From contig JAOMCQ010000001.1 of NCBI GenBank assembly GCA_028345095.1, positions 1-64,000 of the forward strand: a stretch of DNA of 64,000 bases, in the 5' to 3' direction. The stretch is from Candidatus Nitrosopelagicus sp. (GTDB lineage: Archaea > Thermoproteota > Nitrososphaeria > Nitrososphaerales > Nitrosopumilaceae). This document shows positions 1 to 64,000 of the stretch, one piece after another (position 1 is the stretch's first letter; the number at the start of each line of letters is the position of its first letter). The notes under the pieces are model-generated. The model saw only the letters and a list, made by a program, of their open reading frames with translations, was not told where the DNA came from and made no database searches. The translations under genes were made by a program, and so were the position numbers.

Positions 1-816
1 ATTCTTCAACAGGCTGATGAATTATTACGTGAATACCAAATGGCAGCTGAACTACAAAACTCCCCACTTAATCCAACTGAGCGTCCATTTTTAGTTGAAC
101 AAAATACGGAACAATTTCGAGAAGAAATTGCACAACAGATGCAATTACAAGAAACGTTAATGCAAAAATTACAACAAAACTCTAACTTTCAAAATTTTGA
201 TGAGCAATTATCTAACGACGGTTTAATTCAACAACCTCCTTCATTTGATATGTCTGATGAAGAAACTACAGTATCTGTTCCATATGAAAATGATGAAACA
301 TCTGTAACAATATCTGCTGAATTTGAAAATGGTGAAATAACAAATGTCTTCATAGAACGTCCAACTGACGAAATTGAAACTAGTCTGTTATGGGTGCTTC
401 CTCTTGTAATAGGCATCATAGCTATTGCAGTATTGTTATCAAAAAGATTACCAAAAACAAAACCTATTACAAAAATTCCAATTGTAGTGAAAAATGATAG
501 TTATACTATCAGTTATGCTGATCTAACACGTGAAATGTTACGTGAAGCTGAACATATGTACAATGAAGAATTATTCAAAGATGCCCATGAAAAACTCTCT
601 CACGCAATACGTTTCTATTACTCAAACCGTTTTTCAACTGGATCTGAGATAACAAATATGGATGCATTACAGTTATTGCGTAAGGAAAATATTCCTGAGT
701 TTGATTCAATCTTGAATTATCTAAACATGTGTGAAATGATTGAATTTGCAAAAAATCCTACGGAGAAAAAAAGATTCTTCACTGCAATAGAAAACTTTTC
801 ACAATTTATCGAATAG
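1..816 (+). CDS. Single-pass membrane protein with helical cytoplasmic domain, 5' end outside window
   Basis: The reading frame is open from base 1, so the true start lies upstream; the first Met in view is at base 40. Counting from that Met, residues 1-113 are polar and Gln/Asn/Glu-rich and probably lie outside the cell. Residues about 114-134 form one membrane segment (LLWVLPLVIGIIAIAVLL), followed by Lys-rich residues and a helical domain to the end. That domain (EAEHMYN..., AIRFYYS, MIEFAK, NFSQ) clearly matches the C-terminus of the protein starting at 7346, so the two are paralogues in their cytoplasmic part. The helical pattern recalls TPR or DUF4129-like domains, but I assign no family. 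Role unknown; it is probably a cell-surface anchor or sensor. The next gene is convergent. Confidence 0.8.
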   Translation: MLQQADELLREYQMAAELQNSPLNPTERPFLVEQNTEQFREEIAQQMQLQETLMQKLQQNSNFQNFDEQLSNDGLIQQPPSFDMSDEETTVSVPYENDETSVTISAEFENGEITNVFIERPTDEIETSLLWVLPLVIGIIAIAVLLSKRLPKTKPITKIPIVVKNDSYTISYADLTREMLREAEHMYNEELFKDAHEKLSHAIRFYYSNRFSTGSEITNMDALQLLRKENIPEFDSILNYLNMCEMIEFAKNPTEKKRFFTAIENFSQFIE

Positions 817-824
817 TTTTTAAA

Positions 825-1001
825 TTAAATTTCTTTAATGAGCGTCTTGATGTTTGCAATATTCTCTGGTGATAATTCAATTTCTTTATGTTCTGCTTTA
901 ACGTGTTCTTCAATTTTTACCATTAATTCTGCTTCTGTTGGTGCGTTTGCAGACCAATCACAATTTTTACCTGCATCGTGGCAGCTAATGCTTTTTGCCA
1001 T
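825..1001 (-). CDS. DUF1059 family small protein (58 aa)
   Basis: A 58-residue reading frame beginning MAKSISCHDAGKNCDW. It matches the DUF1059 pattern: an N-terminal CHDAG.dCDW motif with two Cys and two nearby acidic residues, then an amphipathic helical half containing EEHVKAEH. The Cys/His/Asp set could bind a metal, but the family's function is not established. An ATG start is present and a TAA stop ends the frame. The longer frame read on the opposite strand over the same bases is a shadow of this gene. It lies between two unrelated genes, 35 bases downstream of the aquaporin gene on the same strand, so it may be the last gene of the ars-like transcript. Confident about the family, not about the role. 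Confidence 0.85.
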   Translation of the reverse strand: MAKSISCHDAGKNCDWSANAPTEAELMVKIEEHVKAEHKEIELSPENIANIKTLIKEI

Positions 1002-1036
1002 AATCGTGCCTATTTTTTCATATATTTATTGATTTT

Positions 1037-1723
1037 TCAAGATTCTGCTTCTCGTTTTCTCTGAGCTATGAACTTTCCTCTGAACGCAAATGCTGCAATT
1101 ATTGTACCTACAAATGGTGCAGTCCAGTATAACCACAAATTCTCTACTACTCCTGATAACAATGCTGGAGCAAGTGCACGTGCAGGATTCATTGATGCAC
1201 CTGAAATAAATGCCAAAAATAAAATATCTAATCCAACTATTCCTCCTATGGCAACACCACTAAATCCTCTCAGCCCCTTTGTATACACAACATAAAATAT
1301 GACGCCCATGAGCATTGCCGATGCTAATACTTCGACTGGAAATATTAGTAGAATAGAAAAATCAAAGTTTGGTGCATTTGCTCCTAGATCTACCTTGTCT
1401 CCAATTACTGTTAAAACAAACAATGATCCTAATATGGCGCCAATTATCTCTGCTGCAAAATAATATAAAATTTGAATTTTTGATATATGGCCTGTAATGT
1501 AATATCCAATTGTTACAGCTGGATTGAAATGGGCAAGTGAAATTTTTCCAAATGAGTACACTCCAATTAACAATGCTACAAATGGCGCTACAGCTGCAAA
1601 CGGAATGCCCAATTCTCCGTTAAACATCTCTGCATCTAATACGATTGAACCTGTTGCAAAAATTACAAGAATGAATGTTCCAATTAATTCAACTGTAAAA
1701 ATTTGTAAATTTGAATATACCAT
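1037..1723 (-). CDS. MIP-family aquaporin/aquaglyceroporin, possibly an arsenite channel (AqpS-like)
   Basis: A 228-residue, six-helix channel of the major intrinsic protein family. Both half-helix signatures are intact: HFNPAVTIG near residue 65 and SGASMNPAR near residue 175, the latter with the selectivity-filter Arg. Its ATG overlaps the stop of the arsenate reductase gene by one base (TAATG), so the two are translationally coupled, and an ArsR-type repressor is divergent just upstream. In Sinorhizobium an aquaglyceroporin (AqpS) replaces the arsenite pump in an ars operon, letting arsenite made by ArsC flow out. The same gene set here suggests the same use, although water or glycerol transport cannot be excluded from sequence. 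Family assignment is firm; the substrate is inferred from neighbours. Confidence 0.9.
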   Translation of the reverse strand: MVYSNLQIFTVELIGTFILVIFATGSIVLDAEMFNGELGIPFAAVAPFVALLIGVYSFGKISLAHFNPAVTIGYYITGHISKIQILYYFAAEIIGAILGSLFVLTVIGDKVDLGANAPNFDFSILLIFPVEVLASAMLMGVIFYVVYTKGLRGFSGVAIGGIVGLDILFLAFISGASMNPARALAPALLSGVVENLWLYWTAPFVGTIIAAFAFRGKFIAQRKREAES

Positions 1724-2130
1724 TATTTTTCATCATCTATTAATTTGATCAAATTCAAAACTTCTGATTTTATCTGATCACGTATCTTTCTGACTTGTTC
1801 GATTGTTTTTCCTTTAGGATCTGGTATGTTCCAATCTATAACATCTTTTACAAAAAGCGCCGGACATGATTCTTTATCCATACATCCCATGTTGACTGTC
1901 TTAAAAGAATTAGAAATCATTGAATTAGATATTGTCTTTGGAGATTGCTTTGCCATATCAATTCCAATTTCCTTCATTACTTCTACTGCTACCGAATTTA
2001 GATTTCCAGATGGAACAGTACCTGCGCTATTTACATTGAATTTACCTTCTGTAAATTTTCTAAAAAATGCTTCAGCCATTTGGCTTCTGCCTGCATTTTC
2101 TACGCACACAAATAGAATATCCCTAGTCAT
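1723..2130 (-). CDS. arsC: Arsenate reductase, thioredoxin-coupled LMW-phosphatase type
   Basis: A low-molecular-weight tyrosine phosphatase fold protein of 135 residues from the chosen ATG. The phosphate loop CVENAGRS gives C9-X5-R15. Two further cysteines at about 83 and 89 (MGCMDKESCP) sit where thioredoxin-dependent ArsC enzymes carry the relay Cys82/Cys89 pair, and WNIPDPKG follows as in that family. This favours arsenate reductase over a plain tyrosine phosphatase. The frame is open 57 bases further upstream, but that start would run into the divergent arsR gene. The ATG used lies about 26 bases from a TATA-like box on this strand. It is followed directly by the aquaporin gene, giving a likely arsenate-to-arsenite reduction and efflux pair. 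Confidence 0.88.
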   Translation of the reverse strand: MTRDILFVCVENAGRSQMAEAFFRKFTEGKFNVNSAGTVPSGNLNSVAVEVMKEIGIDMAKQSPKTISNSMISNSFKTVNMGCMDKESCPALFVKDVIDWNIPDPKGKTIEQVRKIRDQIKSEVLNLIKLIDDEK

Positions 2131-2162
2131 AATGCTTATATAAATATGGGTTGATATAAACA
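2131..2162. promoter_or_regulatory. Divergent arsC / arsR promoter region
   Basis: Only 32 bases separate the two divergent starts. Read on the plus strand, CTTATATAAAT at 2135-2145 is a good archaeal TATA box about 25 bases before the arsR start. On the minus strand, TTTATATC at 2153-2160 lies about 26 bases before the arsC ATG. The two boxes sit within each other's promoter, so one bound ArsR dimer could block both. Both mRNAs would be leaderless or nearly so. No separate operator palindrome is obvious. Confidence 0.55.
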
Positions 2163-2471
2163 TTGATTGATATGAATGGTCCTGCACTTTTGAAATGCAT
2201 CTGTGATGAAACTAGATTTGAAATTTTAGAATTGTTACAAAAGGATAATGAGTTATGTGTTAACGATTTTGTAGAGAAATTAAAAAAAGATCAGCCTTTA
2301 GTTTCACACCATCTTAAAACTCTAAAAAAATGTGGAATTGTAAAGTCTAGAGATGAAGGAAAAAAGGCAATGTATGCAATTTCAAATTCTCAACTATCTA
2401 CTCTGATATCTACTGTAACTAAAACAAGCAAGAAAATTCCGACTCTATGTACCGATGAAAAATGTTGCTAG
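2163..2471 (+). CDS. arsR: ArsR/SmtB family transcriptional repressor
   Basis: A 102-residue winged helix-turn-helix protein. The core runs ETRFEILELL ... ELCVNDFVEKL ... QPLVSHHLKTLKKCGIV ... EGKKAMYAI, as in ArsR family repressors. ELCVND resembles the ELCVCD metal-sensing motif of classical ArsR but keeps only one of its two cysteines. Extra cysteines at 12, 14, 96, 101 and 102 (CTDEKCC at the very end) could complete a thiolate site for As(III)/Sb(III). The start is TTG at 2163, with an alternative ATG at 2172; the TATA position fits either. It is divergent from arsC-aquaporin, which it probably represses. The last 4 bases overlap the convergent sbtB gene. Confidence 0.85.
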   Translation: MIDMNGPALLKCICDETRFEILELLQKDNELCVNDFVEKLKKDQPLVSHHLKTLKKCGIVKSRDEGKKAMYAISNSQLSTLISTVTKTSKKIPTLCTDEKCC

Positions 2472-2770
2472 AATTTTTCTGTTCTAACTACGCCTACATC
2501 ACTAACATATAGTATAATTGCAAAATCTGGAAATAATGTCCTAGAAATATCCTCTACAACCCCTGATAATTTTTCTTCTCTCATGACTACCTCCACTTTG
2601 ACGTTTTTTTCATTTTTGAATCCCTGGCCCCGCAAGCCTTTTGCTCCATTTCCTTCTACCTCGTAAGTAGTATAACCTGTAATATCATGATTTTTCAAAA
2701 TTTCAATGACATTTTTCTGAGCTAAAATCTCACATGTGATTGTAAGTAATTTCACATCATAGAGTTTCAT
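2468..2770 (-). CDS. sbtB: P-II-like regulator SbtB
   Basis: A 100-residue P-II superfamily protein (ferredoxin-like fold): KLLTITCE near the N-terminus, a T-loop region with GNGAKGLRGQG near residues 40-50, and a final strand IILYVSDVGVV. It lacks the Tyr-uridylylation T-loop of canonical GlnB and the C-terminal Cys-rich extension of some cyanobacterial SbtB proteins. Its ATG overlaps the stop of sbtA (ATGA), so the two are translationally coupled. In cyanobacteria SbtB binds adenine nucleotides, including cAMP, and regulates the SbtA bicarbonate transporter at the membrane. The gene pairing supports the same role here; ligand preference cannot be read from sequence. Confidence 0.85.
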   Translation of the reverse strand: MKLYDVKLLTITCEILAQKNVIEILKNHDITGYTTYEVEGNGAKGLRGQGFKNEKNVKVEVVMREEKLSGVVEDISRTLFPDFAIILYVSDVGVVRTEKF

Positions 2771-3843
2771 ATGAACACCTTTGCTACATAATTGAATAAG
2801 TCTATTGATCCTTCACCGTGAACCCATGTTGAGACTGTAAACATGATTGGAAGTAATACTATGATGTTGTATGGGAATGTAATTCCTAATGCAGATGTAA
2901 TGTACAAACTTGGATTTGCTTGAGGAATTGCATGACGTAATACTGCAGGTGCTGCAATAAATGATGCACTTGCTAAGAGTAGACCAAACATTACTGCTCC
3001 TCCTAAACTTAATCCTAATGCAGTTGAAACTAGTACACCAATTATTCCATTAATGGTTGGTATTATTACCGAAAATGCTGTCAGGAAGATTCCAACCTTT
3101 TTGATGTCTTCTAGTCTTTGTCCTGCAATAATTCCCATCTCAATCATAAAAATTACAATGGCTCCTGTAAACAGCTCATCAAATACAATGCTAATTGGTT
3201 CAAATCCTTCCTCCCCAATGATGTATCCGATTACTATACTTCCTAGTAGAATAACTATTGCCTTTCCTGTGATTGATTCTTTTAAGACCTGGGAGAGTTT
3301 TGTTTTTGTCTCTTTCATTCCAATGTCTAATTCTTCATCATCTGAAAAGGACTGTTTTTTTGTACGAATTTGTTTTGAGACCGCCATGTTTGTCAGAAAT
3401 ATTGCTAGGATGAAGGCAACTGGCTCTAAAACTGCTAAGATGGCTGCCAAATATCCTTCTGATGAAACTCCTTGATTTTTGAGAAATGATAATCCTACAG
3501 AAAATGTTACAGCCCCTACTGCGCCATATGTGGAGGCTAATGCATATGAATCAAAGATATTGAATTTTCCTAGCCTTCTTAGAATTTGATAATGGTTCAA
3601 TGTAAACAACAATGAAAGACCTATTGCAACTAACATTGGGACTAACATTTCTTCAAAGCCCGTCTTTCTCATCTCTATTCCTCCATGAAGGCCGATAGCA
3701 GCTAGAAGGTATATCGGCAAAAATTCTGAAATTGCCTCAGGCATTTTTAAATCAGACTTTATTCGTGCTGCAATTATTCCAAACAGGAAGAAGAGAACTA
3801 TTGGAGTTAACAGATTCGATTGGATTAGTTGTAAAATATCCAT
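2767..3843 (-). CDS. sbtA: Sodium-dependent bicarbonate transporter SbtA (DUF897)
   Basis: A 358-residue polytopic membrane protein with about ten hydrophobic segments and the SbtA/DUF897 arrangement: LLTPIVLFFLFGI at the N-terminus, a central charged cytoplasmic loop (residues about 165-185, rich in Lys, Asp and Glu), and ASFIAAPAVLRHAIP near residue 295. SbtA symports bicarbonate with sodium. In this organism bicarbonate would feed acetyl-CoA/propionyl-CoA carboxylase of the 3-hydroxypropionate/4-hydroxybutyrate cycle, which uses HCO3- directly (inference from family physiology). The gene is followed by its coupled regulator sbtB. The ATG start is unambiguous. Confidence 0.88.
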   Translation of the reverse strand: MDILQLIQSNLLTPIVLFFLFGIIAARIKSDLKMPEAISEFLPIYLLAAIGLHGGIEMRKTGFEEMLVPMLVAIGLSLLFTLNHYQILRRLGKFNIFDSYALASTYGAVGAVTFSVGLSFLKNQGVSSEGYLAAILAVLEPVAFILAIFLTNMAVSKQIRTKKQSFSDDEELDIGMKETKTKLSQVLKESITGKAIVILLGSIVIGYIIGEEGFEPISIVFDELFTGAIVIFMIEMGIIAGQRLEDIKKVGIFLTAFSVIIPTINGIIGVLVSTALGLSLGGAVMFGLLLASASFIAAPAVLRHAIPQANPSLYITSALGITFPYNIIVLLPIMFTVSTWVHGEGSIDLFNYVAKVFI

Positions 3844-3900
3844 TACTTATGTTTGAAAAAATTTTTAGCTGAAATAAAAATCAAGCACTGTGACGAAATT

Positions 3901-4887
3901 CTACAAAAATAGGTGAATTATGTATGTGAATGCGATTCCTAATCCTGCTGCACCAGGAATTGTTATGACCCATGAAAAAATAATTTGTCTACTTACTTTC
4001 CATCTCACAGCTCGTATTCTTCGTGCTGAACCTGCACCCATGATTGTTCCAGTAATTGCATGAGTTGTACTTGCAGGAATTCCTAATGTTGCAAAGACTG
4101 CAAGCATTATTCCTCCACTAGTTTCTGCTGCAAATCCTTGATACGGTTTTAATCGTGTAACTTTAACACCTAAGGTTTTGATTACTTTGTATCCTCCAAA
4201 GAATGTGCCCAAACCCATGGCTCCGGCTGCTGCAAATATTACCCATAATGGCATTTCAAGTTCTTCAATTAATCCTACAGAGAATAAAATCAAAACAATA
4301 ATTCCCATAGTTTTTTGCCCATCATTTGCACCATGTGTTAAAGCAAACCATGCTGATGAAATGATTTGTAATCGTCCAAAGGTTCGATTCACTATTGCAG
4401 GTTTTCTTCTTGCGAAAAAGTATATGATTAATCCAGTTGCTGCAATGCCAAACATCATTCCTCCTATCGGTGCAACAATTATTCCGGTAAACACTTTGGC
4501 TAATCCATCATATACTAGCTTTTCAAATCCTAATCCTGCAATTCCTGCACCCATAATTCCTCCAATTAATGAATGGCTGTTTGAGATTGGTAGTCCAAAG
4601 TATGTGCATAACGTACTCCATGCGATTGCGCCTGCCAAACCTCCTATTATCATGTAAACTGTGATATCATCAGGACTGACAATTCCTTTTGCAATTGTTG
4701 TTGCAACTGCAACTCCAAAAATGAACGGTCCTGCAAAATTTGCGATTGCAGATATTGTAACTGCATGAATCGGTCGTAAAACGCGAGTACCAATTACGGT
4801 AGCTACGGAATTTGCTGAATCATTAAATCCGTTCACAAAATCAAATATCAAAGCGATAATAATTCCTATAATCGCTATTTCTATCAT
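3901..4887 (-). CDS. pit: PiT-family inorganic phosphate permease
   Basis: A 328-residue membrane transporter with the two inverted PiT signature repeats: DFVNGFNDSANSVAT near residue 20 and LTHGANDGQKTMGI near residue 185, plus GIPASTTHAITG near residue 270. It imports phosphate, probably as a metal-phosphate complex or by cation symport. It is about the usual length for archaeal PiT proteins. It lies 9 bases downstream of the DUF47 gene on the same strand, the standard pit-DUF47 operon order in bacteria and archaea. A shared promoter upstream of DUF47 probably drives both. Confidence 0.92.
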   Translation of the reverse strand: MIEIAIIGIIIALIFDFVNGFNDSANSVATVIGTRVLRPIHAVTISAIANFAGPFIFGVAVATTIAKGIVSPDDITVYMIIGGLAGAIAWSTLCTYFGLPISNSHSLIGGIMGAGIAGLGFEKLVYDGLAKVFTGIIVAPIGGMMFGIAATGLIIYFFARRKPAIVNRTFGRLQIISSAWFALTHGANDGQKTMGIIVLILFSVGLIEELEMPLWVIFAAAGAMGLGTFFGGYKVIKTLGVKVTRLKPYQGFAAETSGGIMLAVFATLGIPASTTHAITGTIMGAGSARRIRAVRWKVSRQIIFSWVITIPGAAGLGIAFTYIIHLFL

Positions 4888-4896
4888 ATTTTTTCA

Positions 4897-5532
4897 CTAG
4901 GTATATTTTAGAACAATATCTTCTACGACATCTGCAACATCTACACATCTGTCTGATGCGGTTTCCATAGTTTCATAGATGTCTTTTAGTTTGATTATTT
5001 TTATTGGATCGTTACTTTCAAAGAGTTCGGATATTGCTAATCTGTACAAATCATCAATGACATGTTCGATTACACTTGTATTTCTACAATGTTCTATCAT
5101 TAATTTAGGATTTTTCACATTACCTAATTTTCCTACCATATATTCAACCTCTCTTGTTGCCTTGACTAACTCTTCGGCCATTTGTTTTGTGTGTGGAGGT
5201 GATTCTGTAATTTTATAGCTGGCAAATCTTGCGCCAATTCCATCCATGAAATCAATGATGTCGTCTATCTTTGATGCAACTCTTTGCATGTCTTCTCTGT
5301 CAAGTGGAGTGATGAATGTTTTGTTTAATTCTGAAAAGATATCTCGTGTTAGAACATCTGCCTCAGTTTCAATTTCTGAAATGTGTGCTATCTTATCTTT
5401 GTTGGTTGGGTCATCCATTAATTCCAAAACTGCATCTGATGCCTCAACAGCTTTTTTTGCTAGATTTTCCAAAATCACTAGAAGCTCTTTTTCATTTGAT
5501 TTTACCCAAGAGAAGAATTGTCCCATAAACAT
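4897..5532 (-). CDS. DUF47 (PhoU-like) phosphate transport regulator
   Basis: A 211-residue all-helical protein of the DUF47/PhoU-like family. It contains the conserved DREDMQRVASKIDDIIDFMDGIG segment (shortened here: DREDMQR...DDIIDFMDG) and repeated E/DxxxD metal-binding positions, with TASDRCVDVADVVEDIV at the C-terminus. Family members sit next to PiT permeases and are thought to regulate them or bind polynuclear metal. ATG at 5532 or the second Met two codons later can both serve as start. It leads the phosphate-permease operon. Confidence 0.88.
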   Translation of the reverse strand: MFMGQFFSWVKSNEKELLVILENLAKKAVEASDAVLELMDDPTNKDKIAHISEIETEADVLTRDIFSELNKTFITPLDREDMQRVASKIDDIIDFMDGIGARFASYKITESPPHTKQMAEELVKATREVEYMVGKLGNVKNPKLMIEHCRNTSVIEHVIDDLYRLAISELFESNDPIKIIKLKDIYETMETASDRCVDVADVVEDIVLKYT

Positions 5533-5570
5533 TCAAACTAATTTTTGAAGTTAACCCTGATCACCGTAGT

Positions 5571-5589
5571 CTATATGGTAACTATATAG
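5571..5589. promoter_or_regulatory. Imperfect palindrome upstream of the DUF47-pit operon
   Basis: CTATATGGTAACTATATAG reads as an inverted repeat (CTATAT...ATATAG, 16 of 19 positions symmetric). It lies about 40-57 bases before the DUF47 start and overlaps the only strong TATA-like sequence on that strand. It could be the TATA region plus an operator. AT-rich symmetry can also arise by chance, so this is a candidate only. Confidence 0.35.
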
Positions 5590-5608
5590 GAAAAATAATT
5601 CTACGATC

Positions 5609-5788
5609 TTAATCATAACCTACAGTTCTCATGCCATAGCAAGGCTTGTTTCCCTTGGTCCAGCATTTACATGAACAAGAAACAGCTTTTCCAGTCTCTA
5701 AATCTTTTACAACTTTGTGAAACACTCCTTCTCTAACTTTTGATTCAATTGGGATTGTTTCGAATTGATCTTTTTCTGTATCTGTCAT
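5609..5788 (-). CDS. Cys-rich mini-protein resembling CDGSH iron-sulfur proteins (59 aa)
   Basis: A 59-residue protein with an acidic N-terminus (MTDTEKDQ), a middle section like the strand before CDGSH clusters (GVFHKVVKDLETGKA), then CSCKCWTKGNKPCYG. Four cysteines are spaced CxCxC...PC. A true CDGSH site reads CxCxxSxxxPxCDGSH; here the Asp-Gly-Ser-His end is replaced by CYGMR and there is one residue fewer between Pro and Cys. So either it is a divergent Fe-S or zinc site or a family of its own. Its ATG shares one base with the stop of the winged-helix gene (TAATG), so the two are translationally coupled. Confidence 0.72.
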   Translation of the reverse strand: MTDTEKDQFETIPIESKVREGVFHKVVKDLETGKAVSCSCKCWTKGNKPCYGMRTVGYD

Positions 5789-6303
5789 TATAATGATGAC
5801 ATGATATCTGCTAAGTTATCTGATGCATTCTCAACGACATCTGGGTGATACTCTGTGATTAGATTTGCAATTCTTTTCTTTTCTACAACAAAGTAATTTT
5901 TCTTCAAATCAACTTTCTTGTATGAAACAATTTCATCAGCCACTAATTTTGTTAGGTAAAATGATACTGTAGCGCTTGCTTTTCCTACATTTGCAACAAT
6001 TTCTTGAAACTCTAATCTGTCGTTTTCTAGTAATGTAACAAGAATTGCTTTTGGTGTAGTTTGTCTTAATCGTGATACGACCTTTGATTCTTCTTCAGTC
6101 ATATCATTAATGAAGAATCTTGAAACACGTGTTGTTCTTTGAGTTCTGATTACTCCGTTATTTTCTAATTTTCTAACATAGTAACTCAAAACTCCATTTG
6201 AGAGGCTAATCTTTTCCATAACTTCTCTGAATCTAATTCCAGGATTCTTTTTGATCTCTGAAATGATTAATTCTTCTCTAGATTCCATATTTGCCAATTT
6301 CAA
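5788..6303 (-). CDS. Tandem winged-helix transcriptional regulator
   Basis: A 171-residue protein with two winged helix-turn-helix units. The first (residues about 8-65) has GIRFREVMEKISLSNGVLSYYV and the wing RTTRVSRFFI. The second (about 80-145) has LEFQEIVANVGKASATVSFYL and the wing VDLKKNYFVV. This tandem arrangement is common in archaeal one-component regulators. The first possible start is TTG, overlapping the upstream stop (TTGA); an ATG five codons in (6288) is an alternative. It sits between a membrane protein gene and the Cys-rich mini-protein in one overlapping operon, so it may regulate that operon or nearby copper/redox functions (inference). Confidence 0.8.
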   Translation of the reverse strand: MKLANMESREELIISEIKKNPGIRFREVMEKISLSNGVLSYYVRKLENNGVIRTQRTTRVSRFFINDMTEEESKVVSRLRQTTPKAILVTLLENDRLEFQEIVANVGKASATVSFYLTKLVADEIVSYKKVDLKKNYFVVEKKRIANLITEYHPDVVENASDNLADIMSSL

Positions 6304-6689
6304 TCCCTCCTAAATATAGCTAATGCAAGTAGCCCAATCATTCCTAACATCATTAAATGTGAAATTTCAGATGGTGATTCTAAAATGTTGTAAACATGAG
6401 TTTTAGTTGCATCTAACAATTGAACAATTTCTGCTCCCGTGAATATCATAAATGCAATTGTAGTAATAATCATCTTCTTTGTTCTCATCTTATAGTATGC
6501 ATTTACACTAAGAATTGCAAGAAATACAGATAAAATTATGCCTGCTGTATGTAGTAATAGATGCCAGATGTGTGCTCCGTGATAAACATGAGGCATTAAA
6601 ACTGGAATTGAAAGTGCACCTACAGTTGTTAAAATAACTGCAATGAGTAGTTTGGGTTTACTATCTGCAAATCTCTGATAGCTGAACAT
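6300..6689 (-). CDS. Four-helix membrane protein of unknown function
   Basis: A 129-residue protein that is almost entirely hydrophobic, with four predicted membrane helices: LLIAVILTTVGALSIPVL, LLLHTAGIILSVFLAILSV, MIITTIAFMIFTGAEIV and LMMLGMIGLLALAIF. Several histidines cluster between and within helices 1-2 (HVYHGAHIWHLLLH) and in later segments (THVYN, SHLMML), which might bind heme or metal. I do not recognise a family. It overlaps the downstream winged-helix gene by 4 bases and is the first gene of that three-gene operon. Confidence 0.7.
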   Translation of the reverse strand: MFSYQRFADSKPKLLIAVILTTVGALSIPVLMPHVYHGAHIWHLLLHTAGIILSVFLAILSVNAYYKMRTKKMIITTIAFMIFTGAEIVQLLDATKTHVYNILESPSEISHLMMLGMIGLLALAIFRRD

Positions 6690-6743
6690 GTCTTTAATTC
6701 ATCAATTTCTAATTTAAAGCGACATAGTACAACTATCGAAAAT

Positions 6744-7208
6744 TCATTCTGTAACAATTATTTTTCCTTCCATCCATGGATGCAGTGTACAATAATAATT
6801 GTAAGTTCCAGAATTTGAAAACTTGTTAACAAAATATTCATTTGTCTTGATGACATCTGTTGGGAAATGAAGGTAATCTGAATCTCCTCTTACTCTGACA
6901 TTATGTTCAAAATCATCTTTATTCAGAAATAATACGCTGTTTCCCACACCAATTGTTTTTATTTTTGGAAGAAAACATCCATCATTCTCTTCACATCCTT
7001 GTTTCCATGAACCATTAATCATTTCAACAAGATGTTGTGCCTTTTCTTTAGTTGTACCGCTATACTTTGCTTCTGAATAATTAGAATTTGTATAAATTGA
7101 TGATAGTTCATCCACATTCTCAGTTTCTAGAACGAAGATTCCTAAAAGACTAACACATAATACTACAAAAATTATTCCTATAGGAATTATAATAATCCAA
7201 ATTCTCAT
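6744..7208 (-). CDS. Membrane-anchored blue-copper (cupredoxin) protein
   Basis: An N-terminal hydrophobic anchor (IWIIIIPIGIIFVVLCVSLLG) is followed by a linker and a plastocyanin-like domain. The copper ligands are visible: a His in DDFEHNVRV and the C-terminal CTLHPWM loop supplying Cys, His and Met. Such cupredoxins are abundant in ammonia-oxidising archaea and carry electrons outside the membrane. Two extra cysteines (GCEENDGCF) may form a disulfide. A GTG start three codons further upstream (7217) is possible, but the ATG used lies about 27 bases from a TATA-like sequence near 7235 and begins directly with the anchor. It is the only gene on its side of the divergent intergenic region. 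Confidence 0.85.
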   Translation of the reverse strand: MRIWIIIIPIGIIFVVLCVSLLGIFVLETENVDELSSIYTNSNYSEAKYSGTTKEKAQHLVEMINGSWKQGCEENDGCFLPKIKTIGVGNSVLFLNKDDFEHNVRVRGDSDYLHFPTDVIKTNEYFVNKFSNSGTYNYYCTLHPWMEGKIIVTE

Positions 7209-7301
7209 GTCTTTCACAAAAAATATAAATTATTATAATGTGGTTATTGATCTTTGAATCTAATTACATAATTCCTATAGTTCTACATTCTCTACATATA
7301 G

Positions 7302-7318
7302 AATGTTCAATGAACATT
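7302..7318. promoter_or_regulatory. Perfect 17-base palindrome, candidate operator
   Basis: AATGTTCAATGAACATT is an inverted repeat with 8-base arms around one central A. It lies 28 bases before the TTG start of the surface-protein gene, just downstream of a TATA-like ACATATAG. That is where a repressor would block transcription initiation of the surface-protein operon. No similar site was found near the divergent cupredoxin start. Confidence 0.45.
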
Positions 7319-7345
7319 TATCCATCCAATTACTGTGAGCTCTAA

Positions 7346-8809
7346 TTGCAAAAAACAAGATTAATTTTATTATCATTCACAATATTTTCTTTATTTATCG
7401 TTGGGATAATTCCAATTTCATTATCAGATAATAGCGAATCAAAGGAAATTATAATTAACATTGAACCTCCACATGGTGAATTTCAAGAAACACCTACAAA
7501 AGATGAATCTGAATCTCCAGAAAATAATTCAGGTGGTTCTGGAAATGGTCCAACTTCATTTGTCACAGGGAGTAATTATGCTTTAAATGGAATTCCAATT
7601 CTAATTAACACTTCTGAGGGTGTTAGATTAAATGATCAATTAACTGATCAAGAAGACTTGAAAAAACTTGAACAAATACACGGAGAAAAATTTTGGGAAA
7701 GGGTTGATCAATTAACATATGATCATTATGGACTTGCTAATGCAATGTTTGATCCAAATACCAAAAATTCATATTTTGCAAGTGGAGGAAAGCATTCTGA
7801 AAATATAAACTCTAATTTTGAATATTATGTTCTTGAAAGAGGATATGATCCACGTGAACCTACTAAAATTCCAAACAATGTCTTCACTCCTACGAAATAT
7901 GATCTAGCTAGAGCAGTTATGCAAAAAGCTCAAGATGTTAATGCAAATAATTTGAATCTTGATACAATAAATGAATTAAATCTTGAAGTGTTATCTCCCA
8001 ATGCATTTCAGATGACTGATGAACAAGAAAATATGATGTATCACTCTGATGTTGAAAATAGAGCTTTAACAATTTTACAAGATGTTTTACCTTCCCTTTC
8101 ATCAGGTTCAAATTCTGATAATCCAAATTCTCAAAATAATGATGGTATGTCAAATCAACAAAGTCGACCACTAACTTCTATGCCTGGAAATTCTGAAAAC
8201 AATTCTATGCCTCCTTCAGTATCAACGCCAACACCAAAAATTAATGAAGAAATATTTCAAAATACTGAACATTTGAAAAATATGATTTCAAAGGAAAACT
8301 TTGAACCAAATTATGAAACTAATACTGAATTGATAATTCCTTTAACTGAAATCTTACTATCTATCATACTGGCAATTTTGACATCTATTGGTATTTTTAT
8401 AATTAGAAAACTTAACAAGAAACCAAAAAAATTAGTTGCTCCATTAGTTACAATTTCTCCAATAGATTATATCGATGAAACAGAAAAATTACTTGATTCT
8501 GCAAATCTCCTGTATAAATCAAAACAAATCAAAGATGCATATGAAAGATTTAGCCAGGCAATACGTTTCTATTACTCATATCATTATAATCTGAAACGTG
8601 AAGTTACAACTTTTGAAACTCTAACTGAAATCCAAAAAATCAGCAAATCTGAGTATAAAATAGTCTATGATTGTCTTGTGCTTTGTGGAATCATTGAATT
8701 TGCAAAGCATCATGAGAACAAAAATGATTTCAGAAAATGCATGAAAAATTTCTCTCAACTTATCAAAAATACCGATAAGACTGTATCACTTTCAGGTGTT
8801 TTCGATTGA
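7346..8809 (+). CDS. Secreted, membrane-anchored surface protein with helical cytoplasmic domain
   Basis: A 487-residue protein: signal peptide (residues about 1-27), a long extracellular part rich in Asn, Ser and Pro with many N-x-S/T glycosylation sites (a low-complexity linker at about 250-300), one membrane helix at about 329-353, then a Lys-rich stop and a cytoplasmic domain of about 130 residues. The cytoplasmic domain (AIRFYYS, IIEFAK, NFSQL) is homologous to that of the protein at the left edge of the window. Only a TTG start is available. It overlaps the next surface-protein gene by 4 bases (TTGA), so the pair is co-translated. Function unknown; the layout suggests a surface structure linked to a cytoplasmic partner. 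Confidence 0.8.
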   Translation: MQKTRLILLSFTIFSLFIVGIIPISLSDNSESKEIIINIEPPHGEFQETPTKDESESPENNSGGSGNGPTSFVTGSNYALNGIPILINTSEGVRLNDQLTDQEDLKKLEQIHGEKFWERVDQLTYDHYGLANAMFDPNTKNSYFASGGKHSENINSNFEYYVLERGYDPREPTKIPNNVFTPTKYDLARAVMQKAQDVNANNLNLDTINELNLEVLSPNAFQMTDEQENMMYHSDVENRALTILQDVLPSLSSGSNSDNPNSQNNDGMSNQQSRPLTSMPGNSENNSMPPSVSTPTPKINEEIFQNTEHLKNMISKENFEPNYETNTELIIPLTEILLSIILAILTSIGIFIIRKLNKKPKKLVAPLVTISPIDYIDETEKLLDSANLLYKSKQIKDAYERFSQAIRFYYSYHYNLKREVTTFETLTEIQKISKSEYKIVYDCLVLCGIIEFAKHHENKNDFRKCMKNFSQLIKNTDKTVSLSGVFD

Positions 8810-11367
8810 TTAAAGTCTATTCAATTATAATTTTTTCTGTTTTCCTTCTATTTTCATTGCCACCAACATTTGGTGATGAATCCGAAAATACTACATGTAC
8901 TGAAAATTGTTCAAATGTATCTGGAACTGAAAATTCCTCTGATATTGAAAGACCAAATTTTTACAAAATCATGAATCCTGATGTTCACATTAATTTTTCA
9001 AATAGTACTCATTGGGAAGGACTGTCTTCTGCAGGTGATTATTGGAATATTAAAAATGGTGAAGGACATTTTTTATTAAATGCCGAAATTAAACAGCTAA
9101 ATTCTGCAACTTTTGATTTAAATCCACTTTTAGAATCTGATGTTGGTGATGATTGGGTATTACGTTACAAATTAAAAATAGATAATTATGAACAGGGAAC
9201 AAATTCAAAATGGTCTGAATTACTTATAGGATTGTTCTCCGAATCTGTAAATGGTCTAACTCCTCAATGGGGTGTTGGTGCAGCATTTCTTAACGGAGAC
9301 GATACTAAATATACAAATCTAATGTATGGATTTGGAACATACAATGAGTGGCATTGTTGTCCAATGAAAGGAATGTTAGAAAATACGAATTCACTTCCTG
9401 GAAAAAATAAAATTTGGTGGGTAGAATATGTAAAAGATGGTGATACTTTCACCGTTAGACTCTTTGAAGATAATGATTTTAGAAAATTAATAGAACAAAG
9501 AAGTTTTACTGGATGGACTATTGATGGATTAAGATTTCTTAAAATTTTTCCATTAGTTGAAGATAATTATGCAAATGGTCACATGTATGGCCGAATTGAT
9601 GATATTAAATTTTATAATCATGAAACCACTGTTTATCAACCTGATAAAAAACCAATTCCAGATGCCCTAAAACCAAAATCATATGAAGACATGTTGAAAG
9701 AAGCATATGGCTCTGATTATGCACAAATTGAACCTATACCTGAAGAAATTTACACTTCATCAATTCCTGCGTGGTTTAAAGAAAAAGTTTCTTTGTGGGC
9801 AAATGATCAGATTCCAAATAATGAATTTTACAATATCGTTAAAGATCTTGTAATTAACGATAAAATGTTAGTAGAGGAATTATCTCTTGCATATGGACAA
9901 AAACTTGACATCACATACAAACCTCAAACTATTGAAATCCCAAAAGACAAAATCTGTTCTGTTTGTATCATGGAAAAATTCGTTCACCTAACTTGGGAAA
10001 TTCCTAATGGATTACCTAAAACTGCTAGTGCAATAGTTGAGATAACAAGTCCTCAAAATGAAATCACGAAATTCACTACCAGTTCTAAAGAAGGTTTAAC
10101 ATATCGTGTCACAAGTGATTTTTCTCCCGGCTTATACCAAATAATGATCACATATGGTAATCATACATTTGAAATTTCTCCTATACTCTTAACTCATGAT
10201 GAAATTCCAAAAATCCCATTTTGGGTAAAATATAATTCAAGTAAATGGGTAAATGGTGAATTAGAAGAAACTGAATTTATTGATTCTCTGATATTTCTCA
10301 TACAAAATGGGGAAATAACTTTTAATCATAGTATATTTGTCAAAAAAGAATCTCAAATAATAACTACTCCTCAAGAAAAACTTGAAGAATTTTTTCCAAG
10401 TCATGAAGAAATAAAAGAAATATCCCCTGAATTACCTCCTCCTCTTTGGGAATATTTGGTAACTAGTGATGCACTTAGACTTGTCAATATGGATTATGTC
10501 AGTGTACAAAAAATTCTTGAAGATAGAACTAGAACATTTGATCCAATATACAAGAAATATGCTGTACCATTCACAATGATTCAAATGTATGAATTTGATT
10601 CCAATGAAATTGCAAAAGAGTTCATTGAAGAACAAATTTGGACTAATAATGTACTCATAAAGGGAACCGTTACTGATGATGAATTAAGTTATAGTGATTA
10701 CATGTATCAACGAATATTTGAAAATGCTGATATGAGTGGTACATCTGAATTTACTGGTGATTGTTTGTATTATATGACAAACCATGCTGGTGGTGCGGTC
10801 ATGGATGAAACTCACTTTCTGCAATGTGTTCTAAATGAAAAAGTGATTCAAATCTATTTGTATGAGGATTATCATATTATCGATAAAAAATTCACTTTTG
10901 ATTTAATGGATATAATTCTAAAGAAAATAAATAACAAATCTGGAATTGAATCTGTCAATAATGTACTTGAGCTTGACAATATTGTAACTACTCACTCAAA
11001 CAGTCAACCATCAACTTCCAGTCAACCATCAACTTCCAGTCAACCATCAACTTCCAGTCAACCTAAAATGGATAGTACAGATCCTGAGATTTCAGGCATG
11101 ACTGTTGGTATTCATAACTTCGTTTGTAAGAAAGATGATTTTGGAACTATAACTATGGCTGGTCAATTTGTTAATGGCCAAAATTCATTTGAGCAGGTAA
11201 AAGTTGATATCTCTATAGAATCCTATAATGGTTCTATATTGGCATATGGCACTGATTATGTTTTGAAAATAAATCCATATGAAACACGAACTATTGATGG
11301 TTATGTGTTTGTTGAAGAACCATTCCACAAATGCAATGCAACAATTGATTGGAAAAACTCTCAATAG
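8806..11367 (+). CDS. Large secreted protein with concanavalin-like region and SQPSTS repeats
   Basis: An 853-residue protein with a signal peptide (IIIFSVFLLFSLPPTFG). Residues about 60-270 (DDWVLRYKLKIDNYEQ..., GRIDDIKFYN) look like a concanavalin/LamG-type beta sandwich. Two related short segments near 320 (IPAWFKEKVSLWANDQIPN) and 470 (IPFWVKYNSSKWVNGEL) match a helix-pair motif often seen in thaumarchaeal secreted proteins. A Ser/Gln/Pro/Thr linker of three and a half SQPSTS repeats precedes a final beta domain ending in HKCNATIDW. No C-terminal membrane helix is visible, so it is released, held by the coupled upstream protein, or bound to the S-layer (inference). TTG start. Confidence 0.8.
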   Translation: MIKVYSIIIFSVFLLFSLPPTFGDESENTTCTENCSNVSGTENSSDIERPNFYKIMNPDVHINFSNSTHWEGLSSAGDYWNIKNGEGHFLLNAEIKQLNSATFDLNPLLESDVGDDWVLRYKLKIDNYEQGTNSKWSELLIGLFSESVNGLTPQWGVGAAFLNGDDTKYTNLMYGFGTYNEWHCCPMKGMLENTNSLPGKNKIWWVEYVKDGDTFTVRLFEDNDFRKLIEQRSFTGWTIDGLRFLKIFPLVEDNYANGHMYGRIDDIKFYNHETTVYQPDKKPIPDALKPKSYEDMLKEAYGSDYAQIEPIPEEIYTSSIPAWFKEKVSLWANDQIPNNEFYNIVKDLVINDKMLVEELSLAYGQKLDITYKPQTIEIPKDKICSVCIMEKFVHLTWEIPNGLPKTASAIVEITSPQNEITKFTTSSKEGLTYRVTSDFSPGLYQIMITYGNHTFEISPILLTHDEIPKIPFWVKYNSSKWVNGELEETEFIDSLIFLIQNGEITFNHSIFVKKESQIITTPQEKLEEFFPSHEEIKEISPELPPPLWEYLVTSDALRLVNMDYVSVQKILEDRTRTFDPIYKKYAVPFTMIQMYEFDSNEIAKEFIEEQIWTNNVLIKGTVTDDELSYSDYMYQRIFENADMSGTSEFTGDCLYYMTNHAGGAVMDETHFLQCVLNEKVIQIYLYEDYHIIDKKFTFDLMDIILKKINNKSGIESVNNVLELDNIVTTHSNSQPSTSSQPSTSSQPSTSSQPKMDSTDPEISGMTVGIHNFVCKKDDFGTITMAGQFVNGQNSFEQVKVDISIESYNGSILAYGTDYVLKINPYETRTIDGYVFVEEPFHKCNATIDWKNSQ
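11002..11063 (+). repeat. 18-bp in-frame tandem repeat (3.4 copies)
   Basis: The unit AGTCAACCATCAACTTCC occurs three times in full with no mismatch, followed by 8 bases of a fourth. It encodes SQPSTS, a flexible and possibly O-glycosylated linker of the secreted protein. Perfect identity implies recent slippage, so copy number may vary between strains. Confidence 0.9.
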
Positions 11368-11396
11368 ATTGTTAAATTTCTTATAATTATCTGGAA

Positions 11397-12452
11397 TTAT
11401 TCTACAATGTCTGTTCTAAGCTGACCACATGCAGCTGATATTTCTGTACCTTTTTCAATTCGAATAGTACAATTTACTCCTGCCTCCGATAAAATTCGTT
11501 TAAATTCAAACACTCTACTTTTTGATGGTCGTATAAAATCTCCTGCAGTTGGATTTATTGGAATTAAATTAACATGTGAACCATTACCATGTAATAATTC
11601 AGCAAACTCTTGTGCAATTTCACGTGAATCATTAATTCCTTCCATTAATGCATATTCGAATGTTACGCGCCTTCCAGTTTTTTTAAAATAATAATGCCCT
11701 GCGTCAATAATCTCTTCAACAGAATTTGGTGTTGCTGTTGGAACTAATTTTTTACGTAATTCATTATTTGGAGCATGAAGTGATATTGCAAGTCCAATCT
11801 GGAGATTTTCTTCAGCTAATCTCTCTATTCCTGATTTAATTCCAATTGTTGAAATTGTTATATGTCGTTGACCTAATCCAAATCCTCTAGGGTCTGTTAA
11901 AATTTTTATGGCTCTAATTGTTTCATCATAATTTGCCATGGGTTCTCCCATTCCCATAAAAACTAAATTTGTTATGTGCTCTTTTCTTTGTTCTATAATT
12001 TCTTCAAAATGTATTACTTGTGATACTATATGCTCTGCTTTTAGATTTGTATCAAAACCCATTTGTCCGGTAGCACAAAATGTGCATCCCATCGCACATC
12101 CAATTTGAGTTGAAACACATACTGTTGATCTTGGTAATCCTCCAATCTTTGATGACGCATACTGCATCAGAACTGTTTCAACAGATTTATCATTACTTAG
12201 ATTAAGTAAAAGTTTTGTAGTATCGCCATCCTCACTTGTGATTCTATGAATTTCTTGTGCTGAACCTATTGTATATCCTGCATCAACTAATTCTTCAATC
12301 ATGGTTTTTGGAAGCTGTTTAATGTCTGCAATATTTTTAGGAAATTTGTAATAAAGTGGCATCAAAATTTGATCAGCTCTATATCTATCATATCCCATAT
12401 CTATTACCAATTTTTCCATTTCTTCTGGAAGTAATCTATAGAGATCAGTCAT
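11397..12452 (-). CDS. rlmN: Radical SAM 23S rRNA/tRNA adenine C2-methyltransferase RlmN
   Basis: A 351-residue radical SAM enzyme of the RlmN/Cfr family. The CxxxCxxC cluster reads CAMGCTFC near residue 118. The signature MGMGEPMANYD follows, and the C-terminal catalytic Cys lies in AACGQLRTD. An N-terminal helical RNA-binding domain (residues about 1-90) is present and the length is normal. The enzyme methylates C2 of an adenosine (A2503 in bacterial 23S rRNA, and some tRNAs). Its presence in an archaeon suggests ancient exchange with bacteria. It stands alone, convergent with the surface-protein gene. Confidence 0.92.
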   Translation of the reverse strand: MTDLYRLLPEEMEKLVIDMGYDRYRADQILMPLYYKFPKNIADIKQLPKTMIEELVDAGYTIGSAQEIHRITSEDGDTTKLLLNLSNDKSVETVLMQYASSKIGGLPRSTVCVSTQIGCAMGCTFCATGQMGFDTNLKAEHIVSQVIHFEEIIEQRKEHITNLVFMGMGEPMANYDETIRAIKILTDPRGFGLGQRHITISTIGIKSGIERLAEENLQIGLAISLHAPNNELRKKLVPTATPNSVEEIIDAGHYYFKKTGRRVTFEYALMEGINDSREIAQEFAELLHGNGSHVNLIPINPTAGDFIRPSKSRVFEFKRILSEAGVNCTIRIEKGTEISAACGQLRTDIVE

Positions 12453-12549
12453 ATCATTTTTTAAACCTTAGATTGATATTATAATTTAACTTTTAATATC
12501 ACGTAATTATTGTGAAATTTTTTTATAACCAAATAATCAAAAATCTTAT

Positions 12550-12918
12550 GTGATTACCGTTGACTGTCATGAAGTAGAATCAATTCAAAATGAATTACTA
12601 ATTTATGTTGCAGATAATGTTGCAGCTATTCCAAATATAAAATATCATGAATTTGTATTATCGCCTATAGAAGAAAATGATATAATTGACACAAATGAGG
12701 TAGTTACGTCAATTAAGGAATTCTTGGATTCCATTGGGGAAAAGAGAAACTTTGCAGTAATTTCTAGAGGTGATATAATATCAATAGAATCTATTTCTGG
12801 GAAAACTATTGAACGTGATGCAAAATCTTCTGAAGGTCTATTTTCATGTCCACATTGTGGCCATGTTACTCCCTATGAAACCATACATAATACGCACATG
12901 AAGATACATTATTTTTAA
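12550..12918 (+). CDS. Archaeal C2H2 zinc-finger protein
   Basis: A 122-residue protein with an alpha/beta N-terminal domain of unknown type (residues about 1-95) and a C-terminal finger CPHCGHVTPYETIHNTHMKIH. The ligand spacing C-x2-C-x12-H-x3-H is that of a classical TFIIIA-type finger. The single finger at the end may bind nucleic acid or protein. GTG start; the ATG two bases earlier is immediately out of frame. Monocistronic, with short AT-rich flanks. Function not known. Confidence 0.75.
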   Translation: MITVDCHEVESIQNELLIYVADNVAAIPNIKYHEFVLSPIEENDIIDTNEVVTSIKEFLDSIGEKRNFAVISRGDIISIESISGKTIERDAKSSEGLFSCPHCGHVTPYETIHNTHMKIHYF

Positions 12919-12948
12919 AAATTATTTATGTGCACATTTGTTCACTCT

Positions 12949-14175
12949 TTAATTTTCATCTGTTTTCACTGCCACTTCTCTTCTATAATCCATCTTCAAC
13001 CAAATTGGTGTGATTATAGTTGTGACTGCTACCATGAGAACAATTGTTGTGTATACATCTCCTGTTAACACTCCTGATGATAATCCCACTCCTGCAACAA
13101 TCAATCCAACTTCTCCTCTCGAAATCATTCCTATTCCTACTCTCATTCCTGCAGCTTTATTTTTCAAAAATAAGATTGATGGTAATCCACATCCAAATAA
13201 TTTAGTTGCAATTGCTATTGCAATTACAACCGCACTTAACATTAACACGTCCAGGTTTACAGTTCTAAAGTCTACTTGCGCACCAATTATTGCAAAGAAC
13301 AATGGCGCAAAAATCAATCCTATCCTACTAATGAAATTCTCTATTTTTTCAAATACTTTTGTAGCTGATAATGCCATTCCTACTGCAAACGCTCCGACAA
13401 TTGGTGATAATCCTAACATACCTGCAATTGCTGCAGCACCAAAGAATGATGCAGTTGCTATTCCCTCTACACTTCCTGTTGCTTTCCAAATTCTAGGTGT
13501 GATAACTTTTGGAATTACGAAAATCGCTGTAATTAATATCGCTGCAAAGAATCCTAATACCTTAAGAATCGTAAATGTAACATCTACCAAATCAATATTG
13601 TCTATTGCTTCTGCACCTCCAAATGATGTTACAACTGATAATACTGCAATTGCAAGAATGTCATCCACTACTGCCGCGGCAATAATTAATCTCGCTTCTG
13701 GTGATTTAATCTTATTAAACTCCTTTAGTACTTGAATTGAAATTGCTATACTAGTTGCAGTAAGTGCGGTTGCAATCATCATTGCCTGTAATGCATCAAA
13801 TCCAAATGCCTGGAATACTAACAGTCCTGCAAAAAATGGAACTACTACACCTAGGGTTCCTACTGTAAATGATGCCTTTCCACCACGCAAAAATTCTTTT
13901 GGTGTCATCTCTAATCCTGCCATAAACAAAATTACAATTGCACCAATTTCTCCAAGTGTTCTAAGTTCTGGTCCGATTTGTAAAATTGATTCTCCTGTAT
14001 CTGGATGAAGCAAAAATGCTCCTAATGCAAATGGCCCAATAATCATTCCTGCCAATAATTCTCCTAGCACGATTGGCAGCTTTATTCTACTGAATAATTC
14101 ACCCATTAGCTTTGCAGCTGCCAGTAAGATTCCTACTGCAATGATAACTTCAATGAAGCCTGCTTCTGCTGCCAT
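12949..14175 (-). CDS. CPA2-family cation/proton antiporter (KefB/NapA-like)
   Basis: A 408-residue protein with about 12-13 membrane helices and the Na+/H+ exchanger domain: LPIVLGELLAGMIIGPFALG near residue 35, TATSIAISIQVL with AAAVVDDILAI near residues 140-170 (the DD pair is the ion-binding aspartate motif), and ISRGEVGLIVAGVGL near residue 350. No RCK/TrkA-N domain is attached, unlike KefB/KefC. Likely role: pH and sodium or potassium homeostasis of a marine cell. The exact ion cannot be read from sequence. Confidence 0.87.
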   Translation of the reverse strand: MAAEAGFIEVIIAVGILLAAAKLMGELFSRIKLPIVLGELLAGMIIGPFALGAFLLHPDTGESILQIGPELRTLGEIGAIVILFMAGLEMTPKEFLRGGKASFTVGTLGVVVPFFAGLLVFQAFGFDALQAMMIATALTATSIAISIQVLKEFNKIKSPEARLIIAAAVVDDILAIAVLSVVTSFGGAEAIDNIDLVDVTFTILKVLGFFAAILITAIFVIPKVITPRIWKATGSVEGIATASFFGAAAIAGMLGLSPIVGAFAVGMALSATKVFEKIENFISRIGLIFAPLFFAIIGAQVDFRTVNLDVLMLSAVVIAIAIATKLFGCGLPSILFLKNKAAGMRVGIGMISRGEVGLIVAGVGLSSGVLTGDVYTTIVLMVAVTTIITPIWLKMDYRREVAVKTDEN

Positions 14176-14249
14176 TATCTAATATTTTTAGAATTACGTC
14201 ATATAAGCCAAATCTAGTAAAATTTTCTAAGACAAGATGTTATTGATTT

Positions 14250-15278
14250 CTATGCAATTTTTAATTTATTAATAAAAACACCTTTGTTTTTACCAATTTT
14301 GCCAATTTCATAAGATTTCATCTTATGTTTGGTGATAATCTTTTGAATCCCTCTGACTTGATTTTCTGGTGAAATGATACAAAATCCTACTCCCATGTTG
14401 AATGTTTTGTACATTTCTTCATTTTTAACGCCTGTATCTTCTATTAATTGCATTAATGCTGGAGTCTTTGGCATGTTATCCAAATGATATCCTATATTTT
14501 TCAATCTCAATAATTTTGTAAATGATCCTCCTGTGATGTGTGCTAATCCGTTAATCTTACATTTCTTTAGTGCCTCTAAAACTGGCTTAACATAAATCTC
14601 GGTTGGACGTAAAAGTGCGTTACCTAAATTTCCAACTCCTTTGATGTTATCTTTGACTGAATATTTTGACAAAAGTGCTTTTCGTGCTAGTGAATATCCG
14701 TTTGAATGTAAACCTGAACTCCGTATTCCGATAATTACATCATTTGGTTTTATTTTATCTCCCAAGACCATCTCTTTTTTTGAAAGCATTCCTACAACCA
14801 TTCCTGCAAGGTCAAATCCAAAACCTTTGCCTGAAATCAAGTCAGACATTATTGCCGTCTCTCCTCCTACAATTGGCATTGCTGATTTTTTTGCGCCCTT
14901 GACCAATCCTGATACAATTTGTTTGAATATTTTTTGATCATTTTTGTTTGCAGCGATATAATCTACAAATGAAATTGGTGTTGCACCTATACAGATTATA
15001 TCATTAACATTCATTGCAATACAATCTATTCCAATTGTATCATATTTTTTCAATATATTTGAAATAATCACTTTTGTACCAACACCATCGGTATGTGTTG
15101 CTAATAGTTTTCCTCCAGGAATTTCAACAATACCTGCATAATGACCAAAACCATGTTTCATCTTGGCCATTTTTTGTAGATTATGTGTTGATTTTATTAA
15201 TTTACCAATTGCATGTTGACTCTTTTTTATTTCTGAAATGTCGACTCCTGCTTTTTTGTAACTTATTGCCATATCCAT
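14250..15278 (-). CDS. purM: Phosphoribosylformylglycinamidine cyclo-ligase (AIR synthase)
   Basis: A 342-residue enzyme for step five of purine synthesis, closing the imidazole ring to give AIR at the cost of ATP. Family motifs are present: SYKKAGVDI at the start, THTDGVGTK near residue 60, MNVNDIICIGATPISFVDYIA, GGETAIMSDLI, GLHSNGYSLARKAL and HITGGSFTKLLRL. Start at Met1 or Met3. It lies 4 bases downstream of the PAC2-family gene on the same strand. purN, which acts earlier in the same pathway, is elsewhere in the window. Confidence 0.94.
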   Translation of the reverse strand: MDMAISYKKAGVDISEIKKSQHAIGKLIKSTHNLQKMAKMKHGFGHYAGIVEIPGGKLLATHTDGVGTKVIISNILKKYDTIGIDCIAMNVNDIICIGATPISFVDYIAANKNDQKIFKQIVSGLVKGAKKSAMPIVGGETAIMSDLISGKGFGFDLAGMVVGMLSKKEMVLGDKIKPNDVIIGIRSSGLHSNGYSLARKALLSKYSVKDNIKGVGNLGNALLRPTEIYVKPVLEALKKCKINGLAHITGGSFTKLLRLKNIGYHLDNMPKTPALMQLIEDTGVKNEEMYKTFNMGVGFCIISPENQVRGIQKIITKHKMKSYEIGKIGKNKGVFINKLKIA

Positions 15279-15282
15279 TCAC

Positions 15283-16008
15283 CTACATGTACATATTTGA
15301 ATCAATTTTTTTATGTTCAGAATACTTATCTGATAATTCTCTTAAATCTACACCAATCTGTTTTTTCTGTTTCTTTAAATTTTTTGTATTAATCTGCGTT
15401 TCATATACTCTATTCACTGCGTCAATAATTGTGGCAGCTGCCACAGGATCTGGTGTCGCTTCATCTGCTTTAACAAGTAATGCTATTCCTCTAATCTTCC
15501 TAATTAGGCATTCATTTAGTATTCCGCCAGAAATTCCGGTAATGAATCCCTGAGGAATCATTTGGATATCATTTTCTTCCATAACTCTACACAAGTCAAC
15601 TTCTGCTGCAAAGAATGCATTTCCATCATGTTTTTTATCTGCAACTCCATCTAAAACTATTATTTCGGTTGAGCCTTTTTTCTCAGCCCAATCTAAAATT
15701 GCCATAGCTATATTGTAAATCCCATCCTTACTGATTATTATTTCACAAATTATTGCACAAATACTTCCATCGTTATTTGAATAAATTCTGAATGGATGTC
15801 TTAGTCTACCTTGCATGAATACTGTTGATGGAGGTAAGTGTTTTGAACGTAGAAATCCTATCTCTTTCATATCTAATTCATTAATCATATGATCTATTGC
15901 TATGGTTCCGACTAGTCCTGCTCCCACAAACCCGACAAAAATGGTAGGATTTTCTAATTTATTTTTCCCTACTTCGTAGATCTCTGCTTCTGGTATGTTA
16001 GACTGCAA
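15283..16008 (-). CDS. PAC2-family protein (proteasome-assembly-chaperone-like)
   Basis: A 241-residue protein of the PAC2 superfamily: NPTIFVGFVGAGLVGTIAIDHMI near the N-terminus (shortened), LRHPFRIYSNND, a central IIVLDGV strand and GGILNECLIRK near residue 180. Archaeal PbaB-like members form homomultimers; some bind the proteasome, others have unknown clients. The last 25 residues are basic and polar. Only a TTG start is available. It precedes purM in the operon. Confidence 0.82.
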   Translation of the reverse strand: MQSNIPEAEIYEVGKNKLENPTIFVGFVGAGLVGTIAIDHMINELDMKEIGFLRSKHLPPSTVFMQGRLRHPFRIYSNNDGSICAIICEIIISKDGIYNIAMAILDWAEKKGSTEIIVLDGVADKKHDGNAFFAAEVDLCRVMEENDIQMIPQGFITGISGGILNECLIRKIRGIALLVKADEATPDPVAAATIIDAVNRVYETQINTKNLKKQKKQIGVDLRELSDKYSEHKKIDSNMYM

Positions 16009-16059
16009 TGTTTTATTGATTATGTTTTGTTTAATTACTTGTTCGCTTGATGAAGAAAT

Positions 16060-16143
16060 ATGTCTCGTGGAATGATTCGTATAATTATTTTTGGAACTGG
16101 TTCTATACTGTTTGTTTTGTTATATGCATCACGAATATTTTGA
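16060..16143 (+). CDS. Possible 27-residue single-helix membrane peptide
   Basis: A short frame MSRGMIRIIIFGTGSILFVL... with an arginine-containing N-terminus, one hydrophobic helix and a short basic end (ASRIF), closed by TGA. It fills the gap between PAC2 (divergent) and the winged-helix gene (convergent). The positive-inside layout is convincing for a micro-protein, but length alone makes it uncertain. I have no family for it. Confidence 0.35.
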   Translation: MSRGMIRIIIFGTGSILFVLLYASRIF

Positions 16144-16144
16144 T

Positions 16145-16492
16145 CTAATTCTTCTCATTTATTGTAAACAAGTCAAGCATAATTCTTCCTTTTTCTGTAA
16201 TAGTATAGATCATATTTGATCCTACTCTTTCTTTTTCTATGAATTTGTATTCGACACAAAAATGTAGGTAATTCAGAAAAGATTTTTTCATTCTTATCTT
16301 TGATTTTGAATATAAATCTGAAAATGTCATCGGGTTTGAGTTTAATTGATATAATAATTTCAGTAGAGAAAGTGTGCTGAATTCCTTTGTTTTTGCTCTT
16401 ACTGCATCTAAAACCTGTTCATCTCGTTGAATTATGAATCCTTCAAATCGTTCTGCCACTTCTAGCGGCACGTATGTTAATCTCGCTCTCAT
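16145..16492 (-). CDS. Winged-helix DNA-binding protein
   Basis: A 115-residue protein. Residues about 40-105 form a winged helix (SLLKLLYQLNSNPMTFSDLYSK, KKSFLNYLHFCVEYKFIE, wing NMIYTITEKGRIML). The N-terminal 35 residues (RLTYVPLEVAERFEGFIIQRD) may form a dimer or ligand arm. ATG start. Just upstream lies a short perfect palindrome that could be its own operator. Target unknown. Confidence 0.72.
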   Translation of the reverse strand: MRARLTYVPLEVAERFEGFIIQRDEQVLDAVRAKTKEFSTLSLLKLLYQLNSNPMTFSDLYSKSKIRMKKSFLNYLHFCVEYKFIEKERVGSNMIYTITEKGRIMLDLFTINEKN

Positions 16493-16499
16493 ACAGTAT

Positions 16500-16510
16500 A
16501 GTACCGTACT
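16500..16510. promoter_or_regulatory. 11-base palindrome upstream of winged-helix gene
   Basis: AGTACCGTACT has 5-base perfect arms around a central base and sits 8-18 bases before the winged-helix ATG. It contains one of the few GC-containing symmetric words in an AT-rich gap, so an autoregulatory operator is plausible but unproven. Confidence 0.3.
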
Positions 16511-16658
16511 TTACCATATTAAGGTTAAGTCATGCAATGTTGAGCTATTTGATCAGATTTACTAAACTTGGACAAATTTTGATATCTATTTTCCTTGTTA
16601 GAATTGTGAATTATAGGTAAGGGATGTGATTTAAACAAGATATCTTGGCATAGTTGTT

Positions 16659-17630
16659 ATGGATATATTTGATATTGGCAGTGTACTTGCAGGTTTAATC
16701 CTTTTGTGTATTGGTGGATATGCTATAGTTTCTGGCGGTGTTTCTCTTGCAAAAAAACTTCGAATTAGTAGTATGATAATTGGCTTAACGGTGGTGGCAT
16801 ATGGCACATCTACTCCTGAACTAGCTGCTTCTCTATTAGCTGCTTTTAACTCGCATACTGAATTAATCCTAGGAAATATTGTTGGAAGCAACGTCAGTAA
16901 TGTTGGTATGGTGATTGGAATTTCTGCAATATTTACTCCTCTTCTAATTAGTAAAATTACTGTTAGTAGATGGATTCCAATCATGATTGGTGTATCCTTA
17001 TTGGTTGTGGCAATGTCATATGACGGTGAAATCTCACAAATTGATGGTATCTTATTAATTGCAGCACTCATTGTATTTACCGCCTATACTATCAAAACTG
17101 TCAAAAAACAAAAAATTCAACAAAATGAAACTATCGAAAATGAAGCACTAGATGGTGAATATTTCTTATCAAAATACAAAATTGAAACTTATCCTCAATC
17201 ATTAGGTCTGATTGCAGCTGGAGTAATACTACTATTTCTCGGTGGTCATCTTACAGTTGACGGTGCTGTAAATATTGCTGAAACTTTGGGATTGTCTCAA
17301 TTAGTTATAGGAGTTGTAATTGTTGCAATTGGAACATCGCTTCCAGAATTAATTACATCTATTATTGCAATAGCAAAAAAACAAACCGATATCGGTGTAG
17401 GAAATATTGTTGGAAGTAACATATACAATATATTATTGATATTAGGAGTTTCTTCAACTATTGTTGGAATACCTGTCTCCTCTGATGTCTTTTCAAATTA
17501 TTACATAATGATTGCATTTAGTCTTGTTTTATTCATTGGATTCAGAAAATCTATTCCACGATTTGTAGGAATTGGACTTACAATAGCATTTGTCGCATAT
17601 TTACTGAGTCTTTTACTTAATTTTTTCTAG
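16659..17630 (+). CDS. CaCA-family sodium/calcium antiporter
   Basis: A 323-residue membrane protein with two inverted alpha repeats: GTSTPELAASLL with GNIVGSNVSNVG near residues 48-85, and GTSLPELITSII with GNIVGSNIYNIL near residues 225-265. These are the ion-coordinating loops of the YrbG/NCX_Mj group, with about ten helices and a short hydrophilic loop at about 140-170. It probably exports Ca2+ in exchange for Na+. The stop region overlaps the convergent cofH gene by 14 bases. Confidence 0.9.
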   Translation: MDIFDIGSVLAGLILLCIGGYAIVSGGVSLAKKLRISSMIIGLTVVAYGTSTPELAASLLAAFNSHTELILGNIVGSNVSNVGMVIGISAIFTPLLISKITVSRWIPIMIGVSLLVVAMSYDGEISQIDGILLIAALIVFTAYTIKTVKKQKIQQNETIENEALDGEYFLSKYKIETYPQSLGLIAAGVILLFLGGHLTVDGAVNIAETLGLSQLVIGVVIVAIGTSLPELITSIIAIAKKQTDIGVGNIVGSNIYNILLILGVSSTIVGIPVSSDVFSNYYIMIAFSLVLFIGFRKSIPRFVGIGLTIAFVAYLLSLLLNFF

Positions 17631-18885
17631 GATTTTGATATTGATATTTTTTAATTTTAATTAATTCAAAATATGATCCAAATTTCTTTGCATCATCCAA
17701 CCCATCTAATCCCTCGGAGTCTGTAGGTTCTACCTCAAACTCTCTAATTTTCTTATATGTTGTATTTCTTTCAGCAGGTATTCTTCCTATACTTCTAATC
17801 AGGTGTCGTATCTCTTTTGGTCTTAACAGCTGACCATGTTCCGCACCTGCTGCAGTTGATATGCTCTCATTGACTAATGTTCCTCCAAAATCATTTGCTC
17901 CCCAATTAAGAAGTAATTGTGAAAATTTCGGTCCTTCTTTTACCCATGACATTTGGATATTATCTATAACATTGTTTAACATGATTCGTGAAATTGCATG
18001 AACTAATAATGCATCATTTGAATTTGCACCTTTTTTGATACCCTCATGAAGTTGATGTTTGTACATTGGTGCTTCTGAATAAATGAAATTGAGTGGAACA
18101 AATTCTGTAAATCCTCCTGTTTCTTTTTGTATCTCTCTAATTGTATCCAGATGATTTACTCTGTGTTCATTTGTTTCTAGATGTCCAAACATCATAGTTG
18201 ATGTAGATTTTATTCCCATCTTATGTGCCGTTTTTATAACATCTGTCCAATCTTTGACTGTAATTCTGCCTGGAGAAATTTTATCACGTAGTTTTTGATT
18301 AAGTATTTCTGCTGCAGTTCCGGGAATTGTATCCACTCCTGCATCCTTTAATCTACTTAGATATTCTTTTGTTGAAATGTTAGATCTAGTTGCACCATAA
18401 AGAATTTCTTCTGGAGAAAATCCATGTATGTGTATATCTGGAACTTCCGTCTTAATTTCTCTACAAATATTTTCATACAATCCTGCATCCATATCTGGTG
18501 GCAGTCCTGCTTGGACGCATACTTCTGTAGCTCCGTACGTGTATGCTTCTTTTGCTCTTCTTGTAATCTCTTCAATAGGAAGTGTATAGCCTTCTTCTTC
18601 TCTGAAATCTCTGCTAAATGCGCAAAATCCACATTGTTTTATGCATACATTTGTGAAATTGATATTCCTGTTAACCACATAAGTTACTGTATCTCCAACT
18701 TTTGTCCTTCGTAAATTATCTGCAACTTTACCAACAAGTTGAAAATCAATTCCTTCTGCATCAAATAGAACTAGTGCTTCTCTAGATGTGATATCTTTTC
18801 CAGAAATCGCTTTATTGAGAATTGCTGCAATTACTGGATCTGCATATCGTAAAATTCCATCCACATCTTTATTTTCTAAATTCAT
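17617..18885 (-). CDS. cofH: 7,8-didemethyl-8-hydroxy-5-deazariboflavin (FO) synthase subunit CofH
   Basis: A radical SAM enzyme with the cluster CIKQCGFCAF near residue 55 and the family features VCVQAGLPPD, HGFSPEEI and TSTMMFGH. CofH joins tyrosine with 5-amino-6-ribitylaminouracil; CofG then forms the deazaflavin ring. The ATG used overlaps the cofG stop as ATGA; a TTG two codons upstream (18891) is the alternative. The two FO synthase subunits are adjacent with cofG first. The product FO feeds CofC/CofD, encoded about 20 kb away in this window. Confidence 0.92.
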   Translation of the reverse strand: MNLENKDVDGILRYADPVIAAILNKAISGKDITSREALVLFDAEGIDFQLVGKVADNLRRTKVGDTVTYVVNRNINFTNVCIKQCGFCAFSRDFREEEGYTLPIEEITRRAKEAYTYGATEVCVQAGLPPDMDAGLYENICREIKTEVPDIHIHGFSPEEILYGATRSNISTKEYLSRLKDAGVDTIPGTAAEILNQKLRDKISPGRITVKDWTDVIKTAHKMGIKSTSTMMFGHLETNEHRVNHLDTIREIQKETGGFTEFVPLNFIYSEAPMYKHQLHEGIKKGANSNDALLVHAISRIMLNNVIDNIQMSWVKEGPKFSQLLLNWGANDFGGTLVNESISTAAGAEHGQLLRPKEIRHLIRSIGRIPAERNTTYKKIREFEVEPTDSEGLDGLDDAKKFGSYFELIKIKKYQYQNPRKN

Positions 18886-20045
18886 TTCCAATAACTCTCT
18901 TTTACATAATTTTTCTCATCCGCAATTAAAGATATTCTTTGTTTTAAGTCATTATTTAATAATGAAATAAATTCTGGATATACTGGAAATCTAGCTTTAA
19001 ACGAAAATCCAGTATCGTTACATTTCTTCTCAACATTTTGAATATTTGGCCATGAAAATTCTGGATTTACATAATCTGAGGTTATAGGTGAAATTCCTCC
19101 CCAATCATTAATTCCGACTGATAGAAATTCATGATAATTTTCTGGTGATAAATTAGGTGGAATCTGAATATTTGCATCTGGTATCATAATTCTGCATAAT
19201 GCAACTATCGTTTTAAAATAATTTTCTTCTGGTGTTGATTGTTGAAACATTAATGTTTTTGGTTTTGGATGAAAATTTTGTAATATGATTTCTTGAATAT
19301 TTCCATACTTGTCATGAAGTTTCTTGATATCTAATATTGATTGAATACATTCTTCCAAATTTTCACCAATTCCGACTAGGATTCCTGTGGTCATCGGAAT
19401 TTTCAATTCACCCGAATTTTTTAGAATATTTAATCTTACATTTGGATCTTTACTTGGTGCATCATGATGTGGCATTCCTGCTTCTTTCAATCTAGGACTA
19501 GAGTTTTCAAGCATCATTCCCATACTGACATTAGTTTTTTGTAATTCTTTCATTTCACTTTTAGTAAGATTTCCTGCATTAGTATGCGGAAAAATACCTT
19601 CATTCAATACCATCTCTGAACAATGAATCAAATATTCTGATGTAGATGAAAACCCTTCATCTTTTAACCACTTTTTTGCTTCCGAATATTTTTGTTCAGG
19701 TCTTTCTCCTGTAACAAATAATGCTTCAGTACAATTATATTTTTTTGCCAAAATTGCCAATTCTTTAATCGTCTGCTTACCCATCAAAGATAATTTTGTA
19801 TCTACAGGTTCTGCTTTGTAGGTACAATATGAGCATGTATCTCTACACAGATTGATTATGTTGAAAAATGCTTTTTTTGAAAAACTAACAGTTCTACCTT
19901 TCTGTTTATCTCTAATTTTTGACGCTGTATCAAATAAGATTTCTTTAGGTGCACTTTCAGCTAATTCTAAAATCTCTTCTTTACTGATCTCTTTGAATTC
20001 ATTAATTTTATGAATAATTTCAAAATCAAATTGTAATTCACTCAT
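18882..20045 (-). CDS. cofG: FO synthase subunit CofG
   Basis: A 387-residue radical SAM enzyme with the cluster CRDTCSYCTY near residue 65, the CofG motif TGERPEQKY, and GMMLENSSPRL near residue 175. It completes the 8-hydroxy-5-deazaflavin chromophore of coenzyme F420 from the CofH adduct. ATG start. It is the first gene of the cofG-cofH pair and lies 42 bases from the HtrA gene, which is on the same strand upstream, so a longer transcript is possible. Confidence 0.93.
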   Translation of the reverse strand: MSELQFDFEIIHKINEFKEISKEEILELAESAPKEILFDTASKIRDKQKGRTVSFSKKAFFNIINLCRDTCSYCTYKAEPVDTKLSLMGKQTIKELAILAKKYNCTEALFVTGERPEQKYSEAKKWLKDEGFSSTSEYLIHCSEMVLNEGIFPHTNAGNLTKSEMKELQKTNVSMGMMLENSSPRLKEAGMPHHDAPSKDPNVRLNILKNSGELKIPMTTGILVGIGENLEECIQSILDIKKLHDKYGNIQEIILQNFHPKPKTLMFQQSTPEENYFKTIVALCRIMIPDANIQIPPNLSPENYHEFLSVGINDWGGISPITSDYVNPEFSWPNIQNVEKKCNDTGFSFKARFPVYPEFISLLNNDLKQRISLIADEKNYVKESYWK

Positions 20046-20087
20046 TGCTTAAAAATTCAGTACGGTCTATTTAATTTTGTAGAAATT

Positions 20088-21218
20088 CTATTGAGGTCTT
20101 TCTTCGAGAATCATGATTAATTCTACCATCTCCCCGTTTCTGTTTACAGATAAAACCATCTCATCTCCGACTGATTTCTCTCTCTGTAAGTGAACCAATA
20201 TGTCTGAGATCTTTCTAACAGTTTCTCCATCTATTGATAATATTATGTCTCCATCCAGAGCAAATTCTCTTCCATCTCTCTCTTCTGTTTCTGTAACTCC
20301 GAGTAACCCTGCCGTCTCTGCAGGACTTCCTTCAATTACAGATACGACTAAGAAACCTTTTGAACTTTTCAATTCTCTTACTTCTGCAAGCTCTGGGTCC
20401 ACATCTGTACCTGAAATTCCCATCCATGGATGTTTGAATTCCCCATTTTCTATTAGAACTGGAACTACTTTTTTTACTGTATTTGATGGAACTGCAAATC
20501 CAATACCTGAAAATTCTCCAGTTGCTGATTGTATAGCTGTGTTAATTCCTACAACTTCACCTTTCATGTTAATCAATGGACCTCCTGAATTTCCAGGATT
20601 TATTGCAGCATCTGTCTGTATTACATCTGGTATCGAATATCCAGTTTCCTGCGGTAACAATCGTCCCATTTGACTTACAATTCCTGCAGTCATGGAACCT
20701 GATAATCCAAATGGATTACCTATGGCTGCAATTTTTTCACCAACCTTTAGTTCTGACGAATCTCCCATCTTGATTGGTTGTAGATATGTATTAGTTGGTT
20801 CAACTTTAACAACTGCAATATCTAAATCTCTATCACTACCTACAACATTTCCAATGTATGCTTCACCGTCAAGAAATGTAATCATTACTTTTTGTGCATC
20901 TTGGACGACATGCTGATTAGTAATAACATATCCTTCATCAGAATAAACAAAACCCGAACCCATTCCTCCTTCCGATTCTCCTCTTAGTACACTTACTTGT
21001 ACAATACTTTCTTCAGATTTTTCAAAAATATCAATTAGTGAATATTCGTAACCTCTTTCTATTCCTGTTACTTCTCCTACTGTTTCTCCATAATTTCCAT
21101 TTGTAACAATTAATTCTCCAGTTCCATTATCTGCAATTGAATTGAATGATACAAAGACTGCAAATATTATTGCCGCAGTTGCAATTACTCCTCCAACAAT
21201 AATCCCATTATTCACCAT
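20088..21218 (-). CDS. htrA: HtrA/DegP-type membrane-anchored serine protease
   Basis: A 376-residue protein with an N-terminal anchor (GIIVGGVIATAAIIFAVFV), a trypsin-like domain and one PDZ domain. The catalytic triad is visible: His in ITNQHVV, Asp in DRDLDIAVV and Ser in NPGNSGGPL. The PDZ domain occupies about 265-365 (GFLVVSVIEGSPAETAGL, GDIILSIDGE). It should act outside the membrane on damaged envelope proteins, fitting the many secreted proteins in this window. Normal family length, ATG start, monocistronic or upstream of cofG. Confidence 0.92.
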   Translation of the reverse strand: MVNNGIIVGGVIATAAIIFAVFVSFNSIADNGTGELIVTNGNYGETVGEVTGIERGYEYSLIDIFEKSEESIVQVSVLRGESEGGMGSGFVYSDEGYVITNQHVVQDAQKVMITFLDGEAYIGNVVGSDRDLDIAVVKVEPTNTYLQPIKMGDSSELKVGEKIAAIGNPFGLSGSMTAGIVSQMGRLLPQETGYSIPDVIQTDAAINPGNSGGPLINMKGEVVGINTAIQSATGEFSGIGFAVPSNTVKKVVPVLIENGEFKHPWMGISGTDVDPELAEVRELKSSKGFLVVSVIEGSPAETAGLLGVTETEERDGREFALDGDIILSIDGETVRKISDILVHLQREKSVGDEMVLSVNRNGEMVELIMILEERPQ

Positions 21219-21272
21219 GATGAAATTGTGTTTGATTAAACTATAACCCTTACTGATTTTTATTATATTCTA

Positions 21273-22484
21273 TTACACTTTGAGATAACTCTGAGAAAAT
21301 TCCTTGACCGAATATTTTCTTCCTCTCCATGATACAGCAGAAGATTTGTTTGCATGTAAAATACCTGAGAGAAAACCGAGTACCACTATAATACTTCCAA
21401 TAGGTGCACCTATTGAATTTACCATGTTTAGGTTTAATCCCATTTTGGATTCCATCAACGATGCTGAAAAAATTGTGATTGTGGAAATTATTGCAGAAAT
21501 TAGCAAAGTTGTAAATGATAGGTTTGATTCAAACGCAATTATTGAATATCCAAGTAATGGAATTGGCATAAATAAAATGAACAATACTGCAAAAAATACT
21601 CCTATTGCTGTTGAAGAGCTTTGATGATATAGTGGAACCATTAGACGTTTCAATCCATTCCACATCTCTTTTGAACTTCTTGAATACAATGCTTCGATCA
21701 GATGTTCGCCTCTGACCATTTTTAATGCATATCCTGATTCCTTAGTAATTTTGCCTAATGCTCCATCTTCAATTATTTCTTGTTTAACTTTCTCATGTGT
21801 TCCAATTTCTTCATACACTTTTCGGTCAATCACAAAAAAACTACCAAAAAAATATCCTACCTTCTTTTTTGGATTGTTTACATTTAGTGCAGAATACCTT
21901 GAATGTAGAAATGTGGATAACATAGGTAATGTTATTTTTGTAATTCTATCAATACATCGAAGTCGTGGAATAACTGTTAACGCATCAAGGTTTTCTGATT
22001 GCAAATGTGCTACTGCTAATGTAATCACATTTTTTTTAAATTTTGTATCTGCATCCGTAAATAGCATGATATCGCCTGTTGCTTTCTTGAATCCTTCCAT
22101 ACATGCCCAATTTTTTCCCATCCATTTTTCGGGTTTTTCTCTTGCACTAACATGGATAATCTTTGAATTATCCTTTGCAAATTTTGCGATAATCTCTCCT
22201 GTTTTATCTTTTGAAGAATCATCTATCGCAATTACTTCAAAATCTTTGTAATCTTGTAAACATAATGTTTCTAAACACTTTGAGATATAATCCTCTTCAT
22301 TTCTTGCAGGTAAAATTACCGACACTTTTGGCGTTGTTGTACTATTATTTTCAAATATGTCTAAAAATGGTGTTTTGGTAAATGATTGATACATAGAATG
22401 CAATAATGAAATCCATGCCAAAAAAACTCCTACAAGTATGACTGTAAAAATAAAATTGAAAACATCAATGAAAACATCTACCAT
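21273..22484 (-). CDS. Family 2 glycosyltransferase with membrane segments
   Basis: A 403-residue protein: an N-terminal membrane helix, a GT-A domain at about 50-270 (VSVILPARNEEDYISKCL, AIDDSSKDKTGEI, MLFTDADTKF, IIEDGALGKI), and three to four C-terminal helices. The architecture resembles hopanoid/carotenoid-type and polyprenol-linked GT2 enzymes such as CrtQ-like proteins. The acceptor is unknown; lipid glycosylation is the best guess. Its ATG shares one base with the stop of the SRPBCC gene (TAATG), so both are coupled. Confidence 0.82.
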   Translation of the reverse strand: MVDVFIDVFNFIFTVILVGVFLAWISLLHSMYQSFTKTPFLDIFENNSTTTPKVSVILPARNEEDYISKCLETLCLQDYKDFEVIAIDDSSKDKTGEIIAKFAKDNSKIIHVSAREKPEKWMGKNWACMEGFKKATGDIMLFTDADTKFKKNVITLAVAHLQSENLDALTVIPRLRCIDRITKITLPMLSTFLHSRYSALNVNNPKKKVGYFFGSFFVIDRKVYEEIGTHEKVKQEIIEDGALGKITKESGYALKMVRGEHLIEALYSRSSKEMWNGLKRLMVPLYHQSSSTAIGVFFAVLFILFMPIPLLGYSIIAFESNLSFTTLLISAIISTITIFSASLMESKMGLNLNMVNSIGAPIGSIIVVLGFLSGILHANKSSAVSWRGRKYSVKEFSQSYLKV

Positions 22485-22900
22485 TAATTTTCAACTTCTT
22501 TTTTAATTTCTTGGAGTGCTTGCTCAGTTCCACTTTTGATATGTTTTTTTATTATTCCTGTGAACATGCCCATTTTTCCAGAAAGTTTTACGTCCCATAC
22601 TGCTTCTAGTTCACATGAATTATCCATATTTTTCAAAGTAAGAATTTTTTCTCCTACTATGACTCCTTTTGTAAATACTGCTTTAATTGTCTCTTTTGGA
22701 ATAATTGTTAGTTGTTGTAAACATTTTTGATCACGAAATGCAATTGTTATCTCTCTTGATATTTGATTTCCATCTCTTGAAATGTTTCTTACTTCTTTTG
22801 TACCCTTCCAAAATTTTGGTTCATTATCTATATCTGATATCACGTCCCAAATTTTTTCTTGAGTTGAATTAATTATTACAGATGTCCTGATTTCGGCCAT
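22484..22900 (-). CDS. SRPBCC (START-like) lipid- or ligand-binding protein
   Basis: A protein of about 138 residues: TSVIINSTQEKIWDVISDIDNEPKFW at the N-terminus (shortened to the typical opening), central strands and a long C-terminal helix (GTEQALQEIKKEVE). This is the polyketide cyclase/START helix-grip fold, which binds hydrophobic ligands. An ATG at 22900 is chosen; a TTG four codons further upstream (22912) is possible. Coupling to a membrane glycosyltransferase suggests the ligand may be a lipid substrate (inference). Confidence 0.75.
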   Translation of the reverse strand: MAEIRTSVIINSTQEKIWDVISDIDNEPKFWKGTKEVRNISRDGNQISREITIAFRDQKCLQQLTIIPKETIKAVFTKGVIVGEKILTLKNMDNSCELEAVWDVKLSGKMGMFTGIIKKHIKSGTEQALQEIKKEVEN

Positions 22901-22947
22901 ATCCCAATTCAATTACTCGAAAATATTAGGCTTATCAAATATTCTTT

Positions 22948-23124
22948 CTATTTACCAAATTTTTCGCATAAATTGTACAAATCATTCATTTTATTCATTT
23001 TTCCAATTTCTTCTAGTTTTTGATATCTATGCTTTAGTTCATCATATTTTTTTTGATCTCTTAAAACATCATTTAGAACTCTACATGTAATGGTCATTTT
23101 TACCATCATTTCTTTTGATTCCAT
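22948..23124 (-). CDS. Small helical protein (58 aa), unknown
   Basis: A frame of 58 codons beginning MESKEMMVKM, with TITCRVLNDVLRDQKKYDEL and a Lys/Glu-rich heptad-like stretch ending NLCEKFGK. It is almost entirely helical and charged, with two cysteines. It has a good ATG, lies between genes on the same strand and a divergent neighbour, and uses codons like its neighbours, so I regard it as real. No family recognised. Confidence 0.6.
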   Translation of the reverse strand: MESKEMMVKMTITCRVLNDVLRDQKKYDELKHRYQKLEEIGKMNKMNDLYNLCEKFGK

Positions 23125-23200
23125 TGATAAATTACTAATTATTGAATTGTTAAGTCTTAAATTTAGAAATTAATTTTAAACTGTCAATATCTGATGTATT

Positions 23201-23527
23201 ATGGATAATATTTCATATGATGATTTCTCTAAATTGGATCTTCGTGTGGCAAAAATTGTATCTACAGAAAAAATTCCTGAAAAATCACGAATTATCAAAG
23301 GTACTATTTCTTTAGGTACTGAAGAACGTGATGTAATAATTGGCGGAGCACAATTTTATGAACCTGAAGATCTAATTGGAAAAACAGTAATAGTTGTGGC
23401 AAACTTAGAGCCAAAAAAAATGGCTGGTGTGGAATCAAATGCAATGCTATTGGCAGCTGATATTGATGATAAACCATTCTGGCTAACTGTTGATGATGAT
23501 GTTCCTGAAGGAACAAAAATCAAATAA
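23201..23527 (+). CDS. Free-standing tRNA-binding (EMAP/MetRS-beta-like) OB-fold protein
   Basis: A 108-residue protein consisting only of the tRNA-binding domain found at the C-terminus of methionyl-tRNA synthetases and in Arc1p/EMAPII/CsaA: YDDFSKLDLRVAKIV, RDVIIGGAQFY, VIVVANLEPKKMAGVESNAMLLAA. The last motif is diagnostic. In archaea such stand-alone proteins can act as a MetRS beta subunit that improves tRNA binding. ATG start; convergent with tbp, 4 bases apart. Confidence 0.88.
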   Translation: MDNISYDDFSKLDLRVAKIVSTEKIPEKSRIIKGTISLGTEERDVIIGGAQFYEPEDLIGKTVIVVANLEPKKMAGVESNAMLLAADIDDKPFWLTVDDDVPEGTKIK

Positions 23528-23531
23528 TTCT

Positions 23532-24092
23532 CTAATCGTAAACCATTAATTTTTTTTCTTCTAATAATGCATGTAGATTATTTACTGAACGATATACATC
23601 CTCTTCTTTCTTTGCACCTGTACATACAAGCTTACCAGAAGAAAATAATAAAATAACTGTTTTTGGGTCAAGCATTCTATGAATCAAACCTGGAAATTGT
23701 TCTGGTTCATACATACTTCTGGGTAATGTTCTGGCAGCTTGTTCTAGATGAATTCTTCCTCCTAAGTTAATTGAAGCAACAATATTTTGAATTGTTACTA
23801 CTGCATTTTTTTTCACTTTGATTTTTCCTTTTCTTAATTTCTCTACAACTGTTTTTACTGCATTTTTTGACATTTGTTCTGATTTTGCACCAGTACATAC
23901 CATTTTTCCAGATGTAAAAATTAGTGTGGCAGTTTTTGGACTCTTCAATCTAAATACTAATCCTGGAAATTGATCTGGGTGATATTCTACGTCTGGAAAT
24001 TTCTTTGTAATGTCATTAAGATCCATTTTTTGGTCTACTGTAGCTGATGCAACCACATTTTCAATACTAATGATTGGTTTTGTCTGTGGCAT
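23532..24092 (-). CDS. tbp: TATA-box-binding protein
   Basis: A 186-residue protein made of two direct repeats of the TBP saddle: IENVVASATVDQ / FPGLVFRLKSPKTATLIF / GKMVCTGAKSE, and IQNIVASINLGG / FPGLIHRMLDPKTVILLF / GKLVCTGAKKE. It recruits TFB and RNA polymerase at TATA boxes. ATG start; a TATA-like TTTTTATTAA lies about 25 bases upstream, consistent with a leaderless mRNA. Full length. Confidence 0.97.
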   Translation of the reverse strand: MPQTKPIISIENVVASATVDQKMDLNDITKKFPDVEYHPDQFPGLVFRLKSPKTATLIFTSGKMVCTGAKSEQMSKNAVKTVVEKLRKGKIKVKKNAVVTIQNIVASINLGGRIHLEQAARTLPRSMYEPEQFPGLIHRMLDPKTVILLFSSGKLVCTGAKKEEDVYRSVNNLHALLEEKKLMVYD

Positions 24093-24194
24093 ATCACATT
24101 ATAAAAAATATCATTAATAAAAATACTCGTGAAATTATGTATTATATGTATTATTTAGATGGATATGATTAAATTACAAAATCATTATGATTGA

Positions 24195-25322
24195 TTGTTG
24201 GGAATTTTGGATTTTAATTTTGATGAATTTTTAGCATGGGTTGGAGAAGATATTGATACCTTAATGATGCTTATCTGGATATTGCCTGTCATAATTTTTG
24301 TTTTTTATGGGCAACGTATTCAATTGATAATTTCATCAAATGAAATAAAAAAAGATATTGGAAAATTAGAAGAATACACTATTTCGACCAAAAAAGATTT
24401 TCTTAATTATATAAAAAATAATCTTACGCCAAAAACTGATCCTTCAAAAAAATTAGATAGTTTTTTTGATTATTTTACAATTATGCCGGTAGATATGGAT
24501 CCTAATGGTATTATTTCTAAAATTAACCATCTAGTTCGTTCTAGAGAGGATTTTATTCGTCTACAAATTAATGGCATGTTTTCTAATTTATCATCTGTAG
24601 AATTATCAAAACTCCAAAATCTCTTAGAAATTGTTACCACTTTACAATTATTTCATAAACATACTCGCCATCTTTATCTTACAGCAAAAAAACAAAAAAA
24701 TTTCCCATTGATTTTACCATTACAAATGATGATTCCTTTCATTATGGAAGAGTCAGTTGCACTCAAAGATGCAATGCCTGCAATAAAAAGCGGTCAACCA
24801 ATTGGGGATAGCGTTGGACCTATGGTAGTTGGGCAAATGATGTTAAACACTACAAAAGAATCTGCTGCATTTGAGACGGTATGGTCTAAAATTACTTTTG
24901 AAGATAGAGAATTATTTTTATTAAAAGCTGAAGGTCCAAATGCAACTGTTGGTCGTCCGGGGGATGGATTTGAAAAAATAATCTCAACTAAAAAACCTGA
25001 TTTAGTTATCATGATTGATGCATCATTAAAATTAGAAGGTGAGGATTCTGCGTCAATTGCCAAAGGTTTTGGTGCAGCGATTGGTGGAATTGGTACTGAG
25101 AGATTTAAGATAGAAGAAATTGCAACTAAAAATGGAATTCCAATCTTAGCTTTAGTTGTAAAACAATCAATTCATGAAGCAATTACATTGATGACTCAAG
25201 AAATTGCAGATAAGGTAAATGATGTCCGAGATGAACTTTATGAAATGATTAGAGAAAATACTGCTTCTGGACAAACAATTCTAGTAATAGGTGTAGGAAA
25301 TACTATAGGTGTATCCCAATGA
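24195..25322 (+). CDS. DUF1512 family archaeal membrane-associated protein
   Basis: A 375-residue protein with one N-terminal hydrophobic helix (LMMLIWILPVIIFVFYG) and a large soluble part. Family-like segments include PVDMDPNGIISKINHLVR, MVVGQMMLN, AEGPNATVGRPGDGF and GAAIGGIGTERFKIEE. DUF1512 is widespread in archaea; its function is not established, but the conserved glycine-rich stretch suggests nucleotide or phosphate binding (inference). The start is TTG at 24195; the ATG 8 bases earlier is in another frame. Coupled by ATGA overlap to a small zinc-ribbon protein. Confidence 0.82.
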   Translation: MLGILDFNFDEFLAWVGEDIDTLMMLIWILPVIIFVFYGQRIQLIISSNEIKKDIGKLEEYTISTKKDFLNYIKNNLTPKTDPSKKLDSFFDYFTIMPVDMDPNGIISKINHLVRSREDFIRLQINGMFSNLSSVELSKLQNLLEIVTTLQLFHKHTRHLYLTAKKQKNFPLILPLQMMIPFIMEESVALKDAMPAIKSGQPIGDSVGPMVVGQMMLNTTKESAAFETVWSKITFEDRELFLLKAEGPNATVGRPGDGFEKIISTKKPDLVIMIDASLKLEGEDSASIAKGFGAAIGGIGTERFKIEEIATKNGIPILALVVKQSIHEAITLMTQEIADKVNDVRDELYEMIRENTASGQTILVIGVGNTIGVSQ

Positions 25323-25498
25323 GTAAATCAAAAAATAATCTTACTACATGTTATACATCTCTGGAATGCAATTCCTGTAAAACTCTAAAGAAACGAAAAT
25401 TTACTGATGGTGATTTTGTATTTTCTTCTAGTGAAACTTGTTCTGATTGTAATGGAAAAATGTTAATCATAAAAATTTTCGGCGTAACTATGGATTAG
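25319..25498 (+). CDS. Small zinc-ribbon-like protein (59 aa)
   Basis: A 59-residue basic protein with C-x5-C-x2-C (CYTSLECNSC) and, after a 20-residue turn, C-x2-C (CSDCNGKM). Four of the five cysteines are spaced as a zinc ribbon. It starts at an ATG overlapping the DUF1512 stop (ATGA), so it is translationally coupled and may be its partner. Its end overlaps the convergent map gene by 11 bases. No named family. Confidence 0.72.
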   Translation: MSKSKNNLTTCYTSLECNSCKTLKKRKFTDGDFVFSSSETCSDCNGKMLIIKIFGVTMD

Positions 25499-26381
25499 TA
25501 GTAATTGTTGCTCCATTCTCATTTGGAATAAATGTATGTTCAGCTTGAGCAACTCTTTGACCATTTCCTTCTACTAATACCGGATATGCGTGAATTGCTT
25601 TTTTCTTAATTAAAATTTCTAGAATATTCCTTGCCTCTTTTTCTTCCCATTTATTTAATAACCATCTTAACGCAAATGGCAATAAATTGAAGTTAGTCCA
25701 TATGTAGTCTAACATTTCATCAGCTTTTTTATCCTTGGTTCTCTTTCTTGATGCTAAAGCAAAGATATTCTTAATTTTTCCTTCATGAACAAATCCTAAT
25801 CCTTCTCCAGTTGTTACAAAGGGTTCACATGCAAATGCTTGTTCATTCTGAAATGTAAAAGATCCAATTGACCAAATATTTGGAACTGATTTTCCAGCAT
25901 GTATAGTATATTGTTCTAACGAATGTCCACTAAGATTTGCTATAGGTAGTAATCCTAAATCTTTGATTGTTTTTTCAATTGTTCTTCCAATATCACTTGA
26001 TTTGACACCAACTTTCATCATTGACATTGCATTACTTAATGCAGATTCTGCACCATGTACTAATGAATCAAATTCTGGATTGTAACACACTGTTACCGCA
26101 GTATCTGCTATGTATCCATTAATTTGTGCTCCAAGATCAATTTTTACAAGATCATCATTTGTGATTATTTTTGAATCATTTGGTTCTGCTGTATAATGTG
26201 CAGCTACTTCGTTAATACTGGTGTTAACTGGAAATGCACATTTTGCCCCTCGTTTTCTAATCTCACTTTCAACATATTCACAAATTTCATAGACTGTTTT
26301 TCCTACCCAATCTGTTTTTCTAACATTTTCTCGAACTTCACCTGCAATTTTTCCAGCTTTAATATAATCCTCAAATGTCAT
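25488..26381 (-). CDS. map: Methionine aminopeptidase, type II
   Basis: A 297-residue metalloenzyme that removes N-terminal Met. The metal ligands are visible: two Asp in KIDLGAQINGYIADTA, His in NLSGHSLEQY, Glu in ACEPFVTTGEG and Glu in AQAEHTFI. The helical insertion typical of type II enzymes occupies about 205-270. Archaeal length and ATG start. Upstream on the other strand is tRNA-Pro. Confidence 0.95.
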   Translation of the reverse strand: MTFEDYIKAGKIAGEVRENVRKTDWVGKTVYEICEYVESEIRKRGAKCAFPVNTSINEVAAHYTAEPNDSKIITNDDLVKIDLGAQINGYIADTAVTVCYNPEFDSLVHGAESALSNAMSMMKVGVKSSDIGRTIEKTIKDLGLLPIANLSGHSLEQYTIHAGKSVPNIWSIGSFTFQNEQAFACEPFVTTGEGLGFVHEGKIKNIFALASRKRTKDKKADEMLDYIWTNFNLLPFALRWLLNKWEEKEARNILEILIKKKAIHAYPVLVEGNGQRVAQAEHTFIPNENGATITTNP

Positions 26382-26446
26382 GCGCTATCTCTGATTAACT
26401 CATTTAAAATCTATTGTCTTAAATTGGGCTTTTGATTTCGTTCGCT

Positions 26447-26520
26447 GGGAGCGTGGTCTAGCTTGGTATGATTCTGCGTTTGGGACGCAGAGATCGCGTG
26501 TTCGAATCACGCCGCTCCCA
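26447..26520 (+). tRNA. tRNA-Pro (anticodon TGG)
   Basis: A full cloverleaf. The acceptor GGGAGCG pairs with CGCTCCC, with discriminator A. The anticodon stem CTGCG/CGCAG encloses the loop TTTGGGA, giving anticodon TGG at 26481-26483. The T stem GCGTG/CACGC holds TTCGAAT. No intron and no encoded CCA. It should read Pro codons of the CCN box ending in A or G, and others by wobble. Confidence 0.95.
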
Positions 26521-26661
26521 TTTTAGATATTTATAGAAAGAATTATCATAATATTCGCTGAACGATGAAGAAGAGTTAGAGTATGGACATTTGAATGAAA
26601 TAATCTATTGGCTCTGAGTTTGGCATTAACTTTTTATCAATACAAACAAATACAAAATTAA

Positions 26662-26919
26662 TTGGCATTTAAAAGAAAAGATTTTTTATTAATTATTGGA
26701 ATTCTATTTTTTCTAATTGGTTTAATGGGCGTTGGTCTTCCTCCAATTTATGCAATAATAATATCATTGGCAATTTACTTTGGAATTAGAATTTTTGTTG
26801 GTCGTAGGAAAAAAATGATTGAAGAGTCTGTAGGTGAAGGAATATGTGTGAAATGTGGCTCAAAAATTGAAAATCAAAAATGTCCAATATGTGACAGAAA
26901 AAAATTTAAAAATGTATGA
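26662..26919 (+). CDS. Small membrane protein with C-terminal zinc ribbon
   Basis: An 85-residue protein: two membrane helices in a hairpin (FLLIIGILFFLIGLMGV, IYAIIISLAIYFGIRIFV), then basic residues RRKK and a C-x2-C...C-x2-C zinc ribbon (CVKCGSK, CPICDRKK). The ribbon should face the cytoplasm. TTG start. Family unknown; such proteins are common in archaea as membrane adaptors. Confidence 0.7.
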   Translation: MAFKRKDFLLIIGILFFLIGLMGVGLPPIYAIIISLAIYFGIRIFVGRRKKMIEESVGEGICVKCGSKIENQKCPICDRKKFKNV

Positions 26920-27054
26920 TTTCTACGACCGACTTATACTGATTCATGCCTAATTTGTCTCATTGTACTCAAAAAGATATAAGACTTTGACAAAGGGATC
27001 AACTTTTTCTCAATTTGATTCTATTATTGCTAAAAATAAGACTATGAATAGTAA

Positions 27055-30000
27055 ATGCATTTGAAAAATCCTCTCCTATTTGGCCTAATGGCGATTTTAT
27101 TGTTAGGTGGTACTATAACTCCTGCACTTTCTCAAAGTTCATCTGATTCACAAATTGTAATTAATGAAATTGAACTAAACCCTAGCGGTTCGGATGCAGG
27201 TATAGGTGTTGGTGGTTCTGGCAATGAATCAAAAAGTGTTGAAGGTACTTCTGGTTCTCAAGAATATGTGGAACTTTACAATCCTACTTTACAGTCAATT
27301 GATATCGGTGGTTGGTCATTAATGCCTACTACTAGTTGGAAGTCATATGAAATTCCTGTAAACACTGTGATTGAGCCAAAATCATTTTTAGCTTTTACTC
27401 ATGTAAATTTTTGGTTCAATGACTTTGGGGATTCTATATCACTAATTGATAATACAGGTGATGTTATTGATAGTACTCCTCTTTTAGTTGATAAGGATGA
27501 CGATGGTAAATCATGGCAACGAATTATTGATGGATTAGATTCTAATTCTTTGACTGATTGGGAACTTAAAACTATGAGTCCAAGTTCATCTAATGGAAGT
27601 ATAACTGAAATAGAAACAGATTCATTCACTTTAACTGCACAAACTGATAATACATCTTATCAATTTGGTGATTATCTAACAATTTCTGGAACTGTATCTG
27701 AGAAATTATTTGTTGAGAAGCCATTCTTTACCCCCGAGATTATTAAGCTCTCTATTAAAGGTCCAAGTTATTTTAAAAACATTGCAATATTTCCTGATCG
27801 AGACTTAAATTTTTCTACAACTCTGGGACTTCAAGAAGTTCTAGGATTTAAAATTGGTACTTATGATGTTGAAATTGTTTATGGTGAAAACATTATTGAA
27901 ACTAACTTTACAATAAATGCTGATTTAGAAGTATCTCAATCTGAAATTGAAGCTGAAACTCTTAACATTTTTACAGATAAAGAATCATATATTCCTGGCC
28001 AAACTGTAACTGTTTCTGCACAAACTAATTCTCTTATTCAATATGGTGGTCTAGATTACACTGTAACTAATCCTGAAGGTAAAGTAATCTTTGAAGGAAC
28101 TATATTCCAAAATTCAGAATTTTCAATTGTACATCAACAAGGTGGAGGAGAATTATTTCCTTTTTCAACACAGCTGTTCATGCAAACTGTAAATCCTGTT
28201 TATGGTACTTATGAAATTGATGGTGTTTACAAATCACAAAACCCACGCTACTATTCCTCTGATGATGTAATTACTGCAAAATCTAGTTTTGAAGTGGTCC
28301 CAGATCTAAAAGAAGATGTCCCAATTTCTCTTTCTACTGATAAAGACGTCTATTCTGTTGGAGATACCATTAAAGTAACTGGAAGAAGTAATGTTGTCTG
28401 GACTGAAGATCTAGAGTTATCTGTTCAACAAACTAGCATTTATGCTAGAACAACAAGTACCTCTTCTGACAATATAGGTGCTGCAATTGGTCCATTCTCA
28501 TTAAAAGAAAGTGTTAGGTTAGATGGTGATGGTAGATTTTCATTTGAATTTGATCTAATTGTTGATTCTAGATTACAAGAGAATAATGAAAACAAATACG
28601 GTGATTATAAGATTACTGTAAGTGAATATTTCGGCCAAACCTCAAAAATTATTCGAGTTGTTGAGGATCCAAGTTCATTTATAGATGAAAGAACTCCTTT
28701 AGGATTAAAAACTGATAAACCTGAATATGTTTTGGGAACGGCTGTGAAAATTATAGGAAATGTAATGGATTATGAACATAAAATATCTAATAATATGCGT
28801 AACACTGTGGAAGTTTCAATTGTTGACGAAACTGGTAAAAAATTAATGTATCAAGATCGTACAACCTCGGCAAACGATTATGGAAAATCTCCTAATGCTC
28901 CATTAGTTATGACTGCAATTCCAGATTCTGTTGGAAGTTTCCAAATCGGTTTTGTATTGCATCCCATACAATTTGATTATGGAGTGTATACTGTAATAGC
29001 TACTCATCCATACTCCAACACTGTAGAATCTGTTCAATTTGAAATTAAATCTGCACAAGATGAAATTGTACCTGTAAAAGAAAGTGAAGAACCAATTACA
29101 CTAAAACTTTGTAAGAGTAATAATGCGTATGTTAAAGACATTCTAAATGATTTGCGTAGTATTGGTAGAGGTGAAATACCACCTTCTATGGAATCAGTAG
29201 ATTGTGATGACAAAAACACTTTCAAAATTGGCGACAAATTGGTAGTAACTGGAAAAGTTATCCCAAAAGCTATGACCACTTTAGATCAATCTTCTAGTAA
29301 TCCAAGTGGAAATACACAGACTGGTCATTCATACTCGACAAATTATGCTCAATCAGTTATGAATTACGTTGAGGTAACAATCCCTTATCCTAAATCGATG
29401 ACTGTTTCTGGATCTGCTTCTGTAAAAACTATACCTGATGAGGGTGAAAATTACACTGGTGGAGGTGGCTCTGGTGGCGGAGGCGGTTATTATGAAGATG
29501 AAGATGGAAATATCATTCGTGGTGATGAAGATAAAAATCAGTCTGATGAAGATAGACGTACTGGTTATGATGGTCAAGCAGTTTTGAAAAACCAAAAACT
29601 TCTGTTAACTGGATTAAAATTAAAAGCATATCCTGATGACGAAGGAAATTTTGCAGGTATATTTGAACTAAGAAAAGGGATCTTTGCTGATGGTACATAT
29701 CTAGTTAGAGCAAATTATTTTGGATACAACACTGAGCAAGGAGTTAGAGTTATTGATGAATCTATTCAAGCAGGTTCTAAACCTGAAATCATATTAAATT
29801 TAGAAAAATCTGAATTTATTCCTGGTCAAACTGTGAAAATATCTGGTAAGATAGAAAATATCTATTATTTTGATAGTGTTTCTATTAAGATAGAATCTCC
29901 TGATGTTTCAAAAATTAATTGTCTCCAAGGTCAACAGTGTGGATTTGGAAGTACCGAGAAAAAACTTAGGGTAGAGGAAGGTGTTAATGGTGCACAGTTT

Positions 30001-30612
30001 TTTTGGAATTATAAAATACCAGATAGTGACGCATCAGTTGGTGAGTATAAAATTATTGTAGATACACATTTTGGACTAGCTGAAAAAAGATTCTATGTAT
30101 TAAGTAAATCTGAAATTATTGAAAATGTTATACCTGAAACTGTTACGCCTGAAACTGCTGAATCTATATTAATTTCTAAAAAAATTATTGACAAATTCAA
30201 TAGAATCTCCGATGATAAAATTCCAATTATCTTAACAGAAAAATCTACTGATGATTTAACTCTTGAACCACGTGTAATCCAAGGATCACTATTCACTTCT
30301 GCCCGAGGTGAAGAATCTGATGTAAATCTCAGAATAACTACATCTGATGGTCAATGTGTAATTGGACAGAGTTCAGATTGTTTAGTAACTGAATCAACTA
30401 GAAAACCTGGAGCAATTTATTCAATTGTCACAATTGATGATATTAATTATAAAATCCGATACAGCGGAGATGATGTAAGACTAGAAAAATTCTCAATTGT
30501 ACCTGAAGATTCTAATTCAAAAATCAATATTGATAACTGGAATGTAGAAATTCTCAAAGATGAACAACCATCTAGATTCTATTACAAAGTATCATACGTG
30601 GCATTAGAGTAA
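27055..30612 (+). CDS. Very large secreted protein with lamin-tail and multiple Ig-like domains
   Basis: A 1185-residue secreted protein. Signal peptide about 1-26 (LLLGGTITPALSQ). Residues about 30-165 form a lamin-tail-like domain (IVINEIELNP, EYVELYNPTLQSIDIGGWSL, FGDSISLIDNTGDVIDS). Then come about six Ig/macroglobulin-like repeats with the motif tDKxxYxxGxxVxVxG at about 200, 306, 426, 552, 722 and 916. A Gly-rich acidic linker lies near 800-830 (GGGGSGGGGG, then EDEDGN). No C-terminal membrane anchor is visible. It is likely part of the cell envelope or an adhesin. ATG start; codon usage matches the neighbours, so there is no sign of recent transfer. Confidence 0.82.
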   Translation: MHLKNPLLFGLMAILLLGGTITPALSQSSSDSQIVINEIELNPSGSDAGIGVGGSGNESKSVEGTSGSQEYVELYNPTLQSIDIGGWSLMPTTSWKSYEIPVNTVIEPKSFLAFTHVNFWFNDFGDSISLIDNTGDVIDSTPLLVDKDDDGKSWQRIIDGLDSNSLTDWELKTMSPSSSNGSITEIETDSFTLTAQTDNTSYQFGDYLTISGTVSEKLFVEKPFFTPEIIKLSIKGPSYFKNIAIFPDRDLNFSTTLGLQEVLGFKIGTYDVEIVYGENIIETNFTINADLEVSQSEIEAETLNIFTDKESYIPGQTVTVSAQTNSLIQYGGLDYTVTNPEGKVIFEGTIFQNSEFSIVHQQGGGELFPFSTQLFMQTVNPVYGTYEIDGVYKSQNPRYYSSDDVITAKSSFEVVPDLKEDVPISLSTDKDVYSVGDTIKVTGRSNVVWTEDLELSVQQTSIYARTTSTSSDNIGAAIGPFSLKESVRLDGDGRFSFEFDLIVDSRLQENNENKYGDYKITVSEYFGQTSKIIRVVEDPSSFIDERTPLGLKTDKPEYVLGTAVKIIGNVMDYEHKISNNMRNTVEVSIVDETGKKLMYQDRTTSANDYGKSPNAPLVMTAIPDSVGSFQIGFVLHPIQFDYGVYTVIATHPYSNTVESVQFEIKSAQDEIVPVKESEEPITLKLCKSNNAYVKDILNDLRSIGRGEIPPSMESVDCDDKNTFKIGDKLVVTGKVIPKAMTTLDQSSSNPSGNTQTGHSYSTNYAQSVMNYVEVTIPYPKSMTVSGSASVKTIPDEGENYTGGGGSGGGGGYYEDEDGNIIRGDEDKNQSDEDRRTGYDGQAVLKNQKLLLTGLKLKAYPDDEGNFAGIFELRKGIFADGTYLVRANYFGYNTEQGVRVIDESIQAGSKPEIILNLEKSEFIPGQTVKISGKIENIYYFDSVSIKIESPDVSKINCLQGQQCGFGSTEKKLRVEEGVNGAQFFWNYKIPDSDASVGEYKIIVDTHFGLAEKRFYVLSKSEIIENVIPETVTPETAESILISKKIIDKFNRISDDKIPIILTEKSTDDLTLEPRVIQGSLFTSARGEESDVNLRITTSDGQCVIGQSSDCLVTESTRKPGAIYSIVTIDDINYKIRYSGDDVRLEKFSIVPEDSNSKINIDNWNVEILKDEQPSRFYYKVSYVALE

Positions 30613-30643
30613 AACACAAAACCTTCTCTAAAATCCTCATAAT

Positions 30644-31141
30644 ATGAAAATTAACCTCTTAATGTTCTATCAAGATGATCCAAAAAAATGCACAGCTGCT
30701 AAATTAATAAAATTTGGATTGGCACGAAAAATTACAAAATCTCAGTCAAAAACGGTTCTATTGCATCCATATGCAAAAAAAACATTACTGAATAAGGAGA
30801 AATCACTTTTCACATCTATAACGGGAATTGACTGTTCTTGGGCTTTAGCAGAAGAGGTTTTCCAAAAAGACTTTGTTGGCGTATCTAGAAAATTGCCGCC
30901 TCTTCTAGCAGGAAATCCCGTAAACTATTCAAAAATTAATAAATTAACTACTGTCGAGGCAATAGCAGGCGCTGCTTTCATTTTAGGTGATGAAGAATTA
31001 TCACAAAAATTACTAGAGAAGTTCAATTGGGGTCATACGTTTTTGGAATTAAATGAAAATCTCTTACATGATTATCAGAACGTAAAATCTGAAGATCAGG
31101 TAAATGAGATCATACGTGAATATGGCTATGAATATAATTAA
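30644..31141 (+). CDS. tsr3: Tsr3-type rRNA aminocarboxypropyltransferase
   Basis: A 165-residue protein matching Tsr3 (formerly DUF367): INLLMFYQDDPKKCTAAKLIKFGLA at the N-terminus, DCSWALAEEVF, RKLPPLLAGNPVNYSKINKL (in part) and TTVEAIAGAAFILG. The enzyme transfers the 3-amino-3-carboxypropyl group of SAM to a small-subunit rRNA uridine near the decoding site. In archaea the substrate is expected to be the hypermodified position 1191-equivalent, though without the Emg1 methylation shown here. ATG start, 20 bases before a methyltransferase gene on the same strand. Confidence 0.9.
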   Translation: MKINLLMFYQDDPKKCTAAKLIKFGLARKITKSQSKTVLLHPYAKKTLLNKEKSLFTSITGIDCSWALAEEVFQKDFVGVSRKLPPLLAGNPVNYSKINKLTTVEAIAGAAFILGDEELSQKLLEKFNWGHTFLELNENLLHDYQNVKSEDQVNEIIREYGYEYN

Positions 31142-31160
31142 GTAAAATTTAACATCTCAA

Positions 31161-31784
31161 ATGGATAAAACTTCAAAGTTATTTGATATCTGGGCAAATA
31201 CCGGTCGCTCAGAAGAAATGGAAAAAGGACATGGTACTACGGTAAATCAATTTTTAGATAAATTATCTTTGAAAGAAAATTTTAGATTTCTTGATATTGG
31301 TTGCGGTAATGGCTGGGTGGTACGAAAAATGTCTCAAAAATCTTCTTGTACAAAGGCAATTGGAATTGACAAAAGTAAGATGATGATTAAAAATGCAATA
31401 TCTAAAATCTCATCTAAAAAAGAAAGTTATTTTGTCACTGAACTTGAATCGTGGGATACAAAAGAAAAATTTAATGTGATTTTTTCTATGGAATCATTAT
31501 ATTATTCTGTACCAATGGAGCCTGCATTAGAAAAGATATTCAAATTACTCAAAAATGGTGGTACCTTCTATTGTGGAACTGATTTTTACAGTGATAATAC
31601 TTTGACCACTAGATGGATAAAAGACATGAATATTCCAATGGATTTACGTTCTGAAAAAGAATGGAAGAAAATGTTCAGAGAAGTTGGATTTACTACCAGT
31701 TCTAAACATGTTACCGATTCAAAAAATAAATCCAAATGGAAGCGTGAATTTGGAACATTATTTGTTATTGGTAGAAAACCTTGA
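31161..31784 (+). CDS. Class I SAM-dependent methyltransferase
   Basis: A 207-residue protein with a Rossmann methyltransferase core: motif I LDIGCGNGW near residue 46, the acidic strand end GIDKSKMM, and motif IV-like FSMESLYY near residue 110. The substrate cannot be told from sequence; small-molecule methyltransferases of this size (Methyltransf_11) are common. It follows tsr3 by 19 bases and could be co-transcribed. Its end overlaps the convergent solute-binding protein gene by 27 bases. Confidence 0.82.
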   Translation: MDKTSKLFDIWANTGRSEEMEKGHGTTVNQFLDKLSLKENFRFLDIGCGNGWVVRKMSQKSSCTKAIGIDKSKMMIKNAISKISSKKESYFVTELESWDTKEKFNVIFSMESLYYSVPMEPALEKIFKLLKNGGTFYCGTDFYSDNTLTTRWIKDMNIPMDLRSEKEWKKMFREVGFTTSSKHVTDSKNKSKWKREFGTLFVIGRKP

Positions 31785-34226
31785 TTTTCTAATCATTAAA
31801 ATTGCAATAATACTGAAAATAGGAATAATCGTTAATACATACCAATAATTTACTTCTGATTCTTTTATTTCACTAATCACCTCTACTTTTGGAATCTCTT
31901 TATTATTTGAAATTATTATGAAACTTTTTGAGTATTCGTATGGTTTCAAAATATCATCTGATGCTGCAAAAATTTTGATAGTGTTAACTCCTTCTATTAT
32001 CTCTGAATTTTCATCTAAATTGATATTCACCTTATTGTTTACTACCTCGCTGATTTCATTTAGAATAATTTTTCCTTCTGAATTTATTATAAAGTAATGA
32101 ATTTCAGTTGAGTTTTCTGTGGACACAAGAATTTCTTCATTTGATCCTAAAACATATGGTTGTGAAAACTCAACTGAATTGATTGATGGAAATTTAATAT
32201 CTTCAAACTCTTTCCATTTTCCTTGTTCAAAAACATAATTTCCATAATCAAATGACTTGATAACTATTGTTCTTGAATCTGGTGAATATCTGTCTAGATA
32301 AAATGGACCATTACTAATCACTGCATGATTATTTTCATCTATCCATTCTTGACTTGAATTATATCTAATATTCTGAAATCCGTTCTGTGGATTAAATTGT
32401 TTTAGTGCATTTGGTATGTGTTCATTTTCCTCAAAAGTACTCAATTGCATTTTTACCTGATTGGCATCATTTGGAATTATCAATGAAAGCCAATTGATAT
32501 TTTTTGTAATTGATTCTGTACGTGAAAATGAACTTTTTCCATCTATTACAATTTGTTCCATTGACGCCATAATTTCCCAAGGCATGCTACTCCAAATACT
32601 TCCCCATGATGCAATCTCTCCTGAATCAAAATGCCAAAAATCAGTATACACCTCAATTGAATTTTCATCAATTATCTTAATTCCTTTTAATGTATTCAAA
32701 ATCTGAGATGCTTGTGGTGAAAAGTCTGCATCATACGTTCTATCATATTCTGTTCTTTCTGAACCCCATTCAGATAGAAAGTACACTGAATAGATTATGT
32801 CATTCATGTTCATCTCTGGACCATGATGCCATTGATTAAATTTCAAATCATACGTAATCTTACTTTTTGCAAAAACCTCGTTTCCTACTTTATCCCACAT
32901 TTTTGAATCAGGATTCCACTTTATTGCATCATTTGGAACTTGTACTGATGAGTCAATCCCATTTGATTCTATTTCCCATGAACTTCGAATTGGCATCATC
33001 TCTCCTGAAAATGGGTGTCCTGTTAAAATTGGGTCTGTAATTGAGAGCCAAATTTGATTACTGTATGTATCTCCTAATCCTCCAATAGGATTCCATGCTG
33101 CTTGATAAATCTGCTTTACGCCCACATCTAGTGTTCCTGAATCAGTTCTAACATTAATTGGTGTAAATCTACTTGGAACTCCAGCTCCTAATGCATTGAT
33201 TATTCCATCTACTTCTTGGTTCACAACATATTGATCAATCTTGCTTGCAAGAAATATTCGAACCGATTCATTTACTCCTTCTTTCATTGCCTCTTTGATT
33301 ATGCTAGTTCTTTCATTTTTATCATTAAACTCTCCAGAGTAAATCCTCTGAGTTAATTCATCTAATTTTTCATTTTCATAATTCCAGTTTGATGGGTTAT
33401 TGTTTCCAGGCATACTTGAGAACCATGGAGAATACATCTGAGCAAGCGTTACTGAATCATATCTTGTAAAACCTGAACTGCCCCATCCTTCAGTGTACAA
33501 GCTCCATTTCTGTTCAGCAGGATTTGAACCATAAACTACAACATATGCTTTATTCAAATCTCCAAATTCTTTATTCACCTTAAATCCAATCTCCTCTAAC
33601 TCTGATGATAGTATCTCTCCTATTGCTTTTCTAACCGGATCATCACTTCTAATAAAAAATGTAATCTCTATTGGTTCATTTTCATAATTCCATATCCCAT
33701 CAATTTTTTCCGCTCCACGTACCGTCAATTCATCTGTAATTACTTTCTCTGCAAATGATGGATTGTATCTAAATTGAAAAGTTTCAATTACGTCTAAGAC
33801 TCTCAAATATTCTGCAGAAAAACTCCCATAATTTGAAAACATTGAAGTCCCAAATCCTCCTAGTAATTCATTTACAATCAAATCTCTATCCACCAGAAAA
33901 TTCACAGCGTATCTTACATCTCTAATTGAAAATGGATTGAATGGACCCTCATCTGTTGGATTTAATAAAATACTGTAATAGCCTCCTGTTGATTCATACA
34001 CCTTCAACTTGTCTCTGGAATCGGAATTTTCTAATCTATCTGAAGAAATTCTGTAATAATACATGTCAAGATTTCCATTTTTTACTTCTTCTAATGCTGT
34101 ATTTTCATCAAGATATTGTATGAATTTAATTTCGTCAACATACGTTCCTTTCTGAGCAAATGCTGGTGGAATTATTGATATTAAACAAATAATGAGAATT
34201 ATTTTAAAAATTTTCAACTGTTTCAA
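31758..34226 (-). CDS. Membrane-anchored peptide/nickel-type ABC substrate-binding protein
   Basis: An 822-residue protein of the SBP_bac_5 (OppA/DppA/NikA) family. It has an N-terminal signal peptide (IILIICLISIIPPAFA) and a binding domain with the RDVRYAVNFLVDRDLIV segment near residue 105. Further family-like segments continue to about 680, including NDIIYSVYFLSEWGS. A beta-rich stalk follows, then one C-terminal membrane helix (YWYVLTIIPIFSIIAILMI). Binding proteins of this family are usually about 550 residues, so it is long. It probably captures oligopeptides or a similar solute. No permease genes flank it; only an ATPase 11 kb away is related. TTG start. Confidence 0.85.
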   Translation of the reverse strand: MKQLKIFKIILIICLISIIPPAFAQKGTYVDEIKFIQYLDENTALEEVKNGNLDMYYYRISSDRLENSDSRDKLKVYESTGGYYSILLNPTDEGPFNPFSIRDVRYAVNFLVDRDLIVNELLGGFGTSMFSNYGSFSAEYLRVLDVIETFQFRYNPSFAEKVITDELTVRGAEKIDGIWNYENEPIEITFFIRSDDPVRKAIGEILSSELEEIGFKVNKEFGDLNKAYVVVYGSNPAEQKWSLYTEGWGSSGFTRYDSVTLAQMYSPWFSSMPGNNNPSNWNYENEKLDELTQRIYSGEFNDKNERTSIIKEAMKEGVNESVRIFLASKIDQYVVNQEVDGIINALGAGVPSRFTPINVRTDSGTLDVGVKQIYQAAWNPIGGLGDTYSNQIWLSITDPILTGHPFSGEMMPIRSSWEIESNGIDSSVQVPNDAIKWNPDSKMWDKVGNEVFAKSKITYDLKFNQWHHGPEMNMNDIIYSVYFLSEWGSERTEYDRTYDADFSPQASQILNTLKGIKIIDENSIEVYTDFWHFDSGEIASWGSIWSSMPWEIMASMEQIVIDGKSSFSRTESITKNINWLSLIIPNDANQVKMQLSTFEENEHIPNALKQFNPQNGFQNIRYNSSQEWIDENNHAVISNGPFYLDRYSPDSRTIVIKSFDYGNYVFEQGKWKEFEDIKFPSINSVEFSQPYVLGSNEEILVSTENSTEIHYFIINSEGKIILNEISEVVNNKVNINLDENSEIIEGVNTIKIFAASDDILKPYEYSKSFIIISNNKEIPKVEVISEIKESEVNYWYVLTIIPIFSIIAILMIRKSRFSTNNK

Positions 34227-34289
34227 CTAATGCTTCACCTTGGATAAATTTTAGCATTTTAATACAATTGTAATTGAACGGAATTACAC

Positions 34290-34919
34290 ATGAATTCAAA
34301 ACAGGTTGTAAAGGGAATTAATGGTATACTTGAAGGAGGCGTGAGCGTTACTGATTTTTCCATAGTTACAGAATTAGATGAAATTAGCGCAAAAGAATTG
34401 CTGTACACGCTAGTTCAAAATGGGATTGGCACATGGAATAATGATCTAGTAGATTTTGATATTCCTAATGACCGGCTTCAAACAGCATTATTTGCTATCA
34501 AACTTGGTGCAGATGTAGAATCTGTATCTGAATATCTTACTTGGCAGGATTTTGAATCTATCACTGGATTAATTCTTGAAGAAAAGAATTTTGATGTTAC
34601 AAAAAATCTCATTTTAACAAAACCTAGAATGGAAATTGATGTTGTTGGAACAAAAATGGACATTGCGTTATTGATAGATTGCAAGCATTGGAAAACCATG
34701 AGCAAATCTTCATTAGATGAAATTGTAAAAAAACAAGTTGAACGTGTAAAACGATATGTTGCTGATGAAAATATGTCTGCACTTCCTGTTATTGTGACAT
34801 TACATCAAGAAGAGATTCAATTTGTTGAGAATGTGCCAATTGTACCTATAATGAAATTATCATCATTTTTGGATGAATTCGTAGGAAATTTAGATTCTCT
34901 TGCATCTATAGAAAAATAG
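34290..34919 (+). CDS. PD-(D/E)XK nuclease-fold protein
   Basis: A 209-residue protein. Residues about 1-75 form a winged-helix-like helical region (TDFSIVTELDEISAKELLYTLV). Residues about 85-175 look like a Mrr/Holliday-resolvase-type nuclease core: DFESITGLILEEKNFDV, then MEIDVVGTKMDIALLIDCKHW, giving the E/D...D-C-K catalytic pattern. The probable active residues are Asp in EIDVVG and the Asp-x-Lys of DCKHW. It probably acts on DNA or RNA, in repair or restriction-like cleavage. It stands alone, with no methyltransferase partner. ATG start. Confidence 0.72.
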   Translation: MNSKQVVKGINGILEGGVSVTDFSIVTELDEISAKELLYTLVQNGIGTWNNDLVDFDIPNDRLQTALFAIKLGADVESVSEYLTWQDFESITGLILEEKNFDVTKNLILTKPRMEIDVVGTKMDIALLIDCKHWKTMSKSSLDEIVKKQVERVKRYVADENMSALPVIVTLHQEEIQFVENVPIVPIMKLSSFLDEFVGNLDSLASIEK

Positions 34920-36648
34920 CGGCCAAGAATAATCCTGCATCTGCTATTAGACAATATTTTGTAATATTCATTGTCTTATCCATAATCTTTGAATAATCTG
35001 AAAATATTGTTGGTCCCATGACCTTTACATTTGTTTGATGTTCTAGCACTTCAAATTTACCTTCCTTAATTCTTGACTCAGCTTTTTGTGCTAAATCAAA
35101 ATACCAGTTTGACAATTCTGGTGGTTTTGACAATACGCCTAATTGGTGATATCCATTTCTATTTCTTGCACCACTTGCTGTATAGTGTGTATCTGATGTA
35201 CAAATCTCAATTAACTCTGAACCATTATTTGCAAAGTGTTTGACGATGGTTTCTCTAACTCCATTTTCCATGTTGTTTGCATCTGCCCATCCCAAAAAGT
35301 ATTTTTTATCATTTATCTCTAAACATAAAACTGCAATTCCTCCTCCTGCAATATCATTTTCAGTTAACTCCATGTCTTCGGAATTGGCAAATCCAAACTT
35401 GAACGGATAACTCTCTTTAGTCTTCAATGTATCTAGTGTAGATTTTGCAGCCAAAAGCAAATCTTCAGAATCTTCTTTAGAAATATCCTTTCCCATGGCA
35501 TTATGAGTGTCCACAATCATAACTTGTTCAAAATTTCTATTTTCTGCAAACTGCTCAATCTCACTTCTAACGTTTGGCGGTAAATCTTCCATTCCGTGAG
35601 GTGATAATGACAAAAACAACAAAGCGGTTCTATCAAATAGCAATCCTCCTGCTCTAGCCTTGTTTATCGTAACTGCTACTGGTTCTGTACATACTGCTCC
35701 TCCTTGTTGTACCTTACTCTCTTGCAAACTGTTCAGATAATTCTGAACTTCTTTTTGTGTTGGTAAATTAAGATCATGATTTGAAATACTATGCATGACC
35801 ATCGCAGTTGAATCCATTTTCTTATAAATCAAATCTGTAATGTTACTTCCACCTATAGGATGAAATGGACCTGGATGGATATCTGGTAATACCATTCTAA
35901 AATCATCTTCTTTATCTGATGATTCAAATCTTAATTGAGATGTTGATACAGTTGATTCTGTTGCACTTTTTTCAATAATCTTTTCTAATGGGTCTGGGTC
36001 TTTTCTAGACATTGATGTAACATAAGCTTGAATCAATTCATGAGTACTTTTCAATCCTGGTCGTCCTGCCTTGTCCGTAAGATAAGCCCATGCTGTTGCT
36101 AATCCTAAAAATATTGCTCCAAAAAATAATGCCATTGGATTTGTAAGTGAACCAATCCACATTTCTGGTGGTATTAAAACCAAATACATTGCTAGAGGTT
36201 GAATAAAAGCAACTGCCCATGCCTTCTTTAAACTTGCTCCTAGAATTGTTGTGAAAATTCCAATTCTAAAGCTTGCAAAAACAATCATTCCCATTGTAAC
36301 GTAAAACAAATTTAATCCATCTTTTTCAAATAGTCCCATTGCACCAAATCCTATTAACGTGCTAACGAAGAATAATCCATTTCCAAACAATGAGACATGT
36401 AATGATTTTGAATATTCTTTATGTTTTGAAAATAAAATATCTAAAAATTGCGTCCCGACTAATGCTCCTATGACAGCTATTGTTGGAAATAGTAAATCAG
36501 CTGAGCCTAAATATGTTGCAGCAGTAAATGCACCAATCAATCCTGCAATTACAATTGATGCTGCTAGAGAAATATAATGTGATGATGGATTTATCAGAGA
36601 TAATGTATATTTGTCATGTATCTTACTAACGTCATCTTTTTCAGGCAT
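34906..36648 (-). CDS. DUF2070 family archaeal membrane protein
   Basis: A 580-residue protein with about six or seven N-terminal membrane helices (residues about 28-190) and one at the C-terminus, surrounding a soluble domain with conserved residues PDIHPGPFHPIGGSN, SISNHDLNLPT and CTSDTHYTASGARNRNGYHQLG. The many His and Asp residues (HPGPFH, VDTHNAMG, SDTHY) suggest a metal-dependent hydrolase-like activity. DUF2070 is found across archaea with no known function. It lies 7 bases downstream of Sec61 beta, which hints at an envelope or protein-export role (inference). Confidence 0.88.
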   Translation of the reverse strand: MPEKDDVSKIHDKYTLSLINPSSHYISLAASIVIAGLIGAFTAATYLGSADLLFPTIAVIGALVGTQFLDILFSKHKEYSKSLHVSLFGNGLFFVSTLIGFGAMGLFEKDGLNLFYVTMGMIVFASFRIGIFTTILGASLKKAWAVAFIQPLAMYLVLIPPEMWIGSLTNPMALFFGAIFLGLATAWAYLTDKAGRPGLKSTHELIQAYVTSMSRKDPDPLEKIIEKSATESTVSTSQLRFESSDKEDDFRMVLPDIHPGPFHPIGGSNITDLIYKKMDSTAMVMHSISNHDLNLPTQKEVQNYLNSLQESKVQQGGAVCTEPVAVTINKARAGGLLFDRTALLFLSLSPHGMEDLPPNVRSEIEQFAENRNFEQVMIVDTHNAMGKDISKEDSEDLLLAAKSTLDTLKTKESYPFKFGFANSEDMELTENDIAGGGIAVLCLEINDKKYFLGWADANNMENGVRETIVKHFANNGSELIEICTSDTHYTASGARNRNGYHQLGVLSKPPELSNWYFDLAQKAESRIKEGKFEVLEHQTNVKVMGPTIFSDYSKIMDKTMNITKYCLIADAGLFLAAIFL

Positions 36649-36655
36649 TTTTTAA

Positions 36656-36823
36656 TCAAGGAATCAACAGAATATCTAGTAACCATGAAACTATGATTAG
36701 ACTAATGGGAACTGAGATCACAATTTTTGGGTCTACCTTGACACCTTTTGTCTCATCTTCGAAAAATCTTAAAAGGCCTGCACTGGATGCTGGTAATGCT
36801 GCATTGGTTTTCTTATCTGCCAT
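36656..36823 (-). CDS. secG: Protein translocase subunit Sec61 beta (archaeal SecG)
   Basis: A 55-residue protein: MADKKTNAALPASSAGLLRF, then FEDETKGVKVDP and a single C-terminal membrane helix (KIVISVPISLIIVSWLLDILL). The SSAGLLRFFE...GVKVDP signature is that of Sec61 beta. It is a tail-anchored subunit of the SecYE channel. ATG start and TGA stop. It directly precedes DUF2070 and follows the p27-like zinc-ribbon gene on the same strand. Confidence 0.95.
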   Translation of the reverse strand: MADKKTNAALPASSAGLLRFFEDETKGVKVDPKIVISVPISLIIVSWLLDILLIP

Positions 36824-36860
36824 GTCTCAAACCAAGAAATTAAGAATAAAAAGTTTTTGA

Positions 36861-37181
36861 CTACTTTTTCAACTTGGAAATTGTATCAATCAGTAAATTG
36901 ATCGATTTTAGTATAGTTTGCTGTTTTTCTGGATCTTTCTCTTTAGATAATTCATCAGTCATACTCTGCAATTTTTCCTCTAACTTTTTTACCGGTGGAA
37001 TATTTTTCACTTCTTGAGTCTTATTCTCAATTTCTTTATCAGGAGATTTTCCACAACTTACACATAATGCATCACCATTCTTCATTACTCTGACACCTTT
37101 ACAATAAGGACATGGCTCGCTAAGTAGAGTAGCCCCGTTTAACAGCATTTCTATTGCTTTTTTTTTAATATCTTCTGACAT
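36861..37181 (-). CDS. Sjogren/scleroderma autoantigen 1 (p27)-like zinc-ribbon protein
   Basis: A 106-residue protein with an N-terminal helix (KKKAIEMLLNGATLLSE), a four-Cys zinc ribbon (CPYCKG...CVSCGK) and a Lys/Glu-rich coiled-coil second half. The arrangement matches the archaeal/eukaryotic autoantigen p27 family, whose molecular role is uncertain. ATG start. It heads a same-strand run with Sec61 beta and DUF2070, with 37 bases to Sec61 beta, and is divergent from aIF1. Confidence 0.85.
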   Translation of the reverse strand: MSEDIKKKAIEMLLNGATLLSEPCPYCKGVRVMKNGDALCVSCGKSPDKEIENKTQEVKNIPPVKKLEEKLQSMTDELSKEKDPEKQQTILKSINLLIDTISKLKK

Positions 37182-37264
37182 GTTTTTACTTACTGTACAA
37201 CCTAAAAAATTGTATTTTTTCCACTAAGGCTTAATAATATGATAATTCAAAGCTTTTCGAACTA

Positions 37265-37573
37265 ATGGCGGTAATTTGTAACACTTGTGGTCTTCCTGAT
37301 GATTTATGCGCTTGTGGTGATTTAGACAAAGATAGTTCTCAAATAATCATTCGTCTAGAAACCAGACGATTTAAGAAAAAAGGAACCATGATAGAAGGAC
37401 TAGATCCTAAAATCAACAATTTGGAAAGTGTCGCGAAAGAACTTAAAGGAAAATATGCTTGTGGTGGAACTGCAAAAGAAGGATATATTTTCTTACAAGG
37501 TGATCATAGAGATACCATTAAAGAAGCACTTGTTAAATTAGGATTTTCTGAAGAAAAAATAGAACTTCATTAG
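37265..37573 (+). CDS. Translation initiation factor aIF1 (SUI1)
   Basis: A 102-residue protein with an N-terminal zinc-binding segment (CNTCGLPDDLCAC) and a SUI1 domain: IIIRLETRRFKKKGTMIEGLD, ELKGKYACGGTAKEGYIFLQGDH and a final helix. aIF1 promotes start-codon selection on the small subunit. ATG start, 7 bases before a CPBP protease gene on the same strand. Confidence 0.95.
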   Translation: MAVICNTCGLPDDLCACGDLDKDSSQIIIRLETRRFKKKGTMIEGLDPKINNLESVAKELKGKYACGGTAKEGYIFLQGDHRDTIKEALVKLGFSEEKIELH

Positions 37574-37580
37574 AATTATC

Positions 37581-38573
37581 GTGTCACATTTAGAAAATAT
37601 TTTACATGGTTTTGCAATTCCATTTTCAGCATTAACATCTGTGATCTTCGGTCTTATGATTATATCATTTCCATTAGGTGTATATGCAATTTTTAATTCA
37701 GATATTGGTAATGATATTGATTATAGTTTTCCACTAGAAAAATTCGATATTTTTATTGCTGGAATAAACATTCAGATTCCTGTAGAATATGAAATAGGGG
37801 ATGCGTTTGTAATTTTTTGGGCAATTTTTATAATTTTATTTGTTTTATCATTTTTAGGTCCAAAACAAAATTTTATCAAAACAATTAGTGATATTTTATC
37901 AAATAAAAAAAATTCATTCACTGATAATTACATGGTTAACATTATCAAATGGTTTTCTATACTTGTTTTGATTTCTGCAGTAATTACAATCATTCAAGAA
38001 AATTTTGGTATTATTACTCAACCTCCTAATACTGGAAATGATCTAATATTATTTTTACAAATATCAATTGCACCAATCACTGAAGAAATTGGATTTCGTT
38101 TAGTTCTAATTGGAATTCCTTTATTTTTAATTTATTCTCATAAATCCTCGATAAAATTTTTCCTAAAATCTTTATGGACTCCATATTCAACTTTACACAT
38201 TTATGATTTCAAAAAGGCTTTCGTATTGATTATTGCAGTTGGCATATTCTTTGGTGTGGCACATGTTATATCTGGTGAACCTTGGTCTACTGGAAAAATT
38301 TTACAAGCTTCAATGGGTGGAATTATTATTGGATGGGTCTATGTTAGATATGGTTTGGCCGCAGCAATAATGCTACATTGGGCTACAAATTATTTTATTT
38401 ATTCTTACTTGTTTTTAATATCTGAAATTAATGGAATCTCTGTCCAAAATGCATCATCTCATTCAATGATTGGAACATTTGAAATAATTTTAATTATATC
38501 TGGAATAATCTCAATTGCTATGTTAGTTTTGAACTACAAAAATTCTCGTAAACCGCCTATAATTCAGGAATAA
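37581..38573 (+). CDS. CPBP-family intramembrane metalloprotease
   Basis: A 330-residue protein with about eight membrane helices. The three CPBP motifs are present: APITEEIGFR (EExxxR), FFGVAHVI (FxxxH) and LHWATNYF (HxxxN/B). These form a glutamic-type intramembrane protease site as in Rce1. Archaeal clients are not known. GTG start, directly after aIF1, so probably one transcript. Convergent with cofC. Confidence 0.88.
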   Translation: MSHLENILHGFAIPFSALTSVIFGLMIISFPLGVYAIFNSDIGNDIDYSFPLEKFDIFIAGINIQIPVEYEIGDAFVIFWAIFIILFVLSFLGPKQNFIKTISDILSNKKNSFTDNYMVNIIKWFSILVLISAVITIIQENFGIITQPPNTGNDLILFLQISIAPITEEIGFRLVLIGIPLFLIYSHKSSIKFFLKSLWTPYSTLHIYDFKKAFVLIIAVGIFFGVAHVISGEPWSTGKILQASMGGIIIGWVYVRYGLAAAIMLHWATNYFIYSYLFLISEINGISVQNASSHSMIGTFEIILIISGIISIAMLVLNYKNSRKPPIIQE

Positions 38574-38574
38574 T

Positions 38575-39207
38575 TCATTCTACAATGATTTGTTTTATTT
38601 TTTTACAAAACTCTGGTTTTATATTCTGTTTTAGTACAAATTCTAAATCGTCTCTATTATCAATATCTAACATTAGACGGTAAATCAAACCAATTGAAAT
38701 TTTAATATTAGATTTTTTTGCAGATTCAATCTGAAAACTATGACTTCCCTCATCATATCTAGGCTCCATGGAATTAATTGGTGTTCTAACTAAGGCATTT
38801 GTTCCATCAAAATGTCTTGAAGGTATTATCACAACTGATTTGTCTTTAGAAAAATTCAGTAATTTTTCCAGATCTTCAGAATAAAAAAAAGGAATATCTA
38901 ATGGTAAAACAACGGAATGTGTGAATTTATTTTCTATTAGAAATCCTTCTGCTAATTTTACCGCATCATTTACACTTGTTTCATTTTTATCCTGAATTTG
39001 CTTACAATCATATTTTTCTATAATATCTAAAACTTGTTCTTCATCTGTCACCACTATTATTTTATCAATTATTTTTACTTCTGAAACTGTTTTTATGACT
39101 TCTTCTAATAACAATCTGCATAATTCTTTTGTTTTTGCTTCAGATAGATGCAATCTAGTTTTAGATTTTTGAAATGTCTTGACAGGAATTATTACTGATG
39201 TTTTCAA
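38575..39207 (-). CDS. cofC: 2-phospho-L-lactate guanylyltransferase CofC
   Basis: A 210-residue nucleotidyltransferase of the MobA-like GT-A fold: SVIIPVKTFQKSKTRL at the N-terminus, then IDKIIVVTDE, HSVVLPLDIPFF near residue 98, GTNALVRTP and DIDNRDDLEFVL. It activates phospholactate (or phosphoenolpyruvate) with GTP for F420 synthesis. TTG start immediately after the cofD stop codon, with no spacing, so the pair is co-translated. CofD uses its product. Confidence 0.92.
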   Translation of the reverse strand: MKTSVIIPVKTFQKSKTRLHLSEAKTKELCRLLLEEVIKTVSEVKIIDKIIVVTDEEQVLDIIEKYDCKQIQDKNETSVNDAVKLAEGFLIENKFTHSVVLPLDIPFFYSEDLEKLLNFSKDKSVVIIPSRHFDGTNALVRTPINSMEPRYDEGSHSFQIESAKKSNIKISIGLIYRLMLDIDNRDDLEFVLKQNIKPEFCKKIKQIIVE

Positions 39208-40128
39208 CTATAATTTCAATTGTTTTAAAATGAATCCTGCAAGTGCTTCCTCAGCCATTTTATTTTGCATTTTAATTTTTGTATCAAATACTTGTATGTC
39301 TAGCCCTTGAATTTTTGATGCTTGTGATTTATCTTTAGTATCAATTACCATTTTTGAGCATACATCTGCATACATCTGAGCCAACCCAAATACTGAAACT
39401 TCAATTCCGGCTGCTTCCATATATTTATCTGCAGGTCCACTAAATGTTTTATTTCCAATCAATGGGGACACCGCAACTACTTTCTTTTTATTTTTGGTTA
39501 ATTCTTTTCGTACTCCCTTGATTCCCATCATCGGTCCAATACTGGTCAATGGATTTCCTGGTGCAATTACTACCAACTCTGCATCTTGAATTGCACTTAT
39601 TGCGTCTGGATTTGGTCTTGCTTTATCTGCACCAACATATTGAATTCCTTCGATAGTCCCTCTACCTCTATGTTTCACCCAAAATTCTTGTAAATGCAAA
39701 TCTTCTCCATTTGCTGTAATTCTAGTTTCAACTGTATTATCTGTAATTGGAATAACTTTAGATTCAACCGCAAATTTTTCACACATCCATTGTGTAATAT
39801 CTGAAAGATTTTTTCCATTTTTTAGCATATTAGTTCTAATCAAATGTGTTGCTGCATCTCTGTCTCCAACTCTAAACCATGTCTCTTCTCCAAAAACTTC
39901 CATCTGTCTTAGAAAATTATTGGTATCTTTTTTTATTCCCCACCCCTTTTCTTCATCTAAAATTCCAGATAAACCGTAAGTTATTGTATCGATATCTGGG
40001 CAGACATACATTCCATAAAGCCAGTAATTATCTCCGACATTGCTAATTACAGTTACTTCTTGATCGTGAGCTGCAAAGCCTCTGACCATCTTTATCGAAC
40101 CTGTACCTCCTGCCAATATTGTTATCAT
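39208..40128 (-). CDS. cofD: 2-phospho-L-lactate transferase CofD
   Basis: A 306-residue transferase with the family start ITILAGGTGSIKMVRG, then DIDTITYGLSG, WFRVGDRDAATHLIRT (FO site), VIAPGNPLTSIGPM and SPLIGNKTFSGPADKYM. It joins the CofC-activated lactate unit to FO, giving F420-0. ATG start. It lies before cofC; the CofE glutamate ligase is not in the window. Confidence 0.95.
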   Translation of the reverse strand: MITILAGGTGSIKMVRGFAAHDQEVTVISNVGDNYWLYGMYVCPDIDTITYGLSGILDEEKGWGIKKDTNNFLRQMEVFGEETWFRVGDRDAATHLIRTNMLKNGKNLSDITQWMCEKFAVESKVIPITDNTVETRITANGEDLHLQEFWVKHRGRGTIEGIQYVGADKARPNPDAISAIQDAELVVIAPGNPLTSIGPMMGIKGVRKELTKNKKKVVAVSPLIGNKTFSGPADKYMEAAGIEVSVFGLAQMYADVCSKMVIDTKDKSQASKIQGLDIQVFDTKIKMQNKMAEEALAGFILKQLKL

Positions 40129-40211
40129 AAATTATTATACCGAAAGTTTCAAAACGCTGACTACATATTACTTCTTCCAAATGATCGCAAAAACCATTCC
40201 TCGAAGTTAGA

Positions 40212-40222
40212 TTTATTATTAA
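40212..40222 (+). promoter_or_regulatory. TATA box of the secreted-protein gene
   Basis: TTTATTATTAA is centred about 25 bases before the GTG start at 40241, the distance expected between TATA box and transcription start. The mRNA would therefore be leaderless. The divergent cofD start is more than 80 bases away. Confidence 0.5.
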
Positions 40223-40240
40223 GAGTAAAAAAATCGCTAC

Positions 40241-41530
40241 GTGTCTCGTGCAGGAATTATCATCGCATCGCTTGCTGTAATTATGATAGCATCAACTATT
40301 GCTCCTGCTTTTGCAGCACAAATGGAATTTAGAACTTGGGTTGATCCTGGTTCTTCTGATGAAGTGGAGATAAAATTCCAAAGAACCGTCATCATAAATT
40401 ATGATGAGGGAGGAATGCTTGCTGATGAACTTAGAGGCCAAAAATTTGCTAAAACCTTTAGTGTTGACTCTAGTGACGCTGGTATCAATGAATTACGTGA
40501 TAGAATTAACTACCAATTTTCTCAAGCAGGAAGTTCTGCGGCTGTAACTGATGTAAAACTTGATTATGATACTAAATTAACTGGTCGTGGGTTAAACACA
40601 TCAATTGATTATAAAATTATTCTAACAATGACTATTACAAATCATGTTCTTCGTGAAGCATCTTCTGGAAACTCTGGAATTGTTGATATGAACTGGAGAG
40701 GATTAATGGTTCCAGGTGAAGTAACTATAAACTCTAAAGGAATTCCACATGAAATTAACTTACCAATATCATTTATTGAAAACACTGCTCCTGGATTATA
40801 TGCTTCCATTTCTGGCAGTGATGCTGAAACATTATTGAATACTCCAATTATGGATGCTAGCGGAATTAAAAACCAACCATTAGGTAACTGGCACTTTTTG
40901 TTTGACCCAACTGGTATTAATGTAGATGCTGCACAATACGGAATGTCTTCTGAATTAGCAGGAGTTGTTTGGTCATCATACACAATGGGTGAAAGTAGCT
41001 TTAGAGAAGGTATTCAAACAGAAAAAGAACATGAAGCAACATTTACAACTGACAAAACTTATGATTTGAGAACTATTGAATCTGCAGACGCAGCAAATAT
41101 TTTCTTTGCAGGCTTTGCAAACATTGACGTTTTAGACAGCGCTGAGGTTGTTGGTGTTTATCCTGAAGCCCCTGAAGGTTTTGCAACAACATCTACTGGT
41201 GAATTTCCTGTCATGATTATTTATGGAATGGCTGGAATGGCAGCTATTGGTGGAGTTGCAGTATTCATTGTTAGTGAAAAGAAACGTAAAAACGATGCAG
41301 CCGCAGGAAATATTCAAACAGGTATTGATCCTTCGCAATTAGTAGGTGCTGATACAAGTACCGGTTCTGGTGGTTACAAAACTAACAGAGGTGAAGCACA
41401 TCTAAAGTCTGATGATTATGCACAGACTAGAAGTGTATATGATACTCCACAAGTTGAAGAAACAAAAACTGAAGAAACAAGTGCAACAAGTACTAAAGGT
41501 TCCATGCCAAAAGGTTGGAAACCAGAATAG
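40241..41530 (+). CDS. Secreted, C-terminally membrane-anchored protein of unknown function
   Basis: A 429-residue protein: signal peptide about 1-26 ending APAFAA, an extracellular beta-rich domain (EFRTWVDPGSSDEVEIKFQ, GIPHEINLPISFIENTAPGLY), one helix at about 323-343 (MIIYGMAGMAAIGGVAVFIV), a KKRK stop and a disordered Thr/Ser/Glu-rich cytoplasmic tail ending MPKGWKPE. GTG start behind a strong TATA box. No family recognised; likely abundant at the cell surface (inference from promoter). Its stop codon shares its last base with the RNase P RNA on the other strand. Confidence 0.8.
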   Translation: MSRAGIIIASLAVIMIASTIAPAFAAQMEFRTWVDPGSSDEVEIKFQRTVIINYDEGGMLADELRGQKFAKTFSVDSSDAGINELRDRINYQFSQAGSSAAVTDVKLDYDTKLTGRGLNTSIDYKIILTMTITNHVLREASSGNSGIVDMNWRGLMVPGEVTINSKGIPHEINLPISFIENTAPGLYASISGSDAETLLNTPIMDASGIKNQPLGNWHFLFDPTGINVDAAQYGMSSELAGVVWSSYTMGESSFREGIQTEKEHEATFTTDKTYDLRTIESADAANIFFAGFANIDVLDSAEVVGVYPEAPEGFATTSTGEFPVMIIYGMAGMAAIGGVAVFIVSEKKRKNDAAAGNIQTGIDPSQLVGADTSTGSGGYKTNRGEAHLKSDDYAQTRSVYDTPQVEETKTEETSATSTKGSMPKGWKPE

Positions 41531-41815
41531 TGCGTGCTGGCCGTAACCCTCTTTCTGTTTTACACATTATTTCGCTTTGCAGCCTACCTGAACCAGATGC
41601 AGAATTCTATAGTTCTGTTTGGCTTTGCTCCTTGTGGGTCAGATTTCTCATTCTCTTTTCTCGGAAATCTCAGATTTTGTCCTCATTGTACACTCCAAGA
41701 GAGATTTTTTTCTGCTCTGTTGCCAACCATCTCTGATTGCCCATCTCCGGACCACAATTTCTGCAAGGAGAGAGGAGTTTCCTCTGTCGTAACAGTAGTG
41801 TGCACCAGCTCGCAC
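41530..41815 (-). ncRNA. rnpB: RNase P RNA
   Basis: Read on the minus strand, the ends form helix P1: GUGCG-A-GCUGG at the 5' end pairs with CCAGC-A-CGCAC at the 3' end. Inside, in order, are CR-I-like GAGGAAACUCC (41774-41784), GGCAACAGAGCAG, GGAGCAAAGCCAAACAG (41615-41631), CAGGUAGGCUGC (41579-41590) and CR-V-like ACAGAAAGAGGGUUA (41544-41558). These are the conserved core segments of the RNA that cuts tRNA 5' leaders. GC content is clearly above that of the flanks. Two apparent protein frames on the plus strand here are shadows. The 3' end overlaps the stop of the convergent gene by one base. Confidence 0.93.
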
Positions 41816-41863
41816 TTGTAATTATTCTAAAAACTAATCAGTTATTTCAAGATATCTGAAAAA

Positions 41864-44209
41864 TCAGGCATGAAAATAATCATCATCATTTCTTTCTTTA
41901 TGTGATTTTGCCTTTAAGGAATAAATTTTCTGCATAACATTCACGTATATTTGATAGATAAATTTTATTTGAATTATCTTTGGAATAATGAAATTTGTAA
42001 AAGATCTTGCATGTACTTCTGAGAATCTATGATTACGAACTATTATTGCAGATTTCCCACTCTTATCCAAAATGCTTAGTGTCTTTGGGCTGAATGCTGT
42101 ATCTGTTTGATTACCTGCTCCAAGTATTAGTAATGCATTTTTTTCTTTTTTGAAATTATATAGCAATTCACTTATAATATTTGAATTTGAATAAACTTTC
42201 TCAAATTGTATTTTTGGCAATTCTAATTCAAACATTTTCTCATTAATTCTGTTTACAATTTGAGTTTCTTCTTTCGAATCCTCTACTACTCCTCTAATTA
42301 TTCGAATTTTTGATTGTTCCATTTTCTGAAGTGAATTTGCAATTTCTAATCCAAGATCACTATGTCTTCCTTTATCATATGCTACAATGATGTTATTGAT
42401 ATCTTCATCAAATGTTTTTCTTAATCTCACTCCAATTATGTCACATGTTGTTAATGAAAGTAATTTTCTGTTATTCTTCAAAAAGTCAAAGTCAATTAGT
42501 AATGTATTGATATCTTGTTCTTCAGTAGTTTGTAGAATTGCTTCCGTTGGGTCATGTGCCAGTCTTACTAAGTATCTATTTCGTAATGAGCCTGTAATTT
42601 CTCTTTTGAATTCTTCTATTGCCTTCAATCCTTTATCTCCAAACCCATGTGTTAATGATAAAGGAGTTTGTCGTGGAACATTTACAACATCTAAAATTGT
42701 AATTTCTCCGTCTTTATCTTTTGCAATTGATCTTGCCATTTTATACATTCTTTCTGCAGAACGTTTGTCAAAAACCATCAAGACTCTGTATTTTTTTCGT
42801 AACTTTGGTCCTTGTGTAAAAACTAGTGGAGCATTATGTTCTAACTCTTTTTTTGATGTGTAAAATTTGTAAATCACAAAACCAATTGCAATCCAAATTA
42901 TTGCTATTGCCCAACTCTCTGGATGTGTAAAAAGTAGATAAATTGAAAGCCCCATTGCTGTAAGAATGCCTATAATTGGAATTAATGGGAAAAGTGGAGT
43001 CTTGAATCCATATTCTACAGTTGATGCATATAATCTTCTAATTGTAATTGATGCTAAATTTACTTGTGTAAATAAAAATAGAAACATTACACTTGCAGCA
43101 AATGCAATTGCTGTCAAGTCCATAGATATTGCTAAAATTAACATGATTATTCCAGAAACAATTGTTGCAACAAATGGCGTATGATATTTTGGATGAATCT
43201 TACTAAATACATGTGGCAGATTATACTGTGCTCCCATCGCAAAACTAACCCTGCTCGCAGCAAATGTGGTTGCATTTAATGCTGAAAGTGTAGAAACTAA
43301 TCCTCCGGCTAATACAATTAATGCACCAAATGGAAGAAACTGGTCTGCTGCTTCTATAATTCCTAATTCACCAAATCCTCCTATGAATTCCCATGCAGGC
43401 ATTCCAATTGTCGACTCATTCAATCCTCCAATGAAAACAAAGGTAAACAAAATGTAAACTGAAACAACGATTCCTAGTGAAATCATTATTGCTCTTGGAA
43501 TATTTCTTCTGGGATTTTTTATTTCATCACCTGCCTGTGAAATTATTTCATAACCTTCAAAGGCAATGAATGTTAATCCCATTGCTAATGCTAATCCTGC
43601 CACACCGCTAGGAAGAAAATCTCTATAATTATCAGACCAGTTTGGATTTGCAAACATCATTGCACCAATTGCTGCAGCGATTAGTATTCCAATAATTGCT
43701 AATTGTGTAAATGTAATTGCATTACCAACCTTTCCTGTATCTGATGATCCTCTAACATTAACAAATGTAAAAATAATTATTGCAATTATGGCAAAAATTT
43801 TATCTACTGGAATTCCTATGTCGTCTCCAATAACTCCTGATGTTATCAATAGATGTGCAAAAAAAGATCCAAATGCAACTGCATAAAGACTTCCTGCAAT
43901 TGTATGTCCAAACCATGCCATCCATCCGCTAAGATATGCATTAGGTCTGGGTAATCCTTCTCTTACCCATTTGTAACCTCCTCCTGTCGCGGGAAATGCA
44001 GATCCTAATTCAGCATATGTTAATGCAGTGAATACTGTGATTACGCCGTTGAGCAAAAATGCAATCATTAGTGCAGCTCCAGCTTGAGCCATACCTGGTC
44101 CTACTAAGACAAAAATGGCACCTCCAATCATGGAAGCAACTCCAATCATTACTGAATCTTTTAGGGATAGACTACGAACTAATCCTGTTTCTGATTTTTC
44201 AAATGCCAT
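41864..44209 (-). CDS. APC-family amino acid transporter with C-terminal stress-protein domains
   Basis: A 781-residue protein. Residues about 10-435 form 12 helices of the amino acid/polyamine/organocation family (SVMIGVASMIGGAIFVLVGPG, TALTYAELGSAFPATGGGY, IAFEGYEIISQAGDEIKNPRR). Residues about 460-600 and 600-725 are two universal-stress-protein-like domains (YRVLMVFDKRSAERMYKMA; NIIVAYDKGRHSDLGLEIA), the second ending near KSAIIVRNH. A basic tail follows. It likely imports amino acids under nucleotide-sensing control. ATG start. Confidence 0.88.
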   Translation of the reverse strand: MAFEKSETGLVRSLSLKDSVMIGVASMIGGAIFVLVGPGMAQAGAALMIAFLLNGVITVFTALTYAELGSAFPATGGGYKWVREGLPRPNAYLSGWMAWFGHTIAGSLYAVAFGSFFAHLLITSGVIGDDIGIPVDKIFAIIAIIIFTFVNVRGSSDTGKVGNAITFTQLAIIGILIAAAIGAMMFANPNWSDNYRDFLPSGVAGLALAMGLTFIAFEGYEIISQAGDEIKNPRRNIPRAIMISLGIVVSVYILFTFVFIGGLNESTIGMPAWEFIGGFGELGIIEAADQFLPFGALIVLAGGLVSTLSALNATTFAASRVSFAMGAQYNLPHVFSKIHPKYHTPFVATIVSGIIMLILAISMDLTAIAFAASVMFLFLFTQVNLASITIRRLYASTVEYGFKTPLFPLIPIIGILTAMGLSIYLLFTHPESWAIAIIWIAIGFVIYKFYTSKKELEHNAPLVFTQGPKLRKKYRVLMVFDKRSAERMYKMARSIAKDKDGEITILDVVNVPRQTPLSLTHGFGDKGLKAIEEFKREITGSLRNRYLVRLAHDPTEAILQTTEEQDINTLLIDFDFLKNNRKLLSLTTCDIIGVRLRKTFDEDINNIIVAYDKGRHSDLGLEIANSLQKMEQSKIRIIRGVVEDSKEETQIVNRINEKMFELELPKIQFEKVYSNSNIISELLYNFKKEKNALLILGAGNQTDTAFSPKTLSILDKSGKSAIIVRNHRFSEVHARSFTNFIIPKIIQIKFIYQIYVNVMQKIYSLKAKSHKERNDDDYFHA

Positions 44210-44265
44210 ACAAATTCGACAAAATATAGATGAATAAAGTCTTACCTTAGGAATTTGCTTATAGA

Positions 44266-45474
44266 TTACGTACCTTTTACCATATTGAACAATTGCCTTA
44301 CAATCATCTTTGGATGATGTGTTGCAAGTTTTAGCATTTTTGATACACCAAAATCGGCACGGATAAAATCTAAGAATTCATCTGCAGTTAATTCATTGAT
44401 TATGCTTAATTCCTTATTCCATTCTTCATCTGATAATCCTACCCATCTACTCTGAACTTTAACTGCAGAATTTATGTTAGATTCTATTGCTTTTTTCCAT
44501 TCTTTTTCATATGTCATTAATGATGCCTTTGATGTATTGCCATCTGTAATTGCATCTGCAGCCACTCTTCCTGCAACCTCTCCAAATCGTATTGCATATC
44601 TTATTCCTTCTAATACCAACGGATTTGCTTGACCTGCTGAATCTCCTACTAATATCAAATTATCATAAACTGTTTTCCGTGATAATCCTTCATTTGGTAT
44701 AAGACCGTAATGAAATTCAATTTTATCTATTTCTCCTAAATCTTTAATCGGTCCCATTTTTTTATCAATTAATTCATTTAATCTAATTGTAGGATCTATA
44801 TCTGAATCTGGTTTTCCAATTCCAACTCCAATTCTTGCCGTATTTTCTGAAGTTGGAAATATCCATGCATACCCTGCTGGAGAATATTCTTTACCTACCA
44901 TTAACCACCAATTATCATGTTCTAACTTCTCTGTTTTTACTTCATATTCTGCACCAACTCCAAACTTTTTCCATTGTTTTACATGACCTAATCCTTTTGC
45001 TACAACTGAGCCAAATCCACTTGCATCGATAACCACTTTTCCATTAAATTGAATTTGTTTATCATTAGATTTTGCAATCACTCCTGTACATCCTCCAGTT
45101 GAATTCTTCAAAATATCTGAAACATTCGTGTTGAGAAATAATTCTGCACCTGTATCTTCCGCTCTTTTTGCTAAAAATCTATATGTTTTTCTTACATCTA
45201 AAACTGCTGCTTTTGCAATTTCATCTGAAATTGTTACTGAATTTTTTGGGGAACAAAAAGAAAATTTCCTTATTGGATTATAACATTCATTTGGTATTCC
45301 AAATTTTTCAATGTCTGAAATCCAAGTAACTCCGCTAGTTCTAACCGTTTCTGCAATCTTTTTTTCTTTCTCAATTAATGCGACAGTACAACCCTTCTTT
45401 GATGCCATATATGCCGCAGATGTTCCAGCAGGTCCTCCTCCTACAACTATTACATCAAAATCTAATTCTTTCAT
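44266..45474 (-). CDS. Geranylgeranyl reductase family flavoprotein
   Basis: A 402-residue FAD enzyme: dinucleotide fold VIVVGGGPAGTSAAYMASKKG at the N-terminus (shortened), a middle YSPAGYAWIFPTSENTARIGVG, and LVGDSAGQANPLVLEGIRYAI near residue 280, the family's second FAD motif. It probably saturates the geranylgeranyl chains of archaeal membrane lipids, or of related quinone tails. ATG start. Followed by the transporter gene on the same strand, 56 bases apart. Confidence 0.9.
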   Translation of the reverse strand: MKELDFDVIVVGGGPAGTSAAYMASKKGCTVALIEKEKKIAETVRTSGVTWISDIEKFGIPNECYNPIRKFSFCSPKNSVTISDEIAKAAVLDVRKTYRFLAKRAEDTGAELFLNTNVSDILKNSTGGCTGVIAKSNDKQIQFNGKVVIDASGFGSVVAKGLGHVKQWKKFGVGAEYEVKTEKLEHDNWWLMVGKEYSPAGYAWIFPTSENTARIGVGIGKPDSDIDPTIRLNELIDKKMGPIKDLGEIDKIEFHYGLIPNEGLSRKTVYDNLILVGDSAGQANPLVLEGIRYAIRFGEVAGRVAADAITDGNTSKASLMTYEKEWKKAIESNINSAVKVQSRWVGLSDEEWNKELSIINELTADEFLDFIRADFGVSKMLKLATHHPKMIVRQLFNMVKGT

Positions 45475-45563
45475 TAATCATTTATTCTTCTCTGAATATT
45501 ATAATCTAACAATTCATTCTATCTCTTAATCATGTTTATTTTCAGGTAATTTGACATCCAATT

Positions 45564-45674
45564 ATGGCTGAAACTGATTTTATTGCATTTGTAATGTGGT
45601 CTGGAATTACGGCTGTATTAATGGTAATTACTGGTCTGACTTACAAAAACTATCAAAAGAAAAAAAATTCCTAA
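45564..45674 (+). CDS. Single-helix membrane micro-protein (36 aa)
   Basis: A 36-residue frame MAETDFIAFVMWSG... with an acidic N-terminus, one membrane helix (FVMWSGITAVLMVITGL) and a basic end KNYQKKKNS. This layout (N-out, basic side in) and the clear ATG and TAA suggest a true small membrane subunit or regulator. It fits exactly between two neighbours. No family recognised. Confidence 0.5.
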   Translation: MAETDFIAFVMWSGITAVLMVITGLTYKNYQKKKNS

Positions 45675-45683
45675 AATCTAATT

Positions 45684-46508
45684 CTACACTGCAATTTCTT
45701 TATCCTTGTACAGATTTTTAGGATCTGGTTCTGAAATTGCAGAAATTAGTGATTTAGTGTATGCATTTTCTGGATTTGTTAAAACCTTGTCTATTGAACC
45801 AGATTCCATAATTCTTCCTGAATTCAAAATTATAATATTGTCTGCAAAATGTTTAGCCGTTGCAAGATCATGAGTAATGTATATCATAGAAATATTGTTT
45901 TTTATTTGAATATCTTTCATTAGCTCTAAAACTTCTGCACGTATTGAAACATCTAACATTGATACAGGCTCATCTGCAATTATTATCTCTGGTTTTACAA
46001 TTATTGCTCTTGCAATAACTACTCTTTGCCTTTGTCCTCCTGACAGCATATGCGGATGTTTTTTTGAAATTTCCTCTGCAGGTTCTAACTTCACCATTTG
46101 TAATGTATTGATTACCTTTTGTTTACGTTCTTTTTTTGTACCAAGATTATGAATCTCCAATGGTTCACTGATTATATCTGAAATTGTCATTCTTGGGTTA
46201 ATCGAATCATAAGGATCTTGGTATATCATTTGGCATTTCATTCTAAATTTTTTTAATTCATCTGAATTGTCTTTAATCTCTTTTTCATTATGAAAAATTT
46301 TTCCTGAATCTGGTTTAATGGCTCTGAGAATTAATTTTGCTATAGTTGATTTACCAGAACCCGATTGCCCTGCTATGGCTAAAATTTTACCTTGTTCAAG
46401 GTAGAAATTTACTGAATCTGCTGCAACAACTTCTTCTGAATCTGCTGAAAAAATTTTCTTCTTCTTAAATTTCTTTGCCAGATCCTCTACCCTTAACACT
46501 TTCTTCAT
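45684..46508 (-). CDS. Peptide-type ABC transporter ATP-binding protein (OppF/DppF-like)
   Basis: A 274-residue ATPase: Walker A GQSGSGKST near residue 47, Q-loop YQDPYDSINPRM, signature LSGGQRQRVV near residue 158, Walker B IIIADEPVSMLD and the H-loop ITHDL. YDSINPRM is typical of the OppF/DppF half. Neither an OppD partner nor permease genes are adjacent. It may serve the solute-binding protein encoded about 11 kb away or another transporter. ATG start. Confidence 0.88.
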   Translation of the reverse strand: MKKVLRVEDLAKKFKKKKIFSADSEEVVAADSVNFYLEQGKILAIAGQSGSGKSTIAKLILRAIKPDSGKIFHNEKEIKDNSDELKKFRMKCQMIYQDPYDSINPRMTISDIISEPLEIHNLGTKKERKQKVINTLQMVKLEPAEEISKKHPHMLSGGQRQRVVIARAIIVKPEIIIADEPVSMLDVSIRAEVLELMKDIQIKNNISMIYITHDLATAKHFADNIIILNSGRIMESGSIDKVLTNPENAYTKSLISAISEPDPKNLYKDKEIAV

Positions 46509-46542
46509 TATTGGTATTATATTCTCCTATGATAAGAAATTT

Positions 46543-47592
46543 ATGCAAAACAAAAATCGCAAAAATATGAACAATAAAGTAAAACAAGAACTATTGGGCT
46601 ATCAGTCTATTTCAGTTCAAGAAAATTTAACATATTTCAAACCTAACAAGGCAAGTACTACTGTAACCTTTGCTGAAGAAATTCGTAAATCACTTCAAGA
46701 ACCAAAAAAATCAATAAGCCCAAAATTTTTCTATGATGAAAACGGTTCAAAAATCTTTGATGAAATTTGTTCTCTTCCTGAGTATTATCCTTTTAATTCT
46801 GAAACTGAAATATTACAAACACTTGAGAAGAAATTACTCCCTTACCTTTCAAATGAATTTCATTTAGTTGAGTTAGGAAGTGGTTCTTCTGTAAAGACTC
46901 GTCTTTTAATTGATATTTTATTCAAATCTCAAAAACATTTACAATATTTTCCAATAGATATTTCAGAAATTTTAGATCAAAGTGCAAAAAATCTTTGTGC
47001 AGATTATCAGAATTTAACCGTGACTGGAGTTGTGGATACTTTTGAAAATGGTCTTGATTTTATTGAACATTATGATGATAAACCTAATTTGATAACTTTT
47101 CTTGGCTCAAGCTTTGGAAATTTCAATCAGAATGAAGGAATGAAATTTCTACAAAAAATTAACAATCTTATGAAATCTAATGACCTGTTTCTAATTGGAC
47201 TGGACTTGAAAAAGGATCAAAATATATTGCATAGCGCATATAATGATTCTCAAAAAACAACTGCAAAATTCAATCTAAATGTCTTAAAACGAATTAATGA
47301 TGAATTGGGTGCTGATTTCAATTTAGAAAACTTTGAGCATCATGCAATTTATGATGAAGAAAAGGGCAGAATTGAGATGTATCTTCGTTCATTATCTGAA
47401 CAATCCATAACTATTCAAAAATCTGCTCTATCTGTAACTTTTTCAAAAGATGAATTAATCCACACTGAGAATTCACATAAATTTTCTATTCCTCAAATAG
47501 ACTCTTTCTTAAAAGAATCTAACTTTGAAAAGCTGGAGATTTGGTTTGATTCTAAAAATTATTATTCACTTGTTTTAGCAAAAAAAATCTAA
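46543..47592 (+). CDS. egtD: Histidine N-alpha-methyltransferase EgtD
   Basis: A 349-residue SAM methyltransferase matching EgtD: SPKFFYDENGSKIFDEICSLPEYYP near residues 60-85 (in part), LVELGSGSSVKTRLLID, PIDISEILDQSA, FLGSSFGNFNQNEGMKFL and IGLDLKKD. EgtD makes hercynine (trimethylhistidine), the first step of ergothioneine synthesis. ATG start, with later Met codons possible. Its end overlaps the convergent egtB gene by 4 bases, so the two gene ends form a tail-to-tail pair. Confidence 0.93.
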   Translation: MQNKNRKNMNNKVKQELLGYQSISVQENLTYFKPNKASTTVTFAEEIRKSLQEPKKSISPKFFYDENGSKIFDEICSLPEYYPFNSETEILQTLEKKLLPYLSNEFHLVELGSGSSVKTRLLIDILFKSQKHLQYFPIDISEILDQSAKNLCADYQNLTVTGVVDTFENGLDFIEHYDDKPNLITFLGSSFGNFNQNEGMKFLQKINNLMKSNDLFLIGLDLKKDQNILHSAYNDSQKTTAKFNLNVLKRINDELGADFNLENFEHHAIYDEEKGRIEMYLRSLSEQSITIQKSALSVTFSKDELIHTENSHKFSIPQIDSFLKESNFEKLEIWFDSKNYYSLVLAKKI

Positions 47593-48890
47593 AGATCTTT
47601 TACACATCTGAATCCTGAAATCATCCATCTTTCATCTAATCTGAAAAAATTTCTATAGGATCCTCTGATTGATTTTAATGGTGTTCCAAAAGATCCTCCC
47701 CGTAAAACTTTTTGATTTGTAAACCACTTGTCATTATATTCATCAAATCCACTTTTGAATCCTGGGTATCCTATAAACTCCGATGAAGTCCATTCCCAAA
47801 CATCTCCTATCATTTGGTAACATCCATAGCTGCTTTTTCCATTCTCGTAAGCTCCAACATCGCTACAATTCCAAATATTTGATTCTAACAAATTTGCATA
47901 TAATTCTGTAGGTTTTTCATTTCCCCACGGGAATGTTGTTTTAATTTTTTTATCATCATTCCATAATGCTGCTTTTTCCCATTCTGCCTCTGTTGGCAGT
48001 CTCTTATTTGCCCACTTGCAATATGCCGCTGCTTCATAGAAGCTTACATGGCACACAGGTTCGTTAGGATTAATTTTACGTTTTCCTCTGAAATCTCTTG
48101 TAATCCATTTATCGTCATCTTTTTCCCAATACATAGGAGATTCCCATCCATTTTTCTTTACTGCATCCCAGCCATCTGAAAGCCAAAATGAATAATCCTC
48201 ATACCCACCTTCTTTCATAAATTCCAAATATTCTGAATTACTTATCAAAAAATTATCAATTTGATAATCATTTAGATATGTTTTATGTTCTGGAAGTTCT
48301 ATATCATAACAATAATCATTTCCAGAATAACCCATGTTATACAATCCCCCATTAATCTTGATACTTTTCTTTTTATTGTTTGTTGAAACTACTGATTCAT
48401 TTGTTTTTGCCGGTCTATATTGATCCCCTAAGAGATGTTGTAAATCATAAACTAAAAGTTCTTGATGTTGACATTCATGATTAATTGCCATTGTAAAAAG
48501 ATATGCAGCTTCTTTTTCTAATGGTTTACTGATGACCTCTCTAACTCTATTTGTTATTACATCAAAGTATTGTAATATTTCATCTACTGTTGGTCTTGAC
48601 ATTACTCCTCGTTTTGATTTATCATGTGGTTTTCCAAATTGGTTATAGTATGAATTTAGATATTCTGAAAGTTCATCTGAAAAAAATTCATAATTAAGTT
48701 GCGTCTTACTTAACACGATTTCATTCAACCAGCTTACATGTCCTATATGCCATTTTGGTGGACTCATAAAAACTGCTGTCTGTACTCCAAAATCATCTCT
48801 TTCTAAATTTTTTACTAATTGTAGTGTGGTATTTCTTGTTTCATTAAATGAATTTAGTAGAAAATTTTGAGTTGGTTCTTCAAGTGTCAT
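47589..48890 (-). CDS. egtB: Ergothioneine-type sulfoxide synthase EgtB
   Basis: A 433-residue mononuclear iron enzyme. An N-terminal DinB-like domain carries the iron ligands: His51 in HIGHVSW and His138/His142 in NHECQHQE. A C-terminal formylglycine-generating-enzyme-like domain (about 175-430) contains VCHVSFYEAAAYCKWANKRLPTE (in part), LRGGSFGTP and FRLDERWMISGFRC. EgtB couples hercynine with a thiol (gamma-glutamylcysteine or cysteine) and O2. No EgtA, EgtC or EgtE gene is nearby, so the thiol donor is unclear. ATG start. Confidence 0.93.
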   Translation of the reverse strand: MTLEEPTQNFLLNSFNETRNTTLQLVKNLERDDFGVQTAVFMSPPKWHIGHVSWLNEIVLSKTQLNYEFFSDELSEYLNSYYNQFGKPHDKSKRGVMSRPTVDEILQYFDVITNRVREVISKPLEKEAAYLFTMAINHECQHQELLVYDLQHLLGDQYRPAKTNESVVSTNNKKKSIKINGGLYNMGYSGNDYCYDIELPEHKTYLNDYQIDNFLISNSEYLEFMKEGGYEDYSFWLSDGWDAVKKNGWESPMYWEKDDDKWITRDFRGKRKINPNEPVCHVSFYEAAAYCKWANKRLPTEAEWEKAALWNDDKKIKTTFPWGNEKPTELYANLLESNIWNCSDVGAYENGKSSYGCYQMIGDVWEWTSSEFIGYPGFKSGFDEYNDKWFTNQKVLRGGSFGTPLKSIRGSYRNFFRLDERWMISGFRCVKDL

Positions 48891-48976
48891 ATAATAGTTG
48901 AAATTTTTAGAATATATTTGGTTTTGTGATAAAAACTGAAAGAAAAGGAATTATGTGGTAAAAACAAATTATTTTC

Positions 48977-49261
48977 ATGTTTCTTGCAATTGTGGATTTG
49001 AGTCTAAAAGAAGAAAAAATATCTGAATTTAAGAATTGGATTGGTAAAACCAATAAAACCCTCTCAAAATTCGATGGATTTGTTTCTCGTCGTCTTCTTG
49101 AAGGTGAAGATGGCTCTAAACGTATACTGGTGGAATTTAAAAATATTGAATTATTTAGAAAAATGCATCAAAGCCCTGAACATCAAAGTTTTCATAATGA
49201 ATTGGGTTCTTTTATGAATGACTCTCCAGAACGTCATTTCTATCACGTAGTTGCTGAATAA
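48977..49261 (+). CDS. Antibiotic-biosynthesis-monooxygenase-like dimeric ferredoxin-fold protein
   Basis: A 94-residue protein: FLAIVDLSLKEEKISEFKNWI, FDGFVSRRLLEGEDGSKRILVEF and a final ERHFYHVV strand. This is the ABM/dimeric alpha-beta-barrel pattern found in monooxygenases, heme-degrading enzymes and many proteins of unknown role. ATG start. A cupin gene follows one base after its stop, so they are probably co-transcribed. It lies divergent from egtB. Confidence 0.75.
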   Translation: MFLAIVDLSLKEEKISEFKNWIGKTNKTLSKFDGFVSRRLLEGEDGSKRILVEFKNIELFRKMHQSPEHQSFHNELGSFMNDSPERHFYHVVAE

Positions 49262-49262
49262 A

Positions 49263-49583
49263 ATGAAATTTGAGTATGATACGCTTGATTATATTCGTAA
49301 GATCAACAAAGGAACTTCTTATTTTGATACATTTCTAAATAAAAATAGTTTATCTGCAGGAATTCTAATTTTGAAACCTGATGAAGAAGATACACAACTT
49401 CCTCATGATTCTGATGAAATGTATTATGTTTTAGAAGGTGATGGATTTTTGAAAATAAAAAATAAAAAATATAAATTAAAAAAAGGAAAGGCATTTTTTG
49501 TACCAAAAAATACTGAACATTATTTTTTTGGAAATAAGAAAAAACTCAGCGTACTTTATTTTTTTGGTGGTATTGATAATTAA
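49263..49583 (+). CDS. Small cupin-domain protein
   Basis: A protein of about 106 residues forming one cupin barrel: TQLPHDSDEMYYVLEGDGFLKI gives the first metal motif (H-x3-E type) and VPKNTEHYFFGN the second His. The ATG at 49263 is preferred; a TTG four codons upstream overlaps the preceding gene. Cupins of this kind bind a metal and act as dioxygenases, isomerases or sensors; which one is unknown. It pairs with the ABM-like gene and is convergent with purN (4-base overlap). Confidence 0.78.
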   Translation: MKFEYDTLDYIRKINKGTSYFDTFLNKNSLSAGILILKPDEEDTQLPHDSDEMYYVLEGDGFLKIKNKKYKLKKGKAFFVPKNTEHYFFGNKKKLSVLYFFGGIDN

Positions 49584-50200
49584 CTCGTAATTTTTACTTT
49601 TCTACCTTTAATTGATATTTTCTTTTTTGCAAAAAGTTCTACTGCTTTTGGATATGCTTTGTGTTCTTTCACAAGAATTTTCTCTGAAAGTGTTTTTTCA
49701 GTATCATTTCTACTTACCTCTACAATCTCCTGTAATATTATAGGTCCTGTATCTACTCCTTCATCTACAAAATGAACTGTGCATCCTGAATATTTTGCCC
49801 CAAATTCAATTGTCTGTTTTTGTGCATCCAATCCTGGAAATGCTGGAAGAAGTGCAGGGTGTATATTTAAAATTCTATTTTTATATTCTTTAATGAAATA
49901 TGGACTAATAATTCTCATAAATCCTGCAAGACAAACTAGTCCGTTAGTTGGTGTAACTTTGTATCTTCTTAATGTAGAAATTACTTCTTTATCAAATAGC
50001 AATCTTTTCCCCTTGTATTTTGAACTATCAATTACTGCTGTCTGTACTCCCATCTTCTTTGCAATTAGTAATCCTTTTGCATTTGATTTGTTTGAAATGA
50101 CTATTGCTGGGTTTATTGGAATTTTTTGCTTTTTAATTGCTTTAAGAATTGATTCCATATTGCTGCCTCTTCCTGAAATCAAAATTCCTAGGTTTTTCAA
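49580..50200 (-). CDS. purN: Phosphoribosylglycinamide formyltransferase PurN
   Basis: A 206-residue enzyme for the formyl-THF-dependent third step of purine synthesis. Signatures: LGILISGRGSNMESI at the start, AIVISNKSNAKGL, LVCLAGFMRIISP near residue 90, ILNIHPALLPAFPG with the catalytic Asn-His, and GCTVHFVDEGVDTGPII with the catalytic Asp. TTG start. It acts in the same pathway as purM in this window. Confidence 0.94.
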   Translation of the reverse strand: MKNLGILISGRGSNMESILKAIKKQKIPINPAIVISNKSNAKGLLIAKKMGVQTAVIDSSKYKGKRLLFDKEVISTLRRYKVTPTNGLVCLAGFMRIISPYFIKEYKNRILNIHPALLPAFPGLDAQKQTIEFGAKYSGCTVHFVDEGVDTGPIILQEIVEVSRNDTEKTLSEKILVKEHKAYPKAVELFAKKKISIKGRKVKITS

Positions 50201-50294
50201 TACTTGATTTTATTCATGGAATAAATTAAACGCTGTGTTAGTTAACATTTCATCAAACTTGCAATTTATAATCAAAAAGGTATGATATTTTGTA

Positions 50295-51272
50295 ATGAGA
50301 AATGTCAGACTAACAAAAAATGGAATTGAGTGTCCTAACTCAAACTCAACTGTGTACCTAGATCCAAAAAAAATTAAAAATGAAGGGGTACATTTTGTCT
50401 CACATGCTCACATAGACCATCTTCCAAATGGTGGCGATGGAACTATTCTTTCATCTATTGAAACTAATAAAATCGCTGAATTACGAGGATTCACGCTCAA
50501 AAATTCTATTGATGCCCTTGATAATTTTACCCTTGTAGATAGTGGTCATATTTTTGGTTCAAAGGGATTGTTATTTGATGATATATTTTACACTGGAGAT
50601 ATTTCAACCCGTGACCGCGGATTTCTAAAAGGTGCAAACGTTCCAAAATGTAAAACTTTAATCACTGAATGTACTTTCGGTTTACCTGAATTTGTTTTAC
50701 CTTCTGTAACTGAAATTGTTAAACAAGTAAATGAAATAATTGCTAACTTGTACTCTAAAGGAAAACCTGTTATTCTTTTAGGATATGAATTAGGAAAGGC
50801 ACAAACACTTTCTCAGTTATTTGGTGACTGGGATCCAATCTACTATCACGATTCTGTAAAAAAAATGAATGATTTACATCGTTTAATGGGCGTTCCACTA
50901 AAAGATTCTATAGGTCATACTCAAGCTGAATCAGAAGGATTGTTAAATAAAAAACCCTGGGTTATGGTTGCTCCGATGATGAGTGCAAAAAATAATTTTA
51001 TTAAAGATATGAAGTCAAAATACGATGCAATAACAATTGGTTTTAGTGGATGGGCAAATTCTAAAAAATTTGGTTTTTCAAGAGGAACTGATTATTCTAT
51101 TCCATTAAGTGATCATTGTGATTATAATGAATTAATTGAACTTGTGAAAAAATCTGGTGCTGAAAAAATTTATACTATACATGGATTTGTTGATGAATTT
51201 TCTATGGATTTAAACAAACTTGGATTTTCTGCACAACCTTTACGTGAATCTTCTCTAGATAATTTTTGTTAG
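50295..51272 (+). CDS. Metallo-beta-lactamase-fold exonuclease of the SNM1/mRNA-3'-end family
   Basis: A 325-residue protein with the metal motif SHAHIDHLP near residue 36, then VDSGHIFGSKG, FYTGDIS, an ITECTFG strand and the beta-CASP-type end LSDHCDYNELI and IHGFVDEF. Archaeal members are annotated as RNA-processing or DNA-ligase-associated exonucleases; which substrate it uses is not clear. ATG start, no operon partner, convergent with uvrC (4-base overlap). Confidence 0.82.
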   Translation: MRNVRLTKNGIECPNSNSTVYLDPKKIKNEGVHFVSHAHIDHLPNGGDGTILSSIETNKIAELRGFTLKNSIDALDNFTLVDSGHIFGSKGLLFDDIFYTGDISTRDRGFLKGANVPKCKTLITECTFGLPEFVLPSVTEIVKQVNEIIANLYSKGKPVILLGYELGKAQTLSQLFGDWDPIYYHDSVKKMNDLHRLMGVPLKDSIGHTQAESEGLLNKKPWVMVAPMMSAKNNFIKDMKSKYDAITIGFSGWANSKKFGFSRGTDYSIPLSDHCDYNELIELVKKSGAEKIYTIHGFVDEFSMDLNKLGFSAQPLRESSLDNFC

Positions 51273-52849
51273 TCAAACTTTCTTAAACTTCTATTGTATG
51301 CAACACCAAACCTATGTGTCTCATCTCTTGCATGTTGTAAAATTTTTATCGAATCTTTACTTTTTGGTATAACTATAGATCTTGTTTTCTTTGGAACAAA
51401 AATTTCTTCATTTTCTTTTGCAAGTGATATGCATGGAATTTCTACATCTACCTCCTTTAGAGCTGACATTGCAGCACTTAGCTGACCTTTTCCACCATCT
51501 ATTAAAATTAAATCTGGAAATTCACTATTTTCTTTTTTCAATCGCCAGTATCTTCTTCCTACAATTTCGTTAATCATTGCAAAATCATCTCTACCTGTAA
51601 TTGTTTTAATTTTGAATTTTCTATATCCTGATTTGTCTGGTTTTGCATCCACAAATCTTGCCATGGAACCAACCGCATATTCGTTCCCATGATTAGATAT
51701 GTCAAAGCATTCTATTATGCGTGGAATTGTAGGTAGTTTGAGAATTTCTCTTAATTCAACTAATCCTGGGTCTGCATTTTTATTTTGTATTAGTTCAATA
51801 TTTCGGAGTATCAATTCTATCATTTCTTTTCGTTTTCCTTTATTTCCAAGTATGATTTTTACCGGAAATCCAGCTCTATCTGTTAGTGCTTTTGTAAGTG
51901 ATTCTTTTTCATTAATTTCTTCACTTGTGACAATCGTTTTTGGAATTTGGTGTGTTGTATAATATTGGTATAAGAAATTTGTAAAATTATTATCCCCGAT
52001 TAAATCAAATGAAAATTTTTCACTGTCTCTAATTACTCCATGTGTCTGTCTGAATGTCATTACAATTGCATCTTGTTTTCCAAACTTTATACCAAAATAT
52101 TCTTCATCTGATTTCTTTGCATCTTCCATTTTCTTTCCTGAATCAATACTGCCTAGTCTCTGAAGTGTATCTCTAATTTCTATAGCTCTCTCAAATTGTT
52201 CTGAACTTGATGCATCTTCCATTTGTTTTTGTAATTTTTTAGTAAATTCTTTCATTTGTTGTTTACTTTTCAAAATTGATTCTAAATCTGAAATATTTCC
52301 ATCATATTCTTTTGCTGCTGATTTAAATTCACATGGACCATCACAGTTTCCTATGTGATATTCTAAACATACTTTTTTTGGCAATGTTTTACAAATTCTT
52401 ACTTTGAATGATTTACGTAATGATCCTATTGTTAGTAATTTTGAGCTTCCTTTGGTAAATGGACCAAAAATTTTTCCTTTTCCTAAAAAATCTCCATTAC
52501 GTGTACGTCTCGCAACTAATAATCTTGGAAATTTCTCATCTGTAATTCGAAGATACGTATACCTTTGTTGATCTTTTAATTCAATATTATATGTCGGTCT
52601 ATACCTCTTAATCATATTAGATTCAAGCAAAAATGCTTCACTTTCATTATCTGTTAACACAAATTCAATATCTGCAATTTTTGAAACCAATTTCTGTGTT
52701 TTATAATTTTGATTTTTTAAAAAATATGATTTAACCCGATTCTTCAAATTTTTTGCTTTTCCGATATAGATTATCTCGCCTTTGGAATCTTTCATCAAAT
52801 AAATTCCTGGTTCTTTAGGTATGGTAATTTTTGATATATCAAATATCAT
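51269..52849 (-). CDS. uvrC: Excinuclease ABC subunit C, lacking the C-terminal HhH domain
   Basis: A 526-residue UvrC: GIY-YIG nuclease at about 10-95 (EPGIYLMKDSKGEIIYIGKAK), a UVR motif near residue 215 (SSEQFERAIEIRDTL), and the RNase H-like endonuclease domain at about 370-520 (ECFDISNHGNEYAVGSM, LILIDGGKGQLSAA, ARDETHRFG). The chain ends just after the last motif. Bacterial UvrC (about 600 residues) goes on with a tandem helix-hairpin-helix domain, absent here. It follows uvrA with an ATGA overlap and is last in uvrB-uvrA-uvrC. Confidence 0.94.
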   Translation of the reverse strand: MIFDISKITIPKEPGIYLMKDSKGEIIYIGKAKNLKNRVKSYFLKNQNYKTQKLVSKIADIEFVLTDNESEAFLLESNMIKRYRPTYNIELKDQQRYTYLRITDEKFPRLLVARRTRNGDFLGKGKIFGPFTKGSSKLLTIGSLRKSFKVRICKTLPKKVCLEYHIGNCDGPCEFKSAAKEYDGNISDLESILKSKQQMKEFTKKLQKQMEDASSSEQFERAIEIRDTLQRLGSIDSGKKMEDAKKSDEEYFGIKFGKQDAIVMTFRQTHGVIRDSEKFSFDLIGDNNFTNFLYQYYTTHQIPKTIVTSEEINEKESLTKALTDRAGFPVKIILGNKGKRKEMIELILRNIELIQNKNADPGLVELREILKLPTIPRIIECFDISNHGNEYAVGSMARFVDAKPDKSGYRKFKIKTITGRDDFAMINEIVGRRYWRLKKENSEFPDLILIDGGKGQLSAAMSALKEVDVEIPCISLAKENEEIFVPKKTRSIVIPKSKDSIKILQHARDETHRFGVAYNRSLRKFD

Positions 52850-55665
52850 TTCTTTATCACTTTTTTGAGATACTTTCCGGTATAACTTTTTGAAAATTTA
52901 GATACCTCCTTTGGCGTGCCTGTTATCACAACATTTCCTCCTTCATCTCCTCCTTCAGGACCTAAATCTATAATCCAGTCTGAATTTTTTATAACGTCCA
53001 TGTTATGCTCAATTACAATTACTGTATTTCCTACATTCACCAATCTATTCAAAACATCTAGTAATTTTTGAACATCTGCAAAATGTAATCCTGTAGTTGG
53101 TTCATCTAGTATGTAGAGTGTTTTGCCTGTTCCTCTTTTTGATAATTCTGATGCAAGCTTTACTCGTTGTGCCTCTCCTCCTGATAATGTGGTTGATGAT
53201 TGTCCAAGTTTTATGTATCCTAATCCCACATCTACAACTGTTTCTAATTTTTTCTTGATTGTTGGTATATTTTCAAAAAATTCTAACGCTTCTTCTACTG
53301 TCATTTGTAAAATATCTGCAATATTTTTTCCCTTGTACATAACTCCTAAAGTTTCAGAATTGTATCTTTTTCCATTACATTCATCACATTTCACATAAAC
53401 ATCTGACAAAAACTGCATTTCAATTTTTTTCACTCCATCTCCTTCACATGCAAAGCATCGTCCTACTGCAACATTAAATGAAAACTGACCTGGTGTATAA
53501 CCTCGTTCTTTTGATAATGCTGTGTTTGAAAATAATTCTCTGATTGGAGTAAATGCACCAATGTATGTTGCAGGATTTGATCTAGGTGTTCTTCCAATTG
53601 GGGATTGATCAATTGAAATTATCTTATCAATATTCTCTACTCCTGCTACATCTTTATGTTTTCCTGGAAGTCCTGAGGTTTTATAGAAATAAGATGAAAG
53701 TGTTTTAAGAAGTATGTCATTGATTAGTGTAGATTTTCCAGAACCTGAAACTCCTGTAACTGAAATTAAATATCCTAATGGAAATTCTACATCTATATTT
53801 TTTAGATTGTTTTCTTGTGCTCCTTTAACTACGATCTTTCCTTTTTGCTCTCTAATTTTTTCCTTAATTTTGATCAAATCATGATCTTTTAGATAATCTC
53901 CTGTTACTGATTTATGATTATTGAGAATTTGTTTTAATGTTCCTTCAAAGACTACACTTCCACCATGTACTCCTGCACCTGGTCCTAAATCCACAATCCA
54001 GTCTGAATTTCTGATAATTTCTTCATCATGTTCTACTACTATGACTGTATTTCCTAAATCTCTTAATTTTGATAATGTTTTGATCAATCTTGCATTATCT
54101 CTTTGATGCAAACCTATGGTAGGTTCATCTAGTACATACAAAACACCTGTTAAGTTAGAACCAATTTGTGTTGCAAGTCTAATCCTTTGAGATTCACCTC
54201 CTGAAAGAGTAGCACTAGATCTATTCAAGGAGAGATAGTTTAGTCCAACATTTCTTAAAAATTCCAACCTTTCTTTGATTTCTTTTAAAATATCTCTTGC
54301 AATGAACTGTTCTGTTTCATTTAATTCTAATTTATTAAAAAATTCATACGATGAATCTATTGAAAGATCACAAACCTCCATAATGTTTTTTGAATTAACT
54401 TTTACCGCAAGCGCTTCTGGTTTTAGCTTTTTCCCGTGACATGTCAAACATGGTGTATCTCTCATGAATTGTTTTAGCCATTCTCTTTTTGCTTCGGAAT
54501 CTGTTTCCATAAATTTACGTTGAAGATTATTCAAAACTCCTTCAAATGCATCGGTATATTCCCAAAATGAATCACTATTTTTAGATTCATATGAAAATTT
54601 CATTAAATCTTCTGAACCGTGTAATATTATTTTGATCTGTTTTGATTTTATTTGATTTATTGGAGTCATCAGATTGAATCCATATTTCTTCCCTACTGCA
54701 CGTAATTCTTGACGTCTAAATGATGAAAATCTACCACTCCATGGAACAATTGCTCCATCTAGAATTGATTTTGTTTTATCAGGTATCACTAAATCTGCAT
54801 CAAATTCCATTTTAACTCCTAGTCCATTACATTGATTACACATTCCAAATGGTGAATTAAAAGAAAATGTACGTGGTTCTAACTCTCCAACTGTAATTCC
54901 ACAATGAGGACATGCATTATTTTGTGAAAAAATCTTTTCATCTTTTTCTGATGCTACTAGAACTGAACCTTTTGCAGCTTTCAATGCTGTTTGAATTGCC
55001 TCAAAGATTCTACTCTTGTCTGATTTTGAGGCTACAATTCTATCTACTATGATTTCTATATTATGCCATTTTTGTCTATCCAGTTTTGGAAATTCATCTT
55101 CAAGTACTATCATTTCTCCATTTACTCTTGCTCTTGAATATCCATCCTTTTTCATTTGTTCAAATAATTTTTCATAAGTTCCTTTTTTTCTTTGAACTAA
55201 CGGTGCTAATACGAGAATTTTCTTTTGTCCAAAATCTTTTATGACCGAATCTGTAATTGATTCAATTGATTGTGATGATATTTTTCTTCCACAATTTGTA
55301 CAATGTGGAATTCCAATTCTAGCAAATAATAATCTCAAATAATCATAAATTTCTGTTGTTGTCCCAACTGTGGAACGTGGATTTTTACTAGTTGTTTTTT
55401 GTTGAATGGATATTGCAGGAGATAGGCCGTCTATTGAATCGACATCTGGTTTATCCATCATTTCTAAGAATTGTCTTGCGTATGATGATAGTGATTCTAC
55501 ATAACGTCTCTGTCCTTCAGCATAAATTGTATCAAATGCAAGTGTTGATTTCCCTGAACCTGATAGTCCGCTAATCACAATAATTTTGTTTTTTGGTATA
55601 TTCACGTTAATATTTTTTAAATTATGGTGACGTGCTCCTTTAACTCTTAATTCATTCTGATTCAT
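52846..55665 (-). CDS. uvrA: Excinuclease ABC subunit A
   Basis: A 939-residue damage-recognition ATPase with two ABC modules: Walker A SGLSGSGKST near residue 35 and GVSGSGKSTL near residue 640, signatures LSGGESQRIRLA and LSGGEAQRVKLA, and Walker B VLDEPTIGLH and ILDEPTTGLH. Zinc-binding Cys pairs are present (CTNCGRK, CPHCG...CNQC, CFACEGD...CDEC). The ATG at 55665 overlaps the uvrB stop by 14 bases; a TTG at 55686 is less likely. Bacterial in origin, as for other archaeal UvrABC. Confidence 0.97.
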   Translation of the reverse strand: MNQNELRVKGARHHNLKNINVNIPKNKIIVISGLSGSGKSTLAFDTIYAEGQRRYVESLSSYARQFLEMMDKPDVDSIDGLSPAISIQQKTTSKNPRSTVGTTTEIYDYLRLLFARIGIPHCTNCGRKISSQSIESITDSVIKDFGQKKILVLAPLVQRKKGTYEKLFEQMKKDGYSRARVNGEMIVLEDEFPKLDRQKWHNIEIIVDRIVASKSDKSRIFEAIQTALKAAKGSVLVASEKDEKIFSQNNACPHCGITVGELEPRTFSFNSPFGMCNQCNGLGVKMEFDADLVIPDKTKSILDGAIVPWSGRFSSFRRQELRAVGKKYGFNLMTPINQIKSKQIKIILHGSEDLMKFSYESKNSDSFWEYTDAFEGVLNNLQRKFMETDSEAKREWLKQFMRDTPCLTCHGKKLKPEALAVKVNSKNIMEVCDLSIDSSYEFFNKLELNETEQFIARDILKEIKERLEFLRNVGLNYLSLNRSSATLSGGESQRIRLATQIGSNLTGVLYVLDEPTIGLHQRDNARLIKTLSKLRDLGNTVIVVEHDEEIIRNSDWIVDLGPGAGVHGGSVVFEGTLKQILNNHKSVTGDYLKDHDLIKIKEKIREQKGKIVVKGAQENNLKNIDVEFPLGYLISVTGVSGSGKSTLINDILLKTLSSYFYKTSGLPGKHKDVAGVENIDKIISIDQSPIGRTPRSNPATYIGAFTPIRELFSNTALSKERGYTPGQFSFNVAVGRCFACEGDGVKKIEMQFLSDVYVKCDECNGKRYNSETLGVMYKGKNIADILQMTVEEALEFFENIPTIKKKLETVVDVGLGYIKLGQSSTTLSGGEAQRVKLASELSKRGTGKTLYILDEPTTGLHFADVQKLLDVLNRLVNVGNTVIVIEHNMDVIKNSDWIIDLGPEGGDEGGNVVITGTPKEVSKFSKSYTGKYLKKVIKK

Positions 55666-57592
55666 CTTTTTGTAACTCCTTTTCAATTCTTTTTATTTTA
55701 TCTCTACATCTTATTGCATTCTCGAAGTCTAAATCTTCGGCAAATACTTTCATTTGTGTTTCAACTTCAATTTTTTGTTTACCTAAATCTGTCTTTGATT
55801 TATTTTTTATTTCATCTAATTCTATTTCTTGTTCTGGTATTGATTTGATAATTGTTTTAGGTATTATCTCATGTGTTTCATTATACTTCATCTGTTTTTG
55901 ACGTCTTCGCTCTGTTTCAGAAATTGCTGATTTCATTGATCTAGTAACATTGTCTGCATACATGATCACCTTTCCTTCTACATTTCTTGCGGCTCTTCCA
56001 CATGTTTGAATCAGGCTAGTATCATTTCGTAAAAATCCTTCCTTATCTGCATCCAATATTGCTACAAGTGAAACCTCTGGAATATCTAGTCCTTCTCGTA
56101 GTAAGTTTATGCCTACTAGCACATCAAATTCACCTAATCTCAATTGTCTGATTAACTCTGTTCTTTGCAGTCCTTCAATTTCAGAATGAAGGTATCTTAC
56201 CCTTACTTCTTTTTTAGACAAATATTCTGCCAAATCTTCTGCCATTCTCTTAGTTAGTGTAGTTACCAGTGTTCGCTCATTCTTTTTCACTCTAATTGCA
56301 ACTTCATTAATTAAATCATCCATTTGACCTTGTGATTTTCTAATTTCAACATTTGGTTCGATTAATCCTGTAGGTCTTACCAGTTGTTCTACGATTTGTT
56401 TTGATCTTTTCTTTTCATAATCTCCTGGTGTTGCAGATACAAAAATTACATCTTTGAGTTTCTTTTCAAACTCTTCAAATTTTAATGGTCTATTATCGAA
56501 TGCACTAGGCAATCTAAATCCATAATCTATCAATGATTTTTTTCTAGAAAAATCACCTTTGTACATACCATGTAATTGTGGAAGTGTAACATGAGATTCA
56601 TCGATTACTAGTAAGAATTCTTTTCCAAAAAAATCTAATAGACAAAATGCGGGTTCACCTGGATTTCTTCCATCAAAATGTCTAGAATAGTTTTCAATAC
56701 CTGAGCAGTATCCTAGTTCTTCAATCATTTCTAAATCGTATTTTGTGCGCATCTCCAATCTTTGTTTTTCTAATTCAGGTAAGGTGCTTAGCGTTTTTTT
56801 TAATTCACTTTTAATTGATTTTATTGCCATATCTCGAATATCTTTTGCAATTAGATAGTGCTTCGCTGGAAAAATTTTGAATATCTCTACATCTTTTTTT
56901 TCATCCAATGAAACATTATCTAAAATTGATATTTTTTCAATTTCATCACCAAACAATGAAATACGTATTACATCTTGTGAATATGCTGGTATGATATCTA
57001 ATGTATCACCTTTGACTCTAAAATTTCCAGGTATTAGTTCTACATCATTTCTTTCATATCTTGCGTTGATTAATTTTTTAATTATTTCTGTTCGTGATAT
57101 TTTTTCATTTTTATTTAATGTAATTGCCATGTCTTCCCATTCTTTTGGGGAACCAAGTGAATAGATGCATGATACGGTTGAAATTATGATTGTTGGTTCT
57201 CCTGAAAGAAGCATCGCAGTAGCTTCTAGTCTTAATTTTTCAATTTTTTCATTAATTTGTGTATCTTTTTCAATGTATGTGTCTGTTTGAGGTAGATAAC
57301 TTTCAGGTTGATAATAATCGTAATAGCTCACAAAGTATCCAACATTATTTTTTGGGAAAAATTGTTTTAATTCTGAATAAAGTTGGGCTGCCAATGTTTT
57401 GTTATGTGATATGATTAATGCATTTTTTCCAGTATTTGCTATTACATTTGCCACTGTGAATGTTTTACCACTTCCTGTTACCCCCAATAATGTCTGATTC
57501 ATTTTGGTTTTGGAGCCTTTTACGAGTTTATCGATTGCTTGTGGCTGATCTCCTGTGGGTAGAAATTCTGAATTTATCTCAAATTTTTGCAA
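55652..57592 (-). CDS. uvrB: Excinuclease ABC subunit B
   Basis: A 646-residue helicase-like protein: PTGDQPQAIDKLV at the start, Walker A GVTGSGKT, the beta-hairpin YYDYYQPESYLPQTD, DESHVTLPQLHGM, TATPGDYE-like SATPGDYE and the motif VI region QTCGRAARN. A C-terminal UVR motif (FAEDLDFENAIRCRDKI) binds UvrC. UvrB verifies damage before UvrC cuts. TTG start. First gene of the uvrB-uvrA-uvrC operon, with overlapping genes throughout. Confidence 0.97.
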   Translation of the reverse strand: MQKFEINSEFLPTGDQPQAIDKLVKGSKTKMNQTLLGVTGSGKTFTVANVIANTGKNALIISHNKTLAAQLYSELKQFFPKNNVGYFVSYYDYYQPESYLPQTDTYIEKDTQINEKIEKLRLEATAMLLSGEPTIIISTVSCIYSLGSPKEWEDMAITLNKNEKISRTEIIKKLINARYERNDVELIPGNFRVKGDTLDIIPAYSQDVIRISLFGDEIEKISILDNVSLDEKKDVEIFKIFPAKHYLIAKDIRDMAIKSIKSELKKTLSTLPELEKQRLEMRTKYDLEMIEELGYCSGIENYSRHFDGRNPGEPAFCLLDFFGKEFLLVIDESHVTLPQLHGMYKGDFSRKKSLIDYGFRLPSAFDNRPLKFEEFEKKLKDVIFVSATPGDYEKKRSKQIVEQLVRPTGLIEPNVEIRKSQGQMDDLINEVAIRVKKNERTLVTTLTKRMAEDLAEYLSKKEVRVRYLHSEIEGLQRTELIRQLRLGEFDVLVGINLLREGLDIPEVSLVAILDADKEGFLRNDTSLIQTCGRAARNVEGKVIMYADNVTRSMKSAISETERRRQKQMKYNETHEIIPKTIIKSIPEQEIELDEIKNKSKTDLGKQKIEVETQMKVFAEDLDFENAIRCRDKIKRIEKELQKDESE

Positions 57593-57637
57593 TAGTTAAT
57601 GTTATTCTGAAGAAAAAATATAGCTAACGATGGAAAT

Positions 57638-58501
57638 TCAGCAAACTGCTTCTCTAACTGTCTGTCCTGAGAAGTTTTTATCAAACCATTCCTTGTATTT
57701 TGGTTCATTATCATATCTATCTTGGTAATGTTGTAAGTCTTTTTTAGGATCTGGGAATCCCGGAATCTTTGTTTCTTTATTTCCAACTTGTGGTAATAAT
57801 ACCTGTTCTATTGTCTGTCCTGAGAAGTTTTTATCAAACCATTCCTTGTATTTTGGTTCATTATCATATCTATCTTGGTAATGTTGCAATTCTTTTCCTG
57901 GTGCGGGGAATCCGGGAACTTTGGTAGATGAAACTAATAATTCGGTGTCTTGACATGTAATTCTTTTTTCTATTTCTGGATTTGATGAAAATAAATCTGA
58001 ACTGCTTCCCATATATGCCGCTCCCCCACCAATAATTATTACTGCAATAACTCCAATGATAATTCCTACTAGTTTTCCTTTACCTGATTTTTTTGTATTA
58101 GTACGATCCGTTTCGACATGCTCAATAAATTTTTCTTCTATTGAGATTTCTTTTGAAGCTAATTCTTCTTTTTTTGGTTCTGGCTTTCTTGTTTCTATGG
58201 TTGGTTTTATGTATGGATTTCCTGATGTAGCTTTAACTTCTGTAATTTTAAATGATGATTCTGTTGTTTTTCGAATTCTTGGAAAATTAGTTTGTTGTCT
58301 TTCTGATGTTTTCATTTTACTTGTCATTTGTCTATGTCTTGGTGTCAAATACTGCTCAACTAATGCGTCTACATATTTCCTATCCTGCATTGAAATCATA
58401 CTTCTTTTTTGAAATGATTCAATAATCTGTTTCAATCTGTCAGGATTACCTTTTCCTGTTTCAAGGAGTTTTAATGCATCATCGATAGTTGAATCTGACA
58501 T
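57638..58501 (-). CDS. Membrane protein with two near-identical extracellular repeat domains
   Basis: A 287-residue protein: a helical cytoplasmic region at about 1-55 (DDALKLLETGKGNPDRLKQII, MQDRKYVDALVEQYL), a basic/acidic linker, one membrane helix at about 143-164 (IIIGVIAVIIIGGGAAYM), and two extracellular units of 51 residues beginning near 194 and 245, each with PGFP.P.K.LQHYQDRYDNEP and KYKEWFDKNFSGQT. The membrane topology follows the positive-inside rule. The N-terminal domain may sense or bind a partner. The repeat type is seen in thaumarchaeal surface proteins; function unknown. ATG start. Confidence 0.78.
   Translation of the reverse strand: MSDSTIDDALKLLETGKGNPDRLKQIIESFQKRSMISMQDRKYVDALVEQYLTPRHRQMTSKMKTSERQQTNFPRIRKTTESSFKITEVKATSGNPYIKPTIETRKPEPKKEELASKEISIEEKFIEHVETDRTNTKKSGKGKLVGIIIGVIAVIIIGGGAAYMGSSSDLFSSNPEIEKRITCQDTELLVSSTKVPGFPAPGKELQHYQDRYDNEPKYKEWFDKNFSGQTIEQVLLPQVGNKETKIPGFPDPKKDLQHYQDRYDNEPKYKEWFDKNFSGQTVREAVC
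57659..57886. repeat. 75-bp identical direct repeats, 153-bp period
   Basis: Bases 57659-57733 and 57812-57886 are identical over 75 bases, at a spacing of 153 bases (51 codons). They encode the two copies of the LQHYQDRYDNEP...FSGQ unit in the membrane protein. Identity at synonymous sites means a recent duplication or gene conversion within the gene. Confidence 0.92.
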
Positions 58502-58545
58502 GTACTTAATCCTGTATTGAAATGTTTATAAAAATTGGTACTGAT

Positions 58546-59178
58546 TTACCATTCTTCATCTGTTTTTAAGACTGGTTTACCATCATTTACTCCAAATCCC
58601 ATGATCTCCAATGTGTCTCGCGCTGTTTTTGAGTTCTTATTTAAAATATTCTCTGCTAACCTACTTCTTTCTTCTATACTCATATTTTGTCCAATTTTGT
58701 ACTTCCCATTAATTTCGTTTGGTATAATTTTGATCACTGCTACTGCTCTCAGAACTTCCATATTTTCATTCATGAGGTCATACTTTCCTTCTGGTTGGTA
58801 TTTTTTCATTAATTCATTTAATGCGAGAACCTTTTCTTTTACATCATTAATTATAATTGCCTTTCCTTTTATCACGACACTGATGTATAATGTATCTGCT
58901 AATGATGCATCCTTAGGATCAAAAAAATATGATGGTAAGAATTCCAAATTTCTGTCAACTTCGAATCCTACTTTTGAATCCTGTCTAATATTATCTAATT
59001 TCTCTCCTTTTGTATGAGAATGCATGTATATCGAATCATTAATGAAAACAAAATTCATAGGAATGATTTGTGGGTATCCATTTTTGTCTATACTTGAAAT
59101 TCTACCTGTATGTTCGTTATTTAGAAATTGAATAATTTTATCTCTAGATTTGATAACTAGTTTGCCTAATAGTTGCAT
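58546..59178 (-). CDS. Pyridoxamine-phosphate-oxidase-like split-barrel flavoprotein
   Basis: A 210-residue protein: HTGRISSIDKNGYPQIIPMNF near residue 22, IYMHSHTKGEKLDNI, KVGFEVDR and YISVVIKGKAIIIND. This is the FMN/F420-binding split barrel. The HSHTKGEKL stretch matches the NimA-like group. In organisms with F420 some members use F420H2; whether this one does is unknown. ATG start, 27 bases downstream of the LLM oxidoreductase gene on the same strand, so co-transcription is possible. Confidence 0.8.
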   Translation of the reverse strand: MQLLGKLVIKSRDKIIQFLNNEHTGRISSIDKNGYPQIIPMNFVFINDSIYMHSHTKGEKLDNIRQDSKVGFEVDRNLEFLPSYFFDPKDASLADTLYISVVIKGKAIIINDVKEKVLALNELMKKYQPEGKYDLMNENMEVLRAVAVIKIIPNEINGKYKIGQNMSIEERSRLAENILNKNSKTARDTLEIMGFGVNDGKPVLKTDEEW

Positions 59179-59205
59179 GTGTTTAGAAATTTCTTGTTAG
59201 TTAAA

Positions 59206-60291
59206 TTATTTTTCTTGATCTTTGAAATATGGAATTACTTTATTTGCAAATTGATCAATAGAACCGAAGTAATTTGAGCCCCAGAATCTGATTACAAAGT
59301 GATTTACTCCTGCTTTAACAAATCTTTCAAATATCTCAATTACATCATCTGGAGTTCCTACTCCTGTTGATGATCTTGCAATTTTATCTGGAATAGTTGT
59401 TGCAGCTTCTCTCATCTTTACAATCCAATCCTGATTTGACATTGAATATTCTGTAAAGTATTTCTTAAAATCAAATCCTTCTACCTCTTCTAATCCGTGA
59501 ACTCTGAGAATTTCTGGTTTAAACAGACTAACTTTTACTGCTTCTTTCATCTTTGCCCATGATGTTTCTGCATCATCGGAAAAGTATACGTCGATATCAA
59601 GTGCCATTTGGAAATCTTGTTTGTCCTCTTCAGTTCTTTCATTTTTATTCATTGAATCTATAATTTGATCTTTGTGGTCTTCAAATAATTCTGGTGTGTA
59701 TCCAATTGGTAACCATCCGTCTCCGTATTTACCTGTCATTGCGAGCGTACGTTTTCCACCTGATGCCATGTAAATTGGAACATGTGGTTGTCTTATTGAT
59801 TTTGCTTGTAGACATGCTTCTGTTAATTGATAATATTTTCCTTCCCAAGTTTTTCTATTGTCTGGGTCTGAATCATAAAGTTGTTTTATGACTTGTAATT
59901 GTTCTTCAAACTTTGATACTGGTTTATCAAATGGAATGTTAAATTCTTTGAGATTTTGTGCTTCTCCTGCTCCGATTCCTAGTGTTCCTCTTCCTTTTGA
60001 TAATCTATCTAATGTTATTGATGCTAAGGCAATGTTAGATGGATGTCTTCTTAATGCATCTGTCACACATGTTCCCAATTCTACATTATTTGTCACTGCT
60101 GCAATTCCTGCAAGCATCACCCATGGATCATTTACAATTGCATTACTCCATTGTGGAACATTTGAGTGATCCATATACCAAATGGAATGATATCCTGTTT
60201 TGTCAGCAAGACTACATGCTGTTAAAATTTGATCTTCTGTTAATCCTAATCTTGCTACATTTAATCCATTTTGAATTCCAAATTTGAGCAT
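59206..60291 (-). CDS. LLM-class (luciferase-like) F420-dependent oxidoreductase
   Basis: A protein of about 361 residues with a luciferase-like barrel: KFGIQNGLNVARLGLTEDQI, WYMDHSNVPQWSNAI, LGTCVTDALRRHPSNIA near residue 70, RGTLGIGAGEAQN, VPIYMASGGKRTLAMTGKYGDGWLPIG. The GIGAGEAQN...GYDGW-like motifs are those of F420-dependent dehydrogenases or reductases such as Mer. The ATG at 60291 is preferred: a TATA-like sequence lies about 30 bases upstream (near 60322), too close to the TTG at 60309. Substrate unknown. Confidence 0.83.
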   Translation of the reverse strand: MLKFGIQNGLNVARLGLTEDQILTACSLADKTGYHSIWYMDHSNVPQWSNAIVNDPWVMLAGIAAVTNNVELGTCVTDALRRHPSNIALASITLDRLSKGRGTLGIGAGEAQNLKEFNIPFDKPVSKFEEQLQVIKQLYDSDPDNRKTWEGKYYQLTEACLQAKSIRQPHVPIYMASGGKRTLAMTGKYGDGWLPIGYTPELFEDHKDQIIDSMNKNERTEEDKQDFQMALDIDVYFSDDAETSWAKMKEAVKVSLFKPEILRVHGLEEVEGFDFKKYFTEYSMSNQDWIVKMREAATTIPDKIARSSTGVGTPDDVIEIFERFVKAGVNHFVIRFWGSNYFGSIDQFANKVIPYFKDQEK

Positions 60292-60380
60292 TTTCCTAAA
60301 TCTACTCAAAAATGGCTGTTAATAAAGCATAGCGATTTTCACTGTCACAAGTGAATAAAATATAAAAAAGAAATAATGGT

Positions 60381-61325
60381 TTAGAGATTTCCTGCTTTAA
60401 TATCGTTAAGACATTTAACAACATCTTCTTTCAAAATTGGAATTGGATTTGGGTCTAAATGACCTTTGTCTGTCATTACAACATCTGCAGCTTGATCAAC
60501 ATCTGCTTTGAGTTCTAATTTATCAAATCCCATTTTCTCGATAATTTCTTTGAATCTGTCATAAAATATCGATTTGTTATGCTTGTGGGCAACTGTAGTA
60601 CAAGATGATAATGAGTAACCATGTGGTACTCCTTCATTTGAAAAGACATATGATAATGCATGTCCTAATGTCGTTGAACAGTTTCCGAAGCCCATTCCTG
60701 ATAACATGGAACCATATGGATAATTCTCTGGTTTGTCATTCATAATTGCATCATACAATACATCAAATGCTTGTTTACACAATGTTTTGGTGAGATCATT
60801 TCCAAGTTTACTATCGTAACCTTCTGTTGCTTGTGCGCATGCATCACATACTGAACTTTTGATAACTTGTTCTGGTGTTCCATTCATAAAATATGAGTCA
60901 ATTACTGCTCTATCTGCAAGGAATTTGTCCTCTCTGAGCAATTTCTTTTTTCCATCAAACTTTAGAACACAATATGTTGTCATTTCTGCTCCTGTTCCAA
61001 ATGTTGTAGGAATTAGAATTTTTTCTACATTCATTTCTGAAGCAGCATATTTTACAACATCCATTGAACTTCCTCCACCCAATCCAATCATTGCACTAAT
61101 GTTTTTAGATTTGTATTCTTCAATTACCTCTTTAACCATTTCAATTGATGGTTCTGGTTGAACTTTGTCATACAATAAGTAATCTTGTATTCCCATTCTT
61201 GCTAACCATTTATCAGATAATTCTGGAGGGACCGTTGTTACTACCAAAGCATTTTTTGGATATTCAGCTTGTGATAATGCATCTTCACCAAATTGAATTA
61301 CTTTGGGAATTCTCACTGTATCCAT
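60381..61325 (-). CDS. Iron-type alcohol dehydrogenase, likely malonic/succinic semialdehyde reductase
   Basis: A 314-residue Fe-ADH: nucleotide-binding GLGGGSSMDVVKYAA near residue 78, IPTTFGTGAEMT, and metal ligands Asp in SVCDACAQATEGY, His in LGHALSYVF and His in GVPHGYSL. In Nitrosopumilus an iron-dependent alcohol dehydrogenase reduces malonic and succinic semialdehyde in the 3-hydroxypropionate/4-hydroxybutyrate cycle. I infer this gene is its homologue from family, length and organism. ATG start, stand-alone gene. Confidence 0.75.
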   Translation of the reverse strand: MDTVRIPKVIQFGEDALSQAEYPKNALVVTTVPPELSDKWLARMGIQDYLLYDKVQPEPSIEMVKEVIEEYKSKNISAMIGLGGGSSMDVVKYAASEMNVEKILIPTTFGTGAEMTTYCVLKFDGKKKLLREDKFLADRAVIDSYFMNGTPEQVIKSSVCDACAQATEGYDSKLGNDLTKTLCKQAFDVLYDAIMNDKPENYPYGSMLSGMGFGNCSTTLGHALSYVFSNEGVPHGYSLSSCTTVAHKHNKSIFYDRFKEIIEKMGFDKLELKADVDQAADVVMTDKGHLDPNPIPILKEDVVKCLNDIKAGNL

Positions 61326-61402
61326 ATTTTATGTACAATAACTATTCTTTTTATACCTTCCAATATCAAAAACTTAAGTTATTTTCATCTTATCATAATT
61401 AA

Positions 61403-62686
61403 TTGATCAAAAATCCTTCAAAATTACCTCTTAATACTAATTCTCGTGCTATTCTCACAATATTGAATGAGGGCCTTGAATCATCGATATCATCAACATA
61501 TCTAAAAAAATACATTTTGAAAAACAAAATTCAAGTATCATCATCTTTGGTAAATCTAAAAAATTATAATCGCATATTTTTGATTGCTATTGGTAAATCT
61601 GCTGGCGCCATGGCAGAATATGTTTCAAAAAAAATAAATTTCAACAATGGAATTGTTATAGTGCCAAAAGGTATTGAACCAAAATTAAAGAAATCTATTT
61701 TTAAAATAATTAGATCTGGTCATCCAATTCCAAATCAAAATAGTTTTAATGCTGGTAAAAAATTAATATCGTTTCTAAACGAAACCACAAAAAATGATTT
61801 TGTGATATTTTTGATATCTGGAGGAGGTTCGGCATTGTCTGTTTTTCCTGATTCCATATCTTTAAGAGATAAGATACTTGTAAACGAAATATTACTCCGA
61901 TCAGGTGCTAACATTAACCAAATTGCATGTATTCGTAAGCATTTATCATTAATCAAAGGCGGTCGTTTAATTCAAAATATGAATTGCGATGGTATATCAT
62001 TTCTTGTCTCTGATGTAATTGGAGATGATATTGGGTCTATCTCTTCAGGTATAACTTATTGTGATAAATCTTCTTTTCAAGATGCCCTGAAAATAATTAA
62101 AAAATTTTCTCTTGAACGTAAACTTCCGAATTCTGTGATATCTGTTTTAAAATCAGGTTCAGATGGGAAAATTTTAGAGACACCAAAAAAACCTATGATT
62201 AAAAATATTGTAATCTTGAATAATTCTATGTGTCTTTTGAAAATGAAATCTAAATCTGATAAATTAGGATACAAGACCAATGTAATTTCAAATATTACTG
62301 GTAACCTTAATCAAGTTACAAAACTAATTGCATCCGCCGCAGTTAATTCAAAAAGTAATTGTATAGTCTTTGGTGGAGAACCTACTGTTAATGTGATTGG
62401 ACATGGAAAAGGTGGACGTAATCAAGAATTAGTACTACGTTTATATGAAAAATTGAAACATAAGAAATATAATTTTACAATTGCATCAATTGGAACTGAT
62501 GGAATTGACGGAAATACAAAATTTGCAGGTTCTTTATTCTCTACTGATTATGAATATGATGGAATACCATATTTAAAAAATAATGACTCGTCATCTTTTT
62601 TTAAAAAATTTGGCGGATTAATTAAAACTGGTATTACTCAAAGTAATGTAAATGATATTGGTGTTATTATTAGACATATCCCGTAG
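61403..62686 (+). CDS. Glycerate 2-kinase (GckA/MOFRL family)
   Basis: A 427-residue kinase. The N-terminal domain has LIAIGKSAGAMAEYVSKKI near residue 65 and FLISGGGSALSVFP near residue 135, with KHLSLIKGGRL. The C-terminal MOFRL domain holds FGGEPTVNVIGHGKGGRNQEL and SIGTDGIDGNTKFAG. It phosphorylates glycerate to 2-phosphoglycerate, feeding lower glycolysis or gluconeogenesis. TTG start. Its end overlaps the convergent RNase H-like gene by 17 bases. Confidence 0.92.
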   Translation: MIKNPSKLPLNTNSRAILTILNEGLESSISSTYLKKYILKNKIQVSSSLVNLKNYNRIFLIAIGKSAGAMAEYVSKKINFNNGIVIVPKGIEPKLKKSIFKIIRSGHPIPNQNSFNAGKKLISFLNETTKNDFVIFLISGGGSALSVFPDSISLRDKILVNEILLRSGANINQIACIRKHLSLIKGGRLIQNMNCDGISFLVSDVIGDDIGSISSGITYCDKSSFQDALKIIKKFSLERKLPNSVISVLKSGSDGKILETPKKPMIKNIVILNNSMCLLKMKSKSDKLGYKTNVISNITGNLNQVTKLIASAAVNSKSNCIVFGGEPTVNVIGHGKGGRNQELVLRLYEKLKHKKYNFTIASIGTDGIDGNTKFAGSLFSTDYEYDGIPYLKNNDSSSFFKKFGGLIKTGITQSNVNDIGVIIRHIP

Positions 62687-63110
62687 AATCTCTACCTGCA
62701 GTATCTTCTTCTGAAAAAAGATGTTTTGTTGCAATATTTTTTTTACATTCTATGAATTGATAATTTATTTTTAGACTTCTGAGATTTGTTAATTGATTAA
62801 TAAAATGAATTTTATCATTAATTATTTGATTATCACTCGTATTTCCTTTGCTTAATAGATCATACATTATTTTTGAATCACACATTACATTCACTGTATC
62901 ATGATCTTTGATTATGTAAACTCCTAATCCCCAGTAAATTCCTACATGTAATGCTACGAATTTTGACTCTTCTGTGTCTCTTATGTTTAATTTACCTCCT
63001 GAAAGATATGCAGGAGGATGTTCTCTAATTTGGTCTGCAATCTTATCTCCTGTTTTTATGGACCATGAATATTCTTTCACATTTCCATCAAAGAAAATAT
63101 CATGTTTCAT
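62670..63110 (-). CDS. RNase H-fold protein (RNase HI-like)
   Basis: A 146-residue protein with an RNase HI-like order of motifs: DIFFDGN at the N-terminus (first Asp), DTEESKFVALHVGIYWGL near residue 45 (Glu), VMCDSKIMYDLLS near residue 73 (Asp) and a late IECKKNIATKHL segment. It may cleave RNA in RNA-DNA hybrids, but one or more catalytic positions should be confirmed by alignment. ATG start. Convergent with glycerate kinase. Confidence 0.72.
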   Translation of the reverse strand: MKHDIFFDGNVKEYSWSIKTGDKIADQIREHPPAYLSGGKLNIRDTEESKFVALHVGIYWGLGVYIIKDHDTVNVMCDSKIMYDLLSKGNTSDNQIINDKIHFINQLTNLRSLKINYQFIECKKNIATKHLFSEEDTAGRDSTGYV

Positions 63111-63171
63111 AAGTCAATCAAAAAGGTGTTTTTTGTCTATTTAATTTGTATTCTGGTCTTAATGATCCATA

Positions 63172-63393
63172 ATGAAATCATTTTTCATGATCAAGTCACA
63201 CAATTTCTTTAGGAAAATGGTTGATGAATTAGTTGAATTTTCGGCACATGATCCTGAATTGGCAGATGGAATAAAATGGCTTGATACACAGGCTCAAAAA
63301 AAAGGAATTACATTCTATGATATGGTTTTTGAAGTACTGTATAGTCACGATATTAATTCTAAAGCACAAAACTGGTTAAAAACAAGAAATTAA
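63172..63393 (+). CDS. Conserved-looking small hypothetical protein (73 aa)
   Basis: A 73-residue, mostly helical protein: MKSFFMIKSHNFFRKM, then VDELVEFSAHDPELADGIKWLD, AQKKGITFYDMVFEVLYSH and a short C-terminal helix. Acidic overall. The Met at residue 16 is an alternative start that removes the basic/aromatic leader. It touches the convergent citrate synthase gene end to end. No family recognised. Confidence 0.6.
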   Translation: MKSFFMIKSHNFFRKMVDELVEFSAHDPELADGIKWLDTQAQKKGITFYDMVFEVLYSHDINSKAQNWLKTRN

Positions 63394-64000
63394 TTATTTT
63401 CGTTTTTGTATTGGAATGTAAGTACATCCTTGTGGTCCTTCATATTTTCCAACGTATGTTGCCTTAGGTCTATACAGCATTGGTTTAGGTGCAGCTTCCG
63501 CAAATTTCTCTTCGATAACATGTGCTGCCCATCCTGATACTCTAGAAATTGCAAAAATTGGAGTATTCAAATCCATTGGAATATTCAACATATAGTATAC
63601 TGATGCACTATAAAGATCAACATTTGGAAAAATATCTCTTTCTTTTCTATTTTTCATTATTTTTGCAGTAGTCTCTTCAACTTTTTTTGTAATATCAAAC
63701 CATGGTAGATTTGTTTTTTCAGATAATTTTTTTGATAATTCTTTTAGAACCATTGAACGAGGATCTACTGTTTTGTAAACGGCATGCCCCATTCCCATAA
63801 CTCTATCCCCATTTTCAATTTTTGACTTTACCCATTTTTCAGCATTTCCTACTTCTTTAATATCTAATAACATTTTCATGACTTCTAAGTTAGCCCCTCC
63901 ATGTAATTCTCCACTTAATGCCCCGACTGCAGCACTCACTGCAGAATACATGTGAGCACGAGTAGATGCAACTTCTCTGGCAGCAAAAGTTGATGCATTG
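63394..64000 (-). CDS. gltA: Citrate synthase, 5' part outside window
   Basis: The C-terminal part of about 202 residues; the frame stays open to the window's last base, so the start lies beyond it. Diagnostic segments: NASTFAAREVAST at the edge, GALSGELHGGANLEVMKML (with the catalytic His), GMGHAVYKTVDPRS (second catalytic His region), IFPNVDLYSASVYYMLNIP (catalytic Asp region) and the C-terminal arm RVSGWAAHVIEE. It condenses oxaloacetate with acetyl-CoA in the TCA cycle. Normal archaeal C-terminus. Confidence 0.94.
   Translation of the reverse strand, partial: NASTFAAREVASTRAHMYSAVSAAVGALSGELHGGANLEVMKMLLDIKEVGNAEKWVKSKIENGDRVMGMGHAVYKTVDPRSMVLKELSKKLSEKTNLPWFDITKKVEETTAKIMKNRKERDIFPNVDLYSASVYYMLNIPMDLNTPIFAISRVSGWAAHVIEEKFAEAAPKPMLYRPKATYVGKYEGPQGCTYIPIQKRK

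Follow-up and report, generated by a model that had tools for sequence, protein, structure and literature searches.

A membrane protein and its putative secreted partner linked by gene context to Bat-like MoxR machinery in Nitrosopumilaceae

The closest described relatives of the locus reported here are the Bat (Bacteroides aerotolerance) operons, which—as far as the accessible text of two papers goes (PMC3557215, PMC5700661)—encode MoxR, DUF58, the VWA proteins BatA and BatB, and BatD. The archaeal operons share with them MoxR, DUF58, a BatA-type VWA protein with three TM helices and an external VWA domain, and, as the fourth gene product, an exported protein with a single TM segment. Unlike in Bat, this fourth gene is not a PF13584 BatD, a secreted protein, B, is added in the A-type operons, and the genes are archaeal and lie beside S-layer-like genes; an aerotolerance role like that of Bat would be a mere possibility here. 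In the accessible portions of PMC9976466 and PMC3893208, NorQ/NorD and RavA/ViaA likewise join a MoxR AAA+ ATPase to a partner of VWA fold, represented here by DUF58 inside the cell and the BatA-like VWA outside it, whereas our systems have two further components, a transmembrane adaptor and its secreted partner. The MoxR–vWA ternary conflict systems, in the excerpts available of PMC7159879, combine a MoxR–vWA core with a third variable component, as is the case here; however, no enzymatic effector domains, VMAP or iSTAND were recognised in our clusters. Finally, a thaumarchaeal vWA–MoxR/GvpN pair (arCOG02900/arCOG00441) is linked to type IV pili in the available part of PMC4858521, again a case of an archaeal MoxR-like ATPase and a vWA protein with a connection to the cell surface. 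The two arCOG identifiers are those of the published pair, with which the present cluster may or may not overlap; pilus genes were not seen beside it. The A–B pair itself was not found described in the accessible sections of the literature on MoxR in ammonia-oxidizing archaea or Nitrosopumilus (PMC4858521, PMC6704131). In ammonia-oxidizing archaea, much of the ocean's ammonia is oxidized behind an ammonium-sieving S-layer, according to the available text of PMC11153153, and little is known about envelope assembly and the machines acting outside the membrane in these archaea.

The A–B pair and the cytoplasmic domain shared with C

The window, that is, the whole analysed stretch of 64,000 nucleotides from Candidatus Nitrosopelagicus sp. 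(GCA_028345095.1, contig JAOMCQ010000001.1, positions 1 to 64,000), bears the following features:

7346–8809, forward strand: A, a 487-residue membrane protein with TTG start, signal peptide, exterior, one TM helix and cytoplasmic helical domain
7559–8095, forward strand: conserved exterior of A, about residues 72–250 (alignment of the A family)
8348–8404, forward strand: TM helix of A, residues 335–353, positive side toward the C terminus (helix 333–357 in the model)
8453–8785, forward strand: cytoplasmic helical domain of A, residues 370–480, with a HEPN-like model fold and common to C proteins
8558–8578, forward strand: in-frame 21-base run in A, identical to 604–624 and coding for AIRFYYS
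8806–11367, forward strand: B, an 853-residue secreted partner with TTG start and signal-like N-terminus, without other TM segments
1–816, forward strand: 3' part of C (271 residues), fourth gene of a MoxR–DUF58–VWA–C operon
382–438, forward strand: TM helix of C (topology prediction)
499–780, forward strand: inner (cytoplasmic) domain of C, a homologue of the one in A

Both genes of the claimed pair were found as open reading frames of the window—overlapping by 4 bp—and neither product belongs to a family in the Pfam and NCBIfam searches. The predicted signal-like segment of A (residues 6–24) and its single TM segment with a charge bias (net charge −3 before, +6 after) agree in placing the C-terminal domain inside the cell. 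The exterior is modelled with pLDDT mostly below 60, its fold not being resolved in the structure model.

The original prediction held that this cytoplasmic domain is homologous to that of the protein at the left edge of the window, and two comparisons bear this out. Residues 239–474 of A align to the left-edge frame by BLASTP with an E of about 1e-18 in a small local set, and a profile of 20 A-family inner domains matches C residues 169–257 at E 1e-27 within a 48-protein set whose loci were hand-picked among those retrieved. AIRFYYS, IEFAK and NFSQ occur in both translations, and the identity at the DNA level, anticipated at about 20 bases, amounts to 21, compared with at most 13 in 20 codon-shuffled controls. 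The exteriors of A type and C type, on the other hand, show no similarity above chance (best cross matches at E 0.06 to 1), so that the predicted picture of a common cytoplasmic adaptor bearing different, unrelated exteriors stands. An ANME-1 locus (L161), first suggested to be A-type by its inner domain, turned out to carry a C-type exterior and was rejected as such.

The model of the A inner domain resembles HEPN folds. Its best match among solved structures is 3mfn (Z 13.0, rmsd 2.2, 107 aligned), the HEPN structure 2hsb follows with Z 12.3, rmsd 2.8 and 112 aligned, and HEPN-named entries make up most of the top 20—scores that helical bundles can reach by chance. A search of the inner-domain profile against solved chains found no HEPN chain by sequence; its enolase and Ets domain matches were judged chance. 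The Rx4-6H motif is the conserved nuclease motif of HEPN proteins. It is not conserved in the inner domains inspected, where the R is nearly invariant and no consistent His follows it. That the domain is a generic TPR-type helical element, occurring by chance in unrelated surface genes, had been named beforehand as what would overturn the proposal, and Pfam TPR_2 does give a weak match (E 0.83). However, this match scores 10.4 bits against a cut-off of 27, the model speaks against it with HEPN-type bundles as its best solved matches, and the domain forms a conserved single-domain family whose contexts are related rather than random, being tied to MoxR clusters. We regard the TPR explanation as hardly credible. 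A resemblance to the C-terminal domain of DUF4129 was likewise dropped: PF13559 was found in none of five genomes at E up to 10, with the control positive in 10 of 14.

Coupling to MoxR–DUF58–VWA operons

The sequence to the left of base 1 probably continues on contig C9, whose positions 1–3389 carry the 5' part of C (176 residues) and the MoxR, DUF58 and VWA genes, the operon being split between contigs C9 and C1. The MoxR AAA+ ATPase matches PF07726 (E 1.5e-64 for L067; own-genome copy C9:2367–3389) and the DUF58 protein PF01882 (E 2.4e-64 for L067; own-genome copy C9:1487–2377). The VWA protein combines the BatA N-terminal PF07584 (E 5.2e-11) with VWA PF00092 (E 1.5e-21), its MIDAS DxSxS is invariant in all 10 aligned rows, and its profile matches BatB 3ibs at 2.7e-22. 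The predicted TM layout puts the VWA domain outside; for Borrelia BB0173, an external VWA domain was shown by experiment, as stated in the accessible part of PMC5700661. The fourth gene was rejected as a BatD, since PF13584 gave no match: three genomes lack it even at E up to 1, a setting at which the control gave a match in 4 of 14 genomes, and the Pfam matches of the 8 C rows and the 20 A rows do not include it.

A adjoins MoxR/DUF58/VWA in 23 of 37 A loci, at gaps of −25 to 301 bp, the remainder being 13 Nitrosopelagicus loci and one locus at a contig edge; this leaves 24 loci outside Nitrosopelagicus, of which 23 have A beside the cluster. B lies directly next to A in 34 of the 37 (gap −8 to 42 bp; same strand in 23, opposite strands in 11), and the three A loci lacking B end 36–185 bp from a contig end. 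Because A adjoins MoxR–DUF58–VWA elsewhere just as C does here, we conclude that A and C are two versions of one component with a common inner domain and unrelated exteriors. The expected "undescribed surface system" holds insofar as A and B lack a family; yet its adaptor belongs to MoxR–DUF58–VWA machines, which makes it a new branch of a known system type rather than a wholly undescribed one.

The VWA tree splits by adaptor type with a single change (17 A versus 19 C rows, SH-aLRT 93; near-copy L145 left out). In the inner-domain tree—L145 again left out, L161 entered as C—the A rows need two changes, the test does not reject their monophyly (p 0.353), and one origin of the A rows is therefore not claimed.

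For B, domains were delimited as follows:

8965–9630, forward strand: concanavalin/glucanase-like β-sandwich, residues about 54–275 (structure model)
9760–9870, forward strand: first W-rich module (IPxWxK..W), residues about 319–355
10207–10320, forward strand: second W-rich module, residues about 468–505
10381–10971, forward strand: core domain, residues about 526–722, common to all B proteins (alignments)
11101–11355, forward strand: C-terminal β domain, residues about 766–850, with a conserved C..DDFG pattern

The full B profile matches in 246 of 250 family genomes, mostly through the W-rich modules; hence, only core matches were counted, picked by eye among the matches listed. Across the 250 genomes, A occurs in 40 and a listed B core match in 40, with 38 of the 40 A genomes bearing both, whereas none of the 13 genomes with a C-type match alone has a B core among the matches listed. 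B is paired exclusively with exteriors of A type, not with C. The two genes are thus co-conserved, so that the other outcome named beforehand as overturning the proposal, a lack of co-conservation, did not arise either, and the signal-like N-terminus together with this link to one exterior fits the secreted partner that had been proposed. A/C-type genes are present in 55 of the 250 genomes and the VWA protein in 56, 49 having both. Fisher p values of about 1e-37 (A/C with VWA) and 1e-40 (A with B core) overstate the evidence because the genomes are related. Seven genomes show VWA without an A/C match: three have a C-like gene after the VWA (065, 074, 076), three are cut by contig ends (125, 128, 168) and one holds a VWA fragment only (146). 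Conversely, A/C lacks a VWA match in three genomes cut by contig ends (109, 119, 166), in two incomplete Nitrosopelagicus assemblies where only the second pair described below was found (015, 019), and in one with a lone 237-residue C fragment (201). An A-like match in G011 lies in a gene cluster without MoxR and was dropped.

A possible role at the envelope

Homology, gene coupling, co-occurrence and predicted topology point, on balance, to a Bat-like MoxR machine in Nitrosopumilaceae that acts on envelope proteins, with A as its transmembrane adaptor and B as the secreted partner—a reading we consider probable. The motor, a cytosolic MoxR AAA+ ATPase with the cytosolic VWA-fold protein DUF58, would engage A from the cytoplasm through its short helical domain. 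Outside the cell, B and, via B, an S-layer-associated client might be held jointly by the BatA-like VWA domain and the A exterior; ATP-driven remodelling could then pull or free the complex and so assist the maturation or assembly of envelope proteins. C would take the adaptor's place in the other version of the machine, with its own unrelated exterior and without B. An S-layer-like gene lies at most three genes away in 27 of 34 A–B loci, two such neighbours matching the N. maritimus S-layer 8c8k at 7.9e-5 and 2.1e-23; the window's own pair has none within three genes.

A variable exterior on a constant interior could also fit a sensor, in which A's exterior and B perceive the state of the envelope or a ligand and the HEPN-like inner domain relays this to a MoxR/DUF58 switch, and a MoxR–vWA threshold switch has been put forward in the accessible text of PMC7159879. 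The cluster, however, bears no recognised effector domain, its neighbours are structural or surface proteins, and the PADLOC search for defence systems returned only weak, partial matches for MoxR and none for A, B, C, VWA or DUF58; the defence reading was rejected, and we take a sensor to be improbable. With the adaptor reading, the unannotated A and B proteins gain a likely machine, five linked genes are named and testable together, and the natural swap of adaptors offers a way to ask how MoxR motors reach clients across the membrane.

The pairs of Nitrosopelagicus

That the domain is common to a second locus proved true but too modest a claim, as the genome also carries a second A–B pair (pair 2, C1:89247–93179) with 38/39% identity to that of the window (pair 1). 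In this genus, the MoxR cluster adjoins A in none of 13 loci, and the window's pair lies outside the operon, the nearest operon gene being C at 1–816, 6.5 kb away. The Nitrosopelagicus genomes have at most one VWA match each, and the ones placed in the tree are of C type, from which we infer that the cognate A-type VWA is missing precisely in this genus, as it also is in the 99%-complete G025. The Nitrosopelagicus pairs no longer adjoin the MoxR cluster, and the genus retains no VWA other than that of C type. These findings count against the adaptor reading, as do the failure of BatD to match, the low-confidence model of the A exterior and the lack of an S-layer-like gene close to the window's pair.

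If still MoxR-driven, these pairs must borrow the C-type operon. It is conceivable, though as a whole rather unlikely, that a second Bat-like MoxR lineage arose for building or policing the S-layer, in which exterior and VWA changed together, the inner domain stayed constant, B was added, and the pairs of the open-ocean Nitrosopelagicus plug into the C-type motor. Alternatively, the pairs may have become independent of MoxR and now work on their own as a surface receptor or in carbohydrate binding, with a lectin-like domain acquired by B and with A's inner domain either left over or turned to new partners. The missing cluster and the single C-type VWA are in line with such a release, as are the pair-2 inner domain, which sits on a long stem (1.03) in its tree, and the concanavalin-like domain of B (5ly8: Z 14.2, rmsd 3.6, 197 aligned), seen only in Nitrosopelagicus and absent from the remaining aligned B rows. 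Nevertheless, we consider it doubtful: A has kept its inner domain conserved, the distance from pair 1 to the MoxR–C operon is below 7 kb in both genomes in which this pair was found (window/L189 and L067, on different sides), and the inner domain of the window's A shares 46% identity with a C protein from within the genus.

Architecture of the pair and its inner domain

In a Bat-like MoxR machine with a MIDAS-bearing, predicted external VWA domain, protein A of the window is a putative transmembrane adaptor and its neighbor B a putative secreted partner; this reading draws on sequence, predicted topology, and gene order. According to PMC5700661, an external VWA domain was shown for Borrelia BB0173, with transmembrane segments placed nearly as here, and MoxR–VWA pairs such as NorQ/NorD are described as ATP-driven remodelers of their clients (PMC9976466).

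Pair 1 (A and B) and flanking genes, window coordinates
7346–8809, plus strand: ORF of A, 487 aa
8806–11367, plus strand: ORF of B, 853 aa
9760–9870 and 10207–10320: W-rich modules of B
6744–7217: plastocyanin-like gene flanking pair 1
11397–12452: RlmN gene flanking pair 1

The two ORFs overlap by four bases. Prediction and model give A a signal-like N terminus, a poorly ordered exterior, one transmembrane helix, and ~110 residues inside the cell (the inner domain), and B is predicted to bear a signal-like N terminus without further transmembrane segments. A double winged-helix regulator gene (5788–6303) and a gene for a small membrane protein (6300–6689) adjoin the plastocyanin gene; related regulators recur near A–B/MoxR loci in other genera.

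The original prediction held that A shares its inner domain with C, the partial protein at the left edge of the window, and that the exteriors are unrelated. Both parts are borne out: the two proteins align over A 239–474 (E of roughly 1e-18; the set searched was small and local), a profile built from A rows only matches the window's C with E 1e-27, and the exteriors belong to two unrelated families. The predicted identical DNA run between A and C is confirmed at 21 bases, compared with at most 13 in 20 codon-shuffled controls. Tested on 48 A and C proteins, the inner-domain profile matches 47, of which 20 are its own A rows or near-copies. A tree of this domain (46 rows, 100 columns) needs two changes for A, and a tree with all A rows in one clade is not rejected.

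The model of A has a mean pLDDT of 54.7, with a confident inner domain (about 69–93 per ten residues) whose best matches are HEPN-type bundles (Z 13.0 and 12.3)—scores that helical bundles can reach by chance. A consistent His after the conserved Arg was not found in the inner domains, from which an adaptor rather than a nuclease would be expected. For B (mean pLDDT 65.1), residues 54–275 resemble concanavalin/glucanase folds (Z up to 14.2), a domain missing from B outside Nitrosopelagicus. A PDB sequence match to the B core was sought and not found, and the family search gave B no Pfam or NCBIfam name. The W-rich module (IPxWxK..W....I.D..F...I..L...G.I) occurs in many secreted proteins of the family: the B profile detects it in 246 of 250 genomes.

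Gene order and apparent joint change with the VWA protein

Extension to the left of base 1, as originally proposed, places the upstream part of C in a MoxR–DUF58–VWA–C operon on another contig, C9, of the same assembly (895 kb, 66% complete).

Operon of C in the window's own genome
C9:2367–3389, minus strand: MoxR
C9:1487–2377, minus strand: DUF58
C9:533–1483, minus strand: VWA
C9:1–530, minus strand: 5' part of C; the remainder starts contig C1 (135,853 bases), of which the window is the first 64 kb

C is likewise gene four, after MoxR, DUF58, and BatA-like VWA, in relatives (L067, L063, L068, L069, L070, and L071), and C-type genes follow DUF58 and VWA in ANME-1/Methanophagales. At L200:6763–7476 (G201), a 237-aa C-type fragment stands with MoxR, DUF58, and VWA absent in 15 kb.

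B adjoins A in 34 of 37 A loci (gap −8 to 42 bp), and in the other three the contig stops 36–185 bp past A. The strand of B is flipped relative to A in 11 of the 34, its position beside A being kept. A MoxR, DUF58, or VWA gene lies within 301 bp in 23 of the 37 loci; the 14 without one are 13 Nitrosopelagicus loci and a contig-edge locus. Outside Nitrosopelagicus, five loci (L116, L119, L120, L123, and L124) read MoxR–DUF58–VWA–A–B on the same strand, and at others A is divergent from MoxR across a short gap. In one Nitrosopumilus genome (L113:8736–9971 in G199; L141), a stop splits A into two ORFs, and the MoxR cluster and B look intact.

Among 250 family genomes, A- or C-type matches occur in 55, a VWA protein in 56, and both in 49; the full A type occurs in 40, a B core match in at least 40, and both in at least 38, with discordant genomes mostly explained by contig ends. 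None of 13 genomes with only a C-type match has a B core match among the matches listed. In a phylum draw of 397 genomes, the full A type is confined to this family, and a C-type match occurs in one other family. In the VWA tree (36 rows), A-neighbor (17) and C-neighbor (19) rows part with one change (SH-aLRT 93). On this basis, the adaptor exterior and the VWA protein apparently changed in concert, in keeping with a possible contact between both outside the cell.

The Nitrosopelagicus pairs

Whether the Nitrosopelagicus pairs still use a MoxR motor is the main weakness of the MoxR-machine reading for the window. Nitrosopelagicus genomes with any VWA match have a single one, and all that entered the tree are of C type. 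In the single-contig assembly G025 (99% complete), a C operon and an A–B pair occur once each, far apart. Pair 1 is seen only in the window's genome and in G001. There it is represented by a B fragment (52–60% identity) on the opposite side of the operon, at a distance of 1.65 kb from MoxR. In G014 (L068:1819–3341), the plastocyanin and RlmN genes follow each other directly, with a 4-base overlap; hence, pair 1 was either inserted at this place or cleanly lost in G014.

A second pair of the same genome (pair 2, 479 + 824 aa) lies in the following region.

L018:3027–12409 = C1:87026–96408: region of pair 2

It lies between genes for an S-layer-like protein of 736 aa and for a BNR-repeat protein that carries W-rich modules; a TlpA/CcdA thiol protein follows, and a divergent double winged-helix gene lies upstream. 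This arrangement is conserved in the genus. The neighbors are those of G031 (2.05 Mb) minus the MoxR cluster: there, the cluster has no C gene, the A–B pair is divergent from it, and winged-helix, S-layer-like, BNR, and TlpA/CcdA genes follow A–B.

Surroundings and the S-layer

From neighbor genes, we infer an S-layer-associated client of the MoxR machine. An S-layer-like reference match lies within three genes of A–B in 27 of 34 loci, some matches possibly arising via shared W-rich modules. Two such neighbors are matches to 8c8k, the S-layer protein of N. maritimus, at about residues 1376–1557, a region near the membrane-proximal end according to PMC11153153. At six A–B loci, S-layer-like and BNR genes are both missing from the nearest three genes; within that range of the window's pair, only the plastocyanin gene is seen.

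Elsewhere in the window, two adjacent convergent genes (46543–48890) resemble by eye those for a methyltransferase of EgtD type and a protein of EgtB type (DinB plus FGE-sulfatase), possibly for ergothioneine-like synthesis; such a gene pair also lies near the MoxR–C operon in L063, L068, and L070. At 27055–30612, a secreted multi-domain protein of 1185 aa is encoded, which is large given the compact genome.
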